A DNA stretch of 64,000 bases from positions 3,479,501-3,543,500 of the forward strand of contig NZ_CP150667.1 of the NCBI RefSeq assembly GCF_038024065.1. Reading direction: 5' to 3'. The notes beneath the pieces are model-generated. The model did no database searches, was not told the DNA's origin, and saw only the letters and a list, made by a program, of their open reading frames with translations. Source of the stretch: Polaribacter sejongensis. Lineage in GTDB: Bacteria > Bacteroidota > Bacteroidia > Flavobacteriales > Flavobacteriaceae. The position numbers were made by a program, and so were the translations under genes. Below are positions 1 through 64,000 of this stretch, in pieces. Every line of letters begins with the position of its first letter. The first letter of the stretch is position 1.

Positions 1-525
1 CCTGTAGTTGCGGCAGCCGTAATTTTACCAAAAGATTTTACGCATCCTTTTTTAAATGATTCTAAGCAATTATCGGAAGCAAAGCGAGATGAATTACGTC
101 CGTTTATAGAAAATAATGCCATTGCTTATGGCGTTTCTTTTGTTTGGCAAGAGGAAGTAGATCTCATAAATGTTTTGCAAGCCTCTATTACGGGCATGCA
201 TCGTTCTATAGAGATGCTTAAAATACAGCCAGAATACATTATTGTAGACGGAAATAAATTTAGAGATTACAAAGATATTCCGCATGAAACCATTGTAAAA
301 GGCGATGCAAAATATTTAAGTATTGCAGCAGCTTCTGTATTGGCAAAAACCTATAGAGATGAGTATATGGCAAAGATTCACAAAGAATTTCCTATGTATA
401 ATTGGGCTAAAAATAAAGGGTATCCAACCAAAGAACATAGAAACGGAATTAGAGAGTTTGGAGCAACTAAATACCATAGAAAAACGTTTAAATTGCTACC
501 AGAACAAATAAAATTAAAGCTGTAA
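1..525 (+). CDS. rnhB: Ribonuclease HII, 3' part (5' end outside window)
   Basis: Endonuclease that removes RNA from RNA/DNA hybrids and single misincorporated ribonucleotides. The frame is open from the first base and reads [10 protein letters not shown], the segment that in RNase HII directly follows the N-terminal catalytic Asp-Glu stretch, so only about 20-30 residues are missing. Family-typical segments follow: [18 protein letters not shown] with a conserved acidic residue, [21 protein letters not shown], and a C-terminal [25 protein letters not shown] end cut by a TAA stop. An internal ATG at 175 would lose the DSKQLSE region and is not the real start. Cytoplasmic. Identification is secure from these motifs; the catalytic N-terminus cannot be checked here. 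Confidence 0.93.
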
Positions 526-540
526 GTTGTTTTTTAGAAG

Positions 541-622
541 CTATTTCCTGCTTTCACTACTCGCTTTTTTCGCCTAAAAAGACAAAAAAGAGCTCAAACA
601 AACCGTTCAATCAGGGCTAAGC
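541..622. repeat. Candidate flavobacterial interspersed repeat in the rnhB downstream gap
   Basis: A non-coding stretch that begins TTTCCTGCTTTC and ends near CAATCAGGGCTAAGCC, with a central imperfect inverted repeat (GCTTTTTTCGCC against GACAAAAAAGAGC). From memory, the order 'cctgctttc ... small stem ... caatcagggcta' resembles a short palindromic element scattered between genes in many Flavobacteriaceae genomes. Only one copy is present in this window, so repeat status is inferred and not shown here. Confidence 0.45.
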
Positions 623-710
623 CATTTTGCTAACTTTTAAAAAATCTCATACAATTATTTCCTTTTTATTAAAAAACTTCAACTATTTTTACGCTCCAAA
701 ATTTTAAGTA

Positions 711-1763
711 ATGATTAGAAAAACCAAAGCAGAAATTACCAAATGTATTTTACATAAAGTAGCCAATAAATTTAATAGCGGACAAAATGTTTTTTCTGAA
801 GACTTAATTCGTTTCGATCAAGAAAGTTACGATTTAATGAAAGGTTTTTTATTGAAACCATTCGGGAATTTAACGCAGAGTTACCGTTTTACCAAGCATG
901 AAGATGTTCGTTTAAACGAGGTAAATAAATTTGCTTCAGAAGTTTTTAGTGACGAAGAAAGTTTTGTCGAATACTCTAAAAGTATTGTAAATCATTTGTT
1001 TGAGCAATCTAATTCGGCACAAATAAAAACTGGAGATGTATTGGTTGTTTATATAGAAGGTATCGAATATAAAGATGTTTTAACAGAAGCAATTGGAGTT
1101 TTTAAAATAGAAAATAAAGTAGATTTCTTCCAAACTTATTTAGATGATAATGAAAGTTTTGATATCGTTGTTCAAAAAGGAATCTCTACAAAAAGAATAG
1201 ATAAAGGGTGTTTGGTTTTAAATACTTCTGACGAAGAAGGTACCGTTGTTTTTTCTGTAGACAACAACAATTACGATGCACAATATTGGGTTAAAAACTT
1301 CTTATCTGTAAAATTAGCAGACGATTATAATTCTCATACACAGAACTATTTAGAAATGTGTAAAGAATTTTCTGAAGAGGTAATTCAGCCAGAATTAGGA
1401 ATGCACGAAAAAGGAAATTTCTTAGCAAATACTGTAGATTACTTTAAAGAAAATGAAGCTGTAGATTACGCTACTTTTAAAGATGAAGTTTTTGAAGATG
1501 ACAAACACAAAGAAAAGTTTGACGAGTATAAAAACCACTTCGAAAAGTTAAACGATGTGTTAATCAGAAATAATTTTGATGTTTCTGGAGTTGTTTTAAA
1601 GAAGGAAAAAAACAAGTTAAAAACAGAAATTAAGTTAGATACCAACATCAACATAAAACTAGATGTAGATGCGCCAGAAGCAGCATCAGAATATTTAGAA
1701 AGAGGGTATGATGAAGAAAAGAAAATGAAATACTATAAAGTGTATTTTAACGAAGAGAAGTAA
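711..1763 (+). CDS. Nucleoid-associated protein (NdpA/YejK, 37-kDa family)
   Basis: A 350-residue cytoplasmic protein with no signal peptide or membrane segment. The whole length matches the pattern of the 37-kDa nucleoid-associated family (PF04245): N-terminal ITKCILHKVANKFNSG, a central AIGVFKIENKVDFFQTY strand, GISTKRIDKGCLVLN, and a C-terminal NNFDVSGVVLKKEKN segment. Members bind double-stranded DNA and co-purify with the nucleoid; in Bacteroidota they are often found as stand-alone genes, as here. The start at 711 gives the expected family N-terminus (MIRKTKAEI). It stands alone, followed by a strong hairpin shared with convergent lipB. Family identification is good; a specific cellular role is not known from the sequence. 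Confidence 0.85.
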   Translation: MIRKTKAEITKCILHKVANKFNSGQNVFSEDLIRFDQESYDLMKGFLLKPFGNLTQSYRFTKHEDVRLNEVNKFASEVFSDEESFVEYSKSIVNHLFEQSNSAQIKTGDVLVVYIEGIEYKDVLTEAIGVFKIENKVDFFQTYLDDNESFDIVVQKGISTKRIDKGCLVLNTSDEEGTVVFSVDNNNYDAQYWVKNFLSVKLADDYNSHTQNYLEMCKEFSEEVIQPELGMHEKGNFLANTVDYFKENEAVDYATFKDEVFEDDKHKEKFDEYKNHFEKLNDVLIRNNFDVSGVVLKKEKNKLKTEIKLDTNINIKLDVDAPEAASEYLERGYDEEKKMKYYKVYFNEEK

Positions 1764-1777
1764 AATCTCTTCTAAGT

Positions 1778-1827
1778 AAAAAAATCCCGCTTATGTTTTA
1801 AAACGTAAGTGGGATTTTTATTTTTTT
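1778..1827. terminator. Bidirectional terminator between the nucleoid protein gene and lipB
   Basis: Long near-perfect stem: AAAAATCCCGCTTATGTTTT pairs with AAAACGTAAGTGGGATTTTT. There is an A-run on the left and a T-run on the right, so it can stop transcription from both sides. It lies exactly between two convergent genes and abuts the lipB stop codon. Confidence 0.88.
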
Positions 1828-2533
1828 AAGCCTCAATAAACTCTTCCACTTCAAAAAGTACTTTAAAATGCTTTAAAATTTTAGATTTCACCTCTTCTAT
1901 ATCTACTTTTCGGTTCAATTCAGCTTCCATAGAGGTTACTGCTTTTCCTTTTATTCCACACGGAATAATATTATCAAAATAACCCAAATTTACATTGGCA
2001 TTTAGTGCAAATCCATGCATGGTAACCCAGCGAGAAGAACGGATTCCCATAGCACAAATTTTACGTGCAAATGGTGTTCCTACATCTAGCCAAACTCCAG
2101 TTTCTCCAGGACTTCTTTCTGATTTTATACCATATTCTGCAATGGTTAAAATAATAGCTTCTTCTAAAAAGCGTAAGTATTTATGGATGTCTGTAAAGAA
2201 ATTTTCTAAATCTAAAATTGGGTAGCCAACAATTTGCCCAGGACCATGGTAGGTAATATCTCCACCACGATTTATCTTATAAAAAGTAGCTCCTTTTTCT
2301 GCTAACTGACTTTCATTCAGTAATAAATTACTTAGGTCTCCACTTTTTCCTAAGGTGTAAACATGTGGATGTTCTACAAATAAAAAGTAATTTTTTGTTG
2401 GGTTTGTATTCTCGTTTCTACGATTATCAATCTTAATGGCTACAATTTCTTGTAATAAGTCAGTTTGATAGTCCCAAGTCTCCTTGTAATCTTTTACAGA
2501 TAAGTCTTTTAATAGTATGTTTCTGTTCATCAT
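1826..2533 (-). CDS. lipB: Octanoyl-[ACP]:protein octanoyltransferase LipB
   Basis: Transfers octanoate from acyl carrier protein to the lipoyl domains of 2-oxoacid dehydrogenases and the glycine cleavage H protein, the first step of de novo lipoate cofactor assembly. The 235-residue protein has the family signature RGGDITYHGPGQ at about 89-100, the Lys-Ile-Cys-Ala stretch with the catalytic Lys158 (RKICAMGIR), and the acyl-thioester Cys192 in NIIPCGI. Both catalytic residues are intact. The reading frame opens with two Met codons; either could start translation. It is transcribed away from the metalloprotease gene, with only 60 bp between the two start codons. Confidence 0.95.
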   Translation of the reverse strand: MMNRNILLKDLSVKDYKETWDYQTDLLQEIVAIKIDNRRNENTNPTKNYFLFVEHPHVYTLGKSGDLSNLLLNESQLAEKGATFYKINRGGDITYHGPGQIVGYPILDLENFFTDIHKYLRFLEEAIILTIAEYGIKSERSPGETGVWLDVGTPFARKICAMGIRSSRWVTMHGFALNANVNLGYFDNIIPCGIKGKAVTSMEAELNRKVDIEEVKSKILKHFKVLFEVEEFIEA

Positions 2534-2541
2534 TGCGACTA

Positions 2542-2549
2542 CAAAGATA
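2542..2549 (-). promoter_or_regulatory. TAnnTTTG -7 box for lipB
   Basis: On the minus strand this reads TATCTTTG, matching the Bacteroidota -7 consensus TAnnTTTG. It ends 8 nt before the lipB start codon, implying a very short leader. No TTG -33 element is visible at the usual spacing. Confidence 0.45.
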
Positions 2550-2559
2550 ATTATTTCAT

Positions 2560-2567
2560 TATATTTG
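2560..2567 (+). promoter_or_regulatory. TAnnTTTG -7 box for the metalloprotease gene
   Basis: TATATTTG matches the Bacteroidota -7 consensus and lies 26 nt upstream of the ATG at 2594. The nearest TTG (2533-2535) is 24 nt away, slightly beyond the normal spacing. It faces the lipB promoter, so the two divergent promoters are practically back to back. Confidence 0.4.
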
Positions 2568-2593
2568 ATAACGATTTTATATAAATACTGTTT

Positions 2594-5500
2594 ATGAAAA
2601 CAAGATTATTGCTGTTATTTATTTTTGTTGGCTTCTTTTCTTCTATCGAAGTGATAAATGCTCAGACCTTTTTGAAGAAGATTGATAAAGACAATTTTTC
2701 AATTCAAGAAGATCAAATTTATTCTAAGAAGAATTTTCCAAAAGCATACAATCTAGTTTCTATAGATATAAATAACTTTAATACAGAATTAAAATCAAAA
2801 TCTAGTTCTAAATCGGTACAGAAAACCATACAATTACCGAATACTGATGGAGGTTTTTCTAATTTTGTTATCAATGAGACTTCAAATTTTGAAAACAAAT
2901 TATCAGAAAAATACTCTATGATAAAGTCGTATTCTGCTCAAGGAGTAGATGATCCTACTGCAGTAGCAAAAATTAGTATTGGTACAGACGGTTTTCATGC
3001 AGTTGTGTATTCTGGTGTAGAAAAAACATTATATATAGATCCTTATTCTAAGGATAAAAAATCTTTAATCGTCTACAAAAGAAGTGATTTAAATACAGAT
3101 AACGATAGTTTTACCTGTCATGTAGAAGAGGCTGCACGTATGGGTATTGCTAAAACTACTAGTTTTAAAAATGCACAAGATGGTAAACTAAGAACTTTTC
3201 GTTTGGCTTTAGTTTGTAGTGGAGAATACGCACAATTTCATTTAACAAATCAGAATATATCTGCTGCTGCTTCAGATGAAGTTAAAAAAGCTGCCGTACT
3301 TTCTGCAATGAATACGACCATGACAAGAGTTAATGGTATTTTTGAGAGAGACTTATCTGTAAGAATGACTATTGTTGGAGATAATGATAAAGTGGTTTTT
3401 TTAGATGCAGCCACAGATAATGTTACGGATGGAGATCCTGACACTATGCTTAATCAAGTACAAACTATTTGTGATACTGAAATAGGAAATGCAAATTATG
3501 ATATTGGACATATTTTTAGTACTGGTGGAGACGGTTTAGCAAGTGGAGGTGTAGTTTGTATTACAGGTCAGAAAGCACGTGGAGTAACGGGAAGAAGTGA
3601 ACCTATTGGTGATGCGTATGATATTGATTTTGTAGCGCATGAAATGGGACATCAATTTGGAGCAAATCACACACAGAGTAATAGTTGTAATATAAATAGT
3701 AGCACAGCAGTAGAGCCTGGTAGTGCTTCTACTATAATGGGGTATGCAGGTATTTGTATACCAAACGTACAGTCTAAAAGCGATGATTATTTTCATGCAG
3801 TTAGTATTGCAGAAATGTGGAATATTGTAAGTTCTTCTGCAAATTGTGCTGTGTTAACAGATACAAATAATAGTGCGCCAACAGCAAATGCAGGATTAGA
3901 TTATAGTATTCCAAAATCGACACCCTTTTTACTAAAAGGAGTTGCAACAGATGTAGATGGAACGGCTAGTTTAACCTATAATTGGGAGCAGACAGATAAT
4001 GAACCTGCAGCAACAATGCCTCCAGCTACAACAAGTTCTGTAGGACCAATGTTTAGATCTTTACCTTCTGCAATGAGTTCAGAAAGATACATGCCTGAAT
4101 TGGCAACGGTGGTAGCCGGTAGTACAGCATCAACTTGGGAAGTTGTGCCATCTGTAGCAAGAGATTTAAATTTTTCTTTTCTAGTGAGAGATAATCATGC
4201 AGGAGGAGGAAGTACTGCAAGAGATAATATGACAGTAACGGTAGAGGATGCAGAAGTTTTTACGGTTTCAGCTCCAAGTACAGCTGTTTCTTGGTTTGCA
4301 GACACGACACAAAATATAACATGGAATAAAGGAACAACTGATATTGCTCCAATAAATTGCCAAAATGTAACGATTAAATTATCTGTAGATGGTGGAATTA
4401 CGTTTCCTATTATTTTAAAAGAAAATACGCCCAATGATGGTTCTGAAAATATTGTAATACCAGAAAACCCAACTACATCTGCTAGAATTATGGTAGAAGC
4501 GGCAGACAATATTTTCTATAATGTAAATGCAACAAATTTTACAATAAATTCATCAGTTCCAACATTTGTAATGACAGATACAAGTGGAGATCAGTCTGTT
4601 TGTAATACCGGAAATCAGTCTGTAAGTTATATTTTAAATTTCGATTTTATAAACGGATTTTCAGAAAATGTGGCTCTTTCGGCTACAGGTCAACCGGAGG
4701 GAACAACAGTTAGTTTTAGTGCATCAACTATAAGCGCAGATGGTAATGTTAATATGACTGTAAGTGGTTTAAATGATGCCATTGAAAAACCTTACAAGAT
4801 TAATGTAGTAGGTAGTTCTACAAGTATTTCTAATAACATAGATGTTCAATTAAATATAACGACTTCTAGTTTTGATGCCTTAACGCTAACTTCTCCTGCC
4901 AATGATGCTGTTGAAGTAGATTTAAGTACAACCTTAAGTTGGGATGCAGATACCAATGCAAGTAATTACAACGTACAAGTAGCAACAGATACTGGTTTTA
5001 CACACTTAATTGTAAATGAAAATGTAACTTTAAATGAGTATTCTTTATCAGAACTTTCTGTAAATACCACTTATTTCTGGAGAGTAAAAGCTGAAAATAG
5101 TTGTGCAGAAGGTAGTTATTCAAATGTATTTGAATTTAAAACATTAACACCTGTTTATTGTGCTTCTAATTTTACAGATGATGTTATAGGGAAAGAATTT
5201 ATAACTAATGTAACATTTAATACCATTAATAATAATTCTGGCAATGCTGCTGTAAATGGATATGAAGATTTTACGGCTATAGAAACGAAAGTGAAAAATG
5301 GAGAAGATCATCAAGTTTCTGTAACTCTAAATACGGGAGGGTTTAAAGATCATGTATATGTATTTATAGATTGGAATCAAGATTTTATTTTTGATAAAAC
5401 AACGGAAAGGTATGATTTAGGAACAGAGTCTACTGATATAGGAACCAAAACATTTATGATTACAGTGCCAGGTGATGCCAAAGTTGGAAGCACAACAATG

Positions 5501-6316
5501 AGAGTTGTTATAGAGTATGATGATTCTACAGGAGGTTATGGAGATGGCCCTTGTAATGCAGATCATTTAACAGAATGGGGAGAAACAGAAGATTATACAA
5601 TTGTTGTTATAGATGTAAACAATGTTTCTGTGCAAACAACATCAGAAACTTGTGTAAATGAAAACGATGGTATTATTACGGTAGACGTATCTCAGACTTC
5701 TTTAGATTATAATGTAACATTATCAAGTTCTGCAAGTACTTCTACTTCCTCGATAGTTGGTTCTAGTAAAATATTTTCAGATTTAAGTCCGGGTATTTAT
5801 GAGGTTTGTGTAGAAACAGTTCAACAAGACTTTAGACAATGTTATGAAGTTGAAATTGTAGAGTCTCAGCCAATATCATTAAAAGCGAGTGCAAGTAAAA
5901 CATCAAAAATATATTCTTTTGCTATTGATGAGGGGACAGCTCCTTTTAGTGTATTCTTAAATAATAAGCTACTAAGAACTTCTAGTGAAAAGAGTTTTGA
6001 TATTGAGTTAAATGAAGGAGGCTTGTTAGAGGTAAAAACGGCGAAAGATTGTGAGGGTGTGTTTAAAACAACAATAGATGCTGTTATATTACTCCAAAAT
6101 CCAGTGGTAAATTCTATAGAATTATTACTTCCTTTAGGAATAGAAGGTGATCGTATAGAAACACTAATTTTTGATATAAATGGTAAATTAGTTTTTAAAC
6201 AAATGGTAAATGTTCAAGGTAATTCAATGTCCATTCCGTTTCAACAATTTGAAAAAGGAATTTATATTTTAAAATTACCAATTGCTGCAAAACCGATTAA
6301 AATATTAAAGAAATGA
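2594..6316 (+). CDS. Secreted reprolysin-like zinc metalloprotease with PKD/Fn3/GEVED domains and T9SS-type C-terminus
   Basis: A 1240-residue secreted protein. Residues 1-24 form a signal peptide ending INAQ. After a propeptide-like region, the metzincin zinc motif HEMGHQFGANH lies at 349-359 (His349, Glu350, His353, His359), followed by a Cys-rich loop and a plausible Met-turn (IMGYAG), as in M12B/reprolysin-like Bacteroidota peptidases. Downstream are a PKD/cadherin-like segment (about 425-475), an Fn3-like domain (about 763-852, ending TTYFWRVKAEN), a GEVED domain (about 854-1010, VFIDWNQD, EDYTI), and a C-terminal end resembling a T9SS sorting domain (FDINGKLV, GIYILKL). Probably exported by the Sec route and then across the outer membrane by T9SS to digest protein outside the cell. 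Its stop overlaps the next start (ATGA). Catalytic residues are intact; the substrate is unknown. Confidence 0.88.
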   Translation: MKTRLLLLFIFVGFFSSIEVINAQTFLKKIDKDNFSIQEDQIYSKKNFPKAYNLVSIDINNFNTELKSKSSSKSVQKTIQLPNTDGGFSNFVINETSNFENKLSEKYSMIKSYSAQGVDDPTAVAKISIGTDGFHAVVYSGVEKTLYIDPYSKDKKSLIVYKRSDLNTDNDSFTCHVEEAARMGIAKTTSFKNAQDGKLRTFRLALVCSGEYAQFHLTNQNISAAASDEVKKAAVLSAMNTTMTRVNGIFERDLSVRMTIVGDNDKVVFLDAATDNVTDGDPDTMLNQVQTICDTEIGNANYDIGHIFSTGGDGLASGGVVCITGQKARGVTGRSEPIGDAYDIDFVAHEMGHQFGANHTQSNSCNINSSTAVEPGSASTIMGYAGICIPNVQSKSDDYFHAVSIAEMWNIVSSSANCAVLTDTNNSAPTANAGLDYSIPKSTPFLLKGVATDVDGTASLTYNWEQTDNEPAATMPPATTSSVGPMFRSLPSAMSSERYMPELATVVAGSTASTWEVVPSVARDLNFSFLVRDNHAGGGSTARDNMTVTVEDAEVFTVSAPSTAVSWFADTTQNITWNKGTTDIAPINCQNVTIKLSVDGGITFPIILKENTPNDGSENIVIPENPTTSARIMVEAADNIFYNVNATNFTINSSVPTFVMTDTSGDQSVCNTGNQSVSYILNFDFINGFSENVALSATGQPEGTTVSFSASTISADGNVNMTVSGLNDAIEKPYKINVVGSSTSISNNIDVQLNITTSSFDALTLTSPANDAVEVDLSTTLSWDADTNASNYNVQVATDTGFTHLIVNENVTLNEYSLSELSVNTTYFWRVKAENSCAEGSYSNVFEFKTLTPVYCASNFTDDVIGKEFITNVTFNTINNNSGNAAVNGYEDFTAIETKVKNGEDHQVSVTLNTGGFKDHVYVFIDWNQDFIFDKTTERYDLGTESTDIGTKTFMITVPGDAKVGSTTMRVVIEYDDSTGGYGDGPCNADHLTEWGETEDYTIVVIDVNNVSVQTTSETCVNENDGIITVDVSQTSLDYNVTLSSSASTSTSSIVGSSKIFSDLSPGIYEVCVETVQQDFRQCYEVEIVESQPISLKASASKTSKIYSFAIDEGTAPFSVFLNNKLLRTSSEKSFDIELNEGGLLEVKTAKDCEGVFKTTIDAVILLQNPVVNSIELLLPLGIEGDRIETLIFDINGKLVFKQMVNVQGNSMSIPFQQFEKGIYILKLPIAAKPIKILKK

Positions 6317-6993
6317 GAAAAGCGATAATTATTTTAAATTTATGTACTATCTGCTTTTTAGCTGTAAGTTGTTCTTCTAAGGATGATGAAAATAAAGCGC
6401 CGAGTATTGTTCAATTAGAGTATCCTACAAAAGACCTTTTGTGTATAGATCATACAATTTCTTTTAACTGGAGTGATGCTATAGACTTAGAAAATGATGC
6501 TATCGAGTATACTATTATCATAGCCAAAGACAGGCAGTTAATAGATGTTGTAGAAAACAGAACTGTTAGCGCAAGTGAATTAACAGTAACTTTAGAGAAG
6601 TCTGTAGCGTATTATTGGCAAGTAAATGCAATAGACGTAGATAATAACCAAGAAAGTAATTCTGAAATATTTTCTTTTTATACAAAAGGAGATGGGGTTA
6701 CAAATTATGCGCCTTTTATGGCTGATTTACAATCGCCAGAAAATAATGGAAACGTTACTGAAGGAACTGTAGACCTAGTTTGGGAAGCATCAGATATTAA
6801 TACCGCAGATACACTAACATATGAATTATTTTTTGGTGAAGATGCTACTTTAATTTCTATTGATAATACTCTTACGGTAAAGTCATATTCGGTTTCTGTG
6901 GTTTCAGGAAAAACATATTCATGGCAAGTGAATGTAACCGATAATGTTGGGGCAAAATCTATTGGGCAAATTTTTACGTTTACGGTAGATTAA
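6313..6993 (+). CDS. Surface-type lipoprotein with two Fn3-like domains
   Basis: A 226-residue lipoprotein: signal peptide MRKAIIILNLCTICFLAVSC with lipidated Cys20. The residues after it, SSKDDE, resemble the Lys-(Asp/Glu) lipoprotein export signal known from Capnocytophaga and Bacteroides, which suggests exposure on the outer face of the outer membrane. Two Fn3-like units follow (about 35-125 and 135-226), each with the SYSW/YYWQV(N/K)A motif. The start codon overlaps the stop of the metalloprotease gene by 4 nt, so translation is probably coupled and the two products may work together, for example as protease and surface partner. No enzyme motif is seen. Confidence 0.75.
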   Translation: MRKAIIILNLCTICFLAVSCSSKDDENKAPSIVQLEYPTKDLLCIDHTISFNWSDAIDLENDAIEYTIIIAKDRQLIDVVENRTVSASELTVTLEKSVAYYWQVNAIDVDNNQESNSEIFSFYTKGDGVTNYAPFMADLQSPENNGNVTEGTVDLVWEASDINTADTLTYELFFGEDATLISIDNTLTVKSYSVSVVSGKTYSWQVNVTDNVGAKSIGQIFTFTVD

Positions 6994-7013
6994 TAAAGTA
7001 TTCTTATTAAATT

Positions 7014-7052
7014 AAAAAAGCCACATCAAAAAATTGATGTGGCTTTTTTTTA
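7014..7052. terminator. Bidirectional terminator between lipoprotein gene and pruA
   Basis: A perfect 10-bp stem (GCCACATCAA at 7020-7029 with TTGATGTGGC at 7034-7043) and an AAAA loop, flanked by an A-run on the left and a T-run on the right. It separates two convergent genes. Confidence 0.9.
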
Positions 7053-7069
7053 TAAAAAGATATTTTTTC

Positions 7070-8695
7070 TTATCCTAAGAAAGGGTATTTATAATCTGTA
7101 GGAGAAACCAATGTTTCTTTTATCAATCTAACAGAAGTCCAACGTAATAAGTTTTGTGCAGAACCCGCTTTATCATTTGTACCAGAAGCTCTTGCTCCTC
7201 CAAATGGTTGCTGACCAACAACAGCTCCAGATGGCTTATCGTTAATATAAAAGTTTCCAGCAGCGTTTTCTAATGCTTTAGAAGCTTTTTCTACAATATA
7301 TCTATCTGTAGAAAAGATAGCACCTGTTAATCCGTATTCTGTAGATTCATCTACTAATTTTAAGGAAGCTTCCCAATCTGCATCTTCGTATACATAAACC
7401 GTCATTACTGGGCCAAATAACTCAGTTGTCATAGTTGCATATTTTGGAGATTGACTAACAATTACAGTAGGCTCAATAAAGTAACCAACAGATTTGTCAT
7501 GGTTTCCACCAATAATTATTTCTGCATCTTTATCTTTTTTAGCCGCCTCAATATAGCTAGTAATTTTATCAAAAGAACCTTCGTGAATAACTGCATTTAT
7601 AAAGTTTGAAGTATCTTCTGGAGATCCCATTTTTAATTCGCTTGCTTGTGCAATTAAATGTTTCTTAACCTCTGGCCAAAGTGACGCAGGAATGTAAGAA
7701 CGAGAGGCAGCAGAACATTTTTGACCTTGGTATTCGAAAGCACCTCTTGTCATTGCAGTTGCAACTTGTAAAGGATTTGACGAGTTGTGAACCCAGATAA
7801 AATCTTTTCCACCTGTTTCACCAACAATTCTTGGATACGTTTTATACGTATGGATATTAGTACCAATTTGCTTCCATAATTCTTTAAAAACATGTGTAGA
7901 ACCTGTAAAGTGTAATCCAGAGAAATCTGGAGAAGCTAATACAGTATCAGAAATCATAACTGGATCTCCGTAAACAACATTTATAACACCATCTGGCAAA
8001 CCAGCTTCTTTAAATAAATCTACAATTACTTGTGCAGAATAAGCTTGATGATCAGAAGGTTTCCAAACAACAACATTACCCATTAATGCAGCTGACGCAG
8101 GTAAATTTGCAGCAATAGATGTAAAGTTAAAAGGAGAAATAGCGTAGATAAATCCTTCTAAAGGTCTGTACTCAACCCTGTTCCATACTCCAGGAGAAGA
8201 TGTTGGCTGATCTTTAAAAATATCCGTCATGTATTCTACGTTAAAACGGAAGAAGTCAATCATTTCACAAGCAGCATCAATTTCTGCTTGATACACGTTT
8301 TTAGATTGCGCAATCATCGTTGCTGCATTCATTCTTGCTCTATAAGGACCTGCTAATAATTCTGCAGCCTTTAAGAAAATTGCAGCACGTTCCATCCAAC
8401 TTACGCTAGACCAAGCTTCTCTAGCAGCTAAAGCTGTAGAAATAGCAGCATCTACATGCGTTTTATCTGCTGTATGGTATTGCCCAACCACATGTTTATG
8501 ATCATGAGGAGGAGTAATATTTTTAGTATTTCCTGTTCTAACTTCTTCACCATTAATATGCATTGGCACATCAATATTGCTGTTATACATAGCTTTATAA
8601 GTAGCTAATAATTCTTCCTTTTCAGGAGAGCCCGGAGCGTACCCTTTTACAGGTTCGTTTACTGCTTTCGGAACATTATAAAATCCTCTTGACAT
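7070..8695 (-). CDS. pruA: L-glutamate gamma-semialdehyde (1-pyrroline-5-carboxylate) dehydrogenase
   Basis: NAD-dependent aldehyde dehydrogenase that oxidises glutamate semialdehyde, made from proline, to glutamate. At 541 residues it has the length of the stand-alone P5C dehydrogenases of Bacteroidota and eukaryotes, without a fused proline dehydrogenase domain. Diagnostic features are the N-terminal NEPVKGYAPGSPEK extension, ISPFNFTSIAANLP at 187-199, the general-base Glu293 in VGETGGKDF, and the nucleophile Cys327 in GQKCSAASR, followed by PFGGARASGTNDKAG near the C-terminus. All catalytic residues are intact. It is monocistronic here, with no putA-like gene next to it. Identification is secure. 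Confidence 0.95.
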   Translation of the reverse strand: MSRGFYNVPKAVNEPVKGYAPGSPEKEELLATYKAMYNSNIDVPMHINGEEVRTGNTKNITPPHDHKHVVGQYHTADKTHVDAAISTALAAREAWSSVSWMERAAIFLKAAELLAGPYRARMNAATMIAQSKNVYQAEIDAACEMIDFFRFNVEYMTDIFKDQPTSSPGVWNRVEYRPLEGFIYAISPFNFTSIAANLPASAALMGNVVVWKPSDHQAYSAQVIVDLFKEAGLPDGVINVVYGDPVMISDTVLASPDFSGLHFTGSTHVFKELWKQIGTNIHTYKTYPRIVGETGGKDFIWVHNSSNPLQVATAMTRGAFEYQGQKCSAASRSYIPASLWPEVKKHLIAQASELKMGSPEDTSNFINAVIHEGSFDKITSYIEAAKKDKDAEIIIGGNHDKSVGYFIEPTVIVSQSPKYATMTTELFGPVMTVYVYEDADWEASLKLVDESTEYGLTGAIFSTDRYIVEKASKALENAAGNFYINDKPSGAVVGQQPFGGARASGTNDKAGSAQNLLRWTSVRLIKETLVSPTDYKYPFLG

Positions 8696-8735
8696 TTGTG
8701 TGTATTTTAAGTTTTAATCGACTAATTTTGAGTTC

Positions 8736-8743
8736 CAAAGTTA
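8736..8743 (-). promoter_or_regulatory. TAnnTTTG -7 box for pruA
   Basis: The minus strand reads TAACTTTG, an exact match to the Bacteroidota -7 consensus, about 40 nt upstream of the pruA start. A clear -33 TTG at 17-23 nt was not found. Confidence 0.45.
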
Positions 8744-8848
8744 CAATTTTTGTTTCAATAATTTTAACTGAATTTTTATGTCTTTTGTTAAGGAATGTAT
8801 AAAGATATCGTCTAAACGTAAAGTTTATCATAATTAATTATAAAATGT

Positions 8849-9550
8849 ATGTGTACAGTAAGTTATTTGCCTTTAGGAAATAATGATTTTATCTTAACTT
8901 CTAATAGAGATGAGACTCCACTAAGAAATACAATTCCACCCCAAAATTATATAGAAAATGGTGTTCAGTTAACGTATCCAAAAGACGAATTAGCTGGTGG
9001 AACTTGGATTGGTTTAAGTGATAAAAGTCGATTAGTTTGCCTTTTAAACGGTGGCTTTAAAATACATACTAGAAAGAGTTCTTATAAAATAAGTAGAGGT
9101 ATTATTGTCAAAAATATTTTATCTGCTGATGATGGAGTAGCTTATGTAAATAATTATGATTTTACAGAGATAGAACCTTTTACTTTAGTTTTGGTCGATT
9201 GGAAAAATCAATTAGAAACTTATGAATTGGTTTGGGATGGAAATACAAAACATTTTAATAAATTATTACAAGAACCTAAAATTTGGTCTTCATCTACTTT
9301 GTACACAGAAGAAATGAAGGAAATGAGGCAAGTTTGGTTTTCTAATTGGTTATTAGAAAATGATGAATTTCATCAAGAAAAAATAGTAGAATTTCATCAA
9401 AATGAGAATTTAGGAACTCTTGGTACTTCACCTAAAATGAAACGTGAATTTGTAGAAACGGTGAGTGTTACTTCTGTGAAAAAAGAAAAAAGTAATGTTA
9501 ATATTACTTATTTGGATGTTTTAAATCCTCTGAAAAGTAAAATATTATAA
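8849..9550 (+). CDS. NRDE (TANGO2-like) family protein
   Basis: A 233-residue cytoplasmic protein of the NRDE family (PF05742), named for the conserved Asn-Arg-Asp-Glu seen here at 19-22 in TSNRDE. It starts MCTVSY, with the Cys2 typical of the family; this decides the start at 8849 over the overlapping out-of-frame ATG at 8845. Other family marks are the LAGGTWIGL segment and a LNGG stretch. Eukaryotic TANGO2 is implicated in haem or lipid handling, and some bacterial homologues in haem trafficking; the role of this one is unknown. It lies between pruA and the lyase gene without an obvious operon partner. Confidence 0.85.
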   Translation: MCTVSYLPLGNNDFILTSNRDETPLRNTIPPQNYIENGVQLTYPKDELAGGTWIGLSDKSRLVCLLNGGFKIHTRKSSYKISRGIIVKNILSADDGVAYVNNYDFTEIEPFTLVLVDWKNQLETYELVWDGNTKHFNKLLQEPKIWSSSTLYTEEMKEMRQVWFSNWLLENDEFHQEKIVEFHQNENLGTLGTSPKMKREFVETVSVTSVKKEKSNVNITYLDVLNPLKSKIL

Positions 9551-9554
9551 TTTA

Positions 9555-9592
9555 TAAAATAAAACAGCTATCTAAGTTAGATAGCTGTTCTG
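9555..9592 (-). terminator. Terminator of the PL6 lyase gene
   Basis: Perfect 13-bp palindrome (AACAGCTATCTAA and TTAGATAGCTGTT, 1-nt centre) at 9563-9589. The T-rich tract follows it only on the minus strand (TTTATTTTAT), so it mainly serves the minus-strand gene but may also catch readthrough from the NRDE gene. Confidence 0.8.
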
Positions 9593-9609
9593 TAAAATAT
9601 TGCTTTTAA

Positions 9610-12270
9610 TTATTTTGCAATTAGTATTTTTTTAACTGCTTTTTGTTTTCCGTTATTTACTTCAATAAAATACAAACCTGCATTTAAAGAAGATACATCT
9701 ACCTTACCTATAGCATTATTGTTTTCTAATTTAGTTTCTAAAATTTTAGTTCCTAAAATAGAGTATACTTTAACTGTGTTAAAATCTGTTGAAGCTCTAT
9801 TGATGTATAACATATTATTAGTGATAGGGTTTGGATAAAACTCTAAACCTAGCTCTTCTGCTGAAGAAAAATCATTTATTCCTAAATTAGAAGAACCATA
9901 AAACTCTATTTCCGTAATGGCTGTCCAAGCACTTTCTCTTTTATCTGCAGTACTATTAAATCGTCCGAAACCTACTAATTTAACATAACGCGCTTCTGTA
10001 CTTACTTGATATTGATTAAATTCTGTAGTGCTTATAGCTGTTAACAGTAAATCACCTGAAGTAGGTAGTATCTTAGAAAAATCATCAGCATCTGTTCCTG
10101 TGTTAGAGACGTATATTTGAAATCCAAATGCGTCTGATTTATTGGTGGTGTTAAACTGAATTAAATTTAAAGTTTGTGAACTTCCTAAATCGTAAATAAC
10201 ATATTCTCCATCACCTTTGTAATCTCCAGAGATAATACTACCGTCATCTGCGGTCCATTCTGTATCTAAATCTTTGTCTAAGGAATTAGTAGCAAACTCA
10301 CTTTTAGAGCTATTTTCTTTAGAAAAAGAATGTATGGTTACTTTATCTGTAGCTAATCCGGTTCCTGTATTGATTAACTTGTACAAATCCGTTAAATCTG
10401 CACCTTCTTGCGTAATATTTAAAGTTCTTACAATATCATCTCCTCCAGCATCTTGTGTAAAAGTTACCGAACCGGTTCTGTTTGTAGTTTCTGTGTTTTT
10501 TGTTACTGTAACGGAAACAGTGGCGTTGCCGCTACCAGAAGTAATATCAATAGAAATCCAATCATTATTAGATACTGCTGTCCAGCTAACGTTCGCATTT
10601 ACAGAAACATCATTGCTTCCTGCGGCTGCAGTAAATGAAGGCATGCTACTTACTGTTAAAGATTCAATTACCTCAATTGTACAATCACCATCAAGAATAT
10701 TATTTCCTAAATTATCAGCAAAACAAGCCCCAATTCCATGTCCAACCATATCATCTGTTGCTGGTCTATAAGCTCCCATATCAGCTCCTTTTCCATCAGC
10801 ACCTGTTCCTGAAAACTTAAAAATCTCGCCATCTGTTGTAGCTGTAACTCCTGTTTCTTCAGAAAAACCTTCATTGGTTTCGCCTAAACTTGTACCTGTA
10901 TATACGTTTCCGGTGTAGGTTAATTTTGTACCTAAATTTGTGTAAGAAGTTTCAGTGTCGCCAGAAATAAGATTTGTTATATTCGGGTTATTAGCCGCGA
11001 AATAAATTAAGTTATTTGAAACTGTTCCTGTTGGATCTGTCGATCCTTTATCTGTGTTATAAAATAAAGGAGCATTTGTATTTACAATTGAATTATTAGA
11101 AACAATAATATTTTCAGTTTTTTGGTATCCATTAGATACACCTGTAGCAGTACAATCAACAGAGTTATTATCAGATCCTCCTATAAATGTTATTCCATTA
11201 TTCCATTTAGCTTGATCAAGAACTGTAACACAATCTTGAATATAGTTGTTGGTAATTGTATGGTCGCTATCTGTTATTCTAATTCCACCAGTACCGTCAA
11301 CTCCTTCTCCTAAAAAGTAATTGCCATCTACAGTTGCATTAGAGCCATGTCTAAGTACTAACGAGCCTCTAGATCTTCTAAATGTATTGTTTGTGTACGT
11401 ATTGTTTTTACTTTTATTTGTAATAATTTCATTTTCACCATCGGCTTGTACAAAATAGTTATTACTAACAATAGCGCCACTATTTATATTTTGATATTCA
11501 CTGGTACCAATACGAATCGTTTCACTATCTCCAGCATTACTTTTACTAGCATCCATTTTTTCAAAATTATAGAAATAGTTATTCATAATTTTATGTCCTA
11601 CTAAATCACAACGAGTATTTATGGATTCAAACCCATTATCTGGTTCACCGTCTTCTGGTTCATCATAAGGAGGTGCCCAAGCATTATAGGCGTACTCTGC
11701 TAATACAATTGCACCTGCACTAGATTTATTAAAAAAAGAACAATTAATTACGGTATTATAAGTTCCGAATAAAACGATCCATCTATGTTTTGTAATCGAT
11801 CCATCTTCTATATCATCAGCAAGATCATCTGGTTCTATCTGTAAACCATCAATTACACAGTTCTGAATTGTACTATGATGCGCAAGGTCGTAACCATTTC
11901 TAAATTCTATAAAGTTACTAGCTCCGTAACCTCCTTTCCAATGAAAACCATCTACTACTAGATATTCACCAGTAGCAACTTTTACACCGTCTTCTGTTTC
12001 ACCGCCGATAGTTAATCTAGGTCCTCTGGTAAAAATTACACCACCAGGAGTTTCAGCTCTTAAAGTAACAGGGTTTTCTGCAGTACCAGATCCCAGAAAC
12101 CTTATTCTTTCGTCTGTATCATAAGTTCCATTTTTTAAAATAATGACATCTCCGGCTTCGTAGAGTACATTTCTTACGTCTTCCGGATCGTCAATGTTAT
12201 ACGTCGTCTGGGAGGTAGAAATTTGTGTGATTAATAAAAGTAGTGCTGCTAAAAAATACTTTTTGTTCAT
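9610..12270 (-). CDS. Secreted PL6 (chondroitinase B-like) polysaccharide lyase with BACON, discoidin and T9SS sorting domains; likely alginate lyase
   Basis: An 886-residue exported enzyme. Signal peptide 1-20 (ending STS|Q). The catalytic domain (about 23-500) is a right-handed beta-helix of the chondroitinase B/PL6 family: the Lys in EIITNKS (Lys286) and the Arg in LVLRHGS (Arg307) fit the family's catalytic Lys/Arg pair. A BACON-like domain (about 525-620), an F5/8 discoidin-type (CBM32-like) domain (about 645-790) and a T9SS type A sorting domain (last ~75 residues, FYPNP, GLYFIEV, KKILIAK) follow. PL6 enzymes of marine flavobacteria mostly cleave alginate, so that is the best guess. Unlike a full polysaccharide utilisation locus, no SusC/SusD pair adjoins it. 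The promoter overlaps operator-like palindromes, suggesting substrate induction. Confidence 0.87.
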   Translation of the reverse strand: MNKKYFLAALLLLITQISTSQTTYNIDDPEDVRNVLYEAGDVIILKNGTYDTDERIRFLGSGTAENPVTLRAETPGGVIFTRGPRLTIGGETEDGVKVATGEYLVVDGFHWKGGYGASNFIEFRNGYDLAHHSTIQNCVIDGLQIEPDDLADDIEDGSITKHRWIVLFGTYNTVINCSFFNKSSAGAIVLAEYAYNAWAPPYDEPEDGEPDNGFESINTRCDLVGHKIMNNYFYNFEKMDASKSNAGDSETIRIGTSEYQNINSGAIVSNNYFVQADGENEIITNKSKNNTYTNNTFRRSRGSLVLRHGSNATVDGNYFLGEGVDGTGGIRITDSDHTITNNYIQDCVTVLDQAKWNNGITFIGGSDNNSVDCTATGVSNGYQKTENIIVSNNSIVNTNAPLFYNTDKGSTDPTGTVSNNLIYFAANNPNITNLISGDTETSYTNLGTKLTYTGNVYTGTSLGETNEGFSEETGVTATTDGEIFKFSGTGADGKGADMGAYRPATDDMVGHGIGACFADNLGNNILDGDCTIEVIESLTVSSMPSFTAAAGSNDVSVNANVSWTAVSNNDWISIDITSGSGNATVSVTVTKNTETTNRTGSVTFTQDAGGDDIVRTLNITQEGADLTDLYKLINTGTGLATDKVTIHSFSKENSSKSEFATNSLDKDLDTEWTADDGSIISGDYKGDGEYVIYDLGSSQTLNLIQFNTTNKSDAFGFQIYVSNTGTDADDFSKILPTSGDLLLTAISTTEFNQYQVSTEARYVKLVGFGRFNSTADKRESAWTAITEIEFYGSSNLGINDFSSAEELGLEFYPNPITNNMLYINRASTDFNTVKVYSILGTKILETKLENNNAIGKVDVSSLNAGLYFIEVNNGKQKAVKKILIAK

Positions 12271-12297
12271 GTTAATTGCTGTTTAATATTAATAATA

Positions 12298-12324
12298 TTT
12301 GGTAAACCAGTTTGGTAAACCAAA
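12298..12324. promoter_or_regulatory. Paired operator-like palindromes upstream of the lyase gene
   Basis: Two copies of TTTGGTAAACCA (12298-12309 and 12311-12322), centres 13 bp apart. Each is an inverted repeat TGGT-2 nt-ACCA; the copy at 12311-12324 extends to 6-bp arms TTTGGT/ACCAAA. The pair abuts and overlaps the -7 box, the place expected for a repressor site. Confidence 0.55.
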
Positions 12325-12351
12325 TGTAGTGAATTAAACATCTGAAAACAA
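12321..12351 (-). promoter_or_regulatory. Promoter of the PL6 lyase gene
   Basis: Minus strand: TTG (12351-12349), 20-nt spacer, TACATTTG (12328-12321). Both elements and the spacing fit the Bacteroidota TTG-N17-23-TAnnTTTG pattern. The start codon lies 50 nt downstream. Confidence 0.55.
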
Positions 12352-12417
12352 GACGTTTGTTTTGTGTGAGGGTATTAATGATTAATTGTTAAGAAGAAAG
12401 GGAATTTGCTGAAGAAA

Positions 12418-12437
12418 CTTTATACAAAAGTATAAAG
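12418..12437 (-). terminator. Weak AT-rich hairpin downstream of the DUF3667 gene
   Basis: Perfect 8-bp stem CTTTATAC/GTATAAAG with an AAAA loop, 36 nt past the DUF3667 stop codon. It has few G-C pairs and only a short T-rich tail on the minus strand, so terminator function is uncertain. Confidence 0.35.
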
Positions 12438-12473
12438 CTTAAAGGATTTTTATAGAAAATGTAACATTTAGAT

Positions 12474-13547
12474 CTAAAATAATGCAAAAGCAATAAAGGA
12501 AATAAAAACAACGCCTAGTGAAGTAAAAATCATAAATAAAACATTTGCAAATACGTATTTAAATAATGTTTTAATAAAGCTTTGTTCGTAGAAGTTTTTC
12601 ATTGCTAAAAATAAATACAATAAAAAAAGCAATAAAAATAAACCTGTATAACTGTCTGTTTCTATAAAGATGTTTAGAATATAAAAAATTGAAAGTAGCA
12701 AGAAAAAGAGGGTTTGCGTATGGAAAACAAATATTAAATGTTCTACATAGGTAAACTTACTTCGTATGTAAATAAATTTTAAAAAGAGTGTAAATAAGGG
12801 TAATAGTATAAATAACGCAATTGAAGAGTAAGAAAGAAATTGCTTTTTTAACTTTTTGGAAACTGTGCTATCTGTATAAATAGTATTTATTAACTGAGAC
12901 CTAGAATACCAAAATTTATTTGAAAAACTTTTATCTATTTTTAAACTATCTAAAGCATCATCTACATACAGGTTAGGGTGCTGTTTTTGAAACTTCAGCA
13001 TTTTAACTATTTTTATTTCTTTGCCACCAACTTTAAGGAATGGCATTTTAGAAATAGTATCTTTAATAGCGGTTAATGTGGAATCTGTTTCTTTTAAATT
13101 TAAGATAGAATCCTTTTTTTGATCTTCTTTTAAATTGAGGTTTATAGCATTAAAAATATCCGTATTGTTCGGGTTTTTTCCATTTCTAAAATTATTAAAA
13201 TCGTTATAGCTATCTGTAATACCTATAATTAAAAAGAAGATAACAGAAACAGTTAAGTAGAATTTAAAAGGGTTAGAATAGCGTTGTCTTTTCCCTGCAA
13301 TGTAATTTTTAGAAACTTCTCCAGGTCTTATTAAAAGTGGGATTAATGTTTTCCAAAATTTAGCATCAAAATTAAACAAGCCATTAAATAAATGATGAAT
13401 AAAGCTGTAAAAAGTAATTCTATTTCCTTTATTCTCCTGGCCACAATCTGGACAAAATTTTTCATGTCCACTAAAAGGATGCCCACAGTTTAAACATGCA
13501 GGGTCTTTTATAATAATTGTTTTCTTTTTAGATTTGGTTAGTTTAAT
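12474..13547 (-). CDS. DUF3667 membrane protein with N-terminal zinc ribbon, apparently starting at a non-canonical codon
   Basis: DUF3667 family membrane protein. A TTG at 13379 would give 301 residues, but the same frame continues upstream and encodes a complete zinc ribbon: CLNCGHPFSGHEKFCPDCGQ, the usual N-terminus of this family, then RITFYSFIHHLFNG leading into LFNFDAKFWKT. Between the in-frame stop inside apaG and the ribbon there is no ATG, GTG or TTG; the best candidate start is ATT at 13547, overlapping the apaG stop by 10 nt and giving 357 residues. Three to four hydrophobic segments occupy the C-terminal half (for example SSIALFILLPLFTLFLKF), with a soluble loop (about 135-240) between the first and second. 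Function unknown; it probably forms an operon with apaG. The start, not the family, is the uncertain point. Confidence 0.72.
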   Translation of the reverse strand: MKLTKSKKKTIIIKDPACLNCGHPFSGHEKFCPDCGQENKGNRITFYSFIHHLFNGLFNFDAKFWKTLIPLLIRPGEVSKNYIAGKRQRYSNPFKFYLTVSVIFFLIIGITDSYNDFNNFRNGKNPNNTDIFNAINLNLKEDQKKDSILNLKETDSTLTAIKDTISKMPFLKVGGKEIKIVKMLKFQKQHPNLYVDDALDSLKIDKSFSNKFWYSRSQLINTIYTDSTVSKKLKKQFLSYSSIALFILLPLFTLFLKFIYIRSKFTYVEHLIFVFHTQTLFFLLLSIFYILNIFIETDSYTGLFLLLFLLYLFLAMKNFYEQSFIKTLFKYVFANVLFMIFTSLGVVFISFIAFALF

Positions 13548-13924
13548 GTTGATTGGGTGGTGAGTTGAAAGGTTGGTATAATTACTTTAAATTGTTCAAA
13601 AGTTTCTAGGTTTATCATGGTATAAAACCCTTTCATAGCCCCAATGTTGGATTCTAAGAAACAACCAGAACCATACTTATATATGTCGTTTGGTTTTAAA
13701 GTTGGTGTTTGTCCTACAACACCTTCTCCACTTACAATTTCTGTGTTATTAAGTGTATCAAAAATTGTCCAAAATCGATCTGTTAGTTTTACAGTTTCGG
13801 TAGATTTATTTTCAATAGTAATTATATACCCAAAAATGTGGTGCAGTCTGTTGTTTCTATAATTTGTGCCTTTGTATTTAGTATCAACAGAAATTTTTAT
13901 GCCTTTTGTAATTTGGTTTATCAT
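13538..13924 (-). CDS. apaG: ApaG domain protein
   Basis: A 128-residue cytoplasmic protein matching ApaG (PF04379): N-terminal TKGIKISVDTKYKGT, HHIFGYIITIENKS, a LTDRFWTIFD strand, the glycine-rich VSGEGVVGQTPTLKPND loop and YKYGSGCFLESNIGAMKGFY. This is nearly the full family length. ApaG proteins have an Fn3-like fold; mutants in enterobacteria show cobalt/magnesium phenotypes, and F-box relatives exist in eukaryotes, but the biochemical role is unsettled. Its stop codon overlaps the presumed start of the downstream DUF3667 gene. Confidence 0.9.
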   Translation of the reverse strand: MINQITKGIKISVDTKYKGTNYRNNRLHHIFGYIITIENKSTETVKLTDRFWTIFDTLNNTEIVSGEGVVGQTPTLKPNDIYKYGSGCFLESNIGAMKGFYTMINLETFEQFKVIIPTFQLTTQSTLN

Positions 13925-14089
13925 TGATAGTAAATGTAGTTTTTTTGATTTTAAATTACAAATGATTTTTAATCTGATTTATGTTTTTTTCAATTATAGT
14001 ACATATATGATTGGTTTTCTCATAAACAACTTTTATAAAATCTAAATATTCCTAGATAGGAGCTACTCTGTTATTCTTTTTAGTTTTTT

Positions 14090-14179
14090 GTGTAATACAT
14101 TTTCTTATTATGGATGCTCTTCTATCTCAAATTGTGTAAAGTTTACTCATTTACACTATTAATTACACATGTTTTACAC
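14090..14179. promoter_or_regulatory. Cluster of GTGTAAW half-sites upstream of the PepSY-like array
   Basis: In the 401-bp gap between apaG and the array there are five GTGTAAA/T words: 14090-14096 and 14134-14140 on the plus strand, and 14150-14156, 14162-14168 and 14173-14179 in reverse. Two of them form the palindrome GTGTAAA-9 nt-TTTACAC. They lie about 150-235 bp before the first gene, a distance usual for binding sites of sigma-54 enhancer proteins. Nothing else is recognised in this gap apart from a poor sigma-54-like string (TGGCAT ... TTTCT) at 14268-14283. Confidence 0.4.
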
Positions 14180-14325
14180 GGATTAATTAAAGTGGTATAA
14201 AAGTGTTTAAATATTAAGTAATTGTTTTTCAGTGTTTTACTAGTGATTGTTGCAAGGTGATTCTACATGGCATATTTATTTCTATATACTAATCAGAAAT
14301 AATAACAACCTTAAAAACTTATATC

Positions 14326-14655
14326 ATGAAAAAATTAATTTTTACAGTAGCAGTAGCAATTTTATCAAGTGGAGTTTCAATCTCAGCAGCAAACATTAAC
14401 AATAGTAATCATTCTGATGAAGTAATTGTAATGACAATTAATGAAGACTTTAAAGAAGTTGCTTTAGAAGATTTGCCAGAAGCAGTAGGTAATGCAATTT
14501 TAAAAGATTATGCAACGGCTGTTGTTGGTAAAGCATATGTAAACGAAAGTGAGCAATATAAAATTGAACTTACTATTGATGAAACTGAAAGTGTAGTTTA
14601 TGTAGACAAAGAAGGTAATTGGTTAAAAGAGGGTGATGTTGTAGTAACTGAATAA
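14326..14655 (+). CDS. PepSY-like exported protein, array copy 1
   Basis: A 109-residue protein with a Sec signal peptide (cleavage after about residue 21, SISA|ANIN). The mature part has the PepSY-like (PF11396, DUF2874) pattern: an ED-LPEAV helix, a YATAVVGKAY strand, SEQYKIELT and VVYVDKEGNWL. It is the most divergent of the first six copies in its leader (MKKLIFTVAVAIL) and follows the only long upstream region, so the array promoter probably lies before it. Predicted periplasmic. The function of PepSY-like proteins is not established; inhibition of proteases or sensing at the envelope is speculation. Family call good, role unknown. Confidence 0.8.
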   Translation: MKKLIFTVAVAILSSGVSISAANINNSNHSDEVIVMTINEDFKEVALEDLPEAVGNAILKDYATAVVGKAYVNESEQYKIELTIDETESVVYVDKEGNWLKEGDVVVTE

Positions 14656-14749
14656 GATTACAATATTGTTACAAAGTAGTTACAGGTATAAGGATCTTTA
14701 ATTACAAATTTTAAAATATCAAATTATAAATAATTAAAAACATACAATC

Positions 14750-15079
14750 ATGAGAAAATTAATTTTAACAGTAACCGTAGCACTTTTAACAAGTGGAGTA
14801 TCAGTATTTGCAGCAAACAATATCAATATTAACAATGCAGATGAAATTGTTGTTGTAGTAACCAATGATGATTTTAAAGAAATTTCAGCAAAGGAATTAC
14901 CAGAAGCAGTTTCTAATGCAATTATGAAAAACTTTCCATCAGCTACAGTTAACAAACTATATGTAAATGGTAGCGAGCAATATAAAATTGATCTTACTAT
15001 TGATGAAACTGACGCTGTAGTTTATGCAGACAAAGATGGAAATTGGATAGAAGAAGGTGATGTTGTAGTAAAGGAGTAA
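14750..15079 (+). CDS. PepSY-like exported protein, array copy 2
   Basis: A 109-residue paralogue with signal peptide MRKLILTVTVALLTSGVSVFA followed by ANNININ. The mature domain carries KELPEAVSNAIMKNFPSAT, VNGSEQYKIDLT and YADKDGNWIEEGD. It has the same layout as copy 1, but its leader is of the type shared by copies 2-7. The 94-bp gap before it contains the spacer word GGATCTTTAATTAC that recurs between other copies; no separate promoter box is visible. Confidence 0.8.
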   Translation: MRKLILTVTVALLTSGVSVFAANNININNADEIVVVVTNDDFKEISAKELPEAVSNAIMKNFPSATVNKLYVNGSEQYKIDLTIDETDAVVYADKDGNWIEEGDVVVKE

Positions 15080-15181
15080 AGTTATAATAGTCTATAAAAG
15101 TAAAGTAGTTGTAGGTCTTAGGATCTTTAGTTTATAAATAGTAAATCTTAAAGTAATTAATAATTTAAAAAACATATAACC

Positions 15182-15514
15182 ATGAGAAAATTAGTTTTAA
15201 CAGTAACCGTAGCACTTTTAACAAGTGGAGTATCAGTATTTGCAGCCAACAATATCAATACAAACAATGTAGATGAAATTGTAGTTGTAGTAACCAATGA
15301 CGATTTTAAAGAAATTAGCGTAAAAGAATTACCAGCAGCGGTTTCTAGTGCAATTGTAAAAGATTTTGGAACAGCAACAGCTATAAAAGCATATGTAAAC
15401 GGAAGTGAGCAATATAAATTTGAACTTACTTTAAATGGAGAAGAAAAGGTAGTTTATGCAGATAAAGAAGGGAATTGGTTAGAAGAAGCCGATGTTGTAA
15501 CAGCGGAACAATAG
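15182..15514 (+). CDS. PepSY-like exported protein, array copy 3
   Basis: A 110-residue paralogue. The mature part is almost the same as that of copy 4 (KELPAAVSSAIVKDFGTATA, YKFELTLNGEEKVVYADKEG), while the signal peptide and its DNA match copy 2. This mosaic pattern suggests unequal crossing-over or gene conversion between neighbours. It ends with the TAEQ tail found only in copies 3 and 4. Confidence 0.8.
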   Translation: MRKLVLTVTVALLTSGVSVFAANNINTNNVDEIVVVVTNDDFKEISVKELPAAVSSAIVKDFGTATAIKAYVNGSEQYKFELTLNGEEKVVYADKEGNWLEEADVVTAEQ

Positions 15515-15592
15515 ACTGTATTCGTCTAGAAAAATATTCAATCATAAAATATTCAATCATAAAATAATTAATAATATAAAAAATATAAAATC

Positions 15593-15925
15593 ATGAGAAA
15601 ATTAGTTTTAACATTAACCGTAGCAGTTTTAACAAGTGGAGCAACAGTATTTGCAGCAAACGATATCAATACCAATAATGTAGACGAAATTGTAGTTGTA
15701 GTAAGTAATGACGATTTTAAAGAAATTAGCGTAAAAGAATTACCAGCAGCGGTTTCTAGCGCAATTGTAAAAGATTTTGGAACAGCAACAGCTATTAAAG
15801 CATATGTAAACGGAAGTGAGCAATATAAATTTGAACTTACTTTAGATGGAGAAGAAAAGGTAGTTTATGCAGATAAAGAAGGAAATTGGTTAGAAGAAGC
15901 CGATGTTGTAACAGGGGAACAATAG
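15593..15925 (+). CDS. PepSY-like exported protein, array copy 4
   Basis: A 110-residue paralogue. The leader MRKLVLTLTVAVLTSGATVFA is shared with copies 5-7, while the mature domain is nearly identical to copy 3, differing at only a few residues (such as TLDG for TLNG). The spacer before it contains a short internal direct duplication of ATAAAATATTCAATC. Predicted periplasmic. Confidence 0.8.
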   Translation: MRKLVLTLTVAVLTSGATVFAANDINTNNVDEIVVVVSNDDFKEISVKELPAAVSSAIVKDFGTATAIKAYVNGSEQYKFELTLDGEEKVVYADKEGNWLEEADVVTGEQ

Positions 15926-15986
15926 ACTGTATTCGTCTAGAAAATATTCAATCATAAAATAATTAATAATATAAAAATATAAAATC

Positions 15987-16316
15987 ATGAGAAAATTAGT
16001 TTTAACATTAACCGTAGCAGCTTTAACAAGTGGAGCAACAGTATTTGCAGCAAACGATATCAATACTAACAATGTAGACGAAATTGTAGTTGTAGTAAGT
16101 AATGACGATTTTAAAGAAATTACATTAGAAGAATTACCAGAAGCAGTTTCTAACGCAGTCTTAAAAGATTTTCCAACAGCTACTGTTGTAAAAGCGTACG
16201 TAAACGGCAGTGAGCAATATAAAATAGAATTGACTACTGATGGAACTGAAAGCGTTGTTTACGCTGATAAAGATGGAAATTGGTTAGAAGAATCTGATGT
16301 TGTAGTAGTAGAGTAA
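15987..16316 (+). CDS. PepSY-like exported protein, array copy 5
   Basis: A 109-residue paralogue forming a near-identical pair with copy 6: LEELPEAVSNAVLKDFPTAT, YKIELTTDGTESVVYADKDG, then EESDVVVVE. Only 61 bp separate it from copy 4, the shortest spacer in the array. The signal peptide is the copy 4-7 type, with mature sequence starting AND. Confidence 0.8.
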   Translation: MRKLVLTLTVAALTSGATVFAANDINTNNVDEIVVVVSNDDFKEITLEELPEAVSNAVLKDFPTATVVKAYVNGSEQYKIELTTDGTESVVYADKDGNWLEESDVVVVE

Positions 16317-16419
16317 AGTTCGATTCATAAAAAAAAAGTAACACAATTATAGGCCTAAGGGATCTTTAATTATCACACATTCAATCATAAAATAATTAAA
16401 AATATAAAAATATAAAATC

Positions 16420-16749
16420 ATGAGAAAATTAGTTTTAACATTAACCGTAGCAGTTTTAACAAGTGGAGCAACAGTATTTGCAGCAAACGATATCAACACC
16501 AATAATGTAGACGAAATTGTAGTTGTAGTAAGCAATGAAGATTTTAAAGAAATTACATTAGAAGAATTACCAGAAGCAGTTTCTAACGCAATTTTAAAAG
16601 ATTTTCCAACAGCTACTGTTGTAAAAGCTTATGTAAACGGCAGTGAGCAGTATAAAATAGAATTGACTACTGATGGAACTGAAAGTGTAGTTTACGCTGA
16701 TAAAGATGGAAATTGGTTAGAAGAATCTGATGTTGTAGTAGTAGAGTAA
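16420..16749 (+). CDS. PepSY-like exported protein, array copy 6
   Basis: A 109-residue paralogue differing from copy 5 by very few residues (for example NEDF for NDDF and NAIL for NAVL). The preceding and following spacers are also near-identical to each other (TAACACAATTATAGG, GGGATCTTTAATTATC), so gene plus spacer was duplicated as one unit. Confidence 0.8.
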   Translation: MRKLVLTLTVAVLTSGATVFAANDINTNNVDEIVVVVSNEDFKEITLEELPEAVSNAILKDFPTATVVKAYVNGSEQYKIELTTDGTESVVYADKDGNWLEESDVVVVE

Positions 16750-16842
16750 TTCTGATTCATAAAAAAAAGTAACACAATTATAGGTCTAAGGGATCTTTAA
16801 TTATCACACATTCAATCATAAAATAATCAAAAATATAAAATC

Positions 16843-17205
16843 ATGAGAAAATTAGTTTTAACATTAACTGTAGCAGTTTTAACAAGTGGAGCAACAGTAT
16901 TTGCAGCAAACGATATCAACACCAACAATGTAGACGAAATTGTGATGGTAGCAACCAACGACGATTTTAAAGAAATTGAAATAAAGGAATTACCAGAAGC
17001 GGTTTCTACCTCAATTTCAAGAGATTTTTCTACAGCCACTGTTGTTAAAGCGTATCTAAATGATAGTGAGCAATACAAGATTGAACTTACTGCAGATGGA
17101 ACAAAAGGTGTAGTTTATTTAGATAAAGAAGGTAACTGGTTAAAAGGTACAGACATTATAACAGCAAAAGAAGAAGGGGATTTTAGTGAAGAAAAAACTG
17201 AGTAG
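16843..17205 (+). CDS. PepSY-like exported protein, array copy 7 (C-terminally extended)
   Basis: The last and longest paralogue, 120 residues. The leader is identical in type to copies 4-6, but the mature part has diverged (IKELPEAVSTSISRDFSTAT, YLNDSEQYKIELTADGTKGV) and the protein gains an acidic tail (EEGDFSEEKTE). It is followed by a terminator-like hairpin, which closes the array before the response regulator gene. Confidence 0.8.
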   Translation: MRKLVLTLTVAVLTSGATVFAANDINTNNVDEIVMVATNDDFKEIEIKELPEAVSTSISRDFSTATVVKAYLNDSEQYKIELTADGTKGVVYLDKEGNWLKGTDIITAKEEGDFSEEKTE

Positions 17206-17248
17206 TAAAAAGGTTTAAATATTTTTTAAACTCAATTTTTCGGAAGAG

Positions 17249-17282
17249 AAAGACATTTTTTAATTAAAATGTCTTTTTTTTT
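17249..17282 (+). terminator. Terminator of the PepSY-like array
   Basis: Stem AAAGACATTTT/AAAATGTCTTT followed by a run of T, 44 nt past the last array stop codon. Confidence 0.75.
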
Positions 17283-17312
17283 GATTACAATCAATTTATC
17301 TTGATATTTTTG
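17281..17312 (+). promoter_or_regulatory. Promoter of the NtrC-type regulator gene
   Basis: TTG (17281-17283), 21-nt spacer, TATTTTTG (17305-17312): a full match to the Bacteroidota TTG/TAnnTTTG pattern, ending 19 nt before the ATG. The regulator therefore has its own promoter, downstream of the array terminator. Confidence 0.6.
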
Positions 17313-17331
17313 TAACAAATGTATAAGCTTT

Positions 17332-18690
17332 ATGAAGGAGATTTTATTAGTTGAAGATGATGTAGCATTTTCAGAAATGTTGAAGCAGTTTCTTAAACGA
17401 CATAAGTATGTTGTAGAGGTGAGTTATAATATAAAAAATGCTTTACAACAGTTAGAAAAGAAGAATTACGATTTAGTTTTTACAGATTTACGTCTTCCTG
17501 ATGGTGATGGAATTGCCTTGTTAAAGCAAATAAAACTTAGTAAAAAGGCTACTCCGGTAGTTTTAATGACTAGTTATGCAGAGGTTTCTACAGCTGTACA
17601 AGCAATGAAACAAGGAGCTTTTGATTATATTTCGAAACCTTTTAACCCAACTGAGGTCTTAGAAGTTATTAGCAATGCTTTAGAAGAAAAAGCAGATGAT
17701 GCTGCCGAACATCAACAAAAACAGCAAAAAGAGGCGAAGCAAGAAAAAGAAAATAGTAATACAGATACTGGTTTTGTAAAAGGTATTAGTAGTTCTTCTA
17801 AAGTTCTTGATGAGTATATCTCTCTTGTAGCTCCTATTAATATGTCTGTGCTGGTTACAGGTGAAAGTGGTACAGGAAAAGAGGTGGTTGCAAAAACAAT
17901 TCATTTACAGAGTCCTAGGCATAACAAACCATTTATAGCGGTAGATTGCGGTGCAATACCTAGGGAAATAGCTTCTAGTGAGTTTTTCGGACATAAAAAA
18001 GGTTCTTTTACAGGTGCTAATGAGGATAAGATTGGGCATTTTGAATCTGCAAATGGAGGGACTCTTTTTTTAGATGAAGTAGGTAATTTGTCTTATGAAA
18101 ATCAAATACAACTGTTACGTGCTTTGCAAGAAAGAAGAATTAAACCGGTTGGAAGTAGTAAAGAAATTAATGTTGATATTCGTTTGATTACCGCAACAAA
18201 TGAAGATTTGCTTTTGGCGGTTGAAAAAGGTGATTTTAGAGAAGATTTGTACCATCGTTTAAATGAATTCTCTATAAAAGTCCCTAATTTAAAAGATAGA
18301 AAAGACGATTTAATCTTATATGCAGATTTCTTTTTAAACAAGGCAAACAAACAGTTGAATAAATCTGTAATTGGTTTTTCTAAAAAAGTATTAACTATTT
18401 TTCAGAATTATCAGTGGCCTGGTAACTTAAGAGAATTGTCTAATGTGATTAAAAGAGCTACTTTATTAACAAAAACAGAAGTTATTGATGTAGATGTTTT
18501 ACCAAGTGAATTAACTAAAGTAAAAGAAAACACCGTTTCATCAAATAAATTTTCTACAAAAGAAAATGAAAAAGTACTTATTATTAGTGCGCTAGAAGAA
18601 GCAGGAAATAATAAGACTCAAGCAGCAAAATTATTAAATGTTACTAGAAAAACACTTTATAATAAAATGAAAGAGTATGACCTTAATTAA
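17332..18690 (+). CDS. Sigma-54-dependent NtrC-family response regulator
   Basis: A 452-residue transcription activator with three parts: a receiver domain (1-120; phospho-acceptor Asp52 in FTDLRLPDGDG, Thr80 and Lys102), an AAA+ sigma-54 interaction domain (about 148-385; Walker A GESGTGKE at 177-184, sigma-54 contact loop GSFTGA at 224-229 in place of the usual GAFTGA, Walker B TLFLDE) and a C-terminal Fis-type helix-turn-helix (NNKTQAAKLLNVTRKTLYNKM). Such proteins bind upstream palindromes and drive sigma-54 RNA polymerase. A Gln/Lys/Glu-rich linker follows the receiver. The convergent hybrid kinase gene overlaps its end and is the likely partner; the adjacent array is a plausible target. 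Confidence 0.92.
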   Translation: MKEILLVEDDVAFSEMLKQFLKRHKYVVEVSYNIKNALQQLEKKNYDLVFTDLRLPDGDGIALLKQIKLSKKATPVVLMTSYAEVSTAVQAMKQGAFDYISKPFNPTEVLEVISNALEEKADDAAEHQQKQQKEAKQEKENSNTDTGFVKGISSSSKVLDEYISLVAPINMSVLVTGESGTGKEVVAKTIHLQSPRHNKPFIAVDCGAIPREIASSEFFGHKKGSFTGANEDKIGHFESANGGTLFLDEVGNLSYENQIQLLRALQERRIKPVGSSKEINVDIRLITATNEDLLLAVEKGDFREDLYHRLNEFSIKVPNLKDRKDDLILYADFFLNKANKQLNKSVIGFSKKVLTIFQNYQWPGNLRELSNVIKRATLLTKTEVIDVDVLPSELTKVKENTVSSNKFSTKENEKVLIISALEEAGNNKTQAAKLLNVTRKTLYNKMKEYDLN

Positions 18691-21112
18691 GGTACTCTTC
18701 TAAAGTTTTTATAAAATTATTTAACTGTTTCTCAAAATCAATAAATTTGGTTTTATCAATAGTTGTTGTAGTTTCAAATACTTCTAAATAAGGAATTACG
18801 ACTTTTACCTCTAGCTGTTTAAACATACTAAGCATCTTGTGGCTTATTTCATTTAGCGTCTTAATATCAGCCTCTTCTTTGGCTTTTATTAGTGTTAAGC
18901 TATTCTTTTTAGTGTCTTCTAAAAAAATTTGTAAGGTGTTTTTTATGGAAGCAATATCATTACCTAAAAAAGATTGTAAAGATTTGATACTAAAACCTAC
19001 AGTTGCTTTTTCTGTACTTTCTACTACTTTGGTTTTAATTGGTATACTACTCGACTTAAAAAAACGATGTAAAACATCTTGAAGCTGGTTGGAGTTAAAT
19101 GGTTTTATCAACACTTCTGCAAAGCCAATTTTTAAATACTCCTCTCTAGAAATATTTGCACGTCCGGTCATGGCAATAATCGGTTGATTTTTATAAAGTT
19201 TATGATTTTTAAGGATTTCCATAAAATGAATTCCATTCATCTTTGGAAGTTGAATATCTGTGATTACAAAATCATATGAAATTTCATCTATAGCATTAAT
19301 CGCATTTTGTGCATTCTCAAATGTGTATACTTCAATATTAAATTGTTTTAAAAAATCATTTAAAAGTAGGCGGACAGAAGCATCATCTTCTACAACAACA
19401 GCGGTTAAGTTAAAAGCGGTAGTTGTCTTTTTAATTTCTTTAGTTTTTATAATTGGTTTGTCAGACAATTTTACCGGTATTTTTAAGGTAAAAGTACTTC
19501 CTATATTTAGTTTGCTATCTAGGGTTAGTTTTCCGCCTAAAAGTTCAACTAGTTTTTTAGAGATGGTTAACCCCAAACCAAAACCTTTTAAATTGTTGTC
19601 GCTTGCATTTTCTGCCTGATTAAAGGCATTAAAAATAGTTGCTTTTTTGTCTTTACTAATCCCGATTCCAGTATCTATAATTAAAATTTCTAAGGTGCTC
19701 TTATGATCTTGTTGCTTTATAGAACTTTGAATAGTAATGGTGCCTTCGTTTGTAAATTTACATGCATTTACAATTAAATTATATAAAATCTGCTTAATTC
19801 GAAATGGATCACTAATAATAAGACTGTTAATAGAATCGTCTTGTTTTACCACAAAGCGTACGGGTTTGTCTTGAATGATGTTTTTCGAATTTAGAATAAT
19901 CTCATTAATATAATTCTCTAGGTTAAAAGGAATAGATTCTATAGCGATATGGCCATTTTCTAGTTTAGAGAATTCTAAAAGATCATTTACTAACTGCCCC
20001 ATATATGTTGATGCGCTTCGTATATGGTCTAAATAATTTTTGTCTTTTGTGTTCTCTGTCGATTTTTGAAGTAATTCACTAAAACCAGAAATAGTACTTA
20101 GCGGAGTTCTTAAATCATGGCTTACCATAGAAATTAACTGCTCTCTACTTTTTAAAAGTGACTGTGTGGTGCTATTCGCCTTTTCTAATTGTAAACGATA
20201 GCGCTGGGTTTTCCAGAAATCACTTAAAATAATTATAGAAAAAATAATAATGATGATAAAACTAATGCCGGCAGCAAATAAGATAATTTTTCTACTCTGG
20301 TTTAATGTTGCTTCTCGTTGCTTATCCATATTAGTAGTATAGAAAAGGATGTCTTTTTCAAGGTTTTCTAACAACTCTTGTAGCTTTCTAGAAATTGTTA
20401 AATCATTATTTATAAGTTCATTTTGTTTTTTTCTTAGATAAAAACGCTGGCTATTGTTTTTGTTTTGAGCCTCTTTTAGCATTTTTCTAGAAATAGAAAC
20501 TAACGAATCTATTTGCTTTTGTTCAATATTATTAATAGAATCTTTTGGTACATATTGGTTTAGAGCCAGTGCAAAATTTTCTAATTTAGAACTCGTTCCG
20601 TTATCAAAATATAAAGGATTTTTAATAAAATCATTTATGGTAATTTTTAAAAGTAAAGAATCTATAGAACCTAATTTATTTATGGCTTCAGTTATAGGTT
20701 TGTTAGAATCATAGTTGGTATTTAGATCTTTTAAATCTATAATGTTTTTCAATTTTTTATCAATAATTAATTTTATACTATCTAAAATAAACTCTTGAGA
20801 ATTGTTAGTAACAATAAGGCTCAGTGAGTCAATTTTTGATACTAATTTTTTATTTTCTTCTAAGTATTCATTAAATTTTGTTGGAGAATTTAACTGTAGT
20901 GCAGCTCTAGCGATACTTTCATTTTTGTATATGTGAGCTATTAAAGTTCCTGTTCTAACAATTACGTTTCTGTCGGAGATATCTTGTTTTTGTAATTGTG
21001 TAAATGTTTTTAGTTCAGAAAGCACTAAAAAACCAGCAATAGTTGCTAAAAGACCAAGTATGATGTAGCCTATTATAACTTTAAAAGTAATATTCTTTTT
21101 TAATGATTTCAT
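18683..21112 (-). CDS. Hybrid sensor histidine kinase with receiver and HPt domains
   Basis: An 809-residue inner-membrane kinase. Transmembrane segments at about 11-32 and 276-297 bracket a largely helical sensor domain of some 240 residues (CHASE3-like in layout, not identified). Then come a DHp domain (His332 in SMVSHDLRTPLS), an HATPase domain (N-box NLIVNACKF, G-boxes DTGIGIS and KGFGLGLTISK), a receiver (Asp619 in ITDIQLPKMNG, Lys670) and an HPt-like domain with His758 in EISHKML. This is a full multistep phosphorelay in one chain, able to pass phosphate to a separate regulator. The gene faces the NtrC-type regulator, with the two stop codons inside one palindrome. Pairing with that regulator is inferred. 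Confidence 0.92.
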   Translation of the reverse strand: MKSLKKNITFKVIIGYIILGLLATIAGFLVLSELKTFTQLQKQDISDRNVIVRTGTLIAHIYKNESIARAALQLNSPTKFNEYLEENKKLVSKIDSLSLIVTNNSQEFILDSIKLIIDKKLKNIIDLKDLNTNYDSNKPITEAINKLGSIDSLLLKITINDFIKNPLYFDNGTSSKLENFALALNQYVPKDSINNIEQKQIDSLVSISRKMLKEAQNKNNSQRFYLRKKQNELINNDLTISRKLQELLENLEKDILFYTTNMDKQREATLNQSRKIILFAAGISFIIIIIFSIIILSDFWKTQRYRLQLEKANSTTQSLLKSREQLISMVSHDLRTPLSTISGFSELLQKSTENTKDKNYLDHIRSASTYMGQLVNDLLEFSKLENGHIAIESIPFNLENYINEIILNSKNIIQDKPVRFVVKQDDSINSLIISDPFRIKQILYNLIVNACKFTNEGTITIQSSIKQQDHKSTLEILIIDTGIGISKDKKATIFNAFNQAENASDNNLKGFGLGLTISKKLVELLGGKLTLDSKLNIGSTFTLKIPVKLSDKPIIKTKEIKKTTTAFNLTAVVVEDDASVRLLLNDFLKQFNIEVYTFENAQNAINAIDEISYDFVITDIQLPKMNGIHFMEILKNHKLYKNQPIIAMTGRANISREEYLKIGFAEVLIKPFNSNQLQDVLHRFFKSSSIPIKTKVVESTEKATVGFSIKSLQSFLGNDIASIKNTLQIFLEDTKKNSLTLIKAKEEADIKTLNEISHKMLSMFKQLEVKVVIPYLEVFETTTTIDKTKFIDFEKQLNNFIKTLEEYLN

Positions 21113-21172
21113 AAAGTAAGAGTGTAATATTTTTTAAAGCATGCTAATTTTATAAAAAAAGCAATATTTTGT

Positions 21173-22390
21173 TTACCTATTCTGATTGAAATAACCAGTT
21201 CCTATACCAATTACACGTTCATAAAAACTACCAAAAGGTTTGTAATAAACAATTACAGTGTATTCATTTTCGGTTTCATAAAATGTGCCCAATATATCAT
21301 TTGTATTTACATTTCCATTAGTATCTAAAGTAACAAAAGTGTAATTATAAAAACCTTGTTTTAAAAGCATATTTGCAGCATAGTATTTTTCCTTAGAATT
21401 ATACTCCATTCTGTTTTCTTCTGTAATATTAAAATCATTAAAAGCACCGTAAACATAAAGATCTTTATTAGCAATAGGTTCATCAGCTAAAACAGAAAAG
21501 TGCATCATTGCATAATCAGCTTCCGTTCTAGAATCATCTGCTTCTATAGTTCTAACCACAAATTGTCCGTTAATATCTGGGTTGTATTTGTATTCGTTAA
21601 ATTGATTAAATGTATAAGGATATAAATAATGATGAAAAACATCTTCCTTTATAACTTTAACTACGTTTAAACTATTATTTCTAATAATTTTATTATCGAA
21701 ATTGAGGTACTCATTTCCTCCCCAAAAATTAGTTTTGTTGGTGTACGTATATAATAATTGATTAGGTTTAAAAAACGTAGGTTGTAAGTCTGTTATTTTT
21801 TCATTCCAATTATTATTTTTTAGAATGACAACATTTATTTCTTGGCTAGGGTTGTTTATCTGTATGTTTGGATGCGTTATAGAAAACTGAACCGTTTGTT
21901 GTGTGTTTAATGTTTTTGTATTTCTACTTCTTTCTACGGATACACCAACTGTTGTGGCATTTTCGTATAAAACAAAACGTCTTGTAAACATAAGCTCGTC
22001 ATAACTATTTAAAACAGATAAAAGGTAGTTTCCACTTTTGGTAATTACGGTATTTACATTCGGTATTTGTACAGAGTAATGGGAGTAACTTTGTAATGTG
22101 TTAAAAGAATTGGTTACTTCTATAATGGTATTTTGGTCAAAACCATTAATGTATTGGCTAGAAGACATTCTGCTAGGTTCCCAATCATGCGTCATGTGTT
22201 CTATTTTGTATTGATAATCTTTACTATCTGCATCTAAATCATCAAAAGATAATTCTAATACAGTGCCTAAAGGAACAATGGCAGAAAAGTTGTTTTCTTG
22301 CAATGGTCTTAACTGAATAGATTTTATGTTTTGCGAAAAAGAGTTTAGGCAAAATAGGATTGAAACAGTGATTAGAAGCTTTTTATACAT
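21173..22390 (-). CDS. Type IX secretion system plug protein (DUF5103)
   Basis: A 405-residue exported protein of the DUF5103 family, known from the structure of the Flavobacterium T9SS translocon as the Plug that blocks the SprA outer-membrane channel when no cargo is engaged. Signal peptide MYKKLLITVSILFCLNSFSQ; the start was placed at 22390 because the longer frame from 22426 adds 12 residues ahead of a complete signal peptide and reaches into the promoter. Family marks include IKSIQLRP near the N-terminus, YKIEHMTHDWEPS, SNYINGF-like SQYINGFDQN, YVYGAFNDF and the C-terminal YYKPFGSFYERVIGIG. The gene is monocistronic. Several T9SS cargo candidates are in the same window. Confidence 0.87.
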   Translation of the reverse strand: MYKKLLITVSILFCLNSFSQNIKSIQLRPLQENNFSAIVPLGTVLELSFDDLDADSKDYQYKIEHMTHDWEPSRMSSSQYINGFDQNTIIEVTNSFNTLQSYSHYSVQIPNVNTVITKSGNYLLSVLNSYDELMFTRRFVLYENATTVGVSVERSRNTKTLNTQQTVQFSITHPNIQINNPSQEINVVILKNNNWNEKITDLQPTFFKPNQLLYTYTNKTNFWGGNEYLNFDNKIIRNNSLNVVKVIKEDVFHHYLYPYTFNQFNEYKYNPDINGQFVVRTIEADDSRTEADYAMMHFSVLADEPIANKDLYVYGAFNDFNITEENRMEYNSKEKYYAANMLLKQGFYNYTFVTLDTNGNVNTNDILGTFYETENEYTVIVYYKPFGSFYERVIGIGTGYFNQNR

Positions 22391-22394
22391 GTTA

Positions 22395-22426
22395 CAAAAA
22401 TAGTGTTCATTTGTTTTAATTATCAA
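22395..22426 (-). promoter_or_regulatory. Promoter of the T9SS plug gene
   Basis: Minus strand: TTG (22426-22424), 21-nt spacer, TATTTTTG (22402-22395). The -7 box ends only 4 nt before the chosen ATG, predicting a leaderless or nearly leaderless transcript. Confidence 0.5.
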
Positions 22427-22549
22427 TATTTAAGCCAAAATTTATAACTAAAACGTTTTCATTTATTCTTATTATTTAGATTAATTATAAATAAGAATAT
22501 TTAACTAAGATAAAAGTTAAAATGTTTCACTCATACATAGCAAAAAGCC

Positions 22550-22557
22550 TAAATTTG
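22550..22557 (+). promoter_or_regulatory. TAnnTTTG -7 box of the nqr operon
   Basis: TAAATTTG, 37 nt before the nqrA start codon, fits the Bacteroidota -7 consensus. No TTG is seen at the right distance upstream. Confidence 0.4.
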
Positions 22558-22594
22558 CTTGATTTTTTAAGATAACTAACAATTCCAATTTACT

Positions 22595-23944
22595 ATGTCA
22601 AAAGACATTCGTATTAAAAAAGGCTTAGATATTAAGCTTATTGGCGCTGCAGAAAAAACGACTAAAGAGGTTTCTTTAAGTAGTATTTATGCGGTTAAGC
22701 CAGAAGACTTTCACGGAATTACACCTAAACTTGTTGCCAAAGAAGGAGCAGAAGTAAAAGCAGGAGAAGTACTTTTTTATTCAAAAAGTGACGAACGCAT
22801 TTTATTTCCTAGTCCTGTTTCTGGTAAAGTAGTAGAGGTTATACGTGGAGCAAGAAGAAAAGTATTAGCAGTTAAAATTTCTGCAGACACAACACAAGAA
22901 TATAAAGATTTCGGGGCTAAAGATGCAGATAAAATGTCTGCAGAAGAAGTTAAGAATCATTTATTTGCTTCTGGTTGTTGGCCATTTGTAAAACAACGTC
23001 CTTTTGATGTTGTTGCAAATCCAAACCAAGCACCTAAAGCTATTTTTGTTTCTGGGTATGCAAGTGCGCCTTTAGCAGCAGATTTAGATTTTACTTTAGC
23101 AGGTAAAGAAGCCGAATTGCAAGCAGCAATTACAGCGGTTTCTAAACTTACTGAAGGTAAAGTGCATGTTTCTGTAGGAGCCAATTCTAACTCACCTTTA
23201 GCTAACATAAAAGGAATAGAATTACATAAGGTTTCTGGTCCGCATCCTTCTGGGAATGTGAGTACTTTAATTGCAAATATAGATCCTATTAACAAAGGAG
23301 AAGTTGTTTGGGTAGTTACACCACAAGACTTAATTGTTATTGGAGAATTACTTTTAACAGGTAAGTATAATGCAACTAGAACGGTAGCTTTAACAGGTTC
23401 TAAATTTAGCAATCCACAATATGTAACTGTTATTGCAGGAGCAACTATTGCAGATGTTACTGCTGGGAATTTAGTAAATGATAATACAAGAATTATTAGT
23501 GGAAACGTACTTTCTGGAAAGCAAGTAAAAGAAGCAGATTCTCTAGGGTATTATGACAATCAGATTACTGCAATTCCAGAAGGAGATGATTATGAATTAT
23601 TTGGTTGGAACAAACCAGTTTTTAATAAAATATCTACATCTAGAGCATTAACTTTTTCTTGGCTAACACCAAAGAAAAAATACGATTTAAATACAAACAC
23701 AAACGGAGAGCATAGAGCATTTGTTGTAACAGGTTCTTACGAAAATGTTTTTCCTTTAGATATTTATCCAATGCAATTGTTAAAAGCATGTATGTATAAA
23801 GATTTAGATGAAATGGAAGCTTTAGGAGGTTACGAAGTAGCTCCAGAAGATTTTGCACTAACAGAATTTATTTGTGTATCTAAACAACCTCACCAGAAAA
23901 TAATACGTGAAGGTTTAGATTTAATGAGAGAAGAATTAGGATAA
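22595..23944 (+). CDS. nqrA: Na+-translocating NADH:quinone reductase subunit A
   Basis: A 449-residue peripheral subunit on the cytoplasmic side of NQR, the respiratory sodium pump that couples NADH oxidation and ubi/menaquinone reduction to Na+ export. No membrane segments. Family features are the N-terminal IRIKKGLDIKL, FHGITPKL, GEVLFYSK, the RPFDVVANP segment and the C-terminal YPMQLLKACMYKDLDEMEALGGYE stretch with FICVSK. First gene of a six-gene operon; 4 nt separate its stop from the nqrB start. Length is normal for the family. Confidence 0.96.
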   Translation: MSKDIRIKKGLDIKLIGAAEKTTKEVSLSSIYAVKPEDFHGITPKLVAKEGAEVKAGEVLFYSKSDERILFPSPVSGKVVEVIRGARRKVLAVKISADTTQEYKDFGAKDADKMSAEEVKNHLFASGCWPFVKQRPFDVVANPNQAPKAIFVSGYASAPLAADLDFTLAGKEAELQAAITAVSKLTEGKVHVSVGANSNSPLANIKGIELHKVSGPHPSGNVSTLIANIDPINKGEVVWVVTPQDLIVIGELLLTGKYNATRTVALTGSKFSNPQYVTVIAGATIADVTAGNLVNDNTRIISGNVLSGKQVKEADSLGYYDNQITAIPEGDDYELFGWNKPVFNKISTSRALTFSWLTPKKKYDLNTNTNGEHRAFVVTGSYENVFPLDIYPMQLLKACMYKDLDEMEALGGYEVAPEDFALTEFICVSKQPHQKIIREGLDLMREELG

Positions 23945-23948
23945 GATT

Positions 23949-25148
23949 ATGGGCTTAAAACAAAATTTACATAATTTAAAAGAGAAATATAAAGGAACCA
24001 AAATGGCACCTGCATTTAATGCAATCCATACCTTTTTATATTTACCAAATGATGTTACTCACGGAGGAACTCATATAAAAGCAGCAGACGATTTAAAGCG
24101 TACCATGAATACGGTAATTATGGCTTTAGTTCCTTGTTTGCTTTTTGGAATGTTTAATGCAGGTTATCAACACTATGCAGCAATAGATGGTTCTTTAAGA
24201 GCAGATGTATTAGCTAACTTTTTTACGTTAGATAATCTTTGGATTGGAATCTTAAAAGTATTACCACTAGTAATTGTTTCTTACGGAGTTGGTCTTGGAG
24301 TAGAATTTATTTTTGCGATCATTAAAGGTCATGAAGTAGAAGAAGGATACTTAGTAACAGGTATGTTAGTACCATTAATTGTACCAGTTGATACACCGTT
24401 ATGGATGTTAGCTGTTGCCGTTGTTTTTGGTGTAGTAATAGGTAAAGAAGTTTTTGGTGGTACAGGAATGAACATCTTAAACCCTGCTTTAACCATTAGA
24501 GCTTTCTTGTTTTTCGCATATCCAACATGGATGTCTGGAGATAAAGTTTGGGTACACGATGCTGTAAATAGAGCAGGAACTGCAGATGCAATTTCTGGTG
24601 AAACTATTTTAGGTAGTTACGCTCAAAACAGTGAAGTAATTTATTCTAATTTTGATAAGTTCATGGGATTCATTCCTGGTTCTGTTGGAGAAACATCTAC
24701 ATTATTAATCCTTTTAGGAGCTGCTTTCTTAATCTTTACTAAGATTGGAAGTTGGAGAATAATTGTTTCTACATTTATAGGAGCAGCCGTTATGGGATTA
24801 ATTTTTAATCAAATTGTAGCCGCAGATATTATTACAGAATCTAGTTCTTTTTATGGATTAATGAATACGGTTTGGTGGGAACACTTAATGATTGGAGGTT
24901 TAGCATTTGGAGCTGTTTTTATGGCTACAGATCCTGTAACAGCATCACAAACAAATAAAGGGAAATGGATTTATGGTTTCTTAATTGGTTTTATGTCAAT
25001 TATGATTCGTGTATTTAATCCAGCGTACCCAGAAGGAGTATTTTTAGCAATCTTATTAATGAATGTTTTTGCTCCAACAATAGACCACTATGTGGTACAA
25101 GGAAATGTAAAGAAAAGATTAAAACGTGCTAAAGTTAAAACTGCCTAA
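23949..25148 (+). CDS. nqrB: Na+-translocating NADH:quinone reductase subunit B
   Basis: A 399-residue integral membrane subunit with about ten transmembrane helices, carrying a covalently bound FMN and part of the Na+ path. The flavin acceptor should be Thr219 in DAISGET (213-219); the more common motif has Ala where Glu218 stands here. Other marks are FNAGYQHY, GGTGMNILNPAL (about 170-181) and the C-terminal FNPAYPEGVFLAILLMN. An attachment enzyme (ApbE-type) is not encoded in the window. Operon position 2; 2 nt lie between its stop and the nqrC start. Confidence 0.96.
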   Translation: MGLKQNLHNLKEKYKGTKMAPAFNAIHTFLYLPNDVTHGGTHIKAADDLKRTMNTVIMALVPCLLFGMFNAGYQHYAAIDGSLRADVLANFFTLDNLWIGILKVLPLVIVSYGVGLGVEFIFAIIKGHEVEEGYLVTGMLVPLIVPVDTPLWMLAVAVVFGVVIGKEVFGGTGMNILNPALTIRAFLFFAYPTWMSGDKVWVHDAVNRAGTADAISGETILGSYAQNSEVIYSNFDKFMGFIPGSVGETSTLLILLGAAFLIFTKIGSWRIIVSTFIGAAVMGLIFNQIVAADIITESSSFYGLMNTVWWEHLMIGGLAFGAVFMATDPVTASQTNKGKWIYGFLIGFMSIMIRVFNPAYPEGVFLAILLMNVFAPTIDHYVVQGNVKKRLKRAKVKTA

Positions 25149-25150
25149 TT

Positions 25151-25897
25151 ATGAGTAAGAGAACAGATAGTAATTCATATACAATGATTTTTGCCGTAGC
25201 AATGGTATTAGTTGTTGGTACTATGTTGGCTTTTACGGCTTCGTCTTTAAGACCAACCATAACAGCGAATCAACGTATAGAAAAACAGCAAAATATCTTG
25301 TACGCTATGGGCGTAAATGATAATGACGAAACAAGTGCAAACTTTGTTTCTACAGATATTGCTCAAGAGGAATTTGAAAAATACATTAAAAAACAATTAG
25401 TTATTCAAGGTGATAAAGTTACTGAGGATGATAAAGCGTTTTTAATTGATATTAAAAAAGAACAAACAAGCGCAAAAGAAGGAAACGAGCGTCGCTTACC
25501 ATTGTTTATTGGTGAGAAAGATGGTGTTACTTTTTATATTGCACCAATTAGAGGTAAAGGACTTTGGGATGCAATTTGGGCTTATATCTCTATAGATAAG
25601 GACATGGTTATACAAGGTGCTTACTTTGATCATAAAGGAGAAACTGCTGGTTTAGGTGCAAACATAAAACAACGTTTTTTTATGGATGATTTTATTGGAG
25701 AACACTTATTATCTAGCAATGGAAACTTTAAAGGAGTTGATGTAGCAAAAGGTAATAACGACCCAATGAACGTAGACAAAACGGATAATGAGGTAGATGC
25801 CATCGCTGGAGCAACAATTACAGGTAACGGAGTGTCTGCAATGATTAAAGATGAGTTAAAGCTTTACATTCCTTATTTTAAAACTTTAAAAAAATAA
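25151..25897 (+). CDS. nqrC: Na+-translocating NADH:quinone reductase subunit C
   Basis: A 248-residue subunit with one N-terminal transmembrane helix (about 12-31) and a periplasmic FMN-binding domain. The covalent FMN site is Thr222 in DAIAGAT (216-222), a slight variant of the usual D-x-x-S/T-G-A-T. The segment GKGLWDAIWAYISID and the HKGETAGLGA loop are family hallmarks. Operon position 3, separated by 3 nt from nqrD. Confidence 0.95.
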   Translation: MSKRTDSNSYTMIFAVAMVLVVGTMLAFTASSLRPTITANQRIEKQQNILYAMGVNDNDETSANFVSTDIAQEEFEKYIKKQLVIQGDKVTEDDKAFLIDIKKEQTSAKEGNERRLPLFIGEKDGVTFYIAPIRGKGLWDAIWAYISIDKDMVIQGAYFDHKGETAGLGANIKQRFFMDDFIGEHLLSSNGNFKGVDVAKGNNDPMNVDKTDNEVDAIAGATITGNGVSAMIKDELKLYIPYFKTLKK

Positions 25898-25900
25898 TTT

Positions 25901-26548
25901 ATGGGACTTTTATCAAAAAAAGACGCAGCATTAATTACAGACCCTTTATTAGATGACAACCCTATTACTATACAAGTATTAGGTATTTGTTCTGCTTTAG
26001 CTATTACAGCAGAATTAAAAGCATCTTTAATTATGGCGTTTTCAGTTATGGCAGTATTGGCTGTAGGAAACGTGGTTATTTCATTAATGCGTAACATTAT
26101 ACCATCTAAAATTAGAATTATTGTACAACTAGTTGTAGTTGCTGCTTTAGTAATTGTGGTAGATTTAGTTTTAAAAGCTTTTGCTTACGAACTGAGTAAA
26201 ACACTTTCTGTTTTTGTTGGGTTAATTATTACAAACTGTATTATTATGGGACGTTTTGAAGCTTTTGCTTTAGCAAACGGACCTTGGAAATCTTTCTTAG
26301 ATGGAATTGGTAATGCTGCAGGTTATGGTTTAATTTTAGTTATTGTAGGTTTCTTTAGAGAATTATTAGGTTCTGGTACTTTGTTAGGATTTAAAGTTTT
26401 AGGAGACCCTATTACTAAAACAGGTTTGTATGCATTTGGTTACGAAAATAATGGATTTATGATTATGCCTCCAATGGCATTAATTGTAGTTGGTATTATT
26501 ATTTGGATACAGCGTAGTAAAAACACATCATTAATAGAAGAAAATTAA
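25901..26548 (+). CDS. nqrD: Na+-translocating NADH:quinone reductase subunit D
   Basis: A 215-residue integral membrane subunit with about six helices; together with NqrE it binds the iron cofactor inside the membrane. Cys residues in ALGICSALAITA-like ICSALAITAE and in LIITNCIIMGR supply the conserved cofactor-ligand positions. The frame also has FLDGIGNAAGYG and FRELLGSGTLLG, which are typical. It is followed by the only real gap (79 bp) in this operon. Confidence 0.95.
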   Translation: MGLLSKKDAALITDPLLDDNPITIQVLGICSALAITAELKASLIMAFSVMAVLAVGNVVISLMRNIIPSKIRIIVQLVVVAALVIVVDLVLKAFAYELSKTLSVFVGLIITNCIIMGRFEAFALANGPWKSFLDGIGNAAGYGLILVIVGFFRELLGSGTLLGFKVLGDPITKTGLYAFGYENNGFMIMPPMALIVVGIIIWIQRSKNTSLIEEN

Positions 26549-26627
26549 AATGAGTTTGCAGTAAGCAGTTACAGTTTGCAGTAAAATGCTCACTAAATAC
26601 TGATACTAAAAACTGAAAACTAAAAAT
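26549..26627 (+). repeat. Simple CAGT/AACTG-type spacer inserted between nqrD and nqrE
   Basis: A 79-bp gap in an operon whose other gaps are 2-4 bp. It is built of near-repeats: GAGTTTGCAGTAAGCAGTTACAG, then GTTTGCAGTAAAATG, then runs of ACTGATACTAAAAACTGAAAACTAAAAA written here in parts (ACTGATACTAAAA, ACTGAAAACTAAAAA). The same type of word salad occurs as intergenic filler in flavobacterial genomes, from memory. No ORF or promoter is seen inside. Confidence 0.5.
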
Positions 26628-27356
26628 ATGGAACATATAGAATTATTTTTCAAATCGATATTTATAGATAACATGGTATTTTCAGTATTCTTAGGAATGT
26701 GTTCTTACCTTGCCGTATCTAAAAAAGTAACTACTGCCGTTGGTTTAGGAGCTGCTGTAATTTTTGTATTAGCAGTTACTGTACCATTAAACTGGTTATT
26801 AGATCAATATATTTTACAACCAGGCGCATTAAAATGGTTGGGTGCAGAGTATGCAGAATACGACTTAAGTTTCTTATCATTTATCATGTTTATTGCAACG
26901 ATTGCAACCATGGTACAATTGGTAGAGATTATTGTTGAAAAATTCTCACCTTCATTATACAACTCACTAGGTATTTTCTTACCATTAATTGCTGTAAACT
27001 GTGCTATTTTAGGTGGAAGTTTATTTATGCAATCTCGTGAAATTCCTACTTTAGGTTTAGCATTAACTTACGGAGTTGGTTCTGGAATTGGATGGTTTTT
27101 AGCTATTGTAGCAATTGCTGCAATTCGTGAAAAAATTAGATACTCTAACGTTCCACCTGCATTAAGAGGTTTAGGAATTACGTTTATCATTACAGGATTA
27201 ATGGCTATTGGATTTATGAGCTTTGGAGGAATGTTAACTGGTGGTGGTGATGAAGAAGAAGAAAAACCAGCTACGGAAGCTAGTATTAAGAAAGAAGAAG
27301 TAAAACCAGCAACGAAAGAAATTGTAGCTGAAAACACAAATACAAACCAAGAGTAG
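26628..27356 (+). CDS. nqrE: Na+-translocating NADH:quinone reductase subunit E (with acidic tail)
   Basis: A 242-residue membrane subunit with about six helices, the partner of NqrD. The conserved core spans about 1-205 ([37 protein letters not shown] with a cofactor-site Cys, [18 protein letters not shown] with the second Cys, [18 protein letters not shown]). It is followed by a hydrophilic tail of about 35 residues rich in Glu, Lys and Thr ([13 protein letters not shown] ... NTNQE), longer than the ~200-residue proteobacterial subunit. 2 nt separate its stop from the nqrF start. Confidence 0.95.
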
Positions 27357-27358
27357 AT

Positions 27359-28669
27359 ATGATATTAGCAGCAGGTACAACAGGAACCATAATTGCAACA
27401 GTAGCAGCTTTTTTAGTATTAACACTGGTATTGGTCGCGTTATTATTATTTGTAAAACAAAAACTATCGCCATCTGGTCCAGTAACAATTACTATTAATG
27501 GTGAGCGTAAAATAGAAGTTGGTTCAGGAAGTTCTCTTCTATCAACTTTAGGAAACGAAAAGATATTTTTACCATCTGCATGTGGAGGTGGTGGAACTTG
27601 TATTCAATGTGAGTGTCACGTAAATTCTGGTGGAGGTGAAGCTTTGCCAACAGAAATACCTAACTTTACTCGTAAAGAATTAAAAGAAGGAATTCGTTTA
27701 GCTTGTCAAGTAAAAGTAAAACAAGACATGGATATTTCTATTCCAGAAGAAATTTTTGGAATTAAGAAATTTGATGCAGTTGTTGTAAGAAATTACAATG
27801 TAGCTACATTTATTAAGGAATTTGTTGTTGAAATTCCAGAAGATATGGGGTATAAAGCAGGTGGATATATTCAAATTGAAATTCCAGCTTGTGAAGTAAA
27901 ATATTCTGATATGGATATTACTGCACATCCAGAAGAGCACGATACACCAGACAAGTTTGAAGGTGAGTGGGATAAGTTTAACTTACGTCCATTAGTAATG
28001 AAAAATACAGAAACTGTAGAAAGAGCATATTCTATGGCTTCTTACCCAGCAGAGGGAAGAGAAATTATGTTAAATGTACGTATTGCAACACCCCCTTTTG
28101 ATAGAGTAAAAGGTGGCTGGATGGATGTTAATCCAGGTATTGCATCTTCATATATTTTCAACCTTAAAAAAGGAGATAAATGTGTTATTTCTGGACCTTA
28201 TGGAGAGTTCTTTATTAATGAATCTGAAGCAGAAATGTTATATGTAGGTGGTGGAGCAGGTATGGCACCAATGCGTTCTCACTTATATCATTTATTCAGA
28301 ACCTTAAAAACGGGTAGAAAAGTAACATATTGGTACGGAGGTCGTTCTAAAGCAGAATTATTCTATATCGAACACTTTAGAGCATTGGAGAAAGATTTTC
28401 CAAACTTTAAATTCTATATTGCTTTATCTGACCCAACTGAGGCAGATAACTGGACAAAGAAAACAGATATTCATGATGAAGCTGGAGATGGTTTTGTTGG
28501 GTTTATTCACAATTGTGTAATTGATAATTATTTATCTAAGCATGACTCACCAGAAGATTTAGAATTGTATTTCTGTGGACCACCATTAATGAACAATGCC
28601 GTTCAGAAAATGGGTGAAGATTTTGGTCTTGCAGACGAAAACATTCGTTTTGATGACTTTGGAGGATAG
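27359..28669 (+). CDS. nqrF: Na+-translocating NADH:quinone reductase subunit F
   Basis: A 436-residue electron-input subunit. An N-terminal transmembrane helix (about 9-33) anchors a [2Fe-2S] ferredoxin domain whose ligands are Cys75, Cys81, Cys84 and Cys116. A ferredoxin-reductase module follows: FAD site RAYSMAS at 222-228, NADH site VGGGAGMAPMRSH, and the C-terminal YFCGPPLMNNAV. It oxidises NADH and passes electrons through FAD and the cluster to the other subunits. All cofactor ligands are intact. Last gene of the operon, closed by a strong terminator. Confidence 0.97.
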   Translation: MILAAGTTGTIIATVAAFLVLTLVLVALLLFVKQKLSPSGPVTITINGERKIEVGSGSSLLSTLGNEKIFLPSACGGGGTCIQCECHVNSGGGEALPTEIPNFTRKELKEGIRLACQVKVKQDMDISIPEEIFGIKKFDAVVVRNYNVATFIKEFVVEIPEDMGYKAGGYIQIEIPACEVKYSDMDITAHPEEHDTPDKFEGEWDKFNLRPLVMKNTETVERAYSMASYPAEGREIMLNVRIATPPFDRVKGGWMDVNPGIASSYIFNLKKGDKCVISGPYGEFFINESEAEMLYVGGGAGMAPMRSHLYHLFRTLKTGRKVTYWYGGRSKAELFYIEHFRALEKDFPNFKFYIALSDPTEADNWTKKTDIHDEAGDGFVGFIHNCVIDNYLSKHDSPEDLELYFCGPPLMNNAVQKMGEDFGLADENIRFDDFGG

Positions 28670-28692
28670 ACTTCAATCAATTATAATACTAC

Positions 28693-28723
28693 AAACCGAT
28701 TCAGAAATGAATCGGTTTTTTTG
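28693..28723 (+). terminator. nqr operon terminator
   Basis: Perfect 11-bp stem AAACCGATTCA/TGAATCGGTTT around a GAAA tetraloop, then seven T in all. The same stem recurs at 34868-34893. Confidence 0.92.
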
Positions 28724-28909
28724 TGGGGTTAACTTTCTAAAATATACAGATATTCCTCTATATAACCTCATCATTACCATTTATAGATTGAAAACGTCAG
28801 TTTATAAAATCACTCTATAAAAAATTGAAATTTAATAGAATATTTGTTCTGTATTAATCAGATAAGAAGCAATAAAGAAGAAATGCTTTTTTGTAAAACA
28901 AACTCTATT

Positions 28910-30634
28910 ATGAAAAATTTATTAAAAGTACTATTAATGCTATTTGTATTTACAAATGCATTTTTATCAATGGGCCAACAACAGCCTTTAGACAAAAATT
29001 ATTTACAATTAAGTCCAAGAGTTGGATACGATTTTCCGACCTACAATAACAATACACCCTATATCGATTATAAAGGTGGTTTAGATTTAGGCATTTCCTT
29101 AGATTATTACTGGACATGGTTTGGTATAGGGGCGGATTTTGATTACATCAAAAATAAGCCAGAAAGTACGTATCCAACAATTGCAAGTACTTTACCAACA
29201 ACCTTATCCGAAGCAAAAATTACACGCATGTTTTATGGAATTGGTCCCAATGCGCAAATAAGAAGTAATTCTGGTAAATTTAAAACTGAATTTAATACAC
29301 GTTTTGGATTAGCATCTATAAAAGGTGGTAGAACACTTTTAGCAGGTCCAACAGCAGCAAACATATTAAATTTTCATGCTGGTTATAACGCATCAAGTGT
29401 ATTTACATTTAAAGGTCAGGTTCGTTTTACTTATTTCTTATCCGAAAATTTTGGAATTAATGCAGGAGCCTATTATATGCGACACTTCGGTGTTACAGAG
29501 TTAAATGAAGGAGGGCTTTCTGCAAGTTACCAACCCTTTACCGAGGATGCTGGCGAATTTTATATTGATCAAGGAAATCCGAAGGTAAGAAGTGAACCGT
29601 GCGATTGTGATATTTCATCAGTTGGTTTATTTGCAGGGGTTACCATCAAATTCAGTAAAAAGGAAAAATCTTGTCCAGTTTGTGGTGAAAATCACACACC
29701 TTATTGTTGTGCAACATGTGGTTGTAATGTAACCGTAACAGCTAAAGATAAATTTACTGGAGAAACGTTACCCAATACAGATGTTGTATTAACTGATTTA
29801 AACGGTAGCATTGTACAAACAGCCACTACAAATTCTTACGGTGTTGTGGTATTTACAGAAGTGCCAGAAGATAATTATGTAATTAGAGGAAAACTATACA
29901 ATGTTACTTTAGAAGAAGGAAGCATTACAAAAGAAGATTTCAAAAACTGTAAAAAGGAAAGTGCAGGTATACAAAAAGTGATTGTATATGCTGATGAAAA
30001 CTTCATCTTAAAAGGAAATGTGGTAGAATGTAATTCTACTAACGGAATACAAGGCGTAGATATTATCTTAAAAGATAAGCTTAGAGCAGGGCAAAAAAAC
30101 ACACTATCTGATGCAGAAGGAGATTTTATCTTTCATTTAAAACAAGCTTCAAGGTATGGTTTAAATGGTAAAAAAGATGGTTATTTCTCTAATGAAGTAG
30201 AAGTGGCTACCAATTCTTACAATAGAGAAAGCACTTTATTTATTGATTTTGAAATGTGTATAGATCCATGTGGAGTGGCCATTAAATTAGACAATATAAA
30301 CTTCGATTTAGACAAAGCAATTATTTTACCAGCGGCAAAACCAGATTTAGATTATGTGGTGAAGTTAATGCAAGACAACCCAAGTATTACTGTAGAAATG
30401 TCTTCTCACACAGATAGCCAAGGAGGTGATGGTTATAATCTAAGTTTATCTCAAAGAAGAGCAGATGCAACAGTAAATTATATTGTTGGTAAAGGCATTT
30501 CAAGAAGTAGGTTAGTTGGCCGTGGAGCAGGAGAAAGTGAATTAAAGAATACCAAATGTTCTAATAACGTACCATGTACGGATGACGAACACAGAATAAA
30601 CCGAAGAACTGAGTTTAAAGTAGTTTGCTTTTAA
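28910..30634 (+). CDS. OmpA-family outer-membrane protein with Cys-rich linker and carboxypeptidase-regulatory-like domains
   Basis: A 574-residue protein with signal peptide MKNLLKVLLMLFVFTNAFLSMG|QQ. The start at 28910 is preferred to an in-frame ATG at 28844, which would put 22 extra residues before the signal. Residues about 30-230 look like an outer-membrane beta-barrel (alternating strands such as GLDLGISLDYYWTWFGIGAD). A short Cys-rich piece follows (CPVCGENHTPYCCATCGC, six cysteines), then two carboxypeptidase-regulatory-like beta-sandwiches, and a C-terminal OmpA domain (about 460-574: INFDLDKAIILPAA, SSHTDSQGGDGYNLSLSQRR, GAGES, DDEHRINRRTEFKV), which should bind peptidoglycan. It may start a group with the vWA and other lipoproteins downstream. 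Confidence 0.87.
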   Translation: MKNLLKVLLMLFVFTNAFLSMGQQQPLDKNYLQLSPRVGYDFPTYNNNTPYIDYKGGLDLGISLDYYWTWFGIGADFDYIKNKPESTYPTIASTLPTTLSEAKITRMFYGIGPNAQIRSNSGKFKTEFNTRFGLASIKGGRTLLAGPTAANILNFHAGYNASSVFTFKGQVRFTYFLSENFGINAGAYYMRHFGVTELNEGGLSASYQPFTEDAGEFYIDQGNPKVRSEPCDCDISSVGLFAGVTIKFSKKEKSCPVCGENHTPYCCATCGCNVTVTAKDKFTGETLPNTDVVLTDLNGSIVQTATTNSYGVVVFTEVPEDNYVIRGKLYNVTLEEGSITKEDFKNCKKESAGIQKVIVYADENFILKGNVVECNSTNGIQGVDIILKDKLRAGQKNTLSDAEGDFIFHLKQASRYGLNGKKDGYFSNEVEVATNSYNRESTLFIDFEMCIDPCGVAIKLDNINFDLDKAIILPAAKPDLDYVVKLMQDNPSITVEMSSHTDSQGGDGYNLSLSQRRADATVNYIVGKGISRSRLVGRGAGESELKNTKCSNNVPCTDDEHRINRRTEFKVVCF

Positions 30635-30670
30635 TAAGTATTTGTTTGAGTTAATTGATAATTAGTAAAC

Positions 30671-30703
30671 CAAGTCAAGGCAGTAAAATGCTGTCTTGAC
30701 TTA
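30671..30703 (+). terminator. Hairpin between the OmpA and vWA genes
   Basis: Stem AAGTCAAGGCAG/CTGTCTTGACTT (one G-T pair) around TAAAATG. There is no good T-run after it, so it could be a weak terminator or an mRNA processing or stability hairpin. Confidence 0.5.
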
Positions 30704-30723
30704 CATTTAAAAAACTAGAAAAT

Positions 30724-31578
30724 ATGAAAACGAGATATAAAAATAGAAGAATTTTAAAATATGTAAGTATACTTTTTAGCTTGTTCGTGATGATGAACTT
30801 TGTGAGTTGTGGTAGTGATGAAAGCTGTGAATATGATGTGGAAGATGACGGATTTCCTTTTGCGTGTAGTGAAGGTATGGATGTGGCTTTTTTAATTGAT
30901 TATACGGGAAGTATGGGGGGAGCAATAGAAGGTATTAAAAGCTCTGTTGCTGCAATTGCAAGTACAATTGTAACTGAGTCTGGGGGAGATTATAGACTCT
31001 CTTTATCAATTTTTGACGAACAACCAGAAGGTAATTTACCAGCTTATGCTGCCCAAACGGACTATGTGAGTTTACCTGCAGGTCAAAAAATAGTAAATTC
31101 TACATTTGCAACAAGGGATCAGTATTTAACTATGATGGAAAAATTTGGAACAAATAATAAAACCTCATTTAGTAATCAATTAGCAAAACTAAATGGGGCA
31201 TTAAGTTTAGGTTCTGGAGTTGGATCACCAGAACCTGGAGGCTTATTATTTAATGAACTGATAAATAATAGTTTTGCAGGAAATTGGAGAACAACTAATA
31301 TTACTAAACTAGCTATAATTATCACTGATGCTGTGGCAGGTGGAGATGATGATACTGCTAATGGAATTGATGACACGTATTTGGCATCTCTTGCTGCAAA
31401 AGCAAATCTAGATGGTATTCAGGTGATTTTAGTTTCATCATTAGCTACATCAAATTATGAAATAAGTTTAGTAGATATTAATAACGGAGGTTTAAAACTT
31501 ATGAATGCAAATTTGAACAATGTAGGTACAGATATTATTAAGCTAATTGAAGATATTTGTGTTAATAATGAAAAATAA
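30724..31578 (+). CDS. vWA-domain lipoprotein
   Basis: A 284-residue lipoprotein: Arg/Lys-rich N-terminus, hydrophobic stretch and lipobox NFVSC with lipidated Cys29. The remainder is a von Willebrand factor A domain: VAFLIDYTGSMGG at about 54-66 provides the metal-ion site in the form Asp59-x-Thr61-x-Ser63 (Thr replaces the first Ser of DxSxS, a known variant), and IIITDAVAGGDDD gives the later Asp. Integrin-beta-like proteins with this layout bind extracellular ligands through the bound metal. Cysteines at 35 and 48 flank the start of the domain. Its partner is unknown; it lies between an OmpA protein and another lipoprotein. Confidence 0.82.
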   Translation: MKTRYKNRRILKYVSILFSLFVMMNFVSCGSDESCEYDVEDDGFPFACSEGMDVAFLIDYTGSMGGAIEGIKSSVAAIASTIVTESGGDYRLSLSIFDEQPEGNLPAYAAQTDYVSLPAGQKIVNSTFATRDQYLTMMEKFGTNNKTSFSNQLAKLNGALSLGSGVGSPEPGGLLFNELINNSFAGNWRTTNITKLAIIITDAVAGGDDDTANGIDDTYLASLAAKANLDGIQVILVSSLATSNYEISLVDINNGGLKLMNANLNNVGTDIIKLIEDICVNNEK

Positions 31579-31607
31579 GTAAACTAATATTATTAATAAT
31601 CATTCAT

Positions 31608-31644
31608 GAAAAGGCAATGGAGATTGTATCAAAGTTGCTTTTTT
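31608..31644 (+). terminator. Terminator-like hairpin after the vWA gene
   Basis: AAAAGGCAA pairs with TTGCTTTTT around an 18-nt loop, with T residues at the right edge. Weak stem with one G-T pair. Confidence 0.4.
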
Positions 31645-31742
31645 AAACATTATCTTCAGAACTAATACAGAGGTTATTTATATTGATATCAAACATTTTT
31701 TTTAACATTTCATTTATAAACATTAACTTTCAAGAAAAAAAT

Positions 31743-32435
31743 ATGAAAAATTTAAAAATCAAACACCTTTTTTACGCAACTATTACTGCTCTAATGTTTT
31801 ATTCTTGTGCAAGCCCAATTGAATTATATGAAAAATCAGGGCACGCAATTACAATGAAGCAAAGCCATAGTTTATATGAAAATTACAATGACAATATAAA
31901 GCCTTACGTTGAAAAAGCACAAAATTCAATTTTGGATAGAAAAGGATATGAAGGAACAGAATATGTATTGGTTAGCATACAACAATTAGAAAATTACATT
32001 CGATTTTTAAAGGAAGTAGAAAAAACGAATAAAGGTAATGACAACAATGAAGTTACTGGAATTGCAATATTTTTAGGTGCGCATGATAAAAATAAAACAC
32101 TTAATTCTATACCTAAATTTAATCATAATATTAAGAGTTATGACGAGATGAATGAAAAAAATGATAGGGTAGTTGGAGACATGAGACATAGAGAAACAGT
32201 TTTTTTAGCTCCAACCTTTAGAGAAAACCATAAAGATTCAATATTTACCAATGAGTTTGATAGACATATTCCCTTTTTTATTGAATATACAAACCAAGAT
32301 AATAAATATAAAGGAACTTATAAATATTTATTACCCTACCTAAAAAATAAGGAAACTAAAAGTGCTACAAGATCTTTAGAAAGAAATTCAAGTTTAAATG
32401 CAGATGAGTTTAATATAATGCCTCCTAAGTCTTAA
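31743..32435 (+). CDS. Lipoprotein of unknown function
   Basis: A 230-residue protein. The start at 31743 gives a classical lipoprotein leader (MKNLKIKHLFYATITALMFYSC, lipidated Cys22); the longer frame from 31683 adds a Phe/Asn-rich stretch with no purpose. The mature part is hydrophilic, with a helical region around EYVLVSIQQLENYIRFLKEVEK, a GIAIFLGAHDKN strand, and a conserved-looking RHRETVFLAPTFRENHKDS segment. I do not recognise a family. It precedes the membrane protein/LytS/LytTR group by 30 bp and may belong to that transcript. Confidence 0.65.
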   Translation: MKNLKIKHLFYATITALMFYSCASPIELYEKSGHAITMKQSHSLYENYNDNIKPYVEKAQNSILDRKGYEGTEYVLVSIQQLENYIRFLKEVEKTNKGNDNNEVTGIAIFLGAHDKNKTLNSIPKFNHNIKSYDEMNEKNDRVVGDMRHRETVFLAPTFRENHKDSIFTNEFDRHIPFFIEYTNQDNKYKGTYKYLLPYLKNKETKSATRSLERNSSLNADEFNIMPPKS

Positions 32436-32465
32436 TTAAATAGTTTAAACTAAAATAATTTTCTT

Positions 32466-33128
32466 TTGATAGAAGTAATATATGAATCTGTAGTTTATGG
32501 TTATTTATATATACAAATAATACCAGCTATTATTGGTTTATTTTGTATTAAGAAACTAGATGTTAAATACCGATATTTTGTACTATTACTTTGGTATGGG
32601 GTATTTAATGAAATTTTTGCTTTATACTATGGTAGATATATTGTAATACAAAAAAACGTAGTTTTTTATAATATTTTTAATGTTATTTATTTTAGTTTTC
32701 TTTTTTGGTTATTCTATTCTAAATTCAATAGTAAAATATTTAAAAAAATAATTATATTTTTTGGGGTTCTATATTTTACAGTTGTTGCTTATGAATTATT
32801 GATTAAACAAATAGATTACACTAGTCAGAGTTTTTTAGAGTCTTACATAATTGGTGGATTTAGTATTTTAATCTTTGTAGCTTATTATTTAATGATGTTA
32901 TTAACATCTAGTAAACAAGAAAATGTATATTCCAATTTATTACTATGGATAGCTATTGCACATTTTATCTACTATTTAGGCTTTATACCTTTTAAAGTAG
33001 GTCAAAATTATTTTGCAAGTTTTAAAGAGTTTCATCATTTGTTTGGTTTATTAATTACAATTACAAGTTTAAAAAGTATCATTTTAAGTATCGGTTTTAT
33101 ATGCACTCACCAGAAGGTTCAATCATAG
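32466..33128 (+). CDS. Polytopic membrane protein upstream of a LytS-type kinase
   Basis: A 220-residue protein consisting almost wholly of about six to seven hydrophobic segments (for example IQIIPAIIGLFCI, VVFYNIFNVIYFSFLFWLFY, IIIFFGVLYFTVVAYELLI, FSILIFVAYYLMMLL). It starts at TTG; the only in-frame sequence upstream before a stop has no ATG or GTG. Its last 28 bp overlap the kinase gene. The layout suggests a membrane sensor or input partner of that kinase, which itself has just one transmembrane segment; this is inference from position. The family is not recognised. Confidence 0.7.
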   Translation: MIEVIYESVVYGYLYIQIIPAIIGLFCIKKLDVKYRYFVLLLWYGVFNEIFALYYGRYIVIQKNVVFYNIFNVIYFSFLFWLFYSKFNSKIFKKIIIFFGVLYFTVVAYELLIKQIDYTSQSFLESYIIGGFSILIFVAYYLMMLLTSSKQENVYSNLLLWIAIAHFIYYLGFIPFKVGQNYFASFKEFHHLFGLLITITSLKSIILSIGFICTHQKVQS

Positions 33129-33907
33129 GTTATTCAATATTAATACTCGTTTTTTTAGGGGTATTACTAGTATTGCTTTTTTTTGTGTTTATAAATAGGA
33201 AAAACAAATTAGTGCGTGATAATTTTGAAGCAACCATACAAAACCAAAAACGCCAACACGATTTAGAATTAAAGGCTTTGCGTAGCCAAATGAATCCACA
33301 TTTTGTACATAATTCTTTAAATGCGATTCAATATTATATTCAACAGAATGATGTTGAAACATCAGAAAACTATTTAGCAAAATTCTCGAAATTAATGCGT
33401 CAGTTTTTTGATTATTCAAGAAGGAAAAGTGTTAGTTTAAGTGAAGAAATTAGCCTGCTAGAGAATTACCTTCAAATAGAGAAATTACGTTTCGAAGAAA
33501 AAATAGAGTATGAAATAAAAGTAGATCCAGAATTAGATCTTGAAGAAGAACAGATACCTTCTATGCTTATACAACCATTGGTGGAAAATGCTATTAACCA
33601 TGGTTTATTTCACAAAAAAGGGAATGGAAAAGTAACTGTAATATTCAATTTTATAAATGCAAATTGCTTTAAAGTTAGTGTAATAGATAATGGTGTTGGT
33701 TTAAAAAAATCGAAAGAACTAAATACTTCTATAAAAAGTCAAAATGCTTCACATTCATCAGAAGTATTAACCGAGCGAATTCATTTTTTAAATGAAAGTG
33801 GTTCTTGGAATGTGTGCCATAAAATGATAGATCGTTCTATAGAAATTGGTGAAACAGGTACTGAAATTGTTTTAGAATTTAATCAAAATTATTATGACAA
33901 AAATTAA
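33101..33907 (+). CDS. LytS/YehU-type sensor histidine kinase
   Basis: A 268-residue kinase with one N-terminal transmembrane segment (about 9-31), a short coiled coil, and a His_kinase domain (PF06580). The phosphorylated His67 lies in LRSQMNPHFVHNSLNAI; most relatives have PHFLFN, so the VH pair is a variation. The ATP-binding part has the N-box QPLVENAINHG (Asn163) and DNGVGL. A region after DNGVG lacks a well-formed glycine-rich loop (SEVLTERIHFLNE), as is normal in this family. It overlaps the membrane protein gene by 28 bp and the LytTR regulator by 14 bp, so the three are surely co-transcribed. Confidence 0.9.
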   Translation: MHSPEGSIIGYSILILVFLGVLLVLLFFVFINRKNKLVRDNFEATIQNQKRQHDLELKALRSQMNPHFVHNSLNAIQYYIQQNDVETSENYLAKFSKLMRQFFDYSRRKSVSLSEEISLLENYLQIEKLRFEEKIEYEIKVDPELDLEEEQIPSMLIQPLVENAINHGLFHKKGNGKVTVIFNFINANCFKVSVIDNGVGLKKSKELNTSIKSQNASHSSEVLTERIHFLNESGSWNVCHKMIDRSIEIGETGTEIVLEFNQNYYDKN

Positions 33908-34640
33908 AACGATACTTATTGATGATGAGCGGAAAGCATTATCTATTTTAAAAAATAAAATTGAAAGATACTGTCCAGACTTAGATATTATTGCAGAAAC
34001 TCAGAGTCCAGAAAAAGGTTTAGAACTTATAGATAAATTGCAACCTCAACTTGTATTTATAGACATAGCAATGCCTGTAATGAATGGGTTTGATGTTTTA
34101 GCAAATGTAAAGAAACCTAATTTTGAAATTATTTTTGTAACCGCTTTTGACCAATACGCAATAGATGCTATAAATTATAGTGCTATTGGTTACTTATTGA
34201 AGCCGGTGGATAATGAAACTTTAATAGCAACCGTAATAAAGGCTTCTAAAAATATTGCAGATAAATCTGCCTTAGAAAAAAACAAATTACTGATTGAGAA
34301 TTTAGGTGTACAAAATTTTCAGAAGAAAAAAATAGTCATTCCATCTGCAGATGGATTAGAGTTTGTAAAAATAGATGCAATTATACATTGCGAAGGTGTA
34401 GATGGTTATACTAAGATTCATTTCAGTAATCAAAAGCCCATTTTAAGCTCACAAAGCATAGGTCATTTTAATAAATTATTACAGCAGCAGGATTTCTACT
34501 TAGTCCATAAATCTCATTTGATAAATCTAGAACATATAAAAAAATATTTGAATGAAGGTTATGTATTATTAAGTGAGAACCATAAAGTGCCTGTCTCTAG
34601 AAATAGACGACAAGATTTTTTAAATAATCTAAAAGGTTAG
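33894..34640 (+). CDS. LytTR-family response regulator
   Basis: A 248-residue regulator. Receiver domain 1-120: acidic pair Asp10-Asp11, phospho-acceptor Asp57 in VFIDIAMPVMNG, Thr83 and Lys103 in YLLKPVD. LytTR DNA-binding domain about 140-245: KIVIPSADGLEFVKIDAIIHCEG, FYLVHKSHLINLEHIKKY and VPVSRNRRQDFL. Such pairs commonly control surface or adhesion genes in Bacteroidota; the nearby OmpA, vWA and lipoprotein genes are possible targets, without direct evidence. Starts inside the kinase gene (14-nt overlap). Confidence 0.93.
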   Translation: MTKIKTILIDDERKALSILKNKIERYCPDLDIIAETQSPEKGLELIDKLQPQLVFIDIAMPVMNGFDVLANVKKPNFEIIFVTAFDQYAIDAINYSAIGYLLKPVDNETLIATVIKASKNIADKSALEKNKLLIENLGVQNFQKKKIVIPSADGLEFVKIDAIIHCEGVDGYTKIHFSNQKPILSSQSIGHFNKLLQQQDFYLVHKSHLINLEHIKKYLNEGYVLLSENHKVPVSRNRRQDFLNNLKG

Positions 34641-34866
34641 TTTTTAAGTGTTTTGAAAAGGCAGTTAGTTCCTTTAATATTTCGTCAAAGAAGGTTTTAT
34701 AGAGTAAACCGGCTCTTCATTTTCTTTCTCAATAATTTTAGAGGAATCCATTACATTTGCTATGTAGTCTAAGACTTATAAGAATTCAAATACGTTTAGG
34801 ATAGGTAATAAGTACTATTATACTGAACTTGTTTCTGTACTTTTCATCAACATAAAATTTAGTATT

Positions 34867-34897
34867 GAAACCGATTCAGAGATGAATCGGTTTTTTA
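34867..34897 (+). terminator. Terminator downstream of the LytTR gene
   Basis: Perfect 11-bp stem AAACCGATTCA/TGAATCGGTTT around GAGA, followed by a T-run; the stem is the same as that of the nqr terminator. It lies 227 nt past the LytTR stop. The DNA between (34641-34866) shows no ORF or other recognisable element. Confidence 0.85.
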
Positions 34898-34953
34898 TAC
34901 ACGTAAATTTTGCTTTCCTAATAAAAAAGAAAATTTACTTTAAGTTTTACTAT

Positions 34954-35133
34954 TTACTCTTTAATTTCAATATCAACATTTCCATCTCCATCAGTTTTTA
35001 CACTTCCTTGTGGAGTTTCAATATTTACATTATTTTCAGTTTTAACCTCTGTCTTTTTTTCTGATTTTTTATCTTCTCTACAAGCGGTGAATGATATTGT
35101 TAAGCATACAGCTACAAATAATAATTTTTTCAT
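34954..35133 (-). CDS. 59-residue lipoprotein
   Basis: A short gene easily missed by length cut-offs. It reads MKKLLFVAVCLTISFTAC (lipobox with lipidated Cys18), then REDKKSEKKTEVKTENN, and ends with NVNIETPQGSVKTDGD followed by GNVDIEIKE. The two similar ends (NVNIETPQGSVK and GNVDIEIKE) suggest a small beta-hairpin. The leader is a convincing lipoprotein signal and codon use looks normal for the window. No family recognised. It is isolated on the minus strand between two plus-strand transcripts; the gap upstream (35134-35365) shows no clear promoter box. Confidence 0.75.
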   Translation of the reverse strand: MKKLLFVAVCLTISFTACREDKKSEKKTEVKTENNVNIETPQGSVKTDGDGNVDIEIKE

Positions 35134-35365
35134 TTTTTTATGTTTTTTAATTCATAGTAAAATAAAGATATTTTTTTTCATTATTGAAAAAAAAGGACGA
35201 ATTATTTTTAATTGCTCTTTTTTGGCTTTAGCTATTTAAAAGTGTTGTGGCTAATTTGTTTATTTTATTTAAGTAGGTTTATATCTACAAATCCACATTT
35301 TATTAGCATTGTAATTTGTATTTAAAATCTTTAAAAATGATTAATTTCGTTGTTTAAATTTTTAA

Positions 35366-36157
35366 ATGATTTACTTAGTATATTCTTTACTACTAATAAT
35401 AGGGATTGTTTTTATTGGACTTTATTTATTTCAAGAGAAATTTATTTTTTTGAATGGTAATAAATTAGATAAAAATTATCAATATAACTTTACAAACAAG
35501 TTTGAAGATGTCTTTGTGAAAACTGATGGGAATAATGTAGTTAATGCACTTCACTTTCAATTACCAAACCCAAAAGGAGTTGTTTTGTTTTGCCACGGTA
35601 ATAAAGGGAATTTAACAAAGTGGGGAGATAGAGTTAGTTACTTTTTAGAATACAATTATGAAGTCTTTGTTTTTGATTATCGGAATTACGGTAAGAGTAT
35701 TGGCGCATTTAATGAATTAGAGATGTACAATGATGGTTTGTTTGTATATAATCATTTAAAAAAGAATTTCAAAGAAGAGAATATTGTGGTTTATGGGTTT
35801 TCTTTAGGAGGTACTTTTGCTACCAAAATAGCTTCAGTAAATAACCCGAAAGAATTAGTTTTAGAAGCTCCTTTTTACAACTTTAAAAAAGCAGCGACTT
35901 ATAAGTTTAAGTCTGTTCCAACCTTTTTGTTGAAATACCAATTTAGGTCTGATAAGGACATTTCTAAAGTAAGATGTCCTATTACACTGTTTCATGGTAA
36001 TAAAGACACTACCACTTCTTATAAGCAATCTAAAAGGTTGTTGGTATTAAATACATCAACTAAAAATAAGTATATAGAGATTGATGGAGGTACGCATCAT
36101 AATATTAGAGAATTTGCCATTTATAAAGAGAATTTAAAAGAAATCTTAGAGCGATAG
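35366..36157 (+). CDS. Alpha/beta hydrolase, membrane-anchored (BEM46/YheT-like group)
   Basis: A 263-residue serine hydrolase. Residues 1-22 are a single uncleaved membrane anchor. The fold shows VVLFCHGNKGN (oxyanion loop, about 72-82), VFVFDYRNYGKS, the nucleophile elbow YGFSLGG with Ser146, Asp214 in LFHGNKDTTTS, and His244 or His245 in GGTHHNI. The catalytic triad is complete. The layout matches the bacterial alpha/beta hydrolases related to BEM46; substrate unknown. It begins a run of three plus-strand genes ending at the tRNA. Confidence 0.85.
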   Translation: MIYLVYSLLLIIGIVFIGLYLFQEKFIFLNGNKLDKNYQYNFTNKFEDVFVKTDGNNVVNALHFQLPNPKGVVLFCHGNKGNLTKWGDRVSYFLEYNYEVFVFDYRNYGKSIGAFNELEMYNDGLFVYNHLKKNFKEENIVVYGFSLGGTFATKIASVNNPKELVLEAPFYNFKKAATYKFKSVPTFLLKYQFRSDKDISKVRCPITLFHGNKDTTTSYKQSKRLLVLNTSTKNKYIEIDGGTHHNIREFAIYKENLKEILER

Positions 36158-36180
36158 TACTTCTTAAAATTTATAAATCG

Positions 36181-36188
36181 TATTTTTG
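36181..36188 (+). promoter_or_regulatory. TAnnTTTG -7 box upstream of the aspartic protease gene
   Basis: TATTTTTG, 21 nt before the ATG at 36210, fits the Bacteroidota -7 consensus; it suggests that the protease gene can be transcribed independently of the hydrolase gene. No -33 element found. Confidence 0.35.
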
Positions 36189-36209
36189 ATCACTTCAAAG
36201 AATAATAAA

Positions 36210-36659
36210 ATGAGTAGTATTAAGAAAATTTTAAAGAAGAAGAAATTCGTCAAAATAAAGCTAAAAAAAATTGCGACCAATCACTTGGAATTAAAAGCAA
36301 CAATTAATGGTGTAAAAGGGCGATTTATTCTAGATACAGGTGCTTCTAACTCTTGTGTAGGATTAGATATGATTACTCATTTTAATTTGGAAGCTGTAGA
36401 AAGTGAAACCAAAGCAGCTGGGGCAGGAGCAACAGATATGGAAACGTTACAGTCTGATAATAATTCTTTAAAAATAGGAAGTTGGAAAACAAATAAATGT
36501 CATTTAGTGTTGTTCAATTTATCGCATGTTAATACAGCTTTAACGCAACACAAAGCAAAAGAAGTACATGGAATTATTGGTGCAGATGTGCTACAAAAAG
36601 GAAAAGCATTTATAGATTATCATAAAAAAGTTTTATACTTAAAGAAAACAAAGAAATAA
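36210..36659 (+). CDS. Retropepsin-like (clan AA) aspartic protease
   Basis: A 149-residue protein. An upstream in-frame TTG (36186) would add 8 residues but would overlap the -7 box; ATG 36210 is preferred. After a strongly basic N-terminus (KKILKKKKFVKIKLKK) comes a single retropepsin-type lobe: FILDTGASNSCV with catalytic Asp42, a glycine/alanine-rich flap region (AAGAGATDMETLQ), and the second hydrophobic-hydrophobic-Gly element GIIGADVLQKG. One catalytic Asp per chain means it would act as a dimer. The target is unknown. No signal peptide. Confidence 0.85.
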   Translation: MSSIKKILKKKKFVKIKLKKIATNHLELKATINGVKGRFILDTGASNSCVGLDMITHFNLEAVESETKAAGAGATDMETLQSDNNSLKIGSWKTNKCHLVLFNLSHVNTALTQHKAKEVHGIIGADVLQKGKAFIDYHKKVLYLKKTKK

Positions 36660-36679
36660 TTAATTTAAAATAAAATACA

Positions 36680-37129
36680 ATGAGTTTGCAGAAACAAGTA
36701 ATGGATAAAATGAAAGAAGCAATGAAAGCAAAAGATACCGTTGCTTTACAAGCTTTAAGAGCGGTTAAATCTGCCTTTTTATTAGCGAAAACGGAAACAG
36801 GTGTTCAAGCAGAAATTACGGAAGAGCAAGAAATTAAAATTATTCAGAAGCAAGTTAAACAAAGAAGAGACAGTGCAGCTATCTTTATAGAACAAGGTAG
36901 ACAAGATTTAGCCGATCCAGAATTAGCTGAATTAGCTGTTTTAGAACAGTTTTTACCAGAAGCCTTATCAGAAAAAGAAATTGAAAGTGTTGTTATTACT
37001 ACGATTACCAAAGTAGGGGCATCCGGAATGAAAGATATGGGAAAAGTTATGGGAATTGTTTCTGCTGAATTAGCAGGTAAAGCAGATGGTAAAACCATTT
37101 CTACTTTAGTAAAAAAGAATTTAATGTAA
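36680..37129 (+). CDS. GatB/YqeY domain protein
   Basis: A 149-residue cytoplasmic protein matching the YqeY family (PF09424) along its entire length: KEAMKAKDTVALQALRAVKSA near the N-terminus, KQVKQRRDSAAIFIEQGRQDLA in the middle, ELAVLEQFLPEALSE, and GMKDMGKVMGIVSAELAGKADG at the C-terminus. It resembles the tail domain of the GatB amidotransferase subunit, thought to contact tRNA, and here it lies 33 bp upstream of a tRNA-Arg gene, though this may be chance. Role unproven. Confidence 0.92.
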   Translation: MSLQKQVMDKMKEAMKAKDTVALQALRAVKSAFLLAKTETGVQAEITEEQEIKIIQKQVKQRRDSAAIFIEQGRQDLADPELAELAVLEQFLPEALSEKEIESVVITTITKVGASGMKDMGKVMGIVSAELAGKADGKTISTLVKKNLM

Positions 37130-37134
37130 AAAAT

Positions 37135-37162
37135 ATTTTGTTTTCTTTATAGAAAACAAAAT
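37135..37162 (+). other. Perfect hairpin touching the 5' end of tRNA-Arg
   Basis: 12-bp perfect inverted repeat ATTTTGTTTTCT/AGAAAACAAAAT with a TTAT loop, ending at the base immediately before the mature tRNA. There is no T-run, so it is more likely a processing or spacing element than a terminator. Confidence 0.5.
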
Positions 37163-37236
37163 GGCTGTGTAGTTCAACTGGATAGAATATCAGATTTCGG
37201 CTCTGAGGGTTGGGGGTTCGAATCCCTTCGCGGTCA
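37163..37236 (+). tRNA. tRNA-Arg (anticodon UCG)
   Basis: Folds as a 74-nt cloverleaf: acceptor GGCTGTG/CGCGGTC (seven pairs, three of them G-U), D-stem GTTC/GAAT, anticodon stem TCAGA/TCTGA with loop TTTCGGC giving anticodon TCG (reads CGA/CGN arginine codons), 5-nt variable loop, T-arm GGGGG-TTCGAAT-CCCTT. Discriminator A; the CCA end is not encoded, which is common in Bacteroidota. Confidence 0.93.
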
Positions 37237-37239
37237 CAA

Positions 37240-37288
37240 AAAAAAGGCTAAGAATTACATTTTGTAATTCTTAGCCTTTTTTTGTCAA
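37240..37288. terminator. Bidirectional terminator between tRNA-Arg and the miniature T9SS protein gene
   Basis: Long perfect stem of about 16 bp (AGGCTAAGAATTACA with TGTAATTCTTAGCCT) flanked by an A-run and a T-run. It lies between the tRNA and the end of the convergent minus-strand gene. Confidence 0.92.
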
Positions 37289-37303
37289 TTAAGATTATTC
37301 TAA

Positions 37304-38281
37304 TTATTCAATAACTACTTTTTTACTTAGGGTACCTTTGTTGCTATACATTTTTATAATGTATAGTCCTTTTGGTATTTGATTTTTTATGGCTAGCTTG
37401 TAGCTATTTTTCTGTTCTGTAATGTTCCATAAGCTTGTTTTTTTACCAAGTATATTAAAAAGTTCTATTTTCTGTATTGTTATTTCTTGATTTTTAGAAA
37501 TTACAATATTTTTATTTTGATTATCAGCATAAATAGTAGTTTCGTTAATTAGTGTATTGTTTTCTAGTTTAAGTGTGTTAGAGGTAGATTCTCTAAAAGC
37601 TAAAACAAAACGATTAGAACAGATACCTTTATCTAAGGTTAAATTGATTTTTCCATTTTTTATGTTGTATGAAACTCCTGTAAGTTTATCTTTTATGTAA
37701 ATTTCTCTGGAAATATTTTGAATTTTATCTACCATTAAATCTACCTGTCCAGAATACCCCATTGTAATTTCTAATGGAACTTCTAAATCATCAGAAATTT
37801 CTTGCACACCAGTAATTACATATTTTCTATGATCATCCTTAAATTTCCAATAGATGTCAGTTTCATTGTCGATAAATGACTCCGCATCGTAACCTTTTTC
37901 ATAATCAAATGAATTTGTTGCTTGAAAAGAGATTGCTATTTGATGATGTAACCTTAAATTTTCTGTATTTGTATATTCAAACCCTAATTTAATGATTGGT
38001 AATAATTCATTATTTTTTGTAAATTCAGTTTTGTTACTTCTGTGATCTTCAAAATTTTTATTATAATAGCCTTCTTTAGGTGTGGAGGCTTTACAGAATT
38101 CTGATGATGACCCTCTATTTGGTATTATATTGGCAAAAGTTTTAATATTTAAGAAAACGGATAGAAATACTATTAAATAGATAATTCCTTTTTTATAAGT
38201 TTTCTTTTCTTTAAGATGTTGGTTTTTAGAAAAATTGAAGTTTTTTAAAAATAATTTCTGAGTGTTGTTAGTGTTATTCAT
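37304..38281 (-). CDS. Miniature member of the giant T9SS protein family (signal peptide plus C-terminal end only)
   Basis: A 325-residue protein. Residues 1-50 hold a long basic N-region and a signal peptide (GIIYLIVFLSVFLNIKTFA). After about 40 unrelated residues, residues about 90-325 match, position by position, the last ~240 residues of the three giant proteins on the same strand: [54 protein letters not shown], then the T9SS sorting domain (VISKNQEITIQKIELFNILG, GLYIIKMYSN, KKVVIE). It has none of the Asp-rich repeats or the LTD-like region. It could be a working small surface protein or a deletion relic still in frame. A damaged copy of its 5' end lies just upstream. Confidence 0.8.
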   Translation of the reverse strand: MNNTNNTQKLFLKNFNFSKNQHLKEKKTYKKGIIYLIVFLSVFLNIKTFANIIPNRGSSSEFCKASTPKEGYYNKNFEDHRSNKTEFTKNNELLPIIKLGFEYTNTENLRLHHQIAISFQATNSFDYEKGYDAESFIDNETDIYWKFKDDHRKYVITGVQEISDDLEVPLEITMGYSGQVDLMVDKIQNISREIYIKDKLTGVSYNIKNGKINLTLDKGICSNRFVLAFRESTSNTLKLENNTLINETTIYADNQNKNIVISKNQEITIQKIELFNILGKKTSLWNITEQKNSYKLAIKNQIPKGLYIIKMYSNKGTLSKKVVIE

Positions 38282-38319
38282 TTTTTTGGGGGATTATATT
38301 AAATAAACAATGTGTTAAA

Positions 38320-38494
38320 TAGAATTACAGGGAATAGGCAAAAGTTTTAGTGTTAAAGAAAATGGATAGAAGTAAACACTATTAAAAAGACAAGTTCTTT
38401 TTAATGGTGTTTTTTAGAAAAGTTGAATATTTTAAAAAATATTTTCTTGGTATTTTAGTGTTATTCATTTTTTGGGGGATTATATTAAATAAAT
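38320..38494 (-). pseudogene. Broken duplicate of the 5' end of the miniature gene
   Basis: Minus-strand DNA here repeats the leader and first ~50 codons of the downstream gene: the leader ATATAATCCCCCAAAAAA, an ATG at 38468, MNNTKIPRKYFLKYSTFLKN (compare MNNTNNTQKLFLKNF in the intact gene), then an in-frame stop after 28 codons, and further similarity to the signal-peptide DNA (TCTATCCATTTTCTTTAACA). The copy ends about 40 bp before the second leader. It cannot encode a protein. Confidence 0.7.
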
Positions 38495-38675
38495 ACTATT
38501 TTAAAAGTAACTAAATAATATTGGGTTTGCTAATTTTTACCCTATAAATGATTAAAAAATGTTAATTACTGTCTTATTACTTAATAAAATAGGGTTTTTG
38601 TTGGGGATTCAGTAGTTTTTTTAGGTCGTAGTCACGATATTTCCTAATTATTATACTTATAAAAAAAGAATAAAA

Positions 38676-38712
38676 AAAAGCTGAATAATGATTTCATTAT
38701 TCAGCTTTAATT
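38676..38712 (-). terminator. Terminator of the 2.7-kilo-residue giant gene
   Basis: Stem AGCTGAATAATGA/TCATTATTCAGCT (13 bp) with a short loop at 38679-38707; T-rich (TTTTTTTT) on the minus-strand exit. It lies 20 nt past the stop codon. Confidence 0.85.
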
Positions 38713-38732
38713 AAAATAGTTATTTTTAGTGT

Positions 38733-41700
38733 TTATTCAATAATAACTTTTTTATTTGTTTCACCCTTATTAGTATTCATTTTTACAATGTAAATACCAG
38801 TTGGTATTTGCTTCTTGATTTCTAATTGGTAAGTATTTTTTTGTTCCTTAATTTCCCAAACACTTACTTTTTTACCAAGAATATCAAACATTTCTACTTT
38901 ATTGATTTCTACATCACCATCTTTAGAAACTACAATATTGTTGTTTTCATTGTCTGCATAAATATTTGTAGATGTTGCTAAAATTTCGTCATCTACACTA
39001 AGTGCAGCATTTTCTGTAAAATTAAGTACAAAGCGATCTGTATAAACTCCCTTTTCTAAAGTTAAAGTTATTTTCTCGTTTTTAACATCATAAGAAGTTC
39101 CTGTGAGTTTATCTGTAATATAGATGTCTCTAGAAACATTTTGAATTTCATCTACCATTAAGTTTACTTGACCAGAATAATCCATTACTAATTCTAAAGG
39201 TACTTCTAACTCATTAGATATTCCTTGTACACCTGCAATTACATAGTTGTTATCATCATTAGGGAATTTCCAGTAGATGTCTGTATTACCAATTTGATAT
39301 ACTTGAGAATCATATCCTTTATCAAAATCAAATGAGTTTGTTCCTTGAAAAGAAACTGCTATTTGATGGTGAAGTAATGTTTCTTCTGTGTTCTTGTATT
39401 CAAAACCTAGCTTAATAATTGGTAACAAGTTAGTTGTACTTGCTGTTTTGCTGCTTTTTTTGCTTGTTTTAAAGAATACAGATTCATCTCCTTCTGTAAC
39501 ATAAGCTCTTTGGCTATTATTAAAGTTTACTGCTTGTGGTGTTTCTATTACCGCATCTCCTTCAATAAAGAATCCTTGACCCATTGCTATATAAGGTAAC
39601 GGCTCTTTGTATTCTTGATCGCCTAAACCAGAAGTTCCGCTATCATTATTAATACTAAGGTTTTCTATTCGATCTGCTGCTACTCCTGTAACGAAGTTTA
39701 TGGTTGCATATCCACCAATGTAACCACCAAATACATGCCCAGCAATTCCATCTCCTTCTCCAAGAACGCTTTCATGATGTTCCCAGAAGTAAAGTGTTCC
39801 GGTAGTATTAGCTAAATTATCTTGTATAAATTTCTTAGTATTCATAGCAGAAGGGTAAGGGTTACCAATTAAATAACTTTCTCCTGAAGCTATTTTAGAA
39901 GTTGTGCTAAAATCACCATCGTTAGGCGTACCAGAGAATGTATAATTCTGTGCTCTTCCAGGGCCTTTAAAAATATAACCTTCACCTCTGTTTATAGTAC
40001 CACTTTTATATTGATGTGCCCAATCAGATCTACCATCAGATCCAGGTGCATAGGTGTATATCCAGTAATCAGCTAGTGAAATACCTGTGCTAGTAAATGA
40101 ACCATCATATCCATCAATAAATGTAATTTCCTTTGGATTACTTGGGGCAGTACCGTCTCTTAATACACCTTCTATTGTGTAGTTGTTTACGCCAGAATTA
40201 ACAGGAGAACTCATGTAACCATATCTATATAAACTTGGTATTTCTGAGTTTTGATCTACTAAAAGGTTCCCCATAGTTCCAGAAACAGAGCTCGTAATTG
40301 TACTTGTACCTGTATGTGTTTGTACTAATTGAGCTAAAGTACCTGCTAAACGAATATCTCCATCTAAAGTAATATCATTAGTTACTACTAATAATTGGTC
40401 TGTTACTGTTAGTTTTTTACTTGCATTTACTTTTAATTTTCTAGCACTTAATCTATCTTCAGAATGTTCGAAATTTTGATCAATTACTACTGAACGAGAT
40501 CTATCTGGATATCCATTTGTATAAACATTGTTACTATTTGTTGAAGTAGTAATATCAATTCTATGTAATCCTAATAAAGTATTAGACTCTACATTAGAAG
40601 ATGTAATTTCAGAGATTAAAGGATCTTGAGGGTGCCTTTTAGTTCCTGTAACATCTGTTTCTCCTACTAATTGAAATGGTGTTATTGCATCATCTATAAA
40701 TACTACCCAATCATTTGCGTTATAATCTTTGTTTGTTGTTAAACTTTCGTCTATTCTAACAACAGAAGTGTTGTTAGTAACATTAGAAACAACATCATAT
40801 CTATGATCCCAAGAATAAACTCCATTAGATGCAGATAATATAATGATATCGTTAATAGTATCATCTAAATCTGTTAATGCATCATTATCTACAATTGTTC
40901 TACCTGTTACTAATTCTGGAGTAAGAGTATTACTCGAGTTTCTAAATAATACTGATTTCCCAGCAAGTAAAGGAGTTGTTAAAATGTAAGAAGCATTAGG
41001 AGCAATATTTGTTTGATCTCCTATTTTATCTTTAAATAAATGAATTTTCACACTATTTGCAAGAATTGTAGAAGCACTTATGTTAGTAATTTCTATCCAT
41101 TTTTCATTTCCAAGGTGATATACTTGCGTTATCATAACATTAGCAGCTTCTGGAATATCTCTATAATCTAAATCTCCACCAGTATTAACATCATTGTCTT
41201 CATCTCCAAATGCATCTTCTAAAGAAGTATCTAAAATACTTGTGTTGGTTACCTTATCACCATCTCCTGATCCATCATTTACTGTAGATCCTGCAATATC
41301 AGAGTCATCATTATCGTCGAATGCATTGTCTAAACCATCATTATCATCATCTTTACCAGAAGCAACATCTAATAGGTGTCCGTTTTCTGCAATATCAGGA
41401 ATATTATCATTGTCTGAATCTAAATCTAAATAGTCAGGATTATCTGTACCATCTGTATTTTCTGGAATCAAACCAATCTTATTATCATCTTCGTAAATAT
41501 CATCTACACCATTATTATTTGTATCTGTTATTCCTGTAGCTATACCAGATGGAGCTTTATATCCAATAGTTGTCTGTGCTTCTATATTATCAGGAATACC
41601 GTCATTATCTGCATCAATGTCTAAAAAGTTAGGAATGTTGTCCTTATCTTCATCACCTTTTGTGTATGTATTTGGTTTTCCATTTCCGTCTGTATCTTCA

Positions 41701-44700
41701 CCTGTTATTACTAAAGGTGTACTTGAATTTATAGCCCCATCTACAGCGTCATCAAAACCATTATTGTTTGTGTCTGTGGTTAGTGTACCATCAGCATTAA
41801 TAGTATCTACTTTACCGTCTCTATTAGCATCAGTTCCTCCAGCTTCAATAATATCTAGAATACCATCGTTGTCTGAGTCTAAATCCATGCTATTTGGTAT
41901 GCCGTCTCCATCTGTATCTAAGTTTTCTAGATTATTACCTCCAGCAACATCAGCATCATAAAGGTCGTCTAATCCATTACCGTTTGTGTCGTTTACAAGA
42001 GTACCGTCTGCATTGATATTATCTACTAATCCATCTCCATTAGTATCTATACCACCAGCTTCAATTAAGTCTGGTATCCCGTCATTATCTGAGTCTAAAT
42101 CTAAAGAATTAGGTATTCCGTCATTATCTGTGTCTTCGCAATTGTTTGGAAAAATACTTACTAAATCTAGAGCAGCTCCAATTCCTATAGAACCTGGTAC
42201 AGGAGGAGATGCTTGAAACTCTAATGATGTTTCTGTTGTAGTAGCTACAAATACTGTAGTAAAACGATACCATTTTTTAGGCCCCACAACTCCGTTTACA
42301 GCACCTTCTGCTATTGCGGTTAATGTTTTATTCAAAATATTAGAACTAGAAGCGTCTTTTACTTTTACATTTAAAGTAACATACTGTCCTGTTTCATGAC
42401 CAATATCTTCTCCCCAATAAAAGGTTAGTGTATATTCACTACCTGGTACTGTAGAAAAAGTTTGTGAGAGAATATTGCTTACACCATCAGTTTTATCATT
42501 ATTACCAAGAACATCTATGTATTGGTTTCCGCTATAAGCGTCTGCATAATTACTAGTTGACCAATATGGAGATTGTCCTCCAACCCATCCGTCTAGGTTT
42601 TGTGTATAAGACCAACCTGTTAAAGTGTTTGTGTTTAATCCTTTTCCTATAAATGTACCATAATTATCTGTTCCTCCGTTTGGAAATTCAGATGCGTTTG
42701 AAAAATCTTGAAGCTCAAAATCTCCATTTATAATTAAGTTACCACAACCTTCATCTGTATCTAAAATACCATCGTTATCATCATCTAAATCATAAAAATC
42801 TGGAACACCATCGTTGTCCGTGTCTTTAATGTCTCTATAATCTAGATCTCCGTTTCCAGGGAAGTCATTATCTTCATCTCCAAAGGCAATATCTAATTCA
42901 CTTGGTGTAGTTACAGTTTTCTGTGCACTTGATCCATCATTTACTGTAATTCTTGAGTTTTCAGAATCATTGTTATCGTCAAAAATATCATTTAAGCCAT
43001 CACCATCTTCATCTGCATTGATGTCTAAAATTACATTATTTGCAGGATCACCGTTTTCTACAATATCAGGAATCCCATCATTATCTGAATCTAAATCTAA
43101 GTAATCTGGATTATCTTTATTGTCTGTGTTTACAGGGATCAAACCAATAATATTACCATCTTCGTAGTTGTCGTCTACACCATTTTTATTAGTGTCTAAC
43201 ATTGCTCCATCAGGATTGCTTGGTGCTATATAACCACTAGTTGTTTGTGCTTCTATATTATCTGGTATACCATCATTATCTGAATCGATATCTATATGGT
43301 TTAATTTACCGTCTCCATCATAATCCTTACTTGGATATGAGTTTGGTTTACCATCTCCATTTGTATCTTTACCTGTAATTATTAAAGCGTTGTCTTTGTT
43401 TTCTGCTATGCCGTCTTGACCAACATCTCCATCAACAAGGTCGTTAAAACCGTCGTTATCAATATCAACCCAATTATCTACTTTACCATCTCTATCTTCA
43501 TCTATACCACCTGCTTCTATAACGTCTAAAATACCATCGTTATCTGAATCTAAGTCTTTGGTGTTTGGAATACCATCTTTGTCTGAGTCTGGGTATGTAA
43601 TTGCATTGGTATATGTACCGCTATTTACATCATAAAGATCATCTAAACCATCGCCGTCTAAATCATTTATAAGTTTTCCTGTTGTTGGGTTTATGTCATC
43701 TACTTTACCGTCACCATTAGTATCTACACCTCCAGCTTCTACAATATCAGGAATACCATCATTATCTGAGTCTAAGTCTAAATGATCAGGAATTCCGTCG
43801 CTATCTGTATCGATAGATTCACCATTTCCACTTACCATTTTACCTGTAGTATCAGTTTCTACAAGAGCAATACCGTTTGTACCACCTGCCCCTGGTCCAT
43901 CTGTAGCATTTTCATCATAAATATCTGCTAAACCATCTTTGTCTTCATCTAAAATTGAGTCTACACGCCCGTCTTTATCTGTGTCAATACCACCTGCTTC
44001 TATTAAATCGGGGATACCATCATTGTCTGAATCTAAGTCTAAATGATCAGGGATTCCGTCGTTATCAGTATCAATAGAAGTACCATCTCCACCTATCATT
44101 TTACCTGTTTCATCCGTTTCTACAAGAGCTGTACCATTTATACCATCTGCTCCAGGTCCATCGGCAGCATTTTCATCATAAATATCTACAAGACCATCCT
44201 TGTCTTCATCTGTATTGTTGTCAACACGTCCATCTCCATTAGTATCTGTACCACCAGCTTCCATTAAGTCTGTAATACCATCATTGTCTGCATCTAAGTC
44301 TAAGTGATCTGCGATTCCGTCGTTATCAGTATCAACAGAAGTACCATCTCCACCTATCATGTTACCTGCTGCGTCTGTTTTAATAAGAGCTGTACCACTA
44401 TCACCAGATCCGTTAGAAGCATTTTCATCATGAATGTCAGCTAAACCATCTTGGTCAATATCTGTAAGGTTATCTACACGTCCATCACCGTTAGTGTCTA
44501 TACCACCAGCTTCTACAAGGTCTGGAATACCATCGTTATCTGAATCTAAATCTAAGTAATCTGGAATACCATCTCCATCTGAATCTGGATTAGCAATAGG
44601 TGTTCCTGCAACCCAATTTGGAGTACCTCCTGCAGTGTCTGTATCATCATACATATCTGACAAACCATCTCCATCTAAATCTACGATACTTGTAGGATCT

Positions 44701-46913
44701 CCTGCAGTTGGGTAGTCTACTAATCCATCACCGTTAGTATCTATACCACCAGCTTCTACAATATCTGGAATACCATCGTTATCTGAATCTAAATCTAAGT
44801 AATCTGGAATACCATCTCCGTCTGTGTCTGGAGAGCTACAGTATTTTAATTCAAATAACTGCATCGTTGAAACTCTACTTGTGCCATCTTCTTTACCTCC
44901 CGCAATTACTATTTGCGTTATAGGGCTTGCACTAGAAATAATTACACTATTATTAGGTGCGTTTCCAGCACTAGTAGTGCTATGTATAGATTGTTCATTA
45001 ATTGTATATTCTCCTGCGTTTAATGAATTATTTTTGATTGATAAAGGAACATTTATACCGTTTAAATTAGCTGAAATATCAGCTCTATCACTATTATCTA
45101 ACCCACCCCATTTAAATTCTATATTATATACGGGTTCTGTAAATGTTATTGTATAAATTGCTACACTTAAATCTGCTGAATTTGCAGGGTAGAAAGATCC
45201 ATTTGGGAAATTTGTGTTTTTAGCCTGCCCATATATATAATTTCCATCGACATTATTTGTAGGTCCTTTGCTTGAAACACCATCACTCCATTGGGCTGAA
45301 TTAATTACTTGGTAAGCAAAAGAAGCACTTACTTCGTTAAGATTGTAAAGATTTGTTTGTGATCCAGAAGTTTTGCTACCTGTAGTAGTATTAGTACTAG
45401 ATTGTGTAAATGATTGGCCAAGATCTATATAACTAGAAGCTGAAAGACAATTTAATTCGTCAGAGTCTAAAATACCATCATTATCATCATCTAAATCAAT
45501 AGAATCAATAACACCATCTTTATCTGTATCTATACATGAAGCTGAGCCAGAAACTGTAATTGTTAAATTACAATTTGGGTCATCTATATCTGTTACGGTT
45601 ATTGTTTTATCTAACCCATCTGCACCATTGGCTATTACAAATACTGTATTAGTGTTATAAATACCTGTAGTTGATGTAGTACCTGAAATTGTATATGAAC
45701 TTCCTATTTTATCGTTTCCAGTTAAATTTAATGTAAATTGTAAATCAGAACCGTTTATACAAGAGCCAATTAATGTGCCAGGATCATTTAGAGTACAAGG
45801 TATTGTGCCATCTAAATTAGCACAGACTTCTTCTGTATCCATTGGATTATTACAATTTCCATTATTATCACAATTATATGATACCGGAGCTATTACTGTC
45901 TCATTTTGTATTGCATGAGTATCACCACCCCCAAAAGTGTAACCAATATTTAAATTTGGTCCCAGATTACCAGAAATATTAGATTGATTTCCAATACTTA
46001 CAAAACCAGTTTTATTTTCATTGCTAGCTGGCCCGGTAAGAGACCCATTACCCTGAAATTTACCACCAACTTTTGCGTACCCTTCATTATAAAATGTTCC
46101 ATCTAGATTAACATCTCCAGAAGACGTGTAAAATTCTCCATAATTATTGAAAATAGCTGAAGTTGACCCCATAGCTAAGGAGCCAGATGTAATATTAAAC
46201 ACTCCTGTATTTACAACCATACCTCCATTATGGTTAAAAGAGCTACCAGAAACGATTGTACCACAATTTACTAAAATGGTTTCATCACTTATAGCAAAAT
46301 TATTGTTAACCTCCATTGTTCCCTGATTTCTAAAATTACTTGTACCAATGGAAGATGCGTTAATTTGAGATGAAACATTTACATCTCCCAAGTTATCAAA
46401 TGTATTAAGTGTATTACCTCCAAAATCTAGAGAACCTACATTCATAGTCCCCTCATTATAAATACTATTATTACCACCATTAAAACTAATGGTGTTTGTA
46501 GAAGTTAATATTCCTTCAGTACCTAATGTTAAGGTTAAGTTGGCATTAATACTAGCACTTTGACTAAAAACAACTTCTCCATCTCCAATATATATAGATA
46601 TACTTCCGTTGTTTGCTGACATGGATGAAATCGTTAATTTTCCTTTAGAAGAAATACAAACAATAGCCCCGTCTTCGAAAGTAGCTCCACTACCATTAGT
46701 AATACTTACATTTCCAGTAACACTTGTAATACCTGTTTGAAAAGTATAACCATTTGTTTGATTACTATTTAATGTGTGATTAGGACTATCACATTGTGCA
46801 TTTGTATTTATTAAAGAAAACAACACAAATACAATGAATAAATGTAAAGGAGTTTTAAATTTAAAACGAATTATTCCCCCAAATAGTTTCGTTTTTAGTA
46901 GATATTTAATCAT
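38733..46913 (-). CDS. Giant T9SS-exported TSP3-repeat surface protein (about 2726 residues)
   Basis: The chosen start (46913) opens directly onto a signal peptide ([17 protein letters not shown]); the frame stays open 25 codons further, to 46988. Domain order: Gly/Asn/Ser-rich repetitive strands, likely a beta-solenoid (about 41-338); thrombospondin type 3-like calcium repeats (DxDxDGxxDxxD); a domain of about 200 residues also found in the next gene (about 491-691, YIDLG ... [11 protein letters not shown] ... MQLFELKYC); a long TSP3 region with three 87-residue repeats (about 785-1045); a DUF642-like domain (about 1391-1591, [16 protein letters not shown]); more TSP3; then the shared C-terminal module with an LTD-like start (about 1924) and a T9SS sorting domain at the end. 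Probably a calcium-stiffened adhesin. No enzyme motif. Confidence 0.87.
43781..44563 (-). repeat. Three 261-bp tandem repeats inside the giant gene
   Basis: Matching words (for example GATTCCGTCGTTATCAGTAT) recur at 261-bp steps (anchors 43781, 44042 and 44303), each unit encoding 87 residues with TSP3 motifs followed by a linker such as [20 protein letters not shown]. The units are alike but not identical. Confidence 0.75.
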
Positions 46914-47309
46914 TAAGAAAATTTTATAAAAAGTGTTGAAGTAGTCATTATTAACCATGCACCTGTTATAAGACACCATTATATTCAATAAGTCACAATT
47001 ATTTATTTTAAATAAAATTAATTACTTTCTTTTAGGTATTTTATGTTTTAGTTTTTGGTGTTTTTTATTTCACCACCTTATTTTAAGTAGAAACACTTAA
47101 TAATAGAGGGCTGTTTGAGAGCTATTTTTTTTATAATTAGTGCTTTTTAATAAGTTTTTTTTATATAATTATTTAAAAATTTTATCTAAAAGCAGAGTTG
47201 CTTGTGACTCTAAATTTATAATAGGTGATAATGATGATTCCATTTTAGCGAATTTTAATGCTGAAATAAGTTCAGAATGTTAAGTTTTACTATTTCTTTG
47301 AATTTGTAT

Positions 47310-47347
47310 AACAAAAAAACCAGTGAAATATTTTTCACTGGTTTAAA
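47310..47347 (-). terminator. Terminator of the 4468-residue giant gene
   Basis: Stem AAACCAGTGAAA/TTTCACTGGTTT at 47317-47345 with an A-run on its left, i.e. a T-run on the minus strand. Rest of the 46989-47388 gap: AT-rich, no ORF or other signal seen. Confidence 0.85.
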
Positions 47348-47388
47348 TTTAAGATTTGCTCTTTTATGTATAGAATACCTCTAAAGTG

Positions 47389-50300
47389 TTATTCAATAAC
47401 TACTTTTTTATTCATTTCACCTTTATTAGTCTTCATTTTTACAATATAAATACCGGTTGGTATTTGTTTTTTGATTTCTAATTGATACGTACTTTTTTGT
47501 TCTTTAATTTTCCAAAGGCTTACTTTTTTACCTAGAATATCAAACAACTCTACTTTGTTAATCTCTATATCTTGATTTTTAGAAATTACAATATTATGAT
47601 TTTCATTGTCTGCGTAAATACTTGTATATCCTGCTAAAATATCGTCTTCTACACTAAGTGCACTAGTTTCTTTAAAAGCAAGTACAAAACGACCTGTATA
47701 TAGTCCTTTTTCTAAAGTTAAAGTAGTTCTACCTTGTTTAACATTATAAGAAGTGCCTGTAAGTTTATCTGTAATATAAATACCGTTATCAATATTTATA
47801 ATTTCATCTACCATTAAAGTTACTTGTCCAGAATAATCCATGATTATTTCTAAAGGAACTTCTAACTCGTTAGATATTTCTTGAACTCCAGCAATTACAT
47901 ATTTTGTCTCATCCTCCGGAAATTTCCAATAGAAATCTGTTTTACCAACTTCATAAATTTCAGAATCATAACCTTTATCGTAATCGAACGAGTTTGTTTC
48001 TTGAAAAGAAATTGCTATTTGATTATGTAGTAATAAGTCTTCTGTGTTTTTAAACTCAAAACCTAATTTAATAATTGGTAATAAACCTGTTTTAGCTTTA
48101 CTGCTTTTAGCACTTCCTTTAAAGAAAATAGATTCAGTACCTTCAGTTACATATGCTCTTTGACTATTATCGAATTTTATAACTCCACCAGTTCCATTTC
48201 CTTCAACAAAGAAACCCTGTGCTATTGCAATATATGGTTCTGGTTCTTTATAAGTACCTCCACCTAATCCAGAAGTACCATTACTGCTATTCTCTGCGAT
48301 AGCGCTAGCAGCAGTTCCTGTTGATAAGTTTAGTGTTGCATATCCACCAATATACCCACCAAATATATGCCCATCTATTCCGTTTCCTTCACCAATGGCA
48401 CTTTCGTGGTGCTCCCAGAAATATAATGTTTGTTTGATAGAACCATCATTGTCTTCCATAAACTTTCTTGCATTCATAGCAGAAGGGAAAGGGTTACCAA
48501 TTAAATAATCTTCATTAGCACCTATTCCAACTACGGTATAAAATTCACCATCATTAGGTGTACCAACAAATGTATAGTTTTGTAATACTTCACCTGGTCC
48601 TTTAAAAATATAACCATCTCCACGATCTATTGGTTTATCTTCATTCTTATGTGTCCAATTAGATCTACCATTAGACTCTGGAGAGTAGGTATATATCCAG
48701 TAATCTGCAAGAGAAATAGGATCTGTAGTATCTCCGTCATACCCACTAATAAAATTAATATTTTTAGCTACTTGAGTACCAACTGTAGATGTAGCATCTA
48801 ATGGAGTAGTACCATCTTTTAATACATCTTTTATTAGGTAAATGAAGCCTGATGAATTAACGGGCGAACTCATATACCCGTATCTATATAAGCTAGGTGT
48901 CTCTGAATTTTGATCTACTAATAGTTTTCCAGTACCAGATATTTGAGGTATTGTTGTATGCGTTTGTACTAATTGAGAAGTACCTACTAAACGAATATTA
49001 CCGTCTAAAGTTATATTATTAGTAACAACTAATAATTGATCTGTTACTGCTAATTTTACTCCAGTATCTACTTTAAGTTTTCTAGCGCTTAATCTATTTG
49101 TAGTGTGCTCAAAATCTTGATCAATTACTACAGAACGAGATCTATCTGGAAAACCATTAGTCCATGTGTTACTGCTAGAATTAGAAGTAGTAATATCTAT
49201 TCTATGTAAACCTAATAGTGTGTTTGCTTCTATACTAGAAGATGTTATTTCTGATATTAATGGATCTTGAGGATGTCTTACAATGTCAGCTATATCAGCT
49301 GCTTCAGTACCAACTGGTTGGTAAGGAGTTATTGCGTCATCAATAAATACTACCCATTCAGTTACATCATAATCTTTGTTAGTTGTTAACCTTTCATCAA
49401 TTCTTACAACAGAAGTTTTATTACCAATATTAGAAGCAATATCATATCTATTATTCCATGAATAAGCTCCAATACCCGTTGAAAGTGTAATGATGTCATT
49501 AGAACTATTAAGTGTAGTTTGATCTGTTTCATCACGACTTAAGTCTGTTAGCAAGTCTACTGCTGCACTTGTTACAGTTGTTACTCCCGAATTAGTTTCA
49601 TCAGGGACAATAGAATTTGTAGTGTTTTTAAATAAGACAGATTTACCTTTAAGTAATATGGTACCTACTGTAATTGAAGATACGGTTGGTTCTGTAAGAG
49701 GAGCAGCAATCATTTGTGCAATCGTTTTATCCTTGTACAATTGAATTTTAATGGTGTTTGCGGGAATATCTATTTCCCCAATATTGGTGATTTCTATCCA
49801 TTTTTCATCACCGAATTGATATACTTGTGTAATCATAACATCTGCTGGGTCTGGGATATCTCTATAATCAAGATCTCCTGCACCAGGGTTAAAGTCATTG
49901 TCGGTATCACCAAAAGCATCTTCTAAAGAGGCTTCATCAATAATTTTGTCGTTAGATCCCACACCATCATTTACGGTAGCTCCATTAGTGTTGGTGGTGT
50001 TATCATCAAAAGTATTATTTAAACCATCTCCATCTGTATCTACTAATCCATTTAGATCCATTAAAAGATGATTAGTATCTCCATTTTCTTTAATATCTAA
50101 AACACCATCATTATCTGAATCTGAATCTAAATAATCTGGGTTATCTGTTCCGTCTGTGTTTTCTGGAATAAAACCAATACCGCCTACTTCATATTTGTCA
50201 TCTACACCATTATTGTTAGTATCTATTATTCCTATAGTTCCGGTTACAACTTCACTTGGAGAAATATAACCAACAGAAGGTTGCCCCTCAATATTATCAG

Positions 50301-53300
50301 GAATACCATCATCATCTGCATCGATGTCTAAAAAGTTTGGTTTGCCATCAGTATCAGCATCTCCTTTTAAATAAGAAGTTGGTCTTCCGTCATTATTATC
50401 GTCAGCACTCGTTACAATTAAAGCATTGGCTGTATTTGTGCCAGCACTATCTGTACCTTTCACTAAAGAATTTGTAGGGTCTCCGTCTACTAAATCGTTA
50501 AAACCATCATTGTCTACATCTAATATTCCATCTGCTTTACCGTCTCTGTCGGTGTCTGTACCACCAGCTTCTATAACGTCTGCAATACCATCATTATCTG
50601 CGTCTAAATCTAAATGATTTAGAATACCATCTTTGTCCGTATCTCCATTAATATATGATTCTGGTTTTCCATTACCATCACTATCGTTACTAGTTATAAT
50701 TAAAGTATTAGTAGTATTTGTACCAACTGTATCTGTACCAACAACTAGTGCATTTGTAGGATCACCATCAACTACATCATTAAATCCATCGTTGTCTGCA
50801 TCTATAAAATTGTCTGCTCTACCATCACCATTTGCATCGGTTCCGCCAGCTTCTACTACATCAGCAATACCATCATTATCTGCATCTAAATCTAGATGAT
50901 CTAAAATACCATCTGCGTCTGTATCACCGTTAGGATATGTATCAGGATTCCCGTCTCCGTTTGCATCAGTTCCTGTAAGTATTAAAGCGTCAGAAGTGTT
51001 TGCTCCATTTGTATCTGTACCAACAGTTAAAATATTTGTAGGATCACCATCAACAATATCATTGAAACCATCGTTATCTGCATCTACAAAATCATCAGCT
51101 CTACCATCACCATTTGCATCTGTACCACCAGCTTCTACAACATCAGCAATACCATCATTATCTGCGTCTAAATCTAAATGATTTGGTATACCATCTTTAT
51201 CTGTATCACCATTTGGATAAGTGTCAGGATTTCCGTCACCATTAGCATCTGTACCTGTTACAATTAAAGCATCAGATGTGTTTGTTCCTGAAGTATCAGT
51301 ACCCACTGCTAATACATTTGTAGGGTCACCATCTACTACATCATTAAATCCATCGTTGTCTGCATCTACAAAATTGTCTGCTCTACCGTCACCATTTTCA
51401 TCTGTTCCGCCAGCTTCTACTACATCTGGAATTCCATCATTGTCTGCATCTAAATCTAAGTGATCTAAAATACCGTCTTTGTCTGTATCTCCGTAAGGAT
51501 AAGAGTTTGGTTTTCCATCTTTAGTAGCATCTGTATCTGCCCCAGTAAGTATTAAAGCATTGCTAGTATTTGCGCCAGCAGTGTCTATACCAATTGCCAA
51601 AGCATTTGTAGGGTCACCATCAACTACATCATTAAATCCATCGTTGTCTGCATCTACAAAATTATCAGCTCTACCGTCACCATTTTCATCGGTTCCGCCA
51701 ACTTCTACTACATCTGCAATACCATCGTTATCTGCGTCTAAATCTAAATGATCTAAAATTCCATCTTTATCAGTATCTCCGTTAGGATATGTATCAGGAT
51801 TTCCATCACCATCTGAATCTGCACTTGTACTAATTAATGCATTTGCAGTATTTGTACCTACTGTATCTGTACCAACAGCTAACGCATTTGTAGGGTCACC
51901 ATCTACTACATCATTAAATCCATCGTTGTCTGCATCTACAAAATTATCTGCTCTACCATCACCATTTGCATCTGTACCACCAGCTTCTACTACATCTGGA
52001 ATACCATCATTATCTGCATCTAAATCTAAGTGATTTGGAATATCATCATTATCTGTATCACCGTTAGGGTAAGAATCAGGGTTTCCATCACCATTAGCAT
52101 CTGTACCTGTTACAATTAAAGCATCAGAAGTATTTGTGCCTGCAGTATCAGTACCCACTGCTAATATATTTGTAGGATCACCATCTACTATATCATTAAA
52201 TCCATCTTTATCAGTATCTACAAAATTGTCTGCTCTACCGTCACCATTTTCATCGGTTCCGCCGGCTTCTACTACATCTGCAATACCATCGTTATCTGCA
52301 TCTAAATCTAAATGGTCTAAAATACCGTCTTTGTCTGTATCTCCGTTAGGGTAAGAGTTTGGTTTTCCATCTTTAGTAGCATCTGTATCTGCCCCAGTAA
52401 GTATTAAAGCATTGCTGGTGTTTGCGCCAGCAGTGTCTATACCAATTGCCAAAGCATTTGTAGGATCACCGTCAATGACATCGTTAAAACCATCGTTATC
52501 TGCATCTATAAAATTGTCTGCTCTACCGTCACCGTTTACATCCGTTCCGCCAGCTTCTACAACATCAGCAATACCATCGTTGTCTGCATCTAAATCATAA
52601 ATATCTAAAATACCGTCATTATCAGTATCTCCATTAATATATGATTCTGGTTTTCCATCACCATCACTATCGTTACTAGTTATAATTAATACATTATCTG
52701 TATTAGCACCACTTGTATCTGTACCAACAGCTAACGCATTTGTAGGATCACCATCAATAATATCATTAAAACCATCGTTGTCAGCATCTACAAAATTGTC
52801 TGCTCTACCATCGCCATTCGCATCAGTTCCACCAGCTTCTACTACATCTGCGATACCGTCATTGTCTGCATCTAAATCTAAATGATCTAAAATACCATCG
52901 TTATCATTATCACCGTTAGGGTATGTGTCTGGGTTTCCATCGCCATCTGTATCTGCACTCGTTACAATTAAAACATTACTAGTATTTGCACCAGCAGTAT
53001 CTGTACCAAATGTTAACGCATTTGTAGGATCACCGTCTACCACATCATTAAAACCATCATTATCAGCATCGATAAAATTATCTGCTCTACCGTCTCCGTT
53101 TACATCTGTACCACCAGCTTCTACTACATCTGCAATACCATCATTATCTGCGTCTAAATCTAAATGATTAGGAATACCATCATTGTCTGTATCTCCAGTA
53201 GAGTAGGTGTCTGGGTTTCCATCTCCATTTGCATCTTCTCCTGAAAGTATTAAGGTATCTGTTGTATTTGCACCTGCAGTATCTGTACCGCTTGCTAACA

Positions 53301-56300
53301 CATTTGTAGGGTCTCCGTCTACGGCATCATTAAATCCATCTTTATCAGCATCTACAAAATCATCAGCTCTACCGTCACCATTTTCATCAGTTCCGCCAGC
53401 TTCTACTGCATCTGCAATACCATCATTGTCTGCATCTAAATCTAAATAGTTTGGAATACCATCATTATCTGTATCTCCCGTAGGATAAGAATCTGGATTT
53501 CCATCACCGTCTGTATCTAGGCTTGTAAGAATTAAAGCATTTACCGTGTTTGCACCAGCAGTATCTGTACCATTTGGCAAGGCGTTAGTAGGATCACCAT
53601 CAAGAACGTCGTTAAATCCATCTTTATCAGTATCTATAAAATCATCGGCTCTACCATCACCATTTGCATCTGTACCACCTGCTTCAATAACATCTGGAAT
53701 ACCATCGTTATCTGCATCTAAATCTAAATTATCTCTTATTCCGTCACCATCAGTATCGCCTGTTGGGATTGAATCTGGTTTACCATCTCCATTAGCGTCT
53801 AAACCTGTTGCAATTAATACGTTACTTGTATTTGCACCAACAGTATCTATACCAAACGCTAACGCATTTGTAGGGTCTCCATCTACAATGTCGTTAAATC
53901 CATCATTATCTGCATCTACAAAGTTATCTGCTTTACCATCACCATTTTCATCTGTACCACCAGCTTCTACAACATCTGGAATACCATCATTATCTGCGTC
54001 TAAATCGTAAATATCTAGAACACCATCTTTATCTGTATCTCCATTAGGGTACGTGTCTGGTTTTCCATCATTATTACCATCAGTTCCAGTAACAATTAAA
54101 GCATTACCTGTATTTGCACCTACAGTATCGACTCCTACTGCTAAAATATTTGTAGGATCACCGTCTACAATATCATTAAAACCATCTTTATCTACATCAA
54201 TAAAATTATCTGCTCTACCATCACCATTTACATCAGTTCCACCAGCTTCTACAATATCTGCAATACCATCATTGTCTGCATCTAAATCTGCATGATTAGG
54301 AATACCATCATTGTCTGTGTCTTTATTTGGATAAGAATCTGGAACACCATCATTATTAGCATCATCTCCAGTAGTTATTAAAGCGTTTAATATATTGTCT
54401 GAAGTACCATCATTATTTGTATCTCCATCTACAAGGTCGTTAAAACCATCTTTATCGTTATCTATAAAACCATCTGCTTTACCATCACCATTTGCATCTG
54501 TACCGCCAGCTTCTACAATATCTGGAATACCATCATTATCTGCATCTAAATCTAAGAAGTCTTTTATACCATCGCCATCTGTATCTGGGTTTGTAATGAT
54601 GTTTGTGCTTGCACCACTATCTGCATCGTAACGATCATCTAAACCATCGCCATCTAAATCATTTATAAGCGTGCCATTTGCATTAACATCGTCTACTCGT
54701 CCATTTCCATCAGTATCTACTCCACCAGCTTCTACTAAATCTGGAATACCATCGTTGTCTGAATCTAAGTCTAAAGAGTTAATAATACCGTCGTTATCAG
54801 AATCTAAAGTATTTGGGCATTCTAATGTAGCTAAAACAATATTGTCTACCCCAACGTCATTACCATCTGCTCCATCTGGTTGGTGGTTAATAATTACAAT
54901 ATCTAAAGAGGTTGTTGCAGCTGTAAAATTTAATACAACTCTTTTCCATACATCATCATTAGCAACATTTAGAGATGCAGATGATAACTGTTCTACTATT
55001 ACGCCAGAAGGGTTTTCTATTTCTAGTTCAAAGATTGGTGCATCATCACATCCGTCACATATACCTGCTAAATCTACTCTAAACCTATAATCTTGTCCTA
55101 CAATTAAGTTGCTTAATGTTTGACGATAAAACTCTATATCTAATTGGTTTTTTAAATTTATAACTAAATACCTACCATTTGTACTTCCGTTATCAGGGCC
55201 AGTATATTGGTCTACATTTGCATCTTTATCTCCAGTTAAGTTTGTTCTATTAAAGGAGGCTAAATCACTTGTAAGAGATGAGGCTACTGCATAAAAACCA
55301 TCTTGTATATCTCCTGTAGGTTGGTATGTATGGTTTAGTATATATGCATTCGTTTCTCTTGCTGTACCAGTTCCAAAATCTTCAGTAAGTATTTCTACAA
55401 CTTCTGTTTTTTCTTCAATAGCACAACTACTGTTTTCTATACTGTCTGGAATACCATCGTTATCATCATCTAAATCATTTGCGTCTGATATACCATCATT
55501 ATCACTGTCTTTAAAATCTCTATAATCTACCTCTCCGCCAGAGCCTAAATCTCCATCTTCATCACCTAAGTTAGCAGCGCTTGGAGGATTGATACCGTTG
55601 TTTACAGTAAAACCAGTTGTTGGTATGTCTGTGAAATCATCAAAGTTATCATCTAAACCATCACTATCTGCATCTGTTCCTGCTAATATGTTGTCTGTAT
55701 CGCCATTTTCGTTAATATCTGGGATACCATCATTGTCTGAATCTGAATCTTGGTAATCTGGTATTGCATCATTAGAAACATCTGTGTTTACAGGAATTAT
55801 ACCAATACCACCAACTTCATAATTATCATCTACACCATTTTTATTGATATCTGTTATTGAACTACCAATTCCGCTAGGCGCTATGTAAGGGCTCGTTGGT
55901 TGTGCTTCTATATTATCTGGTATACCATCGTTATCTGCATCTATATCTAAGAAATCTGGTAAATCGTCTGAGTCTGTAGTTGTTGGTGTTAAACCAGCAC
56001 CAGCAGAAGTAGGTATACCATTAGAAGCAGTATTGCTTACATTATCATCATCGTCATCTGCTTTACCGTCTTGGTTTGCATCTGTACCACCAGCTTCTAT
56101 AACATCTGTTATACCATCATTATCTGAATCTAAGTCTAAATGATTTGGAATTCCGTCTGCATCTGCATCACAAATTAATCGATGTTCAAAAGAGATATCA
56201 TCAAATCTTGTAAAACCAGTTCCGTTTTGGTTGTTGTATATATAAATTCTAAAATAATAAGTTGTGCCAGCAACTAGATAATCAGTAGTTGGTATTTCAT

Positions 56301-59300
56301 ATTGCAAATAACCATCGATTATCATTTCTCCTATATGAAAATCTTGATCTTTAACAGTTGGACTTTCAAAACTTGGATTTGTATCCATTTCTACAGCCAT
56401 GTCAAAATTACCAAATGTATCATCATTAGCGGTAGCTGCTCCAGTAGACCAACCCAATTTTATTTCTGAAGCTATAAGATCTACTGCAGGTGTATATGAT
56501 ACTTGTACATATTTATTTGCAGCTTTGGCAGCAGTAAAAGTAGCTTCTGTTGCGTTACTAATTATGTAGGTAAATTTATTGTTTACAAAACCAGTTTGTT
56601 CTAATTCGTTAAAAGAAATATTTGGTGCAGAAGTAAAGTTTGGACTACTAATTAAGGCTTGGTCTTCATAAGTAGCGTAATCTGAATCTCCAACAAAAGT
56701 ATTAACAGTTCCTGCATTTGGTGTTTCGGGCGAATTGTGGTACCATTCTACTTTTGTAATTGCACAGGTACTTAACTCTACTGAGTCTAAAATACCATCA
56801 TTATCATCATCTAAGTCATTTATGTCTAAAACGCCGTCTAAATCGCTATCTAAACAAGCAAAATTATTTGTGCTATCTGTTACAGAAGCAGATGTACCTG
56901 CATAACCATCGCTTCCTATAACTTTACCTGTAGCAGTAAAACCACCAGTTCCGTCTACTAAACCATCGTTATTAGCATCTGTAAAACCTGCTTCTTTTGC
57001 ATCTGTACATAAATCTCCATCTGAGTCTGTGTTTAAATAATCTGGTGTACCAGATGTTGTTTCTGGTGGTACTAATGCAGTGCCAGAACAGTCTGGAGGT
57101 ATATTGTAATCTATTTCTATTCCATAGATTTCTACATTGTTGTAATAGGTTGAAATCTGAATATATTGTGTAGCTGTATTGGTTGTTGCTGTAACAGTTG
57201 TTATTGTAGAACCGCTGATATTATAGCTATCTATTATACTTCCTATTGTATTACCACTAGCATCTGTTTGATGTATTTGTCCTCCTTGAGTTCCGCCAGT
57301 AGCATGTGCCATGTAAACTCTTATAGTAGAACCAGCGTCAACCAATGCACCCATGTCTAGTACTAATTTAGAAGTACCTGCAAAAAGTGAAGTTGCTGCA
57401 GCTGTATCTGTAGTACCTGTAGATCCTGTTGCGTTATTTGGAGTTGTAAAAGACCCTGCAGAAGTGCTTGTTGCTACAGCGTTTAGTACGGCCGCTCCAC
57501 TATTTGTAGACACACAACTACCATCATAAATATCTGCTAAACCATCATTGTCAGAGTCACTTGTATTATCTACAATACCATCTACATTATCATCTGTTCC
57601 ACCAGCTTCTAAAATATCGTAAATACCATCATTGTCAGAATCTAAATCTAAATAATTAGGAATCCCATCCGTATCTGTACTTGTTGGAGTTTGTCCTGTA
57701 CCTGCACTACTAGGTATACCGCTGGTTGTTGGTGTAATACCTGCACCACCATCTGCCATACTATCTCCATCAGTATCTGTACCACCAGCTTCAATAACAT
57801 CTGATATACCATCACCATCAGAATCTAAATCTAAATAGTTAGGTATTCCGTCATTATCTGTGTCTGTGGCTAGGCAGTATTTTAATTCAAATAACTGCAT
57901 TGTTACATTAGAAGCAGTATTAATTAAATTATTTTTACCGGCAACGAAAATAATTTCTGTCACTGGACCTGTTAAAGAAACAATAACACTGTTATTAGGT
58001 GCATTAGATCCGGCATTAGTACTAGTAACAGATTGACCTGAAATTGTATAACTATTACTTGGTAATGTGTTGTTAGTGATTGTTAAAGGAACATTTGTTC
58101 CATTTAAATTCGCTGTAAAGTCTACTCTGTCGTCATTGTCTAATCCTCCCCATTTAAACTCTAAGTTGTGAACAGGTTTTGTAAATGTTAATTTGTAAAC
58201 AGCTACATCTATGTTTGCTGCATCTGCTGGATAGTAAGAACCTAAAGGGAATTTAGTATTAATTGGTTGTACGTTGATGTAGTTTCCGTCTATACCGTTT
58301 GTTGGACCTGCACTAGCAACTCCACTGGCCCAAGTTGCTGAGTTTGTTGTTTCAAAACTAAAGGAAGCTTCTACCCCTTCAAATGTGTAAAGATTAGATG
58401 TAGTACCGGAAGAATTTCCTCCATTTGTACCTGTAGTTGTATTTGTAAATGTAGTGCCTAAATCTATATAATCTGTAGATGGACAGTTAAGGTTTATTTC
58501 TACAGAATCTAAAATACCATCGTTATCACTATCTAAGTCAAGAGCATCTGGTACACCATCATTATCACTATCATTACAAGTGTTAACGGCTGCATCTAAA
58601 TAATATGCATTTGGTGTAGTAGTATAAGTAAGACCATCTATTCTACCAGTAGTCATATTTACTATTGGTACACCTGTACCATAATATCCATTATTATCTG
58701 TGTCTGCATCTGGGTTAGACCCAAGAACAAAATATGCTTCATCAGCATCAGAACAACCATCATTATCACTATCTGAATCTAAATGATTTGGTATACTATC
58801 TCCATCTGTATCTGGGCAAGTTGGTTGTGATAAAGTTACGTTATCTATTAAAACTCCTGATTGACCAGAACCTAAACTTGTAGATTGAATGATAATTTTA
58901 ATATCTCCCGTTGATGTTGGTAATAAATTTGCGGTATAACTAGCCCAAACAATAGAAGCAATTCTAGATCCAGCTGTATTGGGGCTATCTGATGTAGCAA
59001 TATTATTGGGTTGTAAAGTTGTAATAAAAATTGGACCATCACCATAATCTACAGAAATTGTTGCTTCAAAAAGACCAGCAACAGAACTATAATCTAAAGA
59101 AAAAGCAACAGGGATTCCTTCTGTAAACCCAGAAAATGTTTTTTGAATACCGGTTGCCGAAGGTGTTCCGTACAAATCGATACTTTGGTCTCCATCAGAA
59201 GCATTAAAAGCATCAAAAGCAATATCAAAAGTATTTGTATCTGTGGTTACCCACCCTTCAACACTAGTTTGATTTATTAAAAAATCTATTTCAGTATCTC

Positions 59301-60795
59301 CATCACCATCTATTTTACTTACTAAGTCTGGCGTTTCTGCTTGTAAATCCGGAATTTCAAAAGAGTCGTTATAAGTTAATACACTTGTACATTCTTCTGT
59401 ATCTAAAATACCATCATTGTCATCATCTTCATCGGTAGCATCTGGTACTCCGTCGTTGTCAGTATCAAGGACAACGTTAACTATAGCTGTTGCAGAATCA
59501 CAATTTGCTGGTGAGGCGCCTGCTTCACATATTTCGTAAACCACGCTATACGTGCCTGCAGGAACAGTCGTTGTAACTGTAATTTCACCTGTAGAAGTAT
59601 TTAAAACAATACCAGCATTCGTAGAACTTGTTTGAGATAATGTAACTTGACCTGCACTAGTACCAATAGTAGTGCTTGTACTGTTTAATTTATCATTTGC
59701 AACAACATTTGCAATAGCTGTACCTCCATAACCTTTATTTACAGATCCAGAATCATTATTCGCAGAAATTGGGTTTCCCGAAATTGCAGTTCCTACTTCT
59801 GTATCATCAATTAAAACGGGTTGTATAGATTGTACTCTAAAAGCTGGTCCTTCGTGACCCGATTTAGAACCTATTGTAAAAGTGATGTCTGTAATTCCAT
59901 TAGTATCAACTCTTATGGCTAATTGTTCGTCGGTGATTAATGGTGATACATTATTTGAGTCTGAAGAGATAACTGTTACAGCATTTGTTCCAGAAGTTAT
60001 ATCAGATAAAAATGTATTATTGCTAAAATATAAATTTTCAAAATCATTTTTATATAAGGTTACAAATTCTTTTTTCTCTGTACCAGTTAAATTAGGGTCA
60101 AAGTCAATATCTAGCATTTCGAAAATTGGTGATATTTCTATTGGTGTTCCTGTACCATTACCAGAATATGTTCCTGCTTCAAAAAATTCTAATTTTATAG
60201 TAGCTGAGTATTCTGCAGAAGTACCTCCAAAAACATTACTCGGTGCTACAGCAAAACCAACTTTACTTCCTGTACCGGTTGGCATAACAAAGTATGGAAA
60301 ATGCCCATTGCCATCTGTTACATTACCTGTGGTATAAGTTGTTGTAGCAACAACAGGAGCAGTATCTATTGTTCCTGAATAAGGAACGACAGATATTATT
60401 GTTGCAATAATATCATACATTGTTCCTCCTTGAGTTCCTGTATTTCTATAGGCAACTACATCTCCTGTTGTCATTAAAGGAGTGTTATCTTCTCCAGATG
60501 TTTTTAAATCTGAAACTTCATTTGTTGGGTTCGCATCATTATTATCTGCAAGTATTGAAGAAAAAACACCGCCAGGATAATAATCTACTTTATCTCCAGA
60601 AGTAAATGTACTTGGGTTTGTTTGTGCTTGTAATGATAGATTAAACAATAAAAGAGTACATATAATTAATTTGATATGTATTTTTTTATTGAAAATAAAT
60701 GTTTTAAATGAGAAGGGAAATAGTGCTGTTAAAACTAGCATTGTAGTTTTAACAAAGTATTTGGAATAATATTTCATGGAGTATTTTTTTAACAT
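47389..60795 (-). CDS. Giant T9SS-exported protein with fourteen 94-residue TSP3-like repeats (4468 residues)
   Basis: The largest gene here, 13.4 kb. The N-terminus is unusual: two hydrophobic stretches (about 18-32 and 40-57) before the signal cleavage site LQAQ. Then a poorly known domain with an Ig/cadherin-like piece (to about 440); a DUF642-like domain (about 472-662); a second ~200-residue domain shared with the neighbouring giant gene (about 772-976, [11 protein letters not shown]); scattered TSP3 motifs with two further beta-sandwich domains; then residues about 2158-3478 form fourteen near-identical 94-residue repeats ([19 protein letters not shown] ... DGFND(V/I)VDGDPTN). The C-terminal module (from about 3650, [20 protein letters not shown]) ends in a T9SS sorting domain. 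Likely a very long Ca2+-binding surface filament or adhesin. No catalytic motif seen. Confidence 0.88.
50364..54323 (-). repeat. Fourteen-unit 282-bp tandem repeat array (94-residue units)
   Basis: The word ATTTGTAGG and its variants recur at 50470, 50752, 51034, 51316, 51604, 51886, 52168, 52456, 52738, 53020, 53302, 53584, 53866 and 54148: steps of 282 bp, except two of 288 bp (51316 to 51604 and 52168 to 52456), both caused by the same two-codon insertion ([12 protein letters not shown]). The frame is preserved throughout. Units are most alike in the centre of the array. Confidence 0.93.
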
Positions 60796-61194
60796 AGGTT
60801 TAACTTTTTAAAACTGATTACACGTTTTCTTTAGAACAAAATATTTGTTGTAGAAAACAATTAATTGTAATTAAAATGAAAAAAGAGGGGTATTTTAAGA
60901 CGATAGGTCTTGTGAAGTCTTGATGTTATAAAGACAACTGTTTGCAATGAGTATAAAACCTTACTAAGTTTAAAAAAAGTTTTCTTTTTTTTGGGGGTAA
61001 TCATGGGGATTGATTTTTTCTTAGATTATATAGTGTAGCTTTTTTTATAAAGATAGTTTTTTTTTTGTGATAGATTTAACTTTTTTTTAAGATTTTATTT
61101 TTTTTGCTATTTTAAGTGTCTTTTTACTAGTTACTTAAGTTTTTGGTAATAGTAGAGGTGCAAAAAGAAGTGTTTTTAAAGAAGGTGATAATCA
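60796..61194. other. AT-rich upstream region of the 4468-residue gene
   Basis: No ORF. The upstream part holds, read on the minus strand, TTACCCCCAAAAAAAA (60985-61000), like the leader directly before the miniature gene. A near-miss -7 box (TATTTTG, one base short) lies at about 60840-60848. Poly-T runs are frequent. Confidence 0.45.
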
Positions 61195-61240
61195 CTAAAA
61201 AAAAAGCTAAACTTATTTAAGTTTAGCTTTTTTTTTAGTT
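61195..61240 (-). terminator. Terminator of the partial giant gene
   Basis: Stem AAAGCTAAACTTA/TAAGTTTAGCTTT with an A-run on the left and T-run on the right; lies 20 nt past the stop of the minus-strand gene at 61260. Confidence 0.88.
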
Positions 61241-61259
61241 TATATAATTATATTTTATA

Positions 61260-64000
61260 TTAGTTGATTATAATTTTTTTGTTAGTATCACCTTTATTAG
61301 TTCTCATTTTTACAATATAAATACCCGTTGGTATTTGTTTTTTGATATCTAATTGATACGTACTTTTTTGTTCTTTAATATTCCAAAGACTTACTTTTTT
61401 ACCAAGAATATCAAACAACTCTACTTTGTTAATTTCTATATCTTGATTTTTAGAGATTACAATATTGTTATTCTCATTGTCGGCATAAATACTTGTATAT
61501 CCTTCTAAAATATCATCTTCTACACTAAGTACACTAGCATCTTTAAAAGCAAGTACAAAGCGATCTGTATAAACTCCTTTTTCTAAAGTTAAAGTAGCTT
61601 TTCCTTGTTTAACATTGTAAGATGTATTTGTCAGTTTATCTGTAATATAAATATCTCTATCCACATTTTGAATTTCATCTACCATTACATTCACTTGTCC
61701 AGAATAATCAACAACTAGTTCTAAAGGAACTTCTAACTCGTTAGATATTTCTTGTACCCCAGCAATTACATAATTTGTATCGTCATTAAGGAATTTAAAA
61801 TACATGTCTGTTTTACCAGTTTCATATACTTCCGAGTCATATCCTTTATTAAAAGCAAAAGAATTTGTTTCTTGAAAAGAGATTGCTATTTGGTTATGAA
61901 GTAATAATTCTTCCGTGTTTTTATATTCAAAACCTAATTTAATAATAGGCAATAAGTTTGTTGAAATTGCTGTTTTACTGCTTTTTCCACTTGCTTTAAA
62001 AAATATAGATTCAGCACCTTCTGTAACATAAGCTCTTTGGGTGTTGTTAAAATTAATTGGTCCACCAGACTCATCACCTTGTATAAAGAAACCTTGTCCT
62101 ATTGCTATGTATTTTGAAGGTGTTTTATAAGTCATATCATCGCTATCACCTGTACCACCTGTACCATTATTGTTATTAGAAGCTAAAGAACTAGCAGCTG
62201 TAGAGGTAGTTAAATTTATAGCTGCGTATCCACCAATGTATCCACCAAATATATGTCCATCAATTCCTTCTCCTTCACCTAATTCACTTTCTTGGTGTTC
62301 CCAGAAATAAAGAGTTCCTGTTGTACTGTCTAGATTGTCTTCTATAAATTTTCTAGTATTTATAGCAGAAGGGAAAGGGTTACCAATTAAGTAATCTTGA
62401 TCAGTATCTATTTCAAATGCGGTATTAAAATCACCATCATTAGGTGTTCCTGAGAAAGTATAATTTTGTCCATCTTCTTTACCAGGTCCTTTAAAAATAA
62501 ATCCATCACCTCTATTTATTATACCATCTTTATATTTATGTACATAGTTTATTCTACCATTAGTTTGAGGAGAATAGGTGTAAATCCAGTAATCTGCTAA
62601 TGAAATACCTGTGCTAGTAAAAGAACCATCATAACCACCAACAAATGTTATGTCTTTTGGAGTACTTGGATCTGTACCATCTTTTAATACATCTTCTATA
62701 GTGTAGGTGTTAGTTCCTGAATTAACAGGAGAACTCATGTACCCATATCTATATAAACTAGGTATATCTGAATTTTGATCTACTAAAAGTTTCCCCATAA
62801 CACCAGTTGTTGTACTTGTAATTGTGCTAGTACCAGTGTGTGTTTGCACTAATTGAGCTAATGTACCTGCTAAACGAATATCACCATCTAAAGTAATATC
62901 ATTTGTAACCACTAACAATTGATCTGTTACTTTTAATGTTTTACTTGCATCAATTTTAAGTTTTCTAGCGCTTAATCTGTTTGTTTCATGTTCAAAATCT
63001 TGATCAATTACCACAGAACGAGATCTATCTGGATACCCATTTGTATACAAATTGTTAGTAGCTGTTGAAGTAGTAATATCAATTCTATGTAAACCTAACA
63101 ACGTGTTTGCTTCTGTACTAGAAGATTCAATTTCTGAGATTAAAGGATCTTGCGGATGTCTTTTATCTCCTGCAACAGTTTCATCACCAATTGGTTGATA
63201 AGGTAAAATAGCATCATCTATAAATACTACCCATTCATTTGCATCGTAGTCTTTATTGTATATTAATGTTTCATCTATTCTTACTTTTGATGTTTTATCA
63301 GCAATTGCTTGAATGATATCATATCTGTTGTTGTAAGAAGAAGCATCATTGGTAGATGATAAAGTAACCATGTCATTAGCGCCTTCAATATTGGTTAATA
63401 CGTCGCTATTTATAACTCTTGTTAAATCAGAGTTATCAAAGTTAGTAATTGCATTATTAGTGCTTTTTAACAATATAGATTTACCAGCAGCTAATATATT
63501 TGGAAATGTATAGAAAGCATCTGGAACCGTGGTTTGTGTACCTGTTTTATCTACATATAATTGAACTTGAATAAGATTAGCAGCAATACTTTTAGTAGCA
63601 TGAATGTTTGTAATTTCTATCCATCTGTCTGTATTGCTATCATTATCATATTGATATACTTGAGTAATCATTGCAATTCCATCATCAGAAATATCTCTAT
63701 AATCTACATCTCCAAAAGTTAAGGCATCTGTATCAGCATCTGTAAAATTATCTGTTTGTGTGTTGTCAAAAATACCATTTACATCAGTATAACCTAAATC
63801 TGTATTACCTGTTTCTGCAAGATCGTTTAAACCATTAATACCAAAAGTACCTGTAGACATTCCGTTACCATCATTTGGCAAGCCTGTTCCAGATTCTATA
63901 ACATCAAATATACCATCGCCATCAGAATCTAAGTCTAAATAATCTGGTATTGTATCTGCATTTACAGTTGCATTTTCGTCTGTATTTGTTGGGTTTACTC
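61260..64000 (-). CDS. Third giant T9SS surface protein, C-terminal part (5' end outside window)
   Basis: At least 913 residues; the frame stays open through the right edge (a TTG at 63881 is an internal codon, since the frame continues upstream with [20 protein letters not shown], a TSP3 motif). From about 63675 on it has the same C-terminal module as the two downstream giant genes: LTD-like (MITQVYQYDNDSNTDRWIEI), [59 protein letters not shown], then [21 protein letters not shown] and the sorting domain ending KKIIIN. Probably also a long TSP3-repeat protein. Same strand and order as its paralogues. Confidence 0.88.
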   Translation of the reverse strand, partial: VNPTNTDENATVNADTIPDYLDLDSDGDGIFDVIESGTGLPNDGNGMSTGTFGINGLNDLAETGNTDLGYTDVNGIFDNTQTDNFTDADTDALTFGDVDYRDISDDGIAMITQVYQYDNDSNTDRWIEITNIHATKSIAANLIQVQLYVDKTGTQTTVPDAFYTFPNILAAGKSILLKSTNNAITNFDNSDLTRVINSDVLTNIEGANDMVTLSSTNDASSYNNRYDIIQAIADKTSKVRIDETLIYNKDYDANEWVVFIDDAILPYQPIGDETVAGDKRHPQDPLISEIESSSTEANTLLGLHRIDITTSTATNNLYTNGYPDRSRSVVIDQDFEHETNRLSARKLKIDASKTLKVTDQLLVVTNDITLDGDIRLAGTLAQLVQTHTGTSTITSTTTGVMGKLLVDQNSDIPSLYRYGYMSSPVNSGTNTYTIEDVLKDGTDPSTPKDITFVGGYDGSFTSTGISLADYWIYTYSPQTNGRINYVHKYKDGIINRGDGFIFKGPGKEDGQNYTFSGTPNDGDFNTAFEIDTDQDYLIGNPFPSAINTRKFIEDNLDSTTGTLYFWEHQESELGEGEGIDGHIFGGYIGGYAAINLTTSTAASSLASNNNNGTGGTGDSDDMTYKTPSKYIAIGQGFFIQGDESGGPINFNNTQRAYVTEGAESIFFKASGKSSKTAISTNLLPIIKLGFEYKNTEELLLHNQIAISFQETNSFAFNKGYDSEVYETGKTDMYFKFLNDDTNYVIAGVQEISNELEVPLELVVDYSGQVNVMVDEIQNVDRDIYITDKLTNTSYNVKQGKATLTLEKGVYTDRFVLAFKDASVLSVEDDILEGYTSIYADNENNNIVISKNQDIEINKVELFDILGKKVSLWNIKEQKSTYQLDIKKQIPTGIYIVKMRTNKGDTNKKIIIN

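Follow-up and report, generated by a model that had tools for sequence, protein, structure and literature searches.

A conserved regulator-kinase pair and a sigma-54-like promoter predicted to control a tandem array of PepSY-like exported proteins in Polaribacter sejongensis

The stretch of Polaribacter sejongensis DNA analyzed here, 64,000 nucleotides in full and referred to below as the window, contains seven tandem open reading frames (ORFs) of 109 to 120 aa that span positions 14326-17205 in the same orientation, bearing out the initial annotation, which had read them as seven head-to-tail genes for PepSY-like exported proteins. Candidate regulatory DNA precedes this array, and the genes of a response regulator and, in convergent orientation, a hybrid histidine kinase follow it. 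The features, with the evidence for each in brackets, are:

14134..14148, plus strand: candidate upstream activating palindrome GTGTAAAGTTTACTC, one mismatch to GTGTAAnnnTTACAC (motif enrichment in relatives, shuffles)
14268..14282, plus strand: sigma-54-like -24/-12 element TGGCATATTTATTTC (pattern match, conservation)
14326..14655, plus strand: PepSY-like exported protein, copy 1, 109 aa (ORF list, Pfam, protein alignment)
14750..15079, plus strand: PepSY-like exported protein, copy 2 (ORF list, Pfam, protein alignment)
15182..15514, plus strand: PepSY-like exported protein, copy 3 (ORF list, protein alignment)
15593..15925, plus strand: PepSY-like exported protein, copy 4 (ORF list, protein alignment)
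15987..16316, plus strand: PepSY-like exported protein, copy 5 (ORF list, Pfam, protein alignment)
16420..16749, plus strand: PepSY-like exported protein, copy 6 (ORF list, Pfam, alignment, structure model)
16843..17205, plus strand: PepSY-like exported protein, copy 7, 120 aa, with a longer tail (ORF list, Pfam, alignment)
17243..17282, plus strand: terminator-like stem-loop with T-run (minimum free energy versus shuffles)
17332..18690, plus strand: NtrC-type response regulator with receiver D52, GSFTGA loop and Fis-type HTH (ORF list, Pfam, alignment)
18683..21112, minus strand: hybrid histidine kinase with helical sensor, HisKA H332, HATPase, receiver D619 and HPt-like H758 (ORF list, Pfam, model, alignment)

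The stem-loop with its T-run parts the array from the regulator gene. Positions 17206-17290, in which it lies, have a minimum free energy of -21.1 kcal/mol (z = -4.48, with none of 200 shuffles as low), and a simple terminator scan did not list it. Within the array, a block like AGGTCTAAGGGATCTTTAAT is repeated in four of the six intergenic gaps (14656-14749, 15080-15181, 16317-16419, and 16750-16842). A structured RNA was considered for this conserved inter-copy block and rejected, as the five of six gaps that were folded gave nonsignificant z-scores of -1.36 to 1.03. Elsewhere, the window holds two very long minus-strand ORFs, at 38733-46988 (2751 codons) and 47389-60795 (4468 codons).

The array proteins are predicted to be small (∼10 kDa), acidic, and exported, the latter judged by eye from a Sec-type N-terminus. 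Copies 2 to 7 share 53 to 66% protein identity with copy 1, and the DNA identity of the copies to a 300-nt reference copy is 68 to 93%. Since copies 3 and 4 as well as copies 5 and 6 are nearly identical over 303 nt (95% and 96%, respectively), the array appears to have grown partly by recent duplications, and dN/dS values of 0.08 to 0.61 among the copies indicate purifying selection. The assignment to PF11396 made in the initial annotation holds in part. Profile and fold comparison place the proteins in the BLIP/PepSY-like fold of this family, but the Pfam matches are weak, comprising five of the seven proteins at E-values of 3.6e-5 to 0.02, all under the curated cut-off (best score 24.4 bits versus 28.3), and no match for the other two at E up to 1. 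The Pfam PepSY domain matched none of the seven at the same limit. The structure model of copy 6 is predicted well over approximately residues 41 to 102, and each array protein comprises one domain of ∼65 residues. In this they differ from BVU2987 (3due; PF11396/DUF2874), a periplasmic protein of BLIP/PepSY-like fold in which the domain occurs as a tandem repeat (PMC2954215). ZraP/Spy-type Pfam families are absent from the listed array-protein matches at E up to 1. ZraP, an enterobacterial protein considered below, belongs to a different protein family.

The composition of these proteins bears on the possibility, which we consider unlikely, that their ligand is a metal ion or a small peptide and that the circuit responds to metals or antimicrobial peptides. 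All seven mature proteins have a pI of 4.05 to 4.22 (with the cleavage point placed by eye), 106 of 124 relatives have a pI <5 over their last 85 residues, and the PDB titles of two relatives describe them as calcium-binding or calcium-regulated. However, these titles are the depositors' names, no metal ligand set was identified in the array proteins, and cysteine is absent from all seven mature proteins and present within the last 85 residues of only 6 of the 124 relatives.

Codon usage suggests that the array is strongly expressed. Using weights from the ORFs of a ribosomal protein cluster, five of the seven copies take ranks 1 to 5 in codon adaptation among the 39 non-overlapping window ORFs of ≥100 aa, the remaining two ranking 16 and 19, in an index that is noisy for genes as short as these. 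It is from this result that the massive output of array proteins envisaged in the initial annotation draws what support it has.

The regulator shows the complete NtrC-type anatomy, its Pfam domains Response_reg, Sigma54_activat, and HTH_8 providing a receiver, an AAA+ domain with a GAFTGA-type loop, and a Fis-type HTH. The loop reads GSFTGA in 66 of 69 regulators and GAFTGA in the other three, and an rpoN gene was found in the same genome. While these domains agree with the sigma-54-type regulator of the initial annotation, the promoter of its own that it had been credited with does not stand out: sigma-70-type promoter matches number 21, compared to a mean of 23.9 in shuffles. Such promoters, together with simple terminators around the array, were rejected as candidates for not exceeding chance.

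The convergent kinase contains HisKA, HATPase_c, and Response_reg domains. As for the HPt domain ascribed to it initially, Pfam did not report one, but the HPt-like histidine H758 is kept in 69 of 70 aligned kinases (two of them from the same locus, L039). H332 and D619 of the kinase and D52 of the regulator are invariant in their alignments. In its structure model, the sensor forms an extended bundle of helices (pLDDT 81.5), for which Foldseek returned no PDB match at E 0.001 or better; by sequence, the PDB gave a single weak match (3va9, 0.0019). Locus L039 has tandem hybrid kinases, at 2501-4954 and 5067-7544, beside one regulator and two array copies.

Upstream of the array, the palindrome and the sigma-54-like element had both been suspected by eye ahead of a gapped-word count in 81 sequences upstream of the first array gene, which returned GTGTAAnnnTTACAC and TGGCA-n6-TTTC among the top words; the other top words were DUF4301 coding sequence. 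The palindrome extends to AAAAGTGTGTAAnnnTTACACACTTTT, an enhancer-palindrome form, and mostly sits 106 to 123 bp upstream of the element, the form of which is TGGCAYn5TTTC. In the window, TGGCATATTTATTTC lies 119 bp past the palindrome and 58 bp before the first array start codon, and further half-site-like repeats, seen by eye, follow the palindrome to ∼14180.

Counting in the array upstreams of 68 loci plus the window, with a loose pattern for the element at ≤110 bp from the start and 30 dinucleotide-preserving shuffles, we found an exact palindrome in 26 of 69 and one with at most one mismatch in 42 (shuffle means, 0 and 0.17), albeit in the same set of related genomes on which the palindrome had been defined. 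The element was present in 56 of 69 (shuffle mean, 1.6) and the combination of both in 37 (shuffle mean, 0). Among 45 further named loci, 24 have the palindrome, 37 the element, and 23 both. The distance between the two is 106 to 110 or 118 to 123 bp in 36 of 37 loci and 99 bp in the remaining one, giving two clusters about one helical turn apart, as expected for short-distance looping. These clusters follow lineage, with 22 of 24 loci that have a DUF4301 gene at 99 to 110 bp and 12 of 13 without it at 118 to 123 bp, so the pattern may reflect few events. A related element, often TGGTATCATATTTTC, directly precedes 27 of 63 downstream copies, none of them in the window. In other families, inspection by eye revealed an apparent drift of the palindrome, for example to GTGTAGAGTTTCTCTACAC in L282, and sigma-54-like elements in L271 and L272.

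To what extent does the arrangement recur? A profile built from the seven array proteins matched in 79 of 249 genomes of the family, the own genome included, while the regulator search gave 77 matches at 1e-120 or better, one per genome. The co-occurrence search in flavobacterial genomes proposed in the initial annotation thus yields 72 of the 249 genomes with both, 7 with the array protein only, 5 with the regulator only, and 165 with neither (Fisher p = 8e-48, ancestry ignored). We inspected 80 regions, representing 77 of the 78 other matching genomes plus three second sites; outside this set is G247, with a weak match inside a 299-aa ORF and no regulator. Array, regulator, and convergent kinase occur in window order in 68 of these 77 genomes. 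A regulator of >50% identity is found in 68 of the 80 regions and missing in 12, and all 68 have the array upstream on the regulator strand and the kinase convergent, within 50 bp in 65 cases. These 68 loci have one (32 loci), two (22), three (9), four (4), or five (1) array copies. With 32 single-copy loci, a general dosage need for seven copies, as the initial annotation had assumed, is unsupported.

Of 97 genomes in the genus, 20 encode the array protein; the 19 besides our own all have the regulator in the fetched stretch, and one of them attains seven copies. Polaribacter sp. DS7-9, the closest relative among the named ones, carries three array copies (L154) and shares three window flanking genes, and the regulator and kinase are found at 53 of 57 named loci. 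At the class level, 395 genomes were searched; 54 give a match of 1e-5 or better, and 47 of these belong to other families. Nineteen of these 47 loci, mostly those with better scores, were fetched; here, a regulator relative (45 to 51% identity) adjoins the array protein in 14, including 13 with a kinase match. The kinase directly follows the regulator in 12 of them, with an intervening ORF in L280. Four of the 19 have no nearby regulator, and in L284 it lies several kb off.

Conserved neighborhoods of this type might merely reflect inherited synteny, with the array under an ordinary promoter. Indeed, in 57 of the 80 regions, and in 53 of the 68 with a regulator, the gene immediately before the array encodes a DUF4301 protein, and some of the shared gene order may thus have been inherited in a larger block. 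However, this gene is absent from that position in the window and in the 19 class loci, and the trio occurs without it in 15 of the 68 regions; the larger block is thus widespread in the family, and what persists is the trio. Moreover, comparison of the 80 regions with four proteins flanking the array in the window (ApaG, a T9SS plug, NqrA, and the product of 12474-13379) gave no match next to the array. Since the regulatory DNA is also enriched, persists where array and regulator are separated, and is absent from two genomes that have no regulator (see below), we regard synteny alone as very improbable. The DUF4301 gene itself (PF14134, ∼513 aa; e.g., L032:3471-5009, on the same strand as the array) may be linked to the system or may be inherited synteny.

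Genomes in which the array and the two-component genes lie apart with no shared regulation had been put forward in the initial annotation as evidence against their pairing. In both G050 and G073 the genes are apart, yet the two elements are kept: in G050, with the array and the regulator-kinase pair on different contigs, a palindrome with two mismatches lies 109 bp from the element; in G073, where ∼246 kb separate them, one with a single mismatch lies 106 bp away. Conversely, in G086 and G176, in which the genome search found no regulator match, the array protein lies beside DUF4301 and has neither palindrome nor element, although these are only two cases and their array proteins are divergent. 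A palindrome within 5 of 18 mismatches is absent in 7 of the 12 regions without the regulator as compared to 14 of the 68 with it, and 10 of these 68 have no promoter element. The second sites in G094 and G184 have the promoter element and a poorer palindrome, that in G177 the promoter element only, and G030, a fragmented assembly, has an exact palindrome and no promoter match. Four of the five regulator-only genomes (L113, L114, L116, and L117) have no convincing array protein beside the regulator; L116 has a weak match (E 0.0048) ∼3.8 kb away, and L117 retains the kinase.

The own genome contains 24 palindrome-like sites compared to 10 in a reversed control, and the only one of the 24 paired with an element at array-type spacing is that of the array itself; a further pair, at 2931402, has a 31-bp gap. 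Across the 249 genomes, the palindrome-plus-promoter pattern gave 45 matches compared to 7 for the reversed control, and the window site, owing to its palindrome mismatch, falls outside the pattern. Judged by coordinates, 33 of the 45 lie within or close to array loci, including two that read one palindrome a second time, and the other 12 lie elsewhere, one of them in G089, where there is no array protein. As a separate observation, TGGYAYn5TTTC occurs 85 times in the own genome (G000:C1) versus 24 times in the reversed control, an excess that may point to a wider sigma-54 regulon. Likewise, L064:5509, between array and regulator, and L035:4306, ∼750 bp upstream of the array, each have a palindrome and promoter element with no array-like ORF directly after, possibly marking a small RNA or a lost copy.

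Sequence thus gives good support to the initial proposal of control of the array by the kinase-regulator pair: the trio is conserved, as are palindrome and element, which are kept even where array and regulator lie apart. The circuit looks real, conserved, and apparently dedicated to the array.

Two described systems resemble this one in anatomy, with no homology implied. The first is DbfQRS of Vibrio cholerae. Its periplasmic protein DbfQ consists of one PepSY domain, binds the sensor of DbfS with a Kd of 30 nM, and is inferred to turn it toward phosphatase activity; the system is activated by outer membrane perturbation, and similar modules were found in several phyla (PMC12714742, published December 2025). 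In the window and 68 of the 80 regions, as in DbfQRS, the genes of a kinase and a response regulator adjoin that of a small PepSY-type protein with Sec-dependent export, which is predicted here. However, DbfQ has a PepSY domain proper, surveyed by IPR025711, as opposed to the PF11396 matches of the window proteins. Two copies of the PepSY protein are described in one case, compared to up to seven here, and the window differs further in its NtrC-type regulator, phosphorelay kinase, and separate sigma-54-like array promoter. The terms Bacteroid, NtrC, and sigma54 are absent from the main text of PMC12714742.

The second is the sigma-54 envelope-stress system ZraPSR of enterobacteria, in which zraP, encoding a periplasmic chaperone, is expressed from a sigma-54 promoter under ZraR (PMC4987338), a regulator with a very small regulon (PMC7657598). 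As predicted from sequence, the window system would resemble ZraPSR in having a sigma-54-dependent response regulator, a kinase, and a small periplasmic protein with a sigma-54-type promoter before its gene. The two differ in that zraSR has its own divergent sigma-54 promoter (PMC4987338, PMC7657598) and that the window kinase is hybrid and convergent. Among Bacteroidota, PG0717 of Porphyromonas gingivalis is a DUF2874 protein two locus numbers from the PG0719-PG0720 (Hae) kinase-regulator pair; unlike the window proteins, it is a four-domain lipoprotein beside a classical two-component pair, and the parts of PMC3764172 used here report no control of PG0717 by PG0719-PG0720. PepSY is absent from the main text of a 2025 survey of sigma-54 regulons (PMC12316311). 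The literature searched, outside which most subscription journals fall, contained no description of the Bacteroidota system. The initial impression of an undescribed system therefore stands for the Bacteroidota version, while the kind of module, a PepSY protein with a two-component system, is published (PMC12714742), as is ZraPSR (PMC4987338). What looks novel is the other PepSY-like family, the NtrC-type regulator, the phosphorelay kinase, and the range of one to seven copies.

Taken as a whole, our best explanation is a dedicated envelope-sensing circuit with kinase feedback, to which we assign a probability of roughly 55%. The kinase, with its helical periplasmic sensor, would pass phosphate from H332 via D619 and the HPt histidine H758 to D52 of the regulator. 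The phosphorylated regulator would then bind the GTGTAAnnnTTACAC palindrome, contact sigma-54 polymerase at the TGGCAY-TTTC element ∼106 to 123 bp away, and strongly activate the array. By analogy, the exported PepSY-like proteins would fill the periplasm and bind partners there; those left free would dampen the kinase, as DbfQ and ZraP do, and damage that occupies them would keep the circuit on. The regulatory half, sigma-54 control of the array driven by the regulator, is very probable; for the feedback half, in which free array proteins dampen the kinase, we see the chances as evenly balanced. We also put forward, tentatively and at less than even odds, a class-wide sigma-54 envelope homeostat in which a phosphorelay chiefly targets an expandable array of one to seven copies, its proteins being both output and titratable kinase inhibitor and copy number setting threshold and gain.

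The feedback half competes with the idea that the array proteins are effectors only, that is, a bulk periplasmic chaperone or enzyme inhibitor that protects the envelope with no action on the kinase. Top codon adaptation of five copies, purifying selection, and the inhibitory role proposed for the fold family (PMC2954215) all suit such a function, which a single copy in 32 of 68 loci hardly favors. Divergence also bears on this point: array-protein distances track the kinase sensor best, with a rho of 0.59 compared to 0.33 to 0.50 for the other folded domains in the full set, and 0.50 compared to at most 0.36 in a set of the 32 single-copy loci plus the seven-copy window. Yet a sensor piece length-matched to the array domain shows no excess over the kinase receiver (0.485 versus 0.500, full set), such that the comparison lends weak, suggestive support to a contact between array protein and sensor. 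On balance, we consider a pure effector role a genuine contender, though a somewhat doubtful one.

The circuit with kinase feedback would carry the DbfQRS principle into Bacteroidota, where it is built on another protein family and another type of regulator, and the variation in array copy number would offer a natural series for feedback gain. More immediately, a protein family without settled function is here assigned a specific putative regulator, operator, and promoter, making the function of the array testable with one palindrome, one promoter, and one array.
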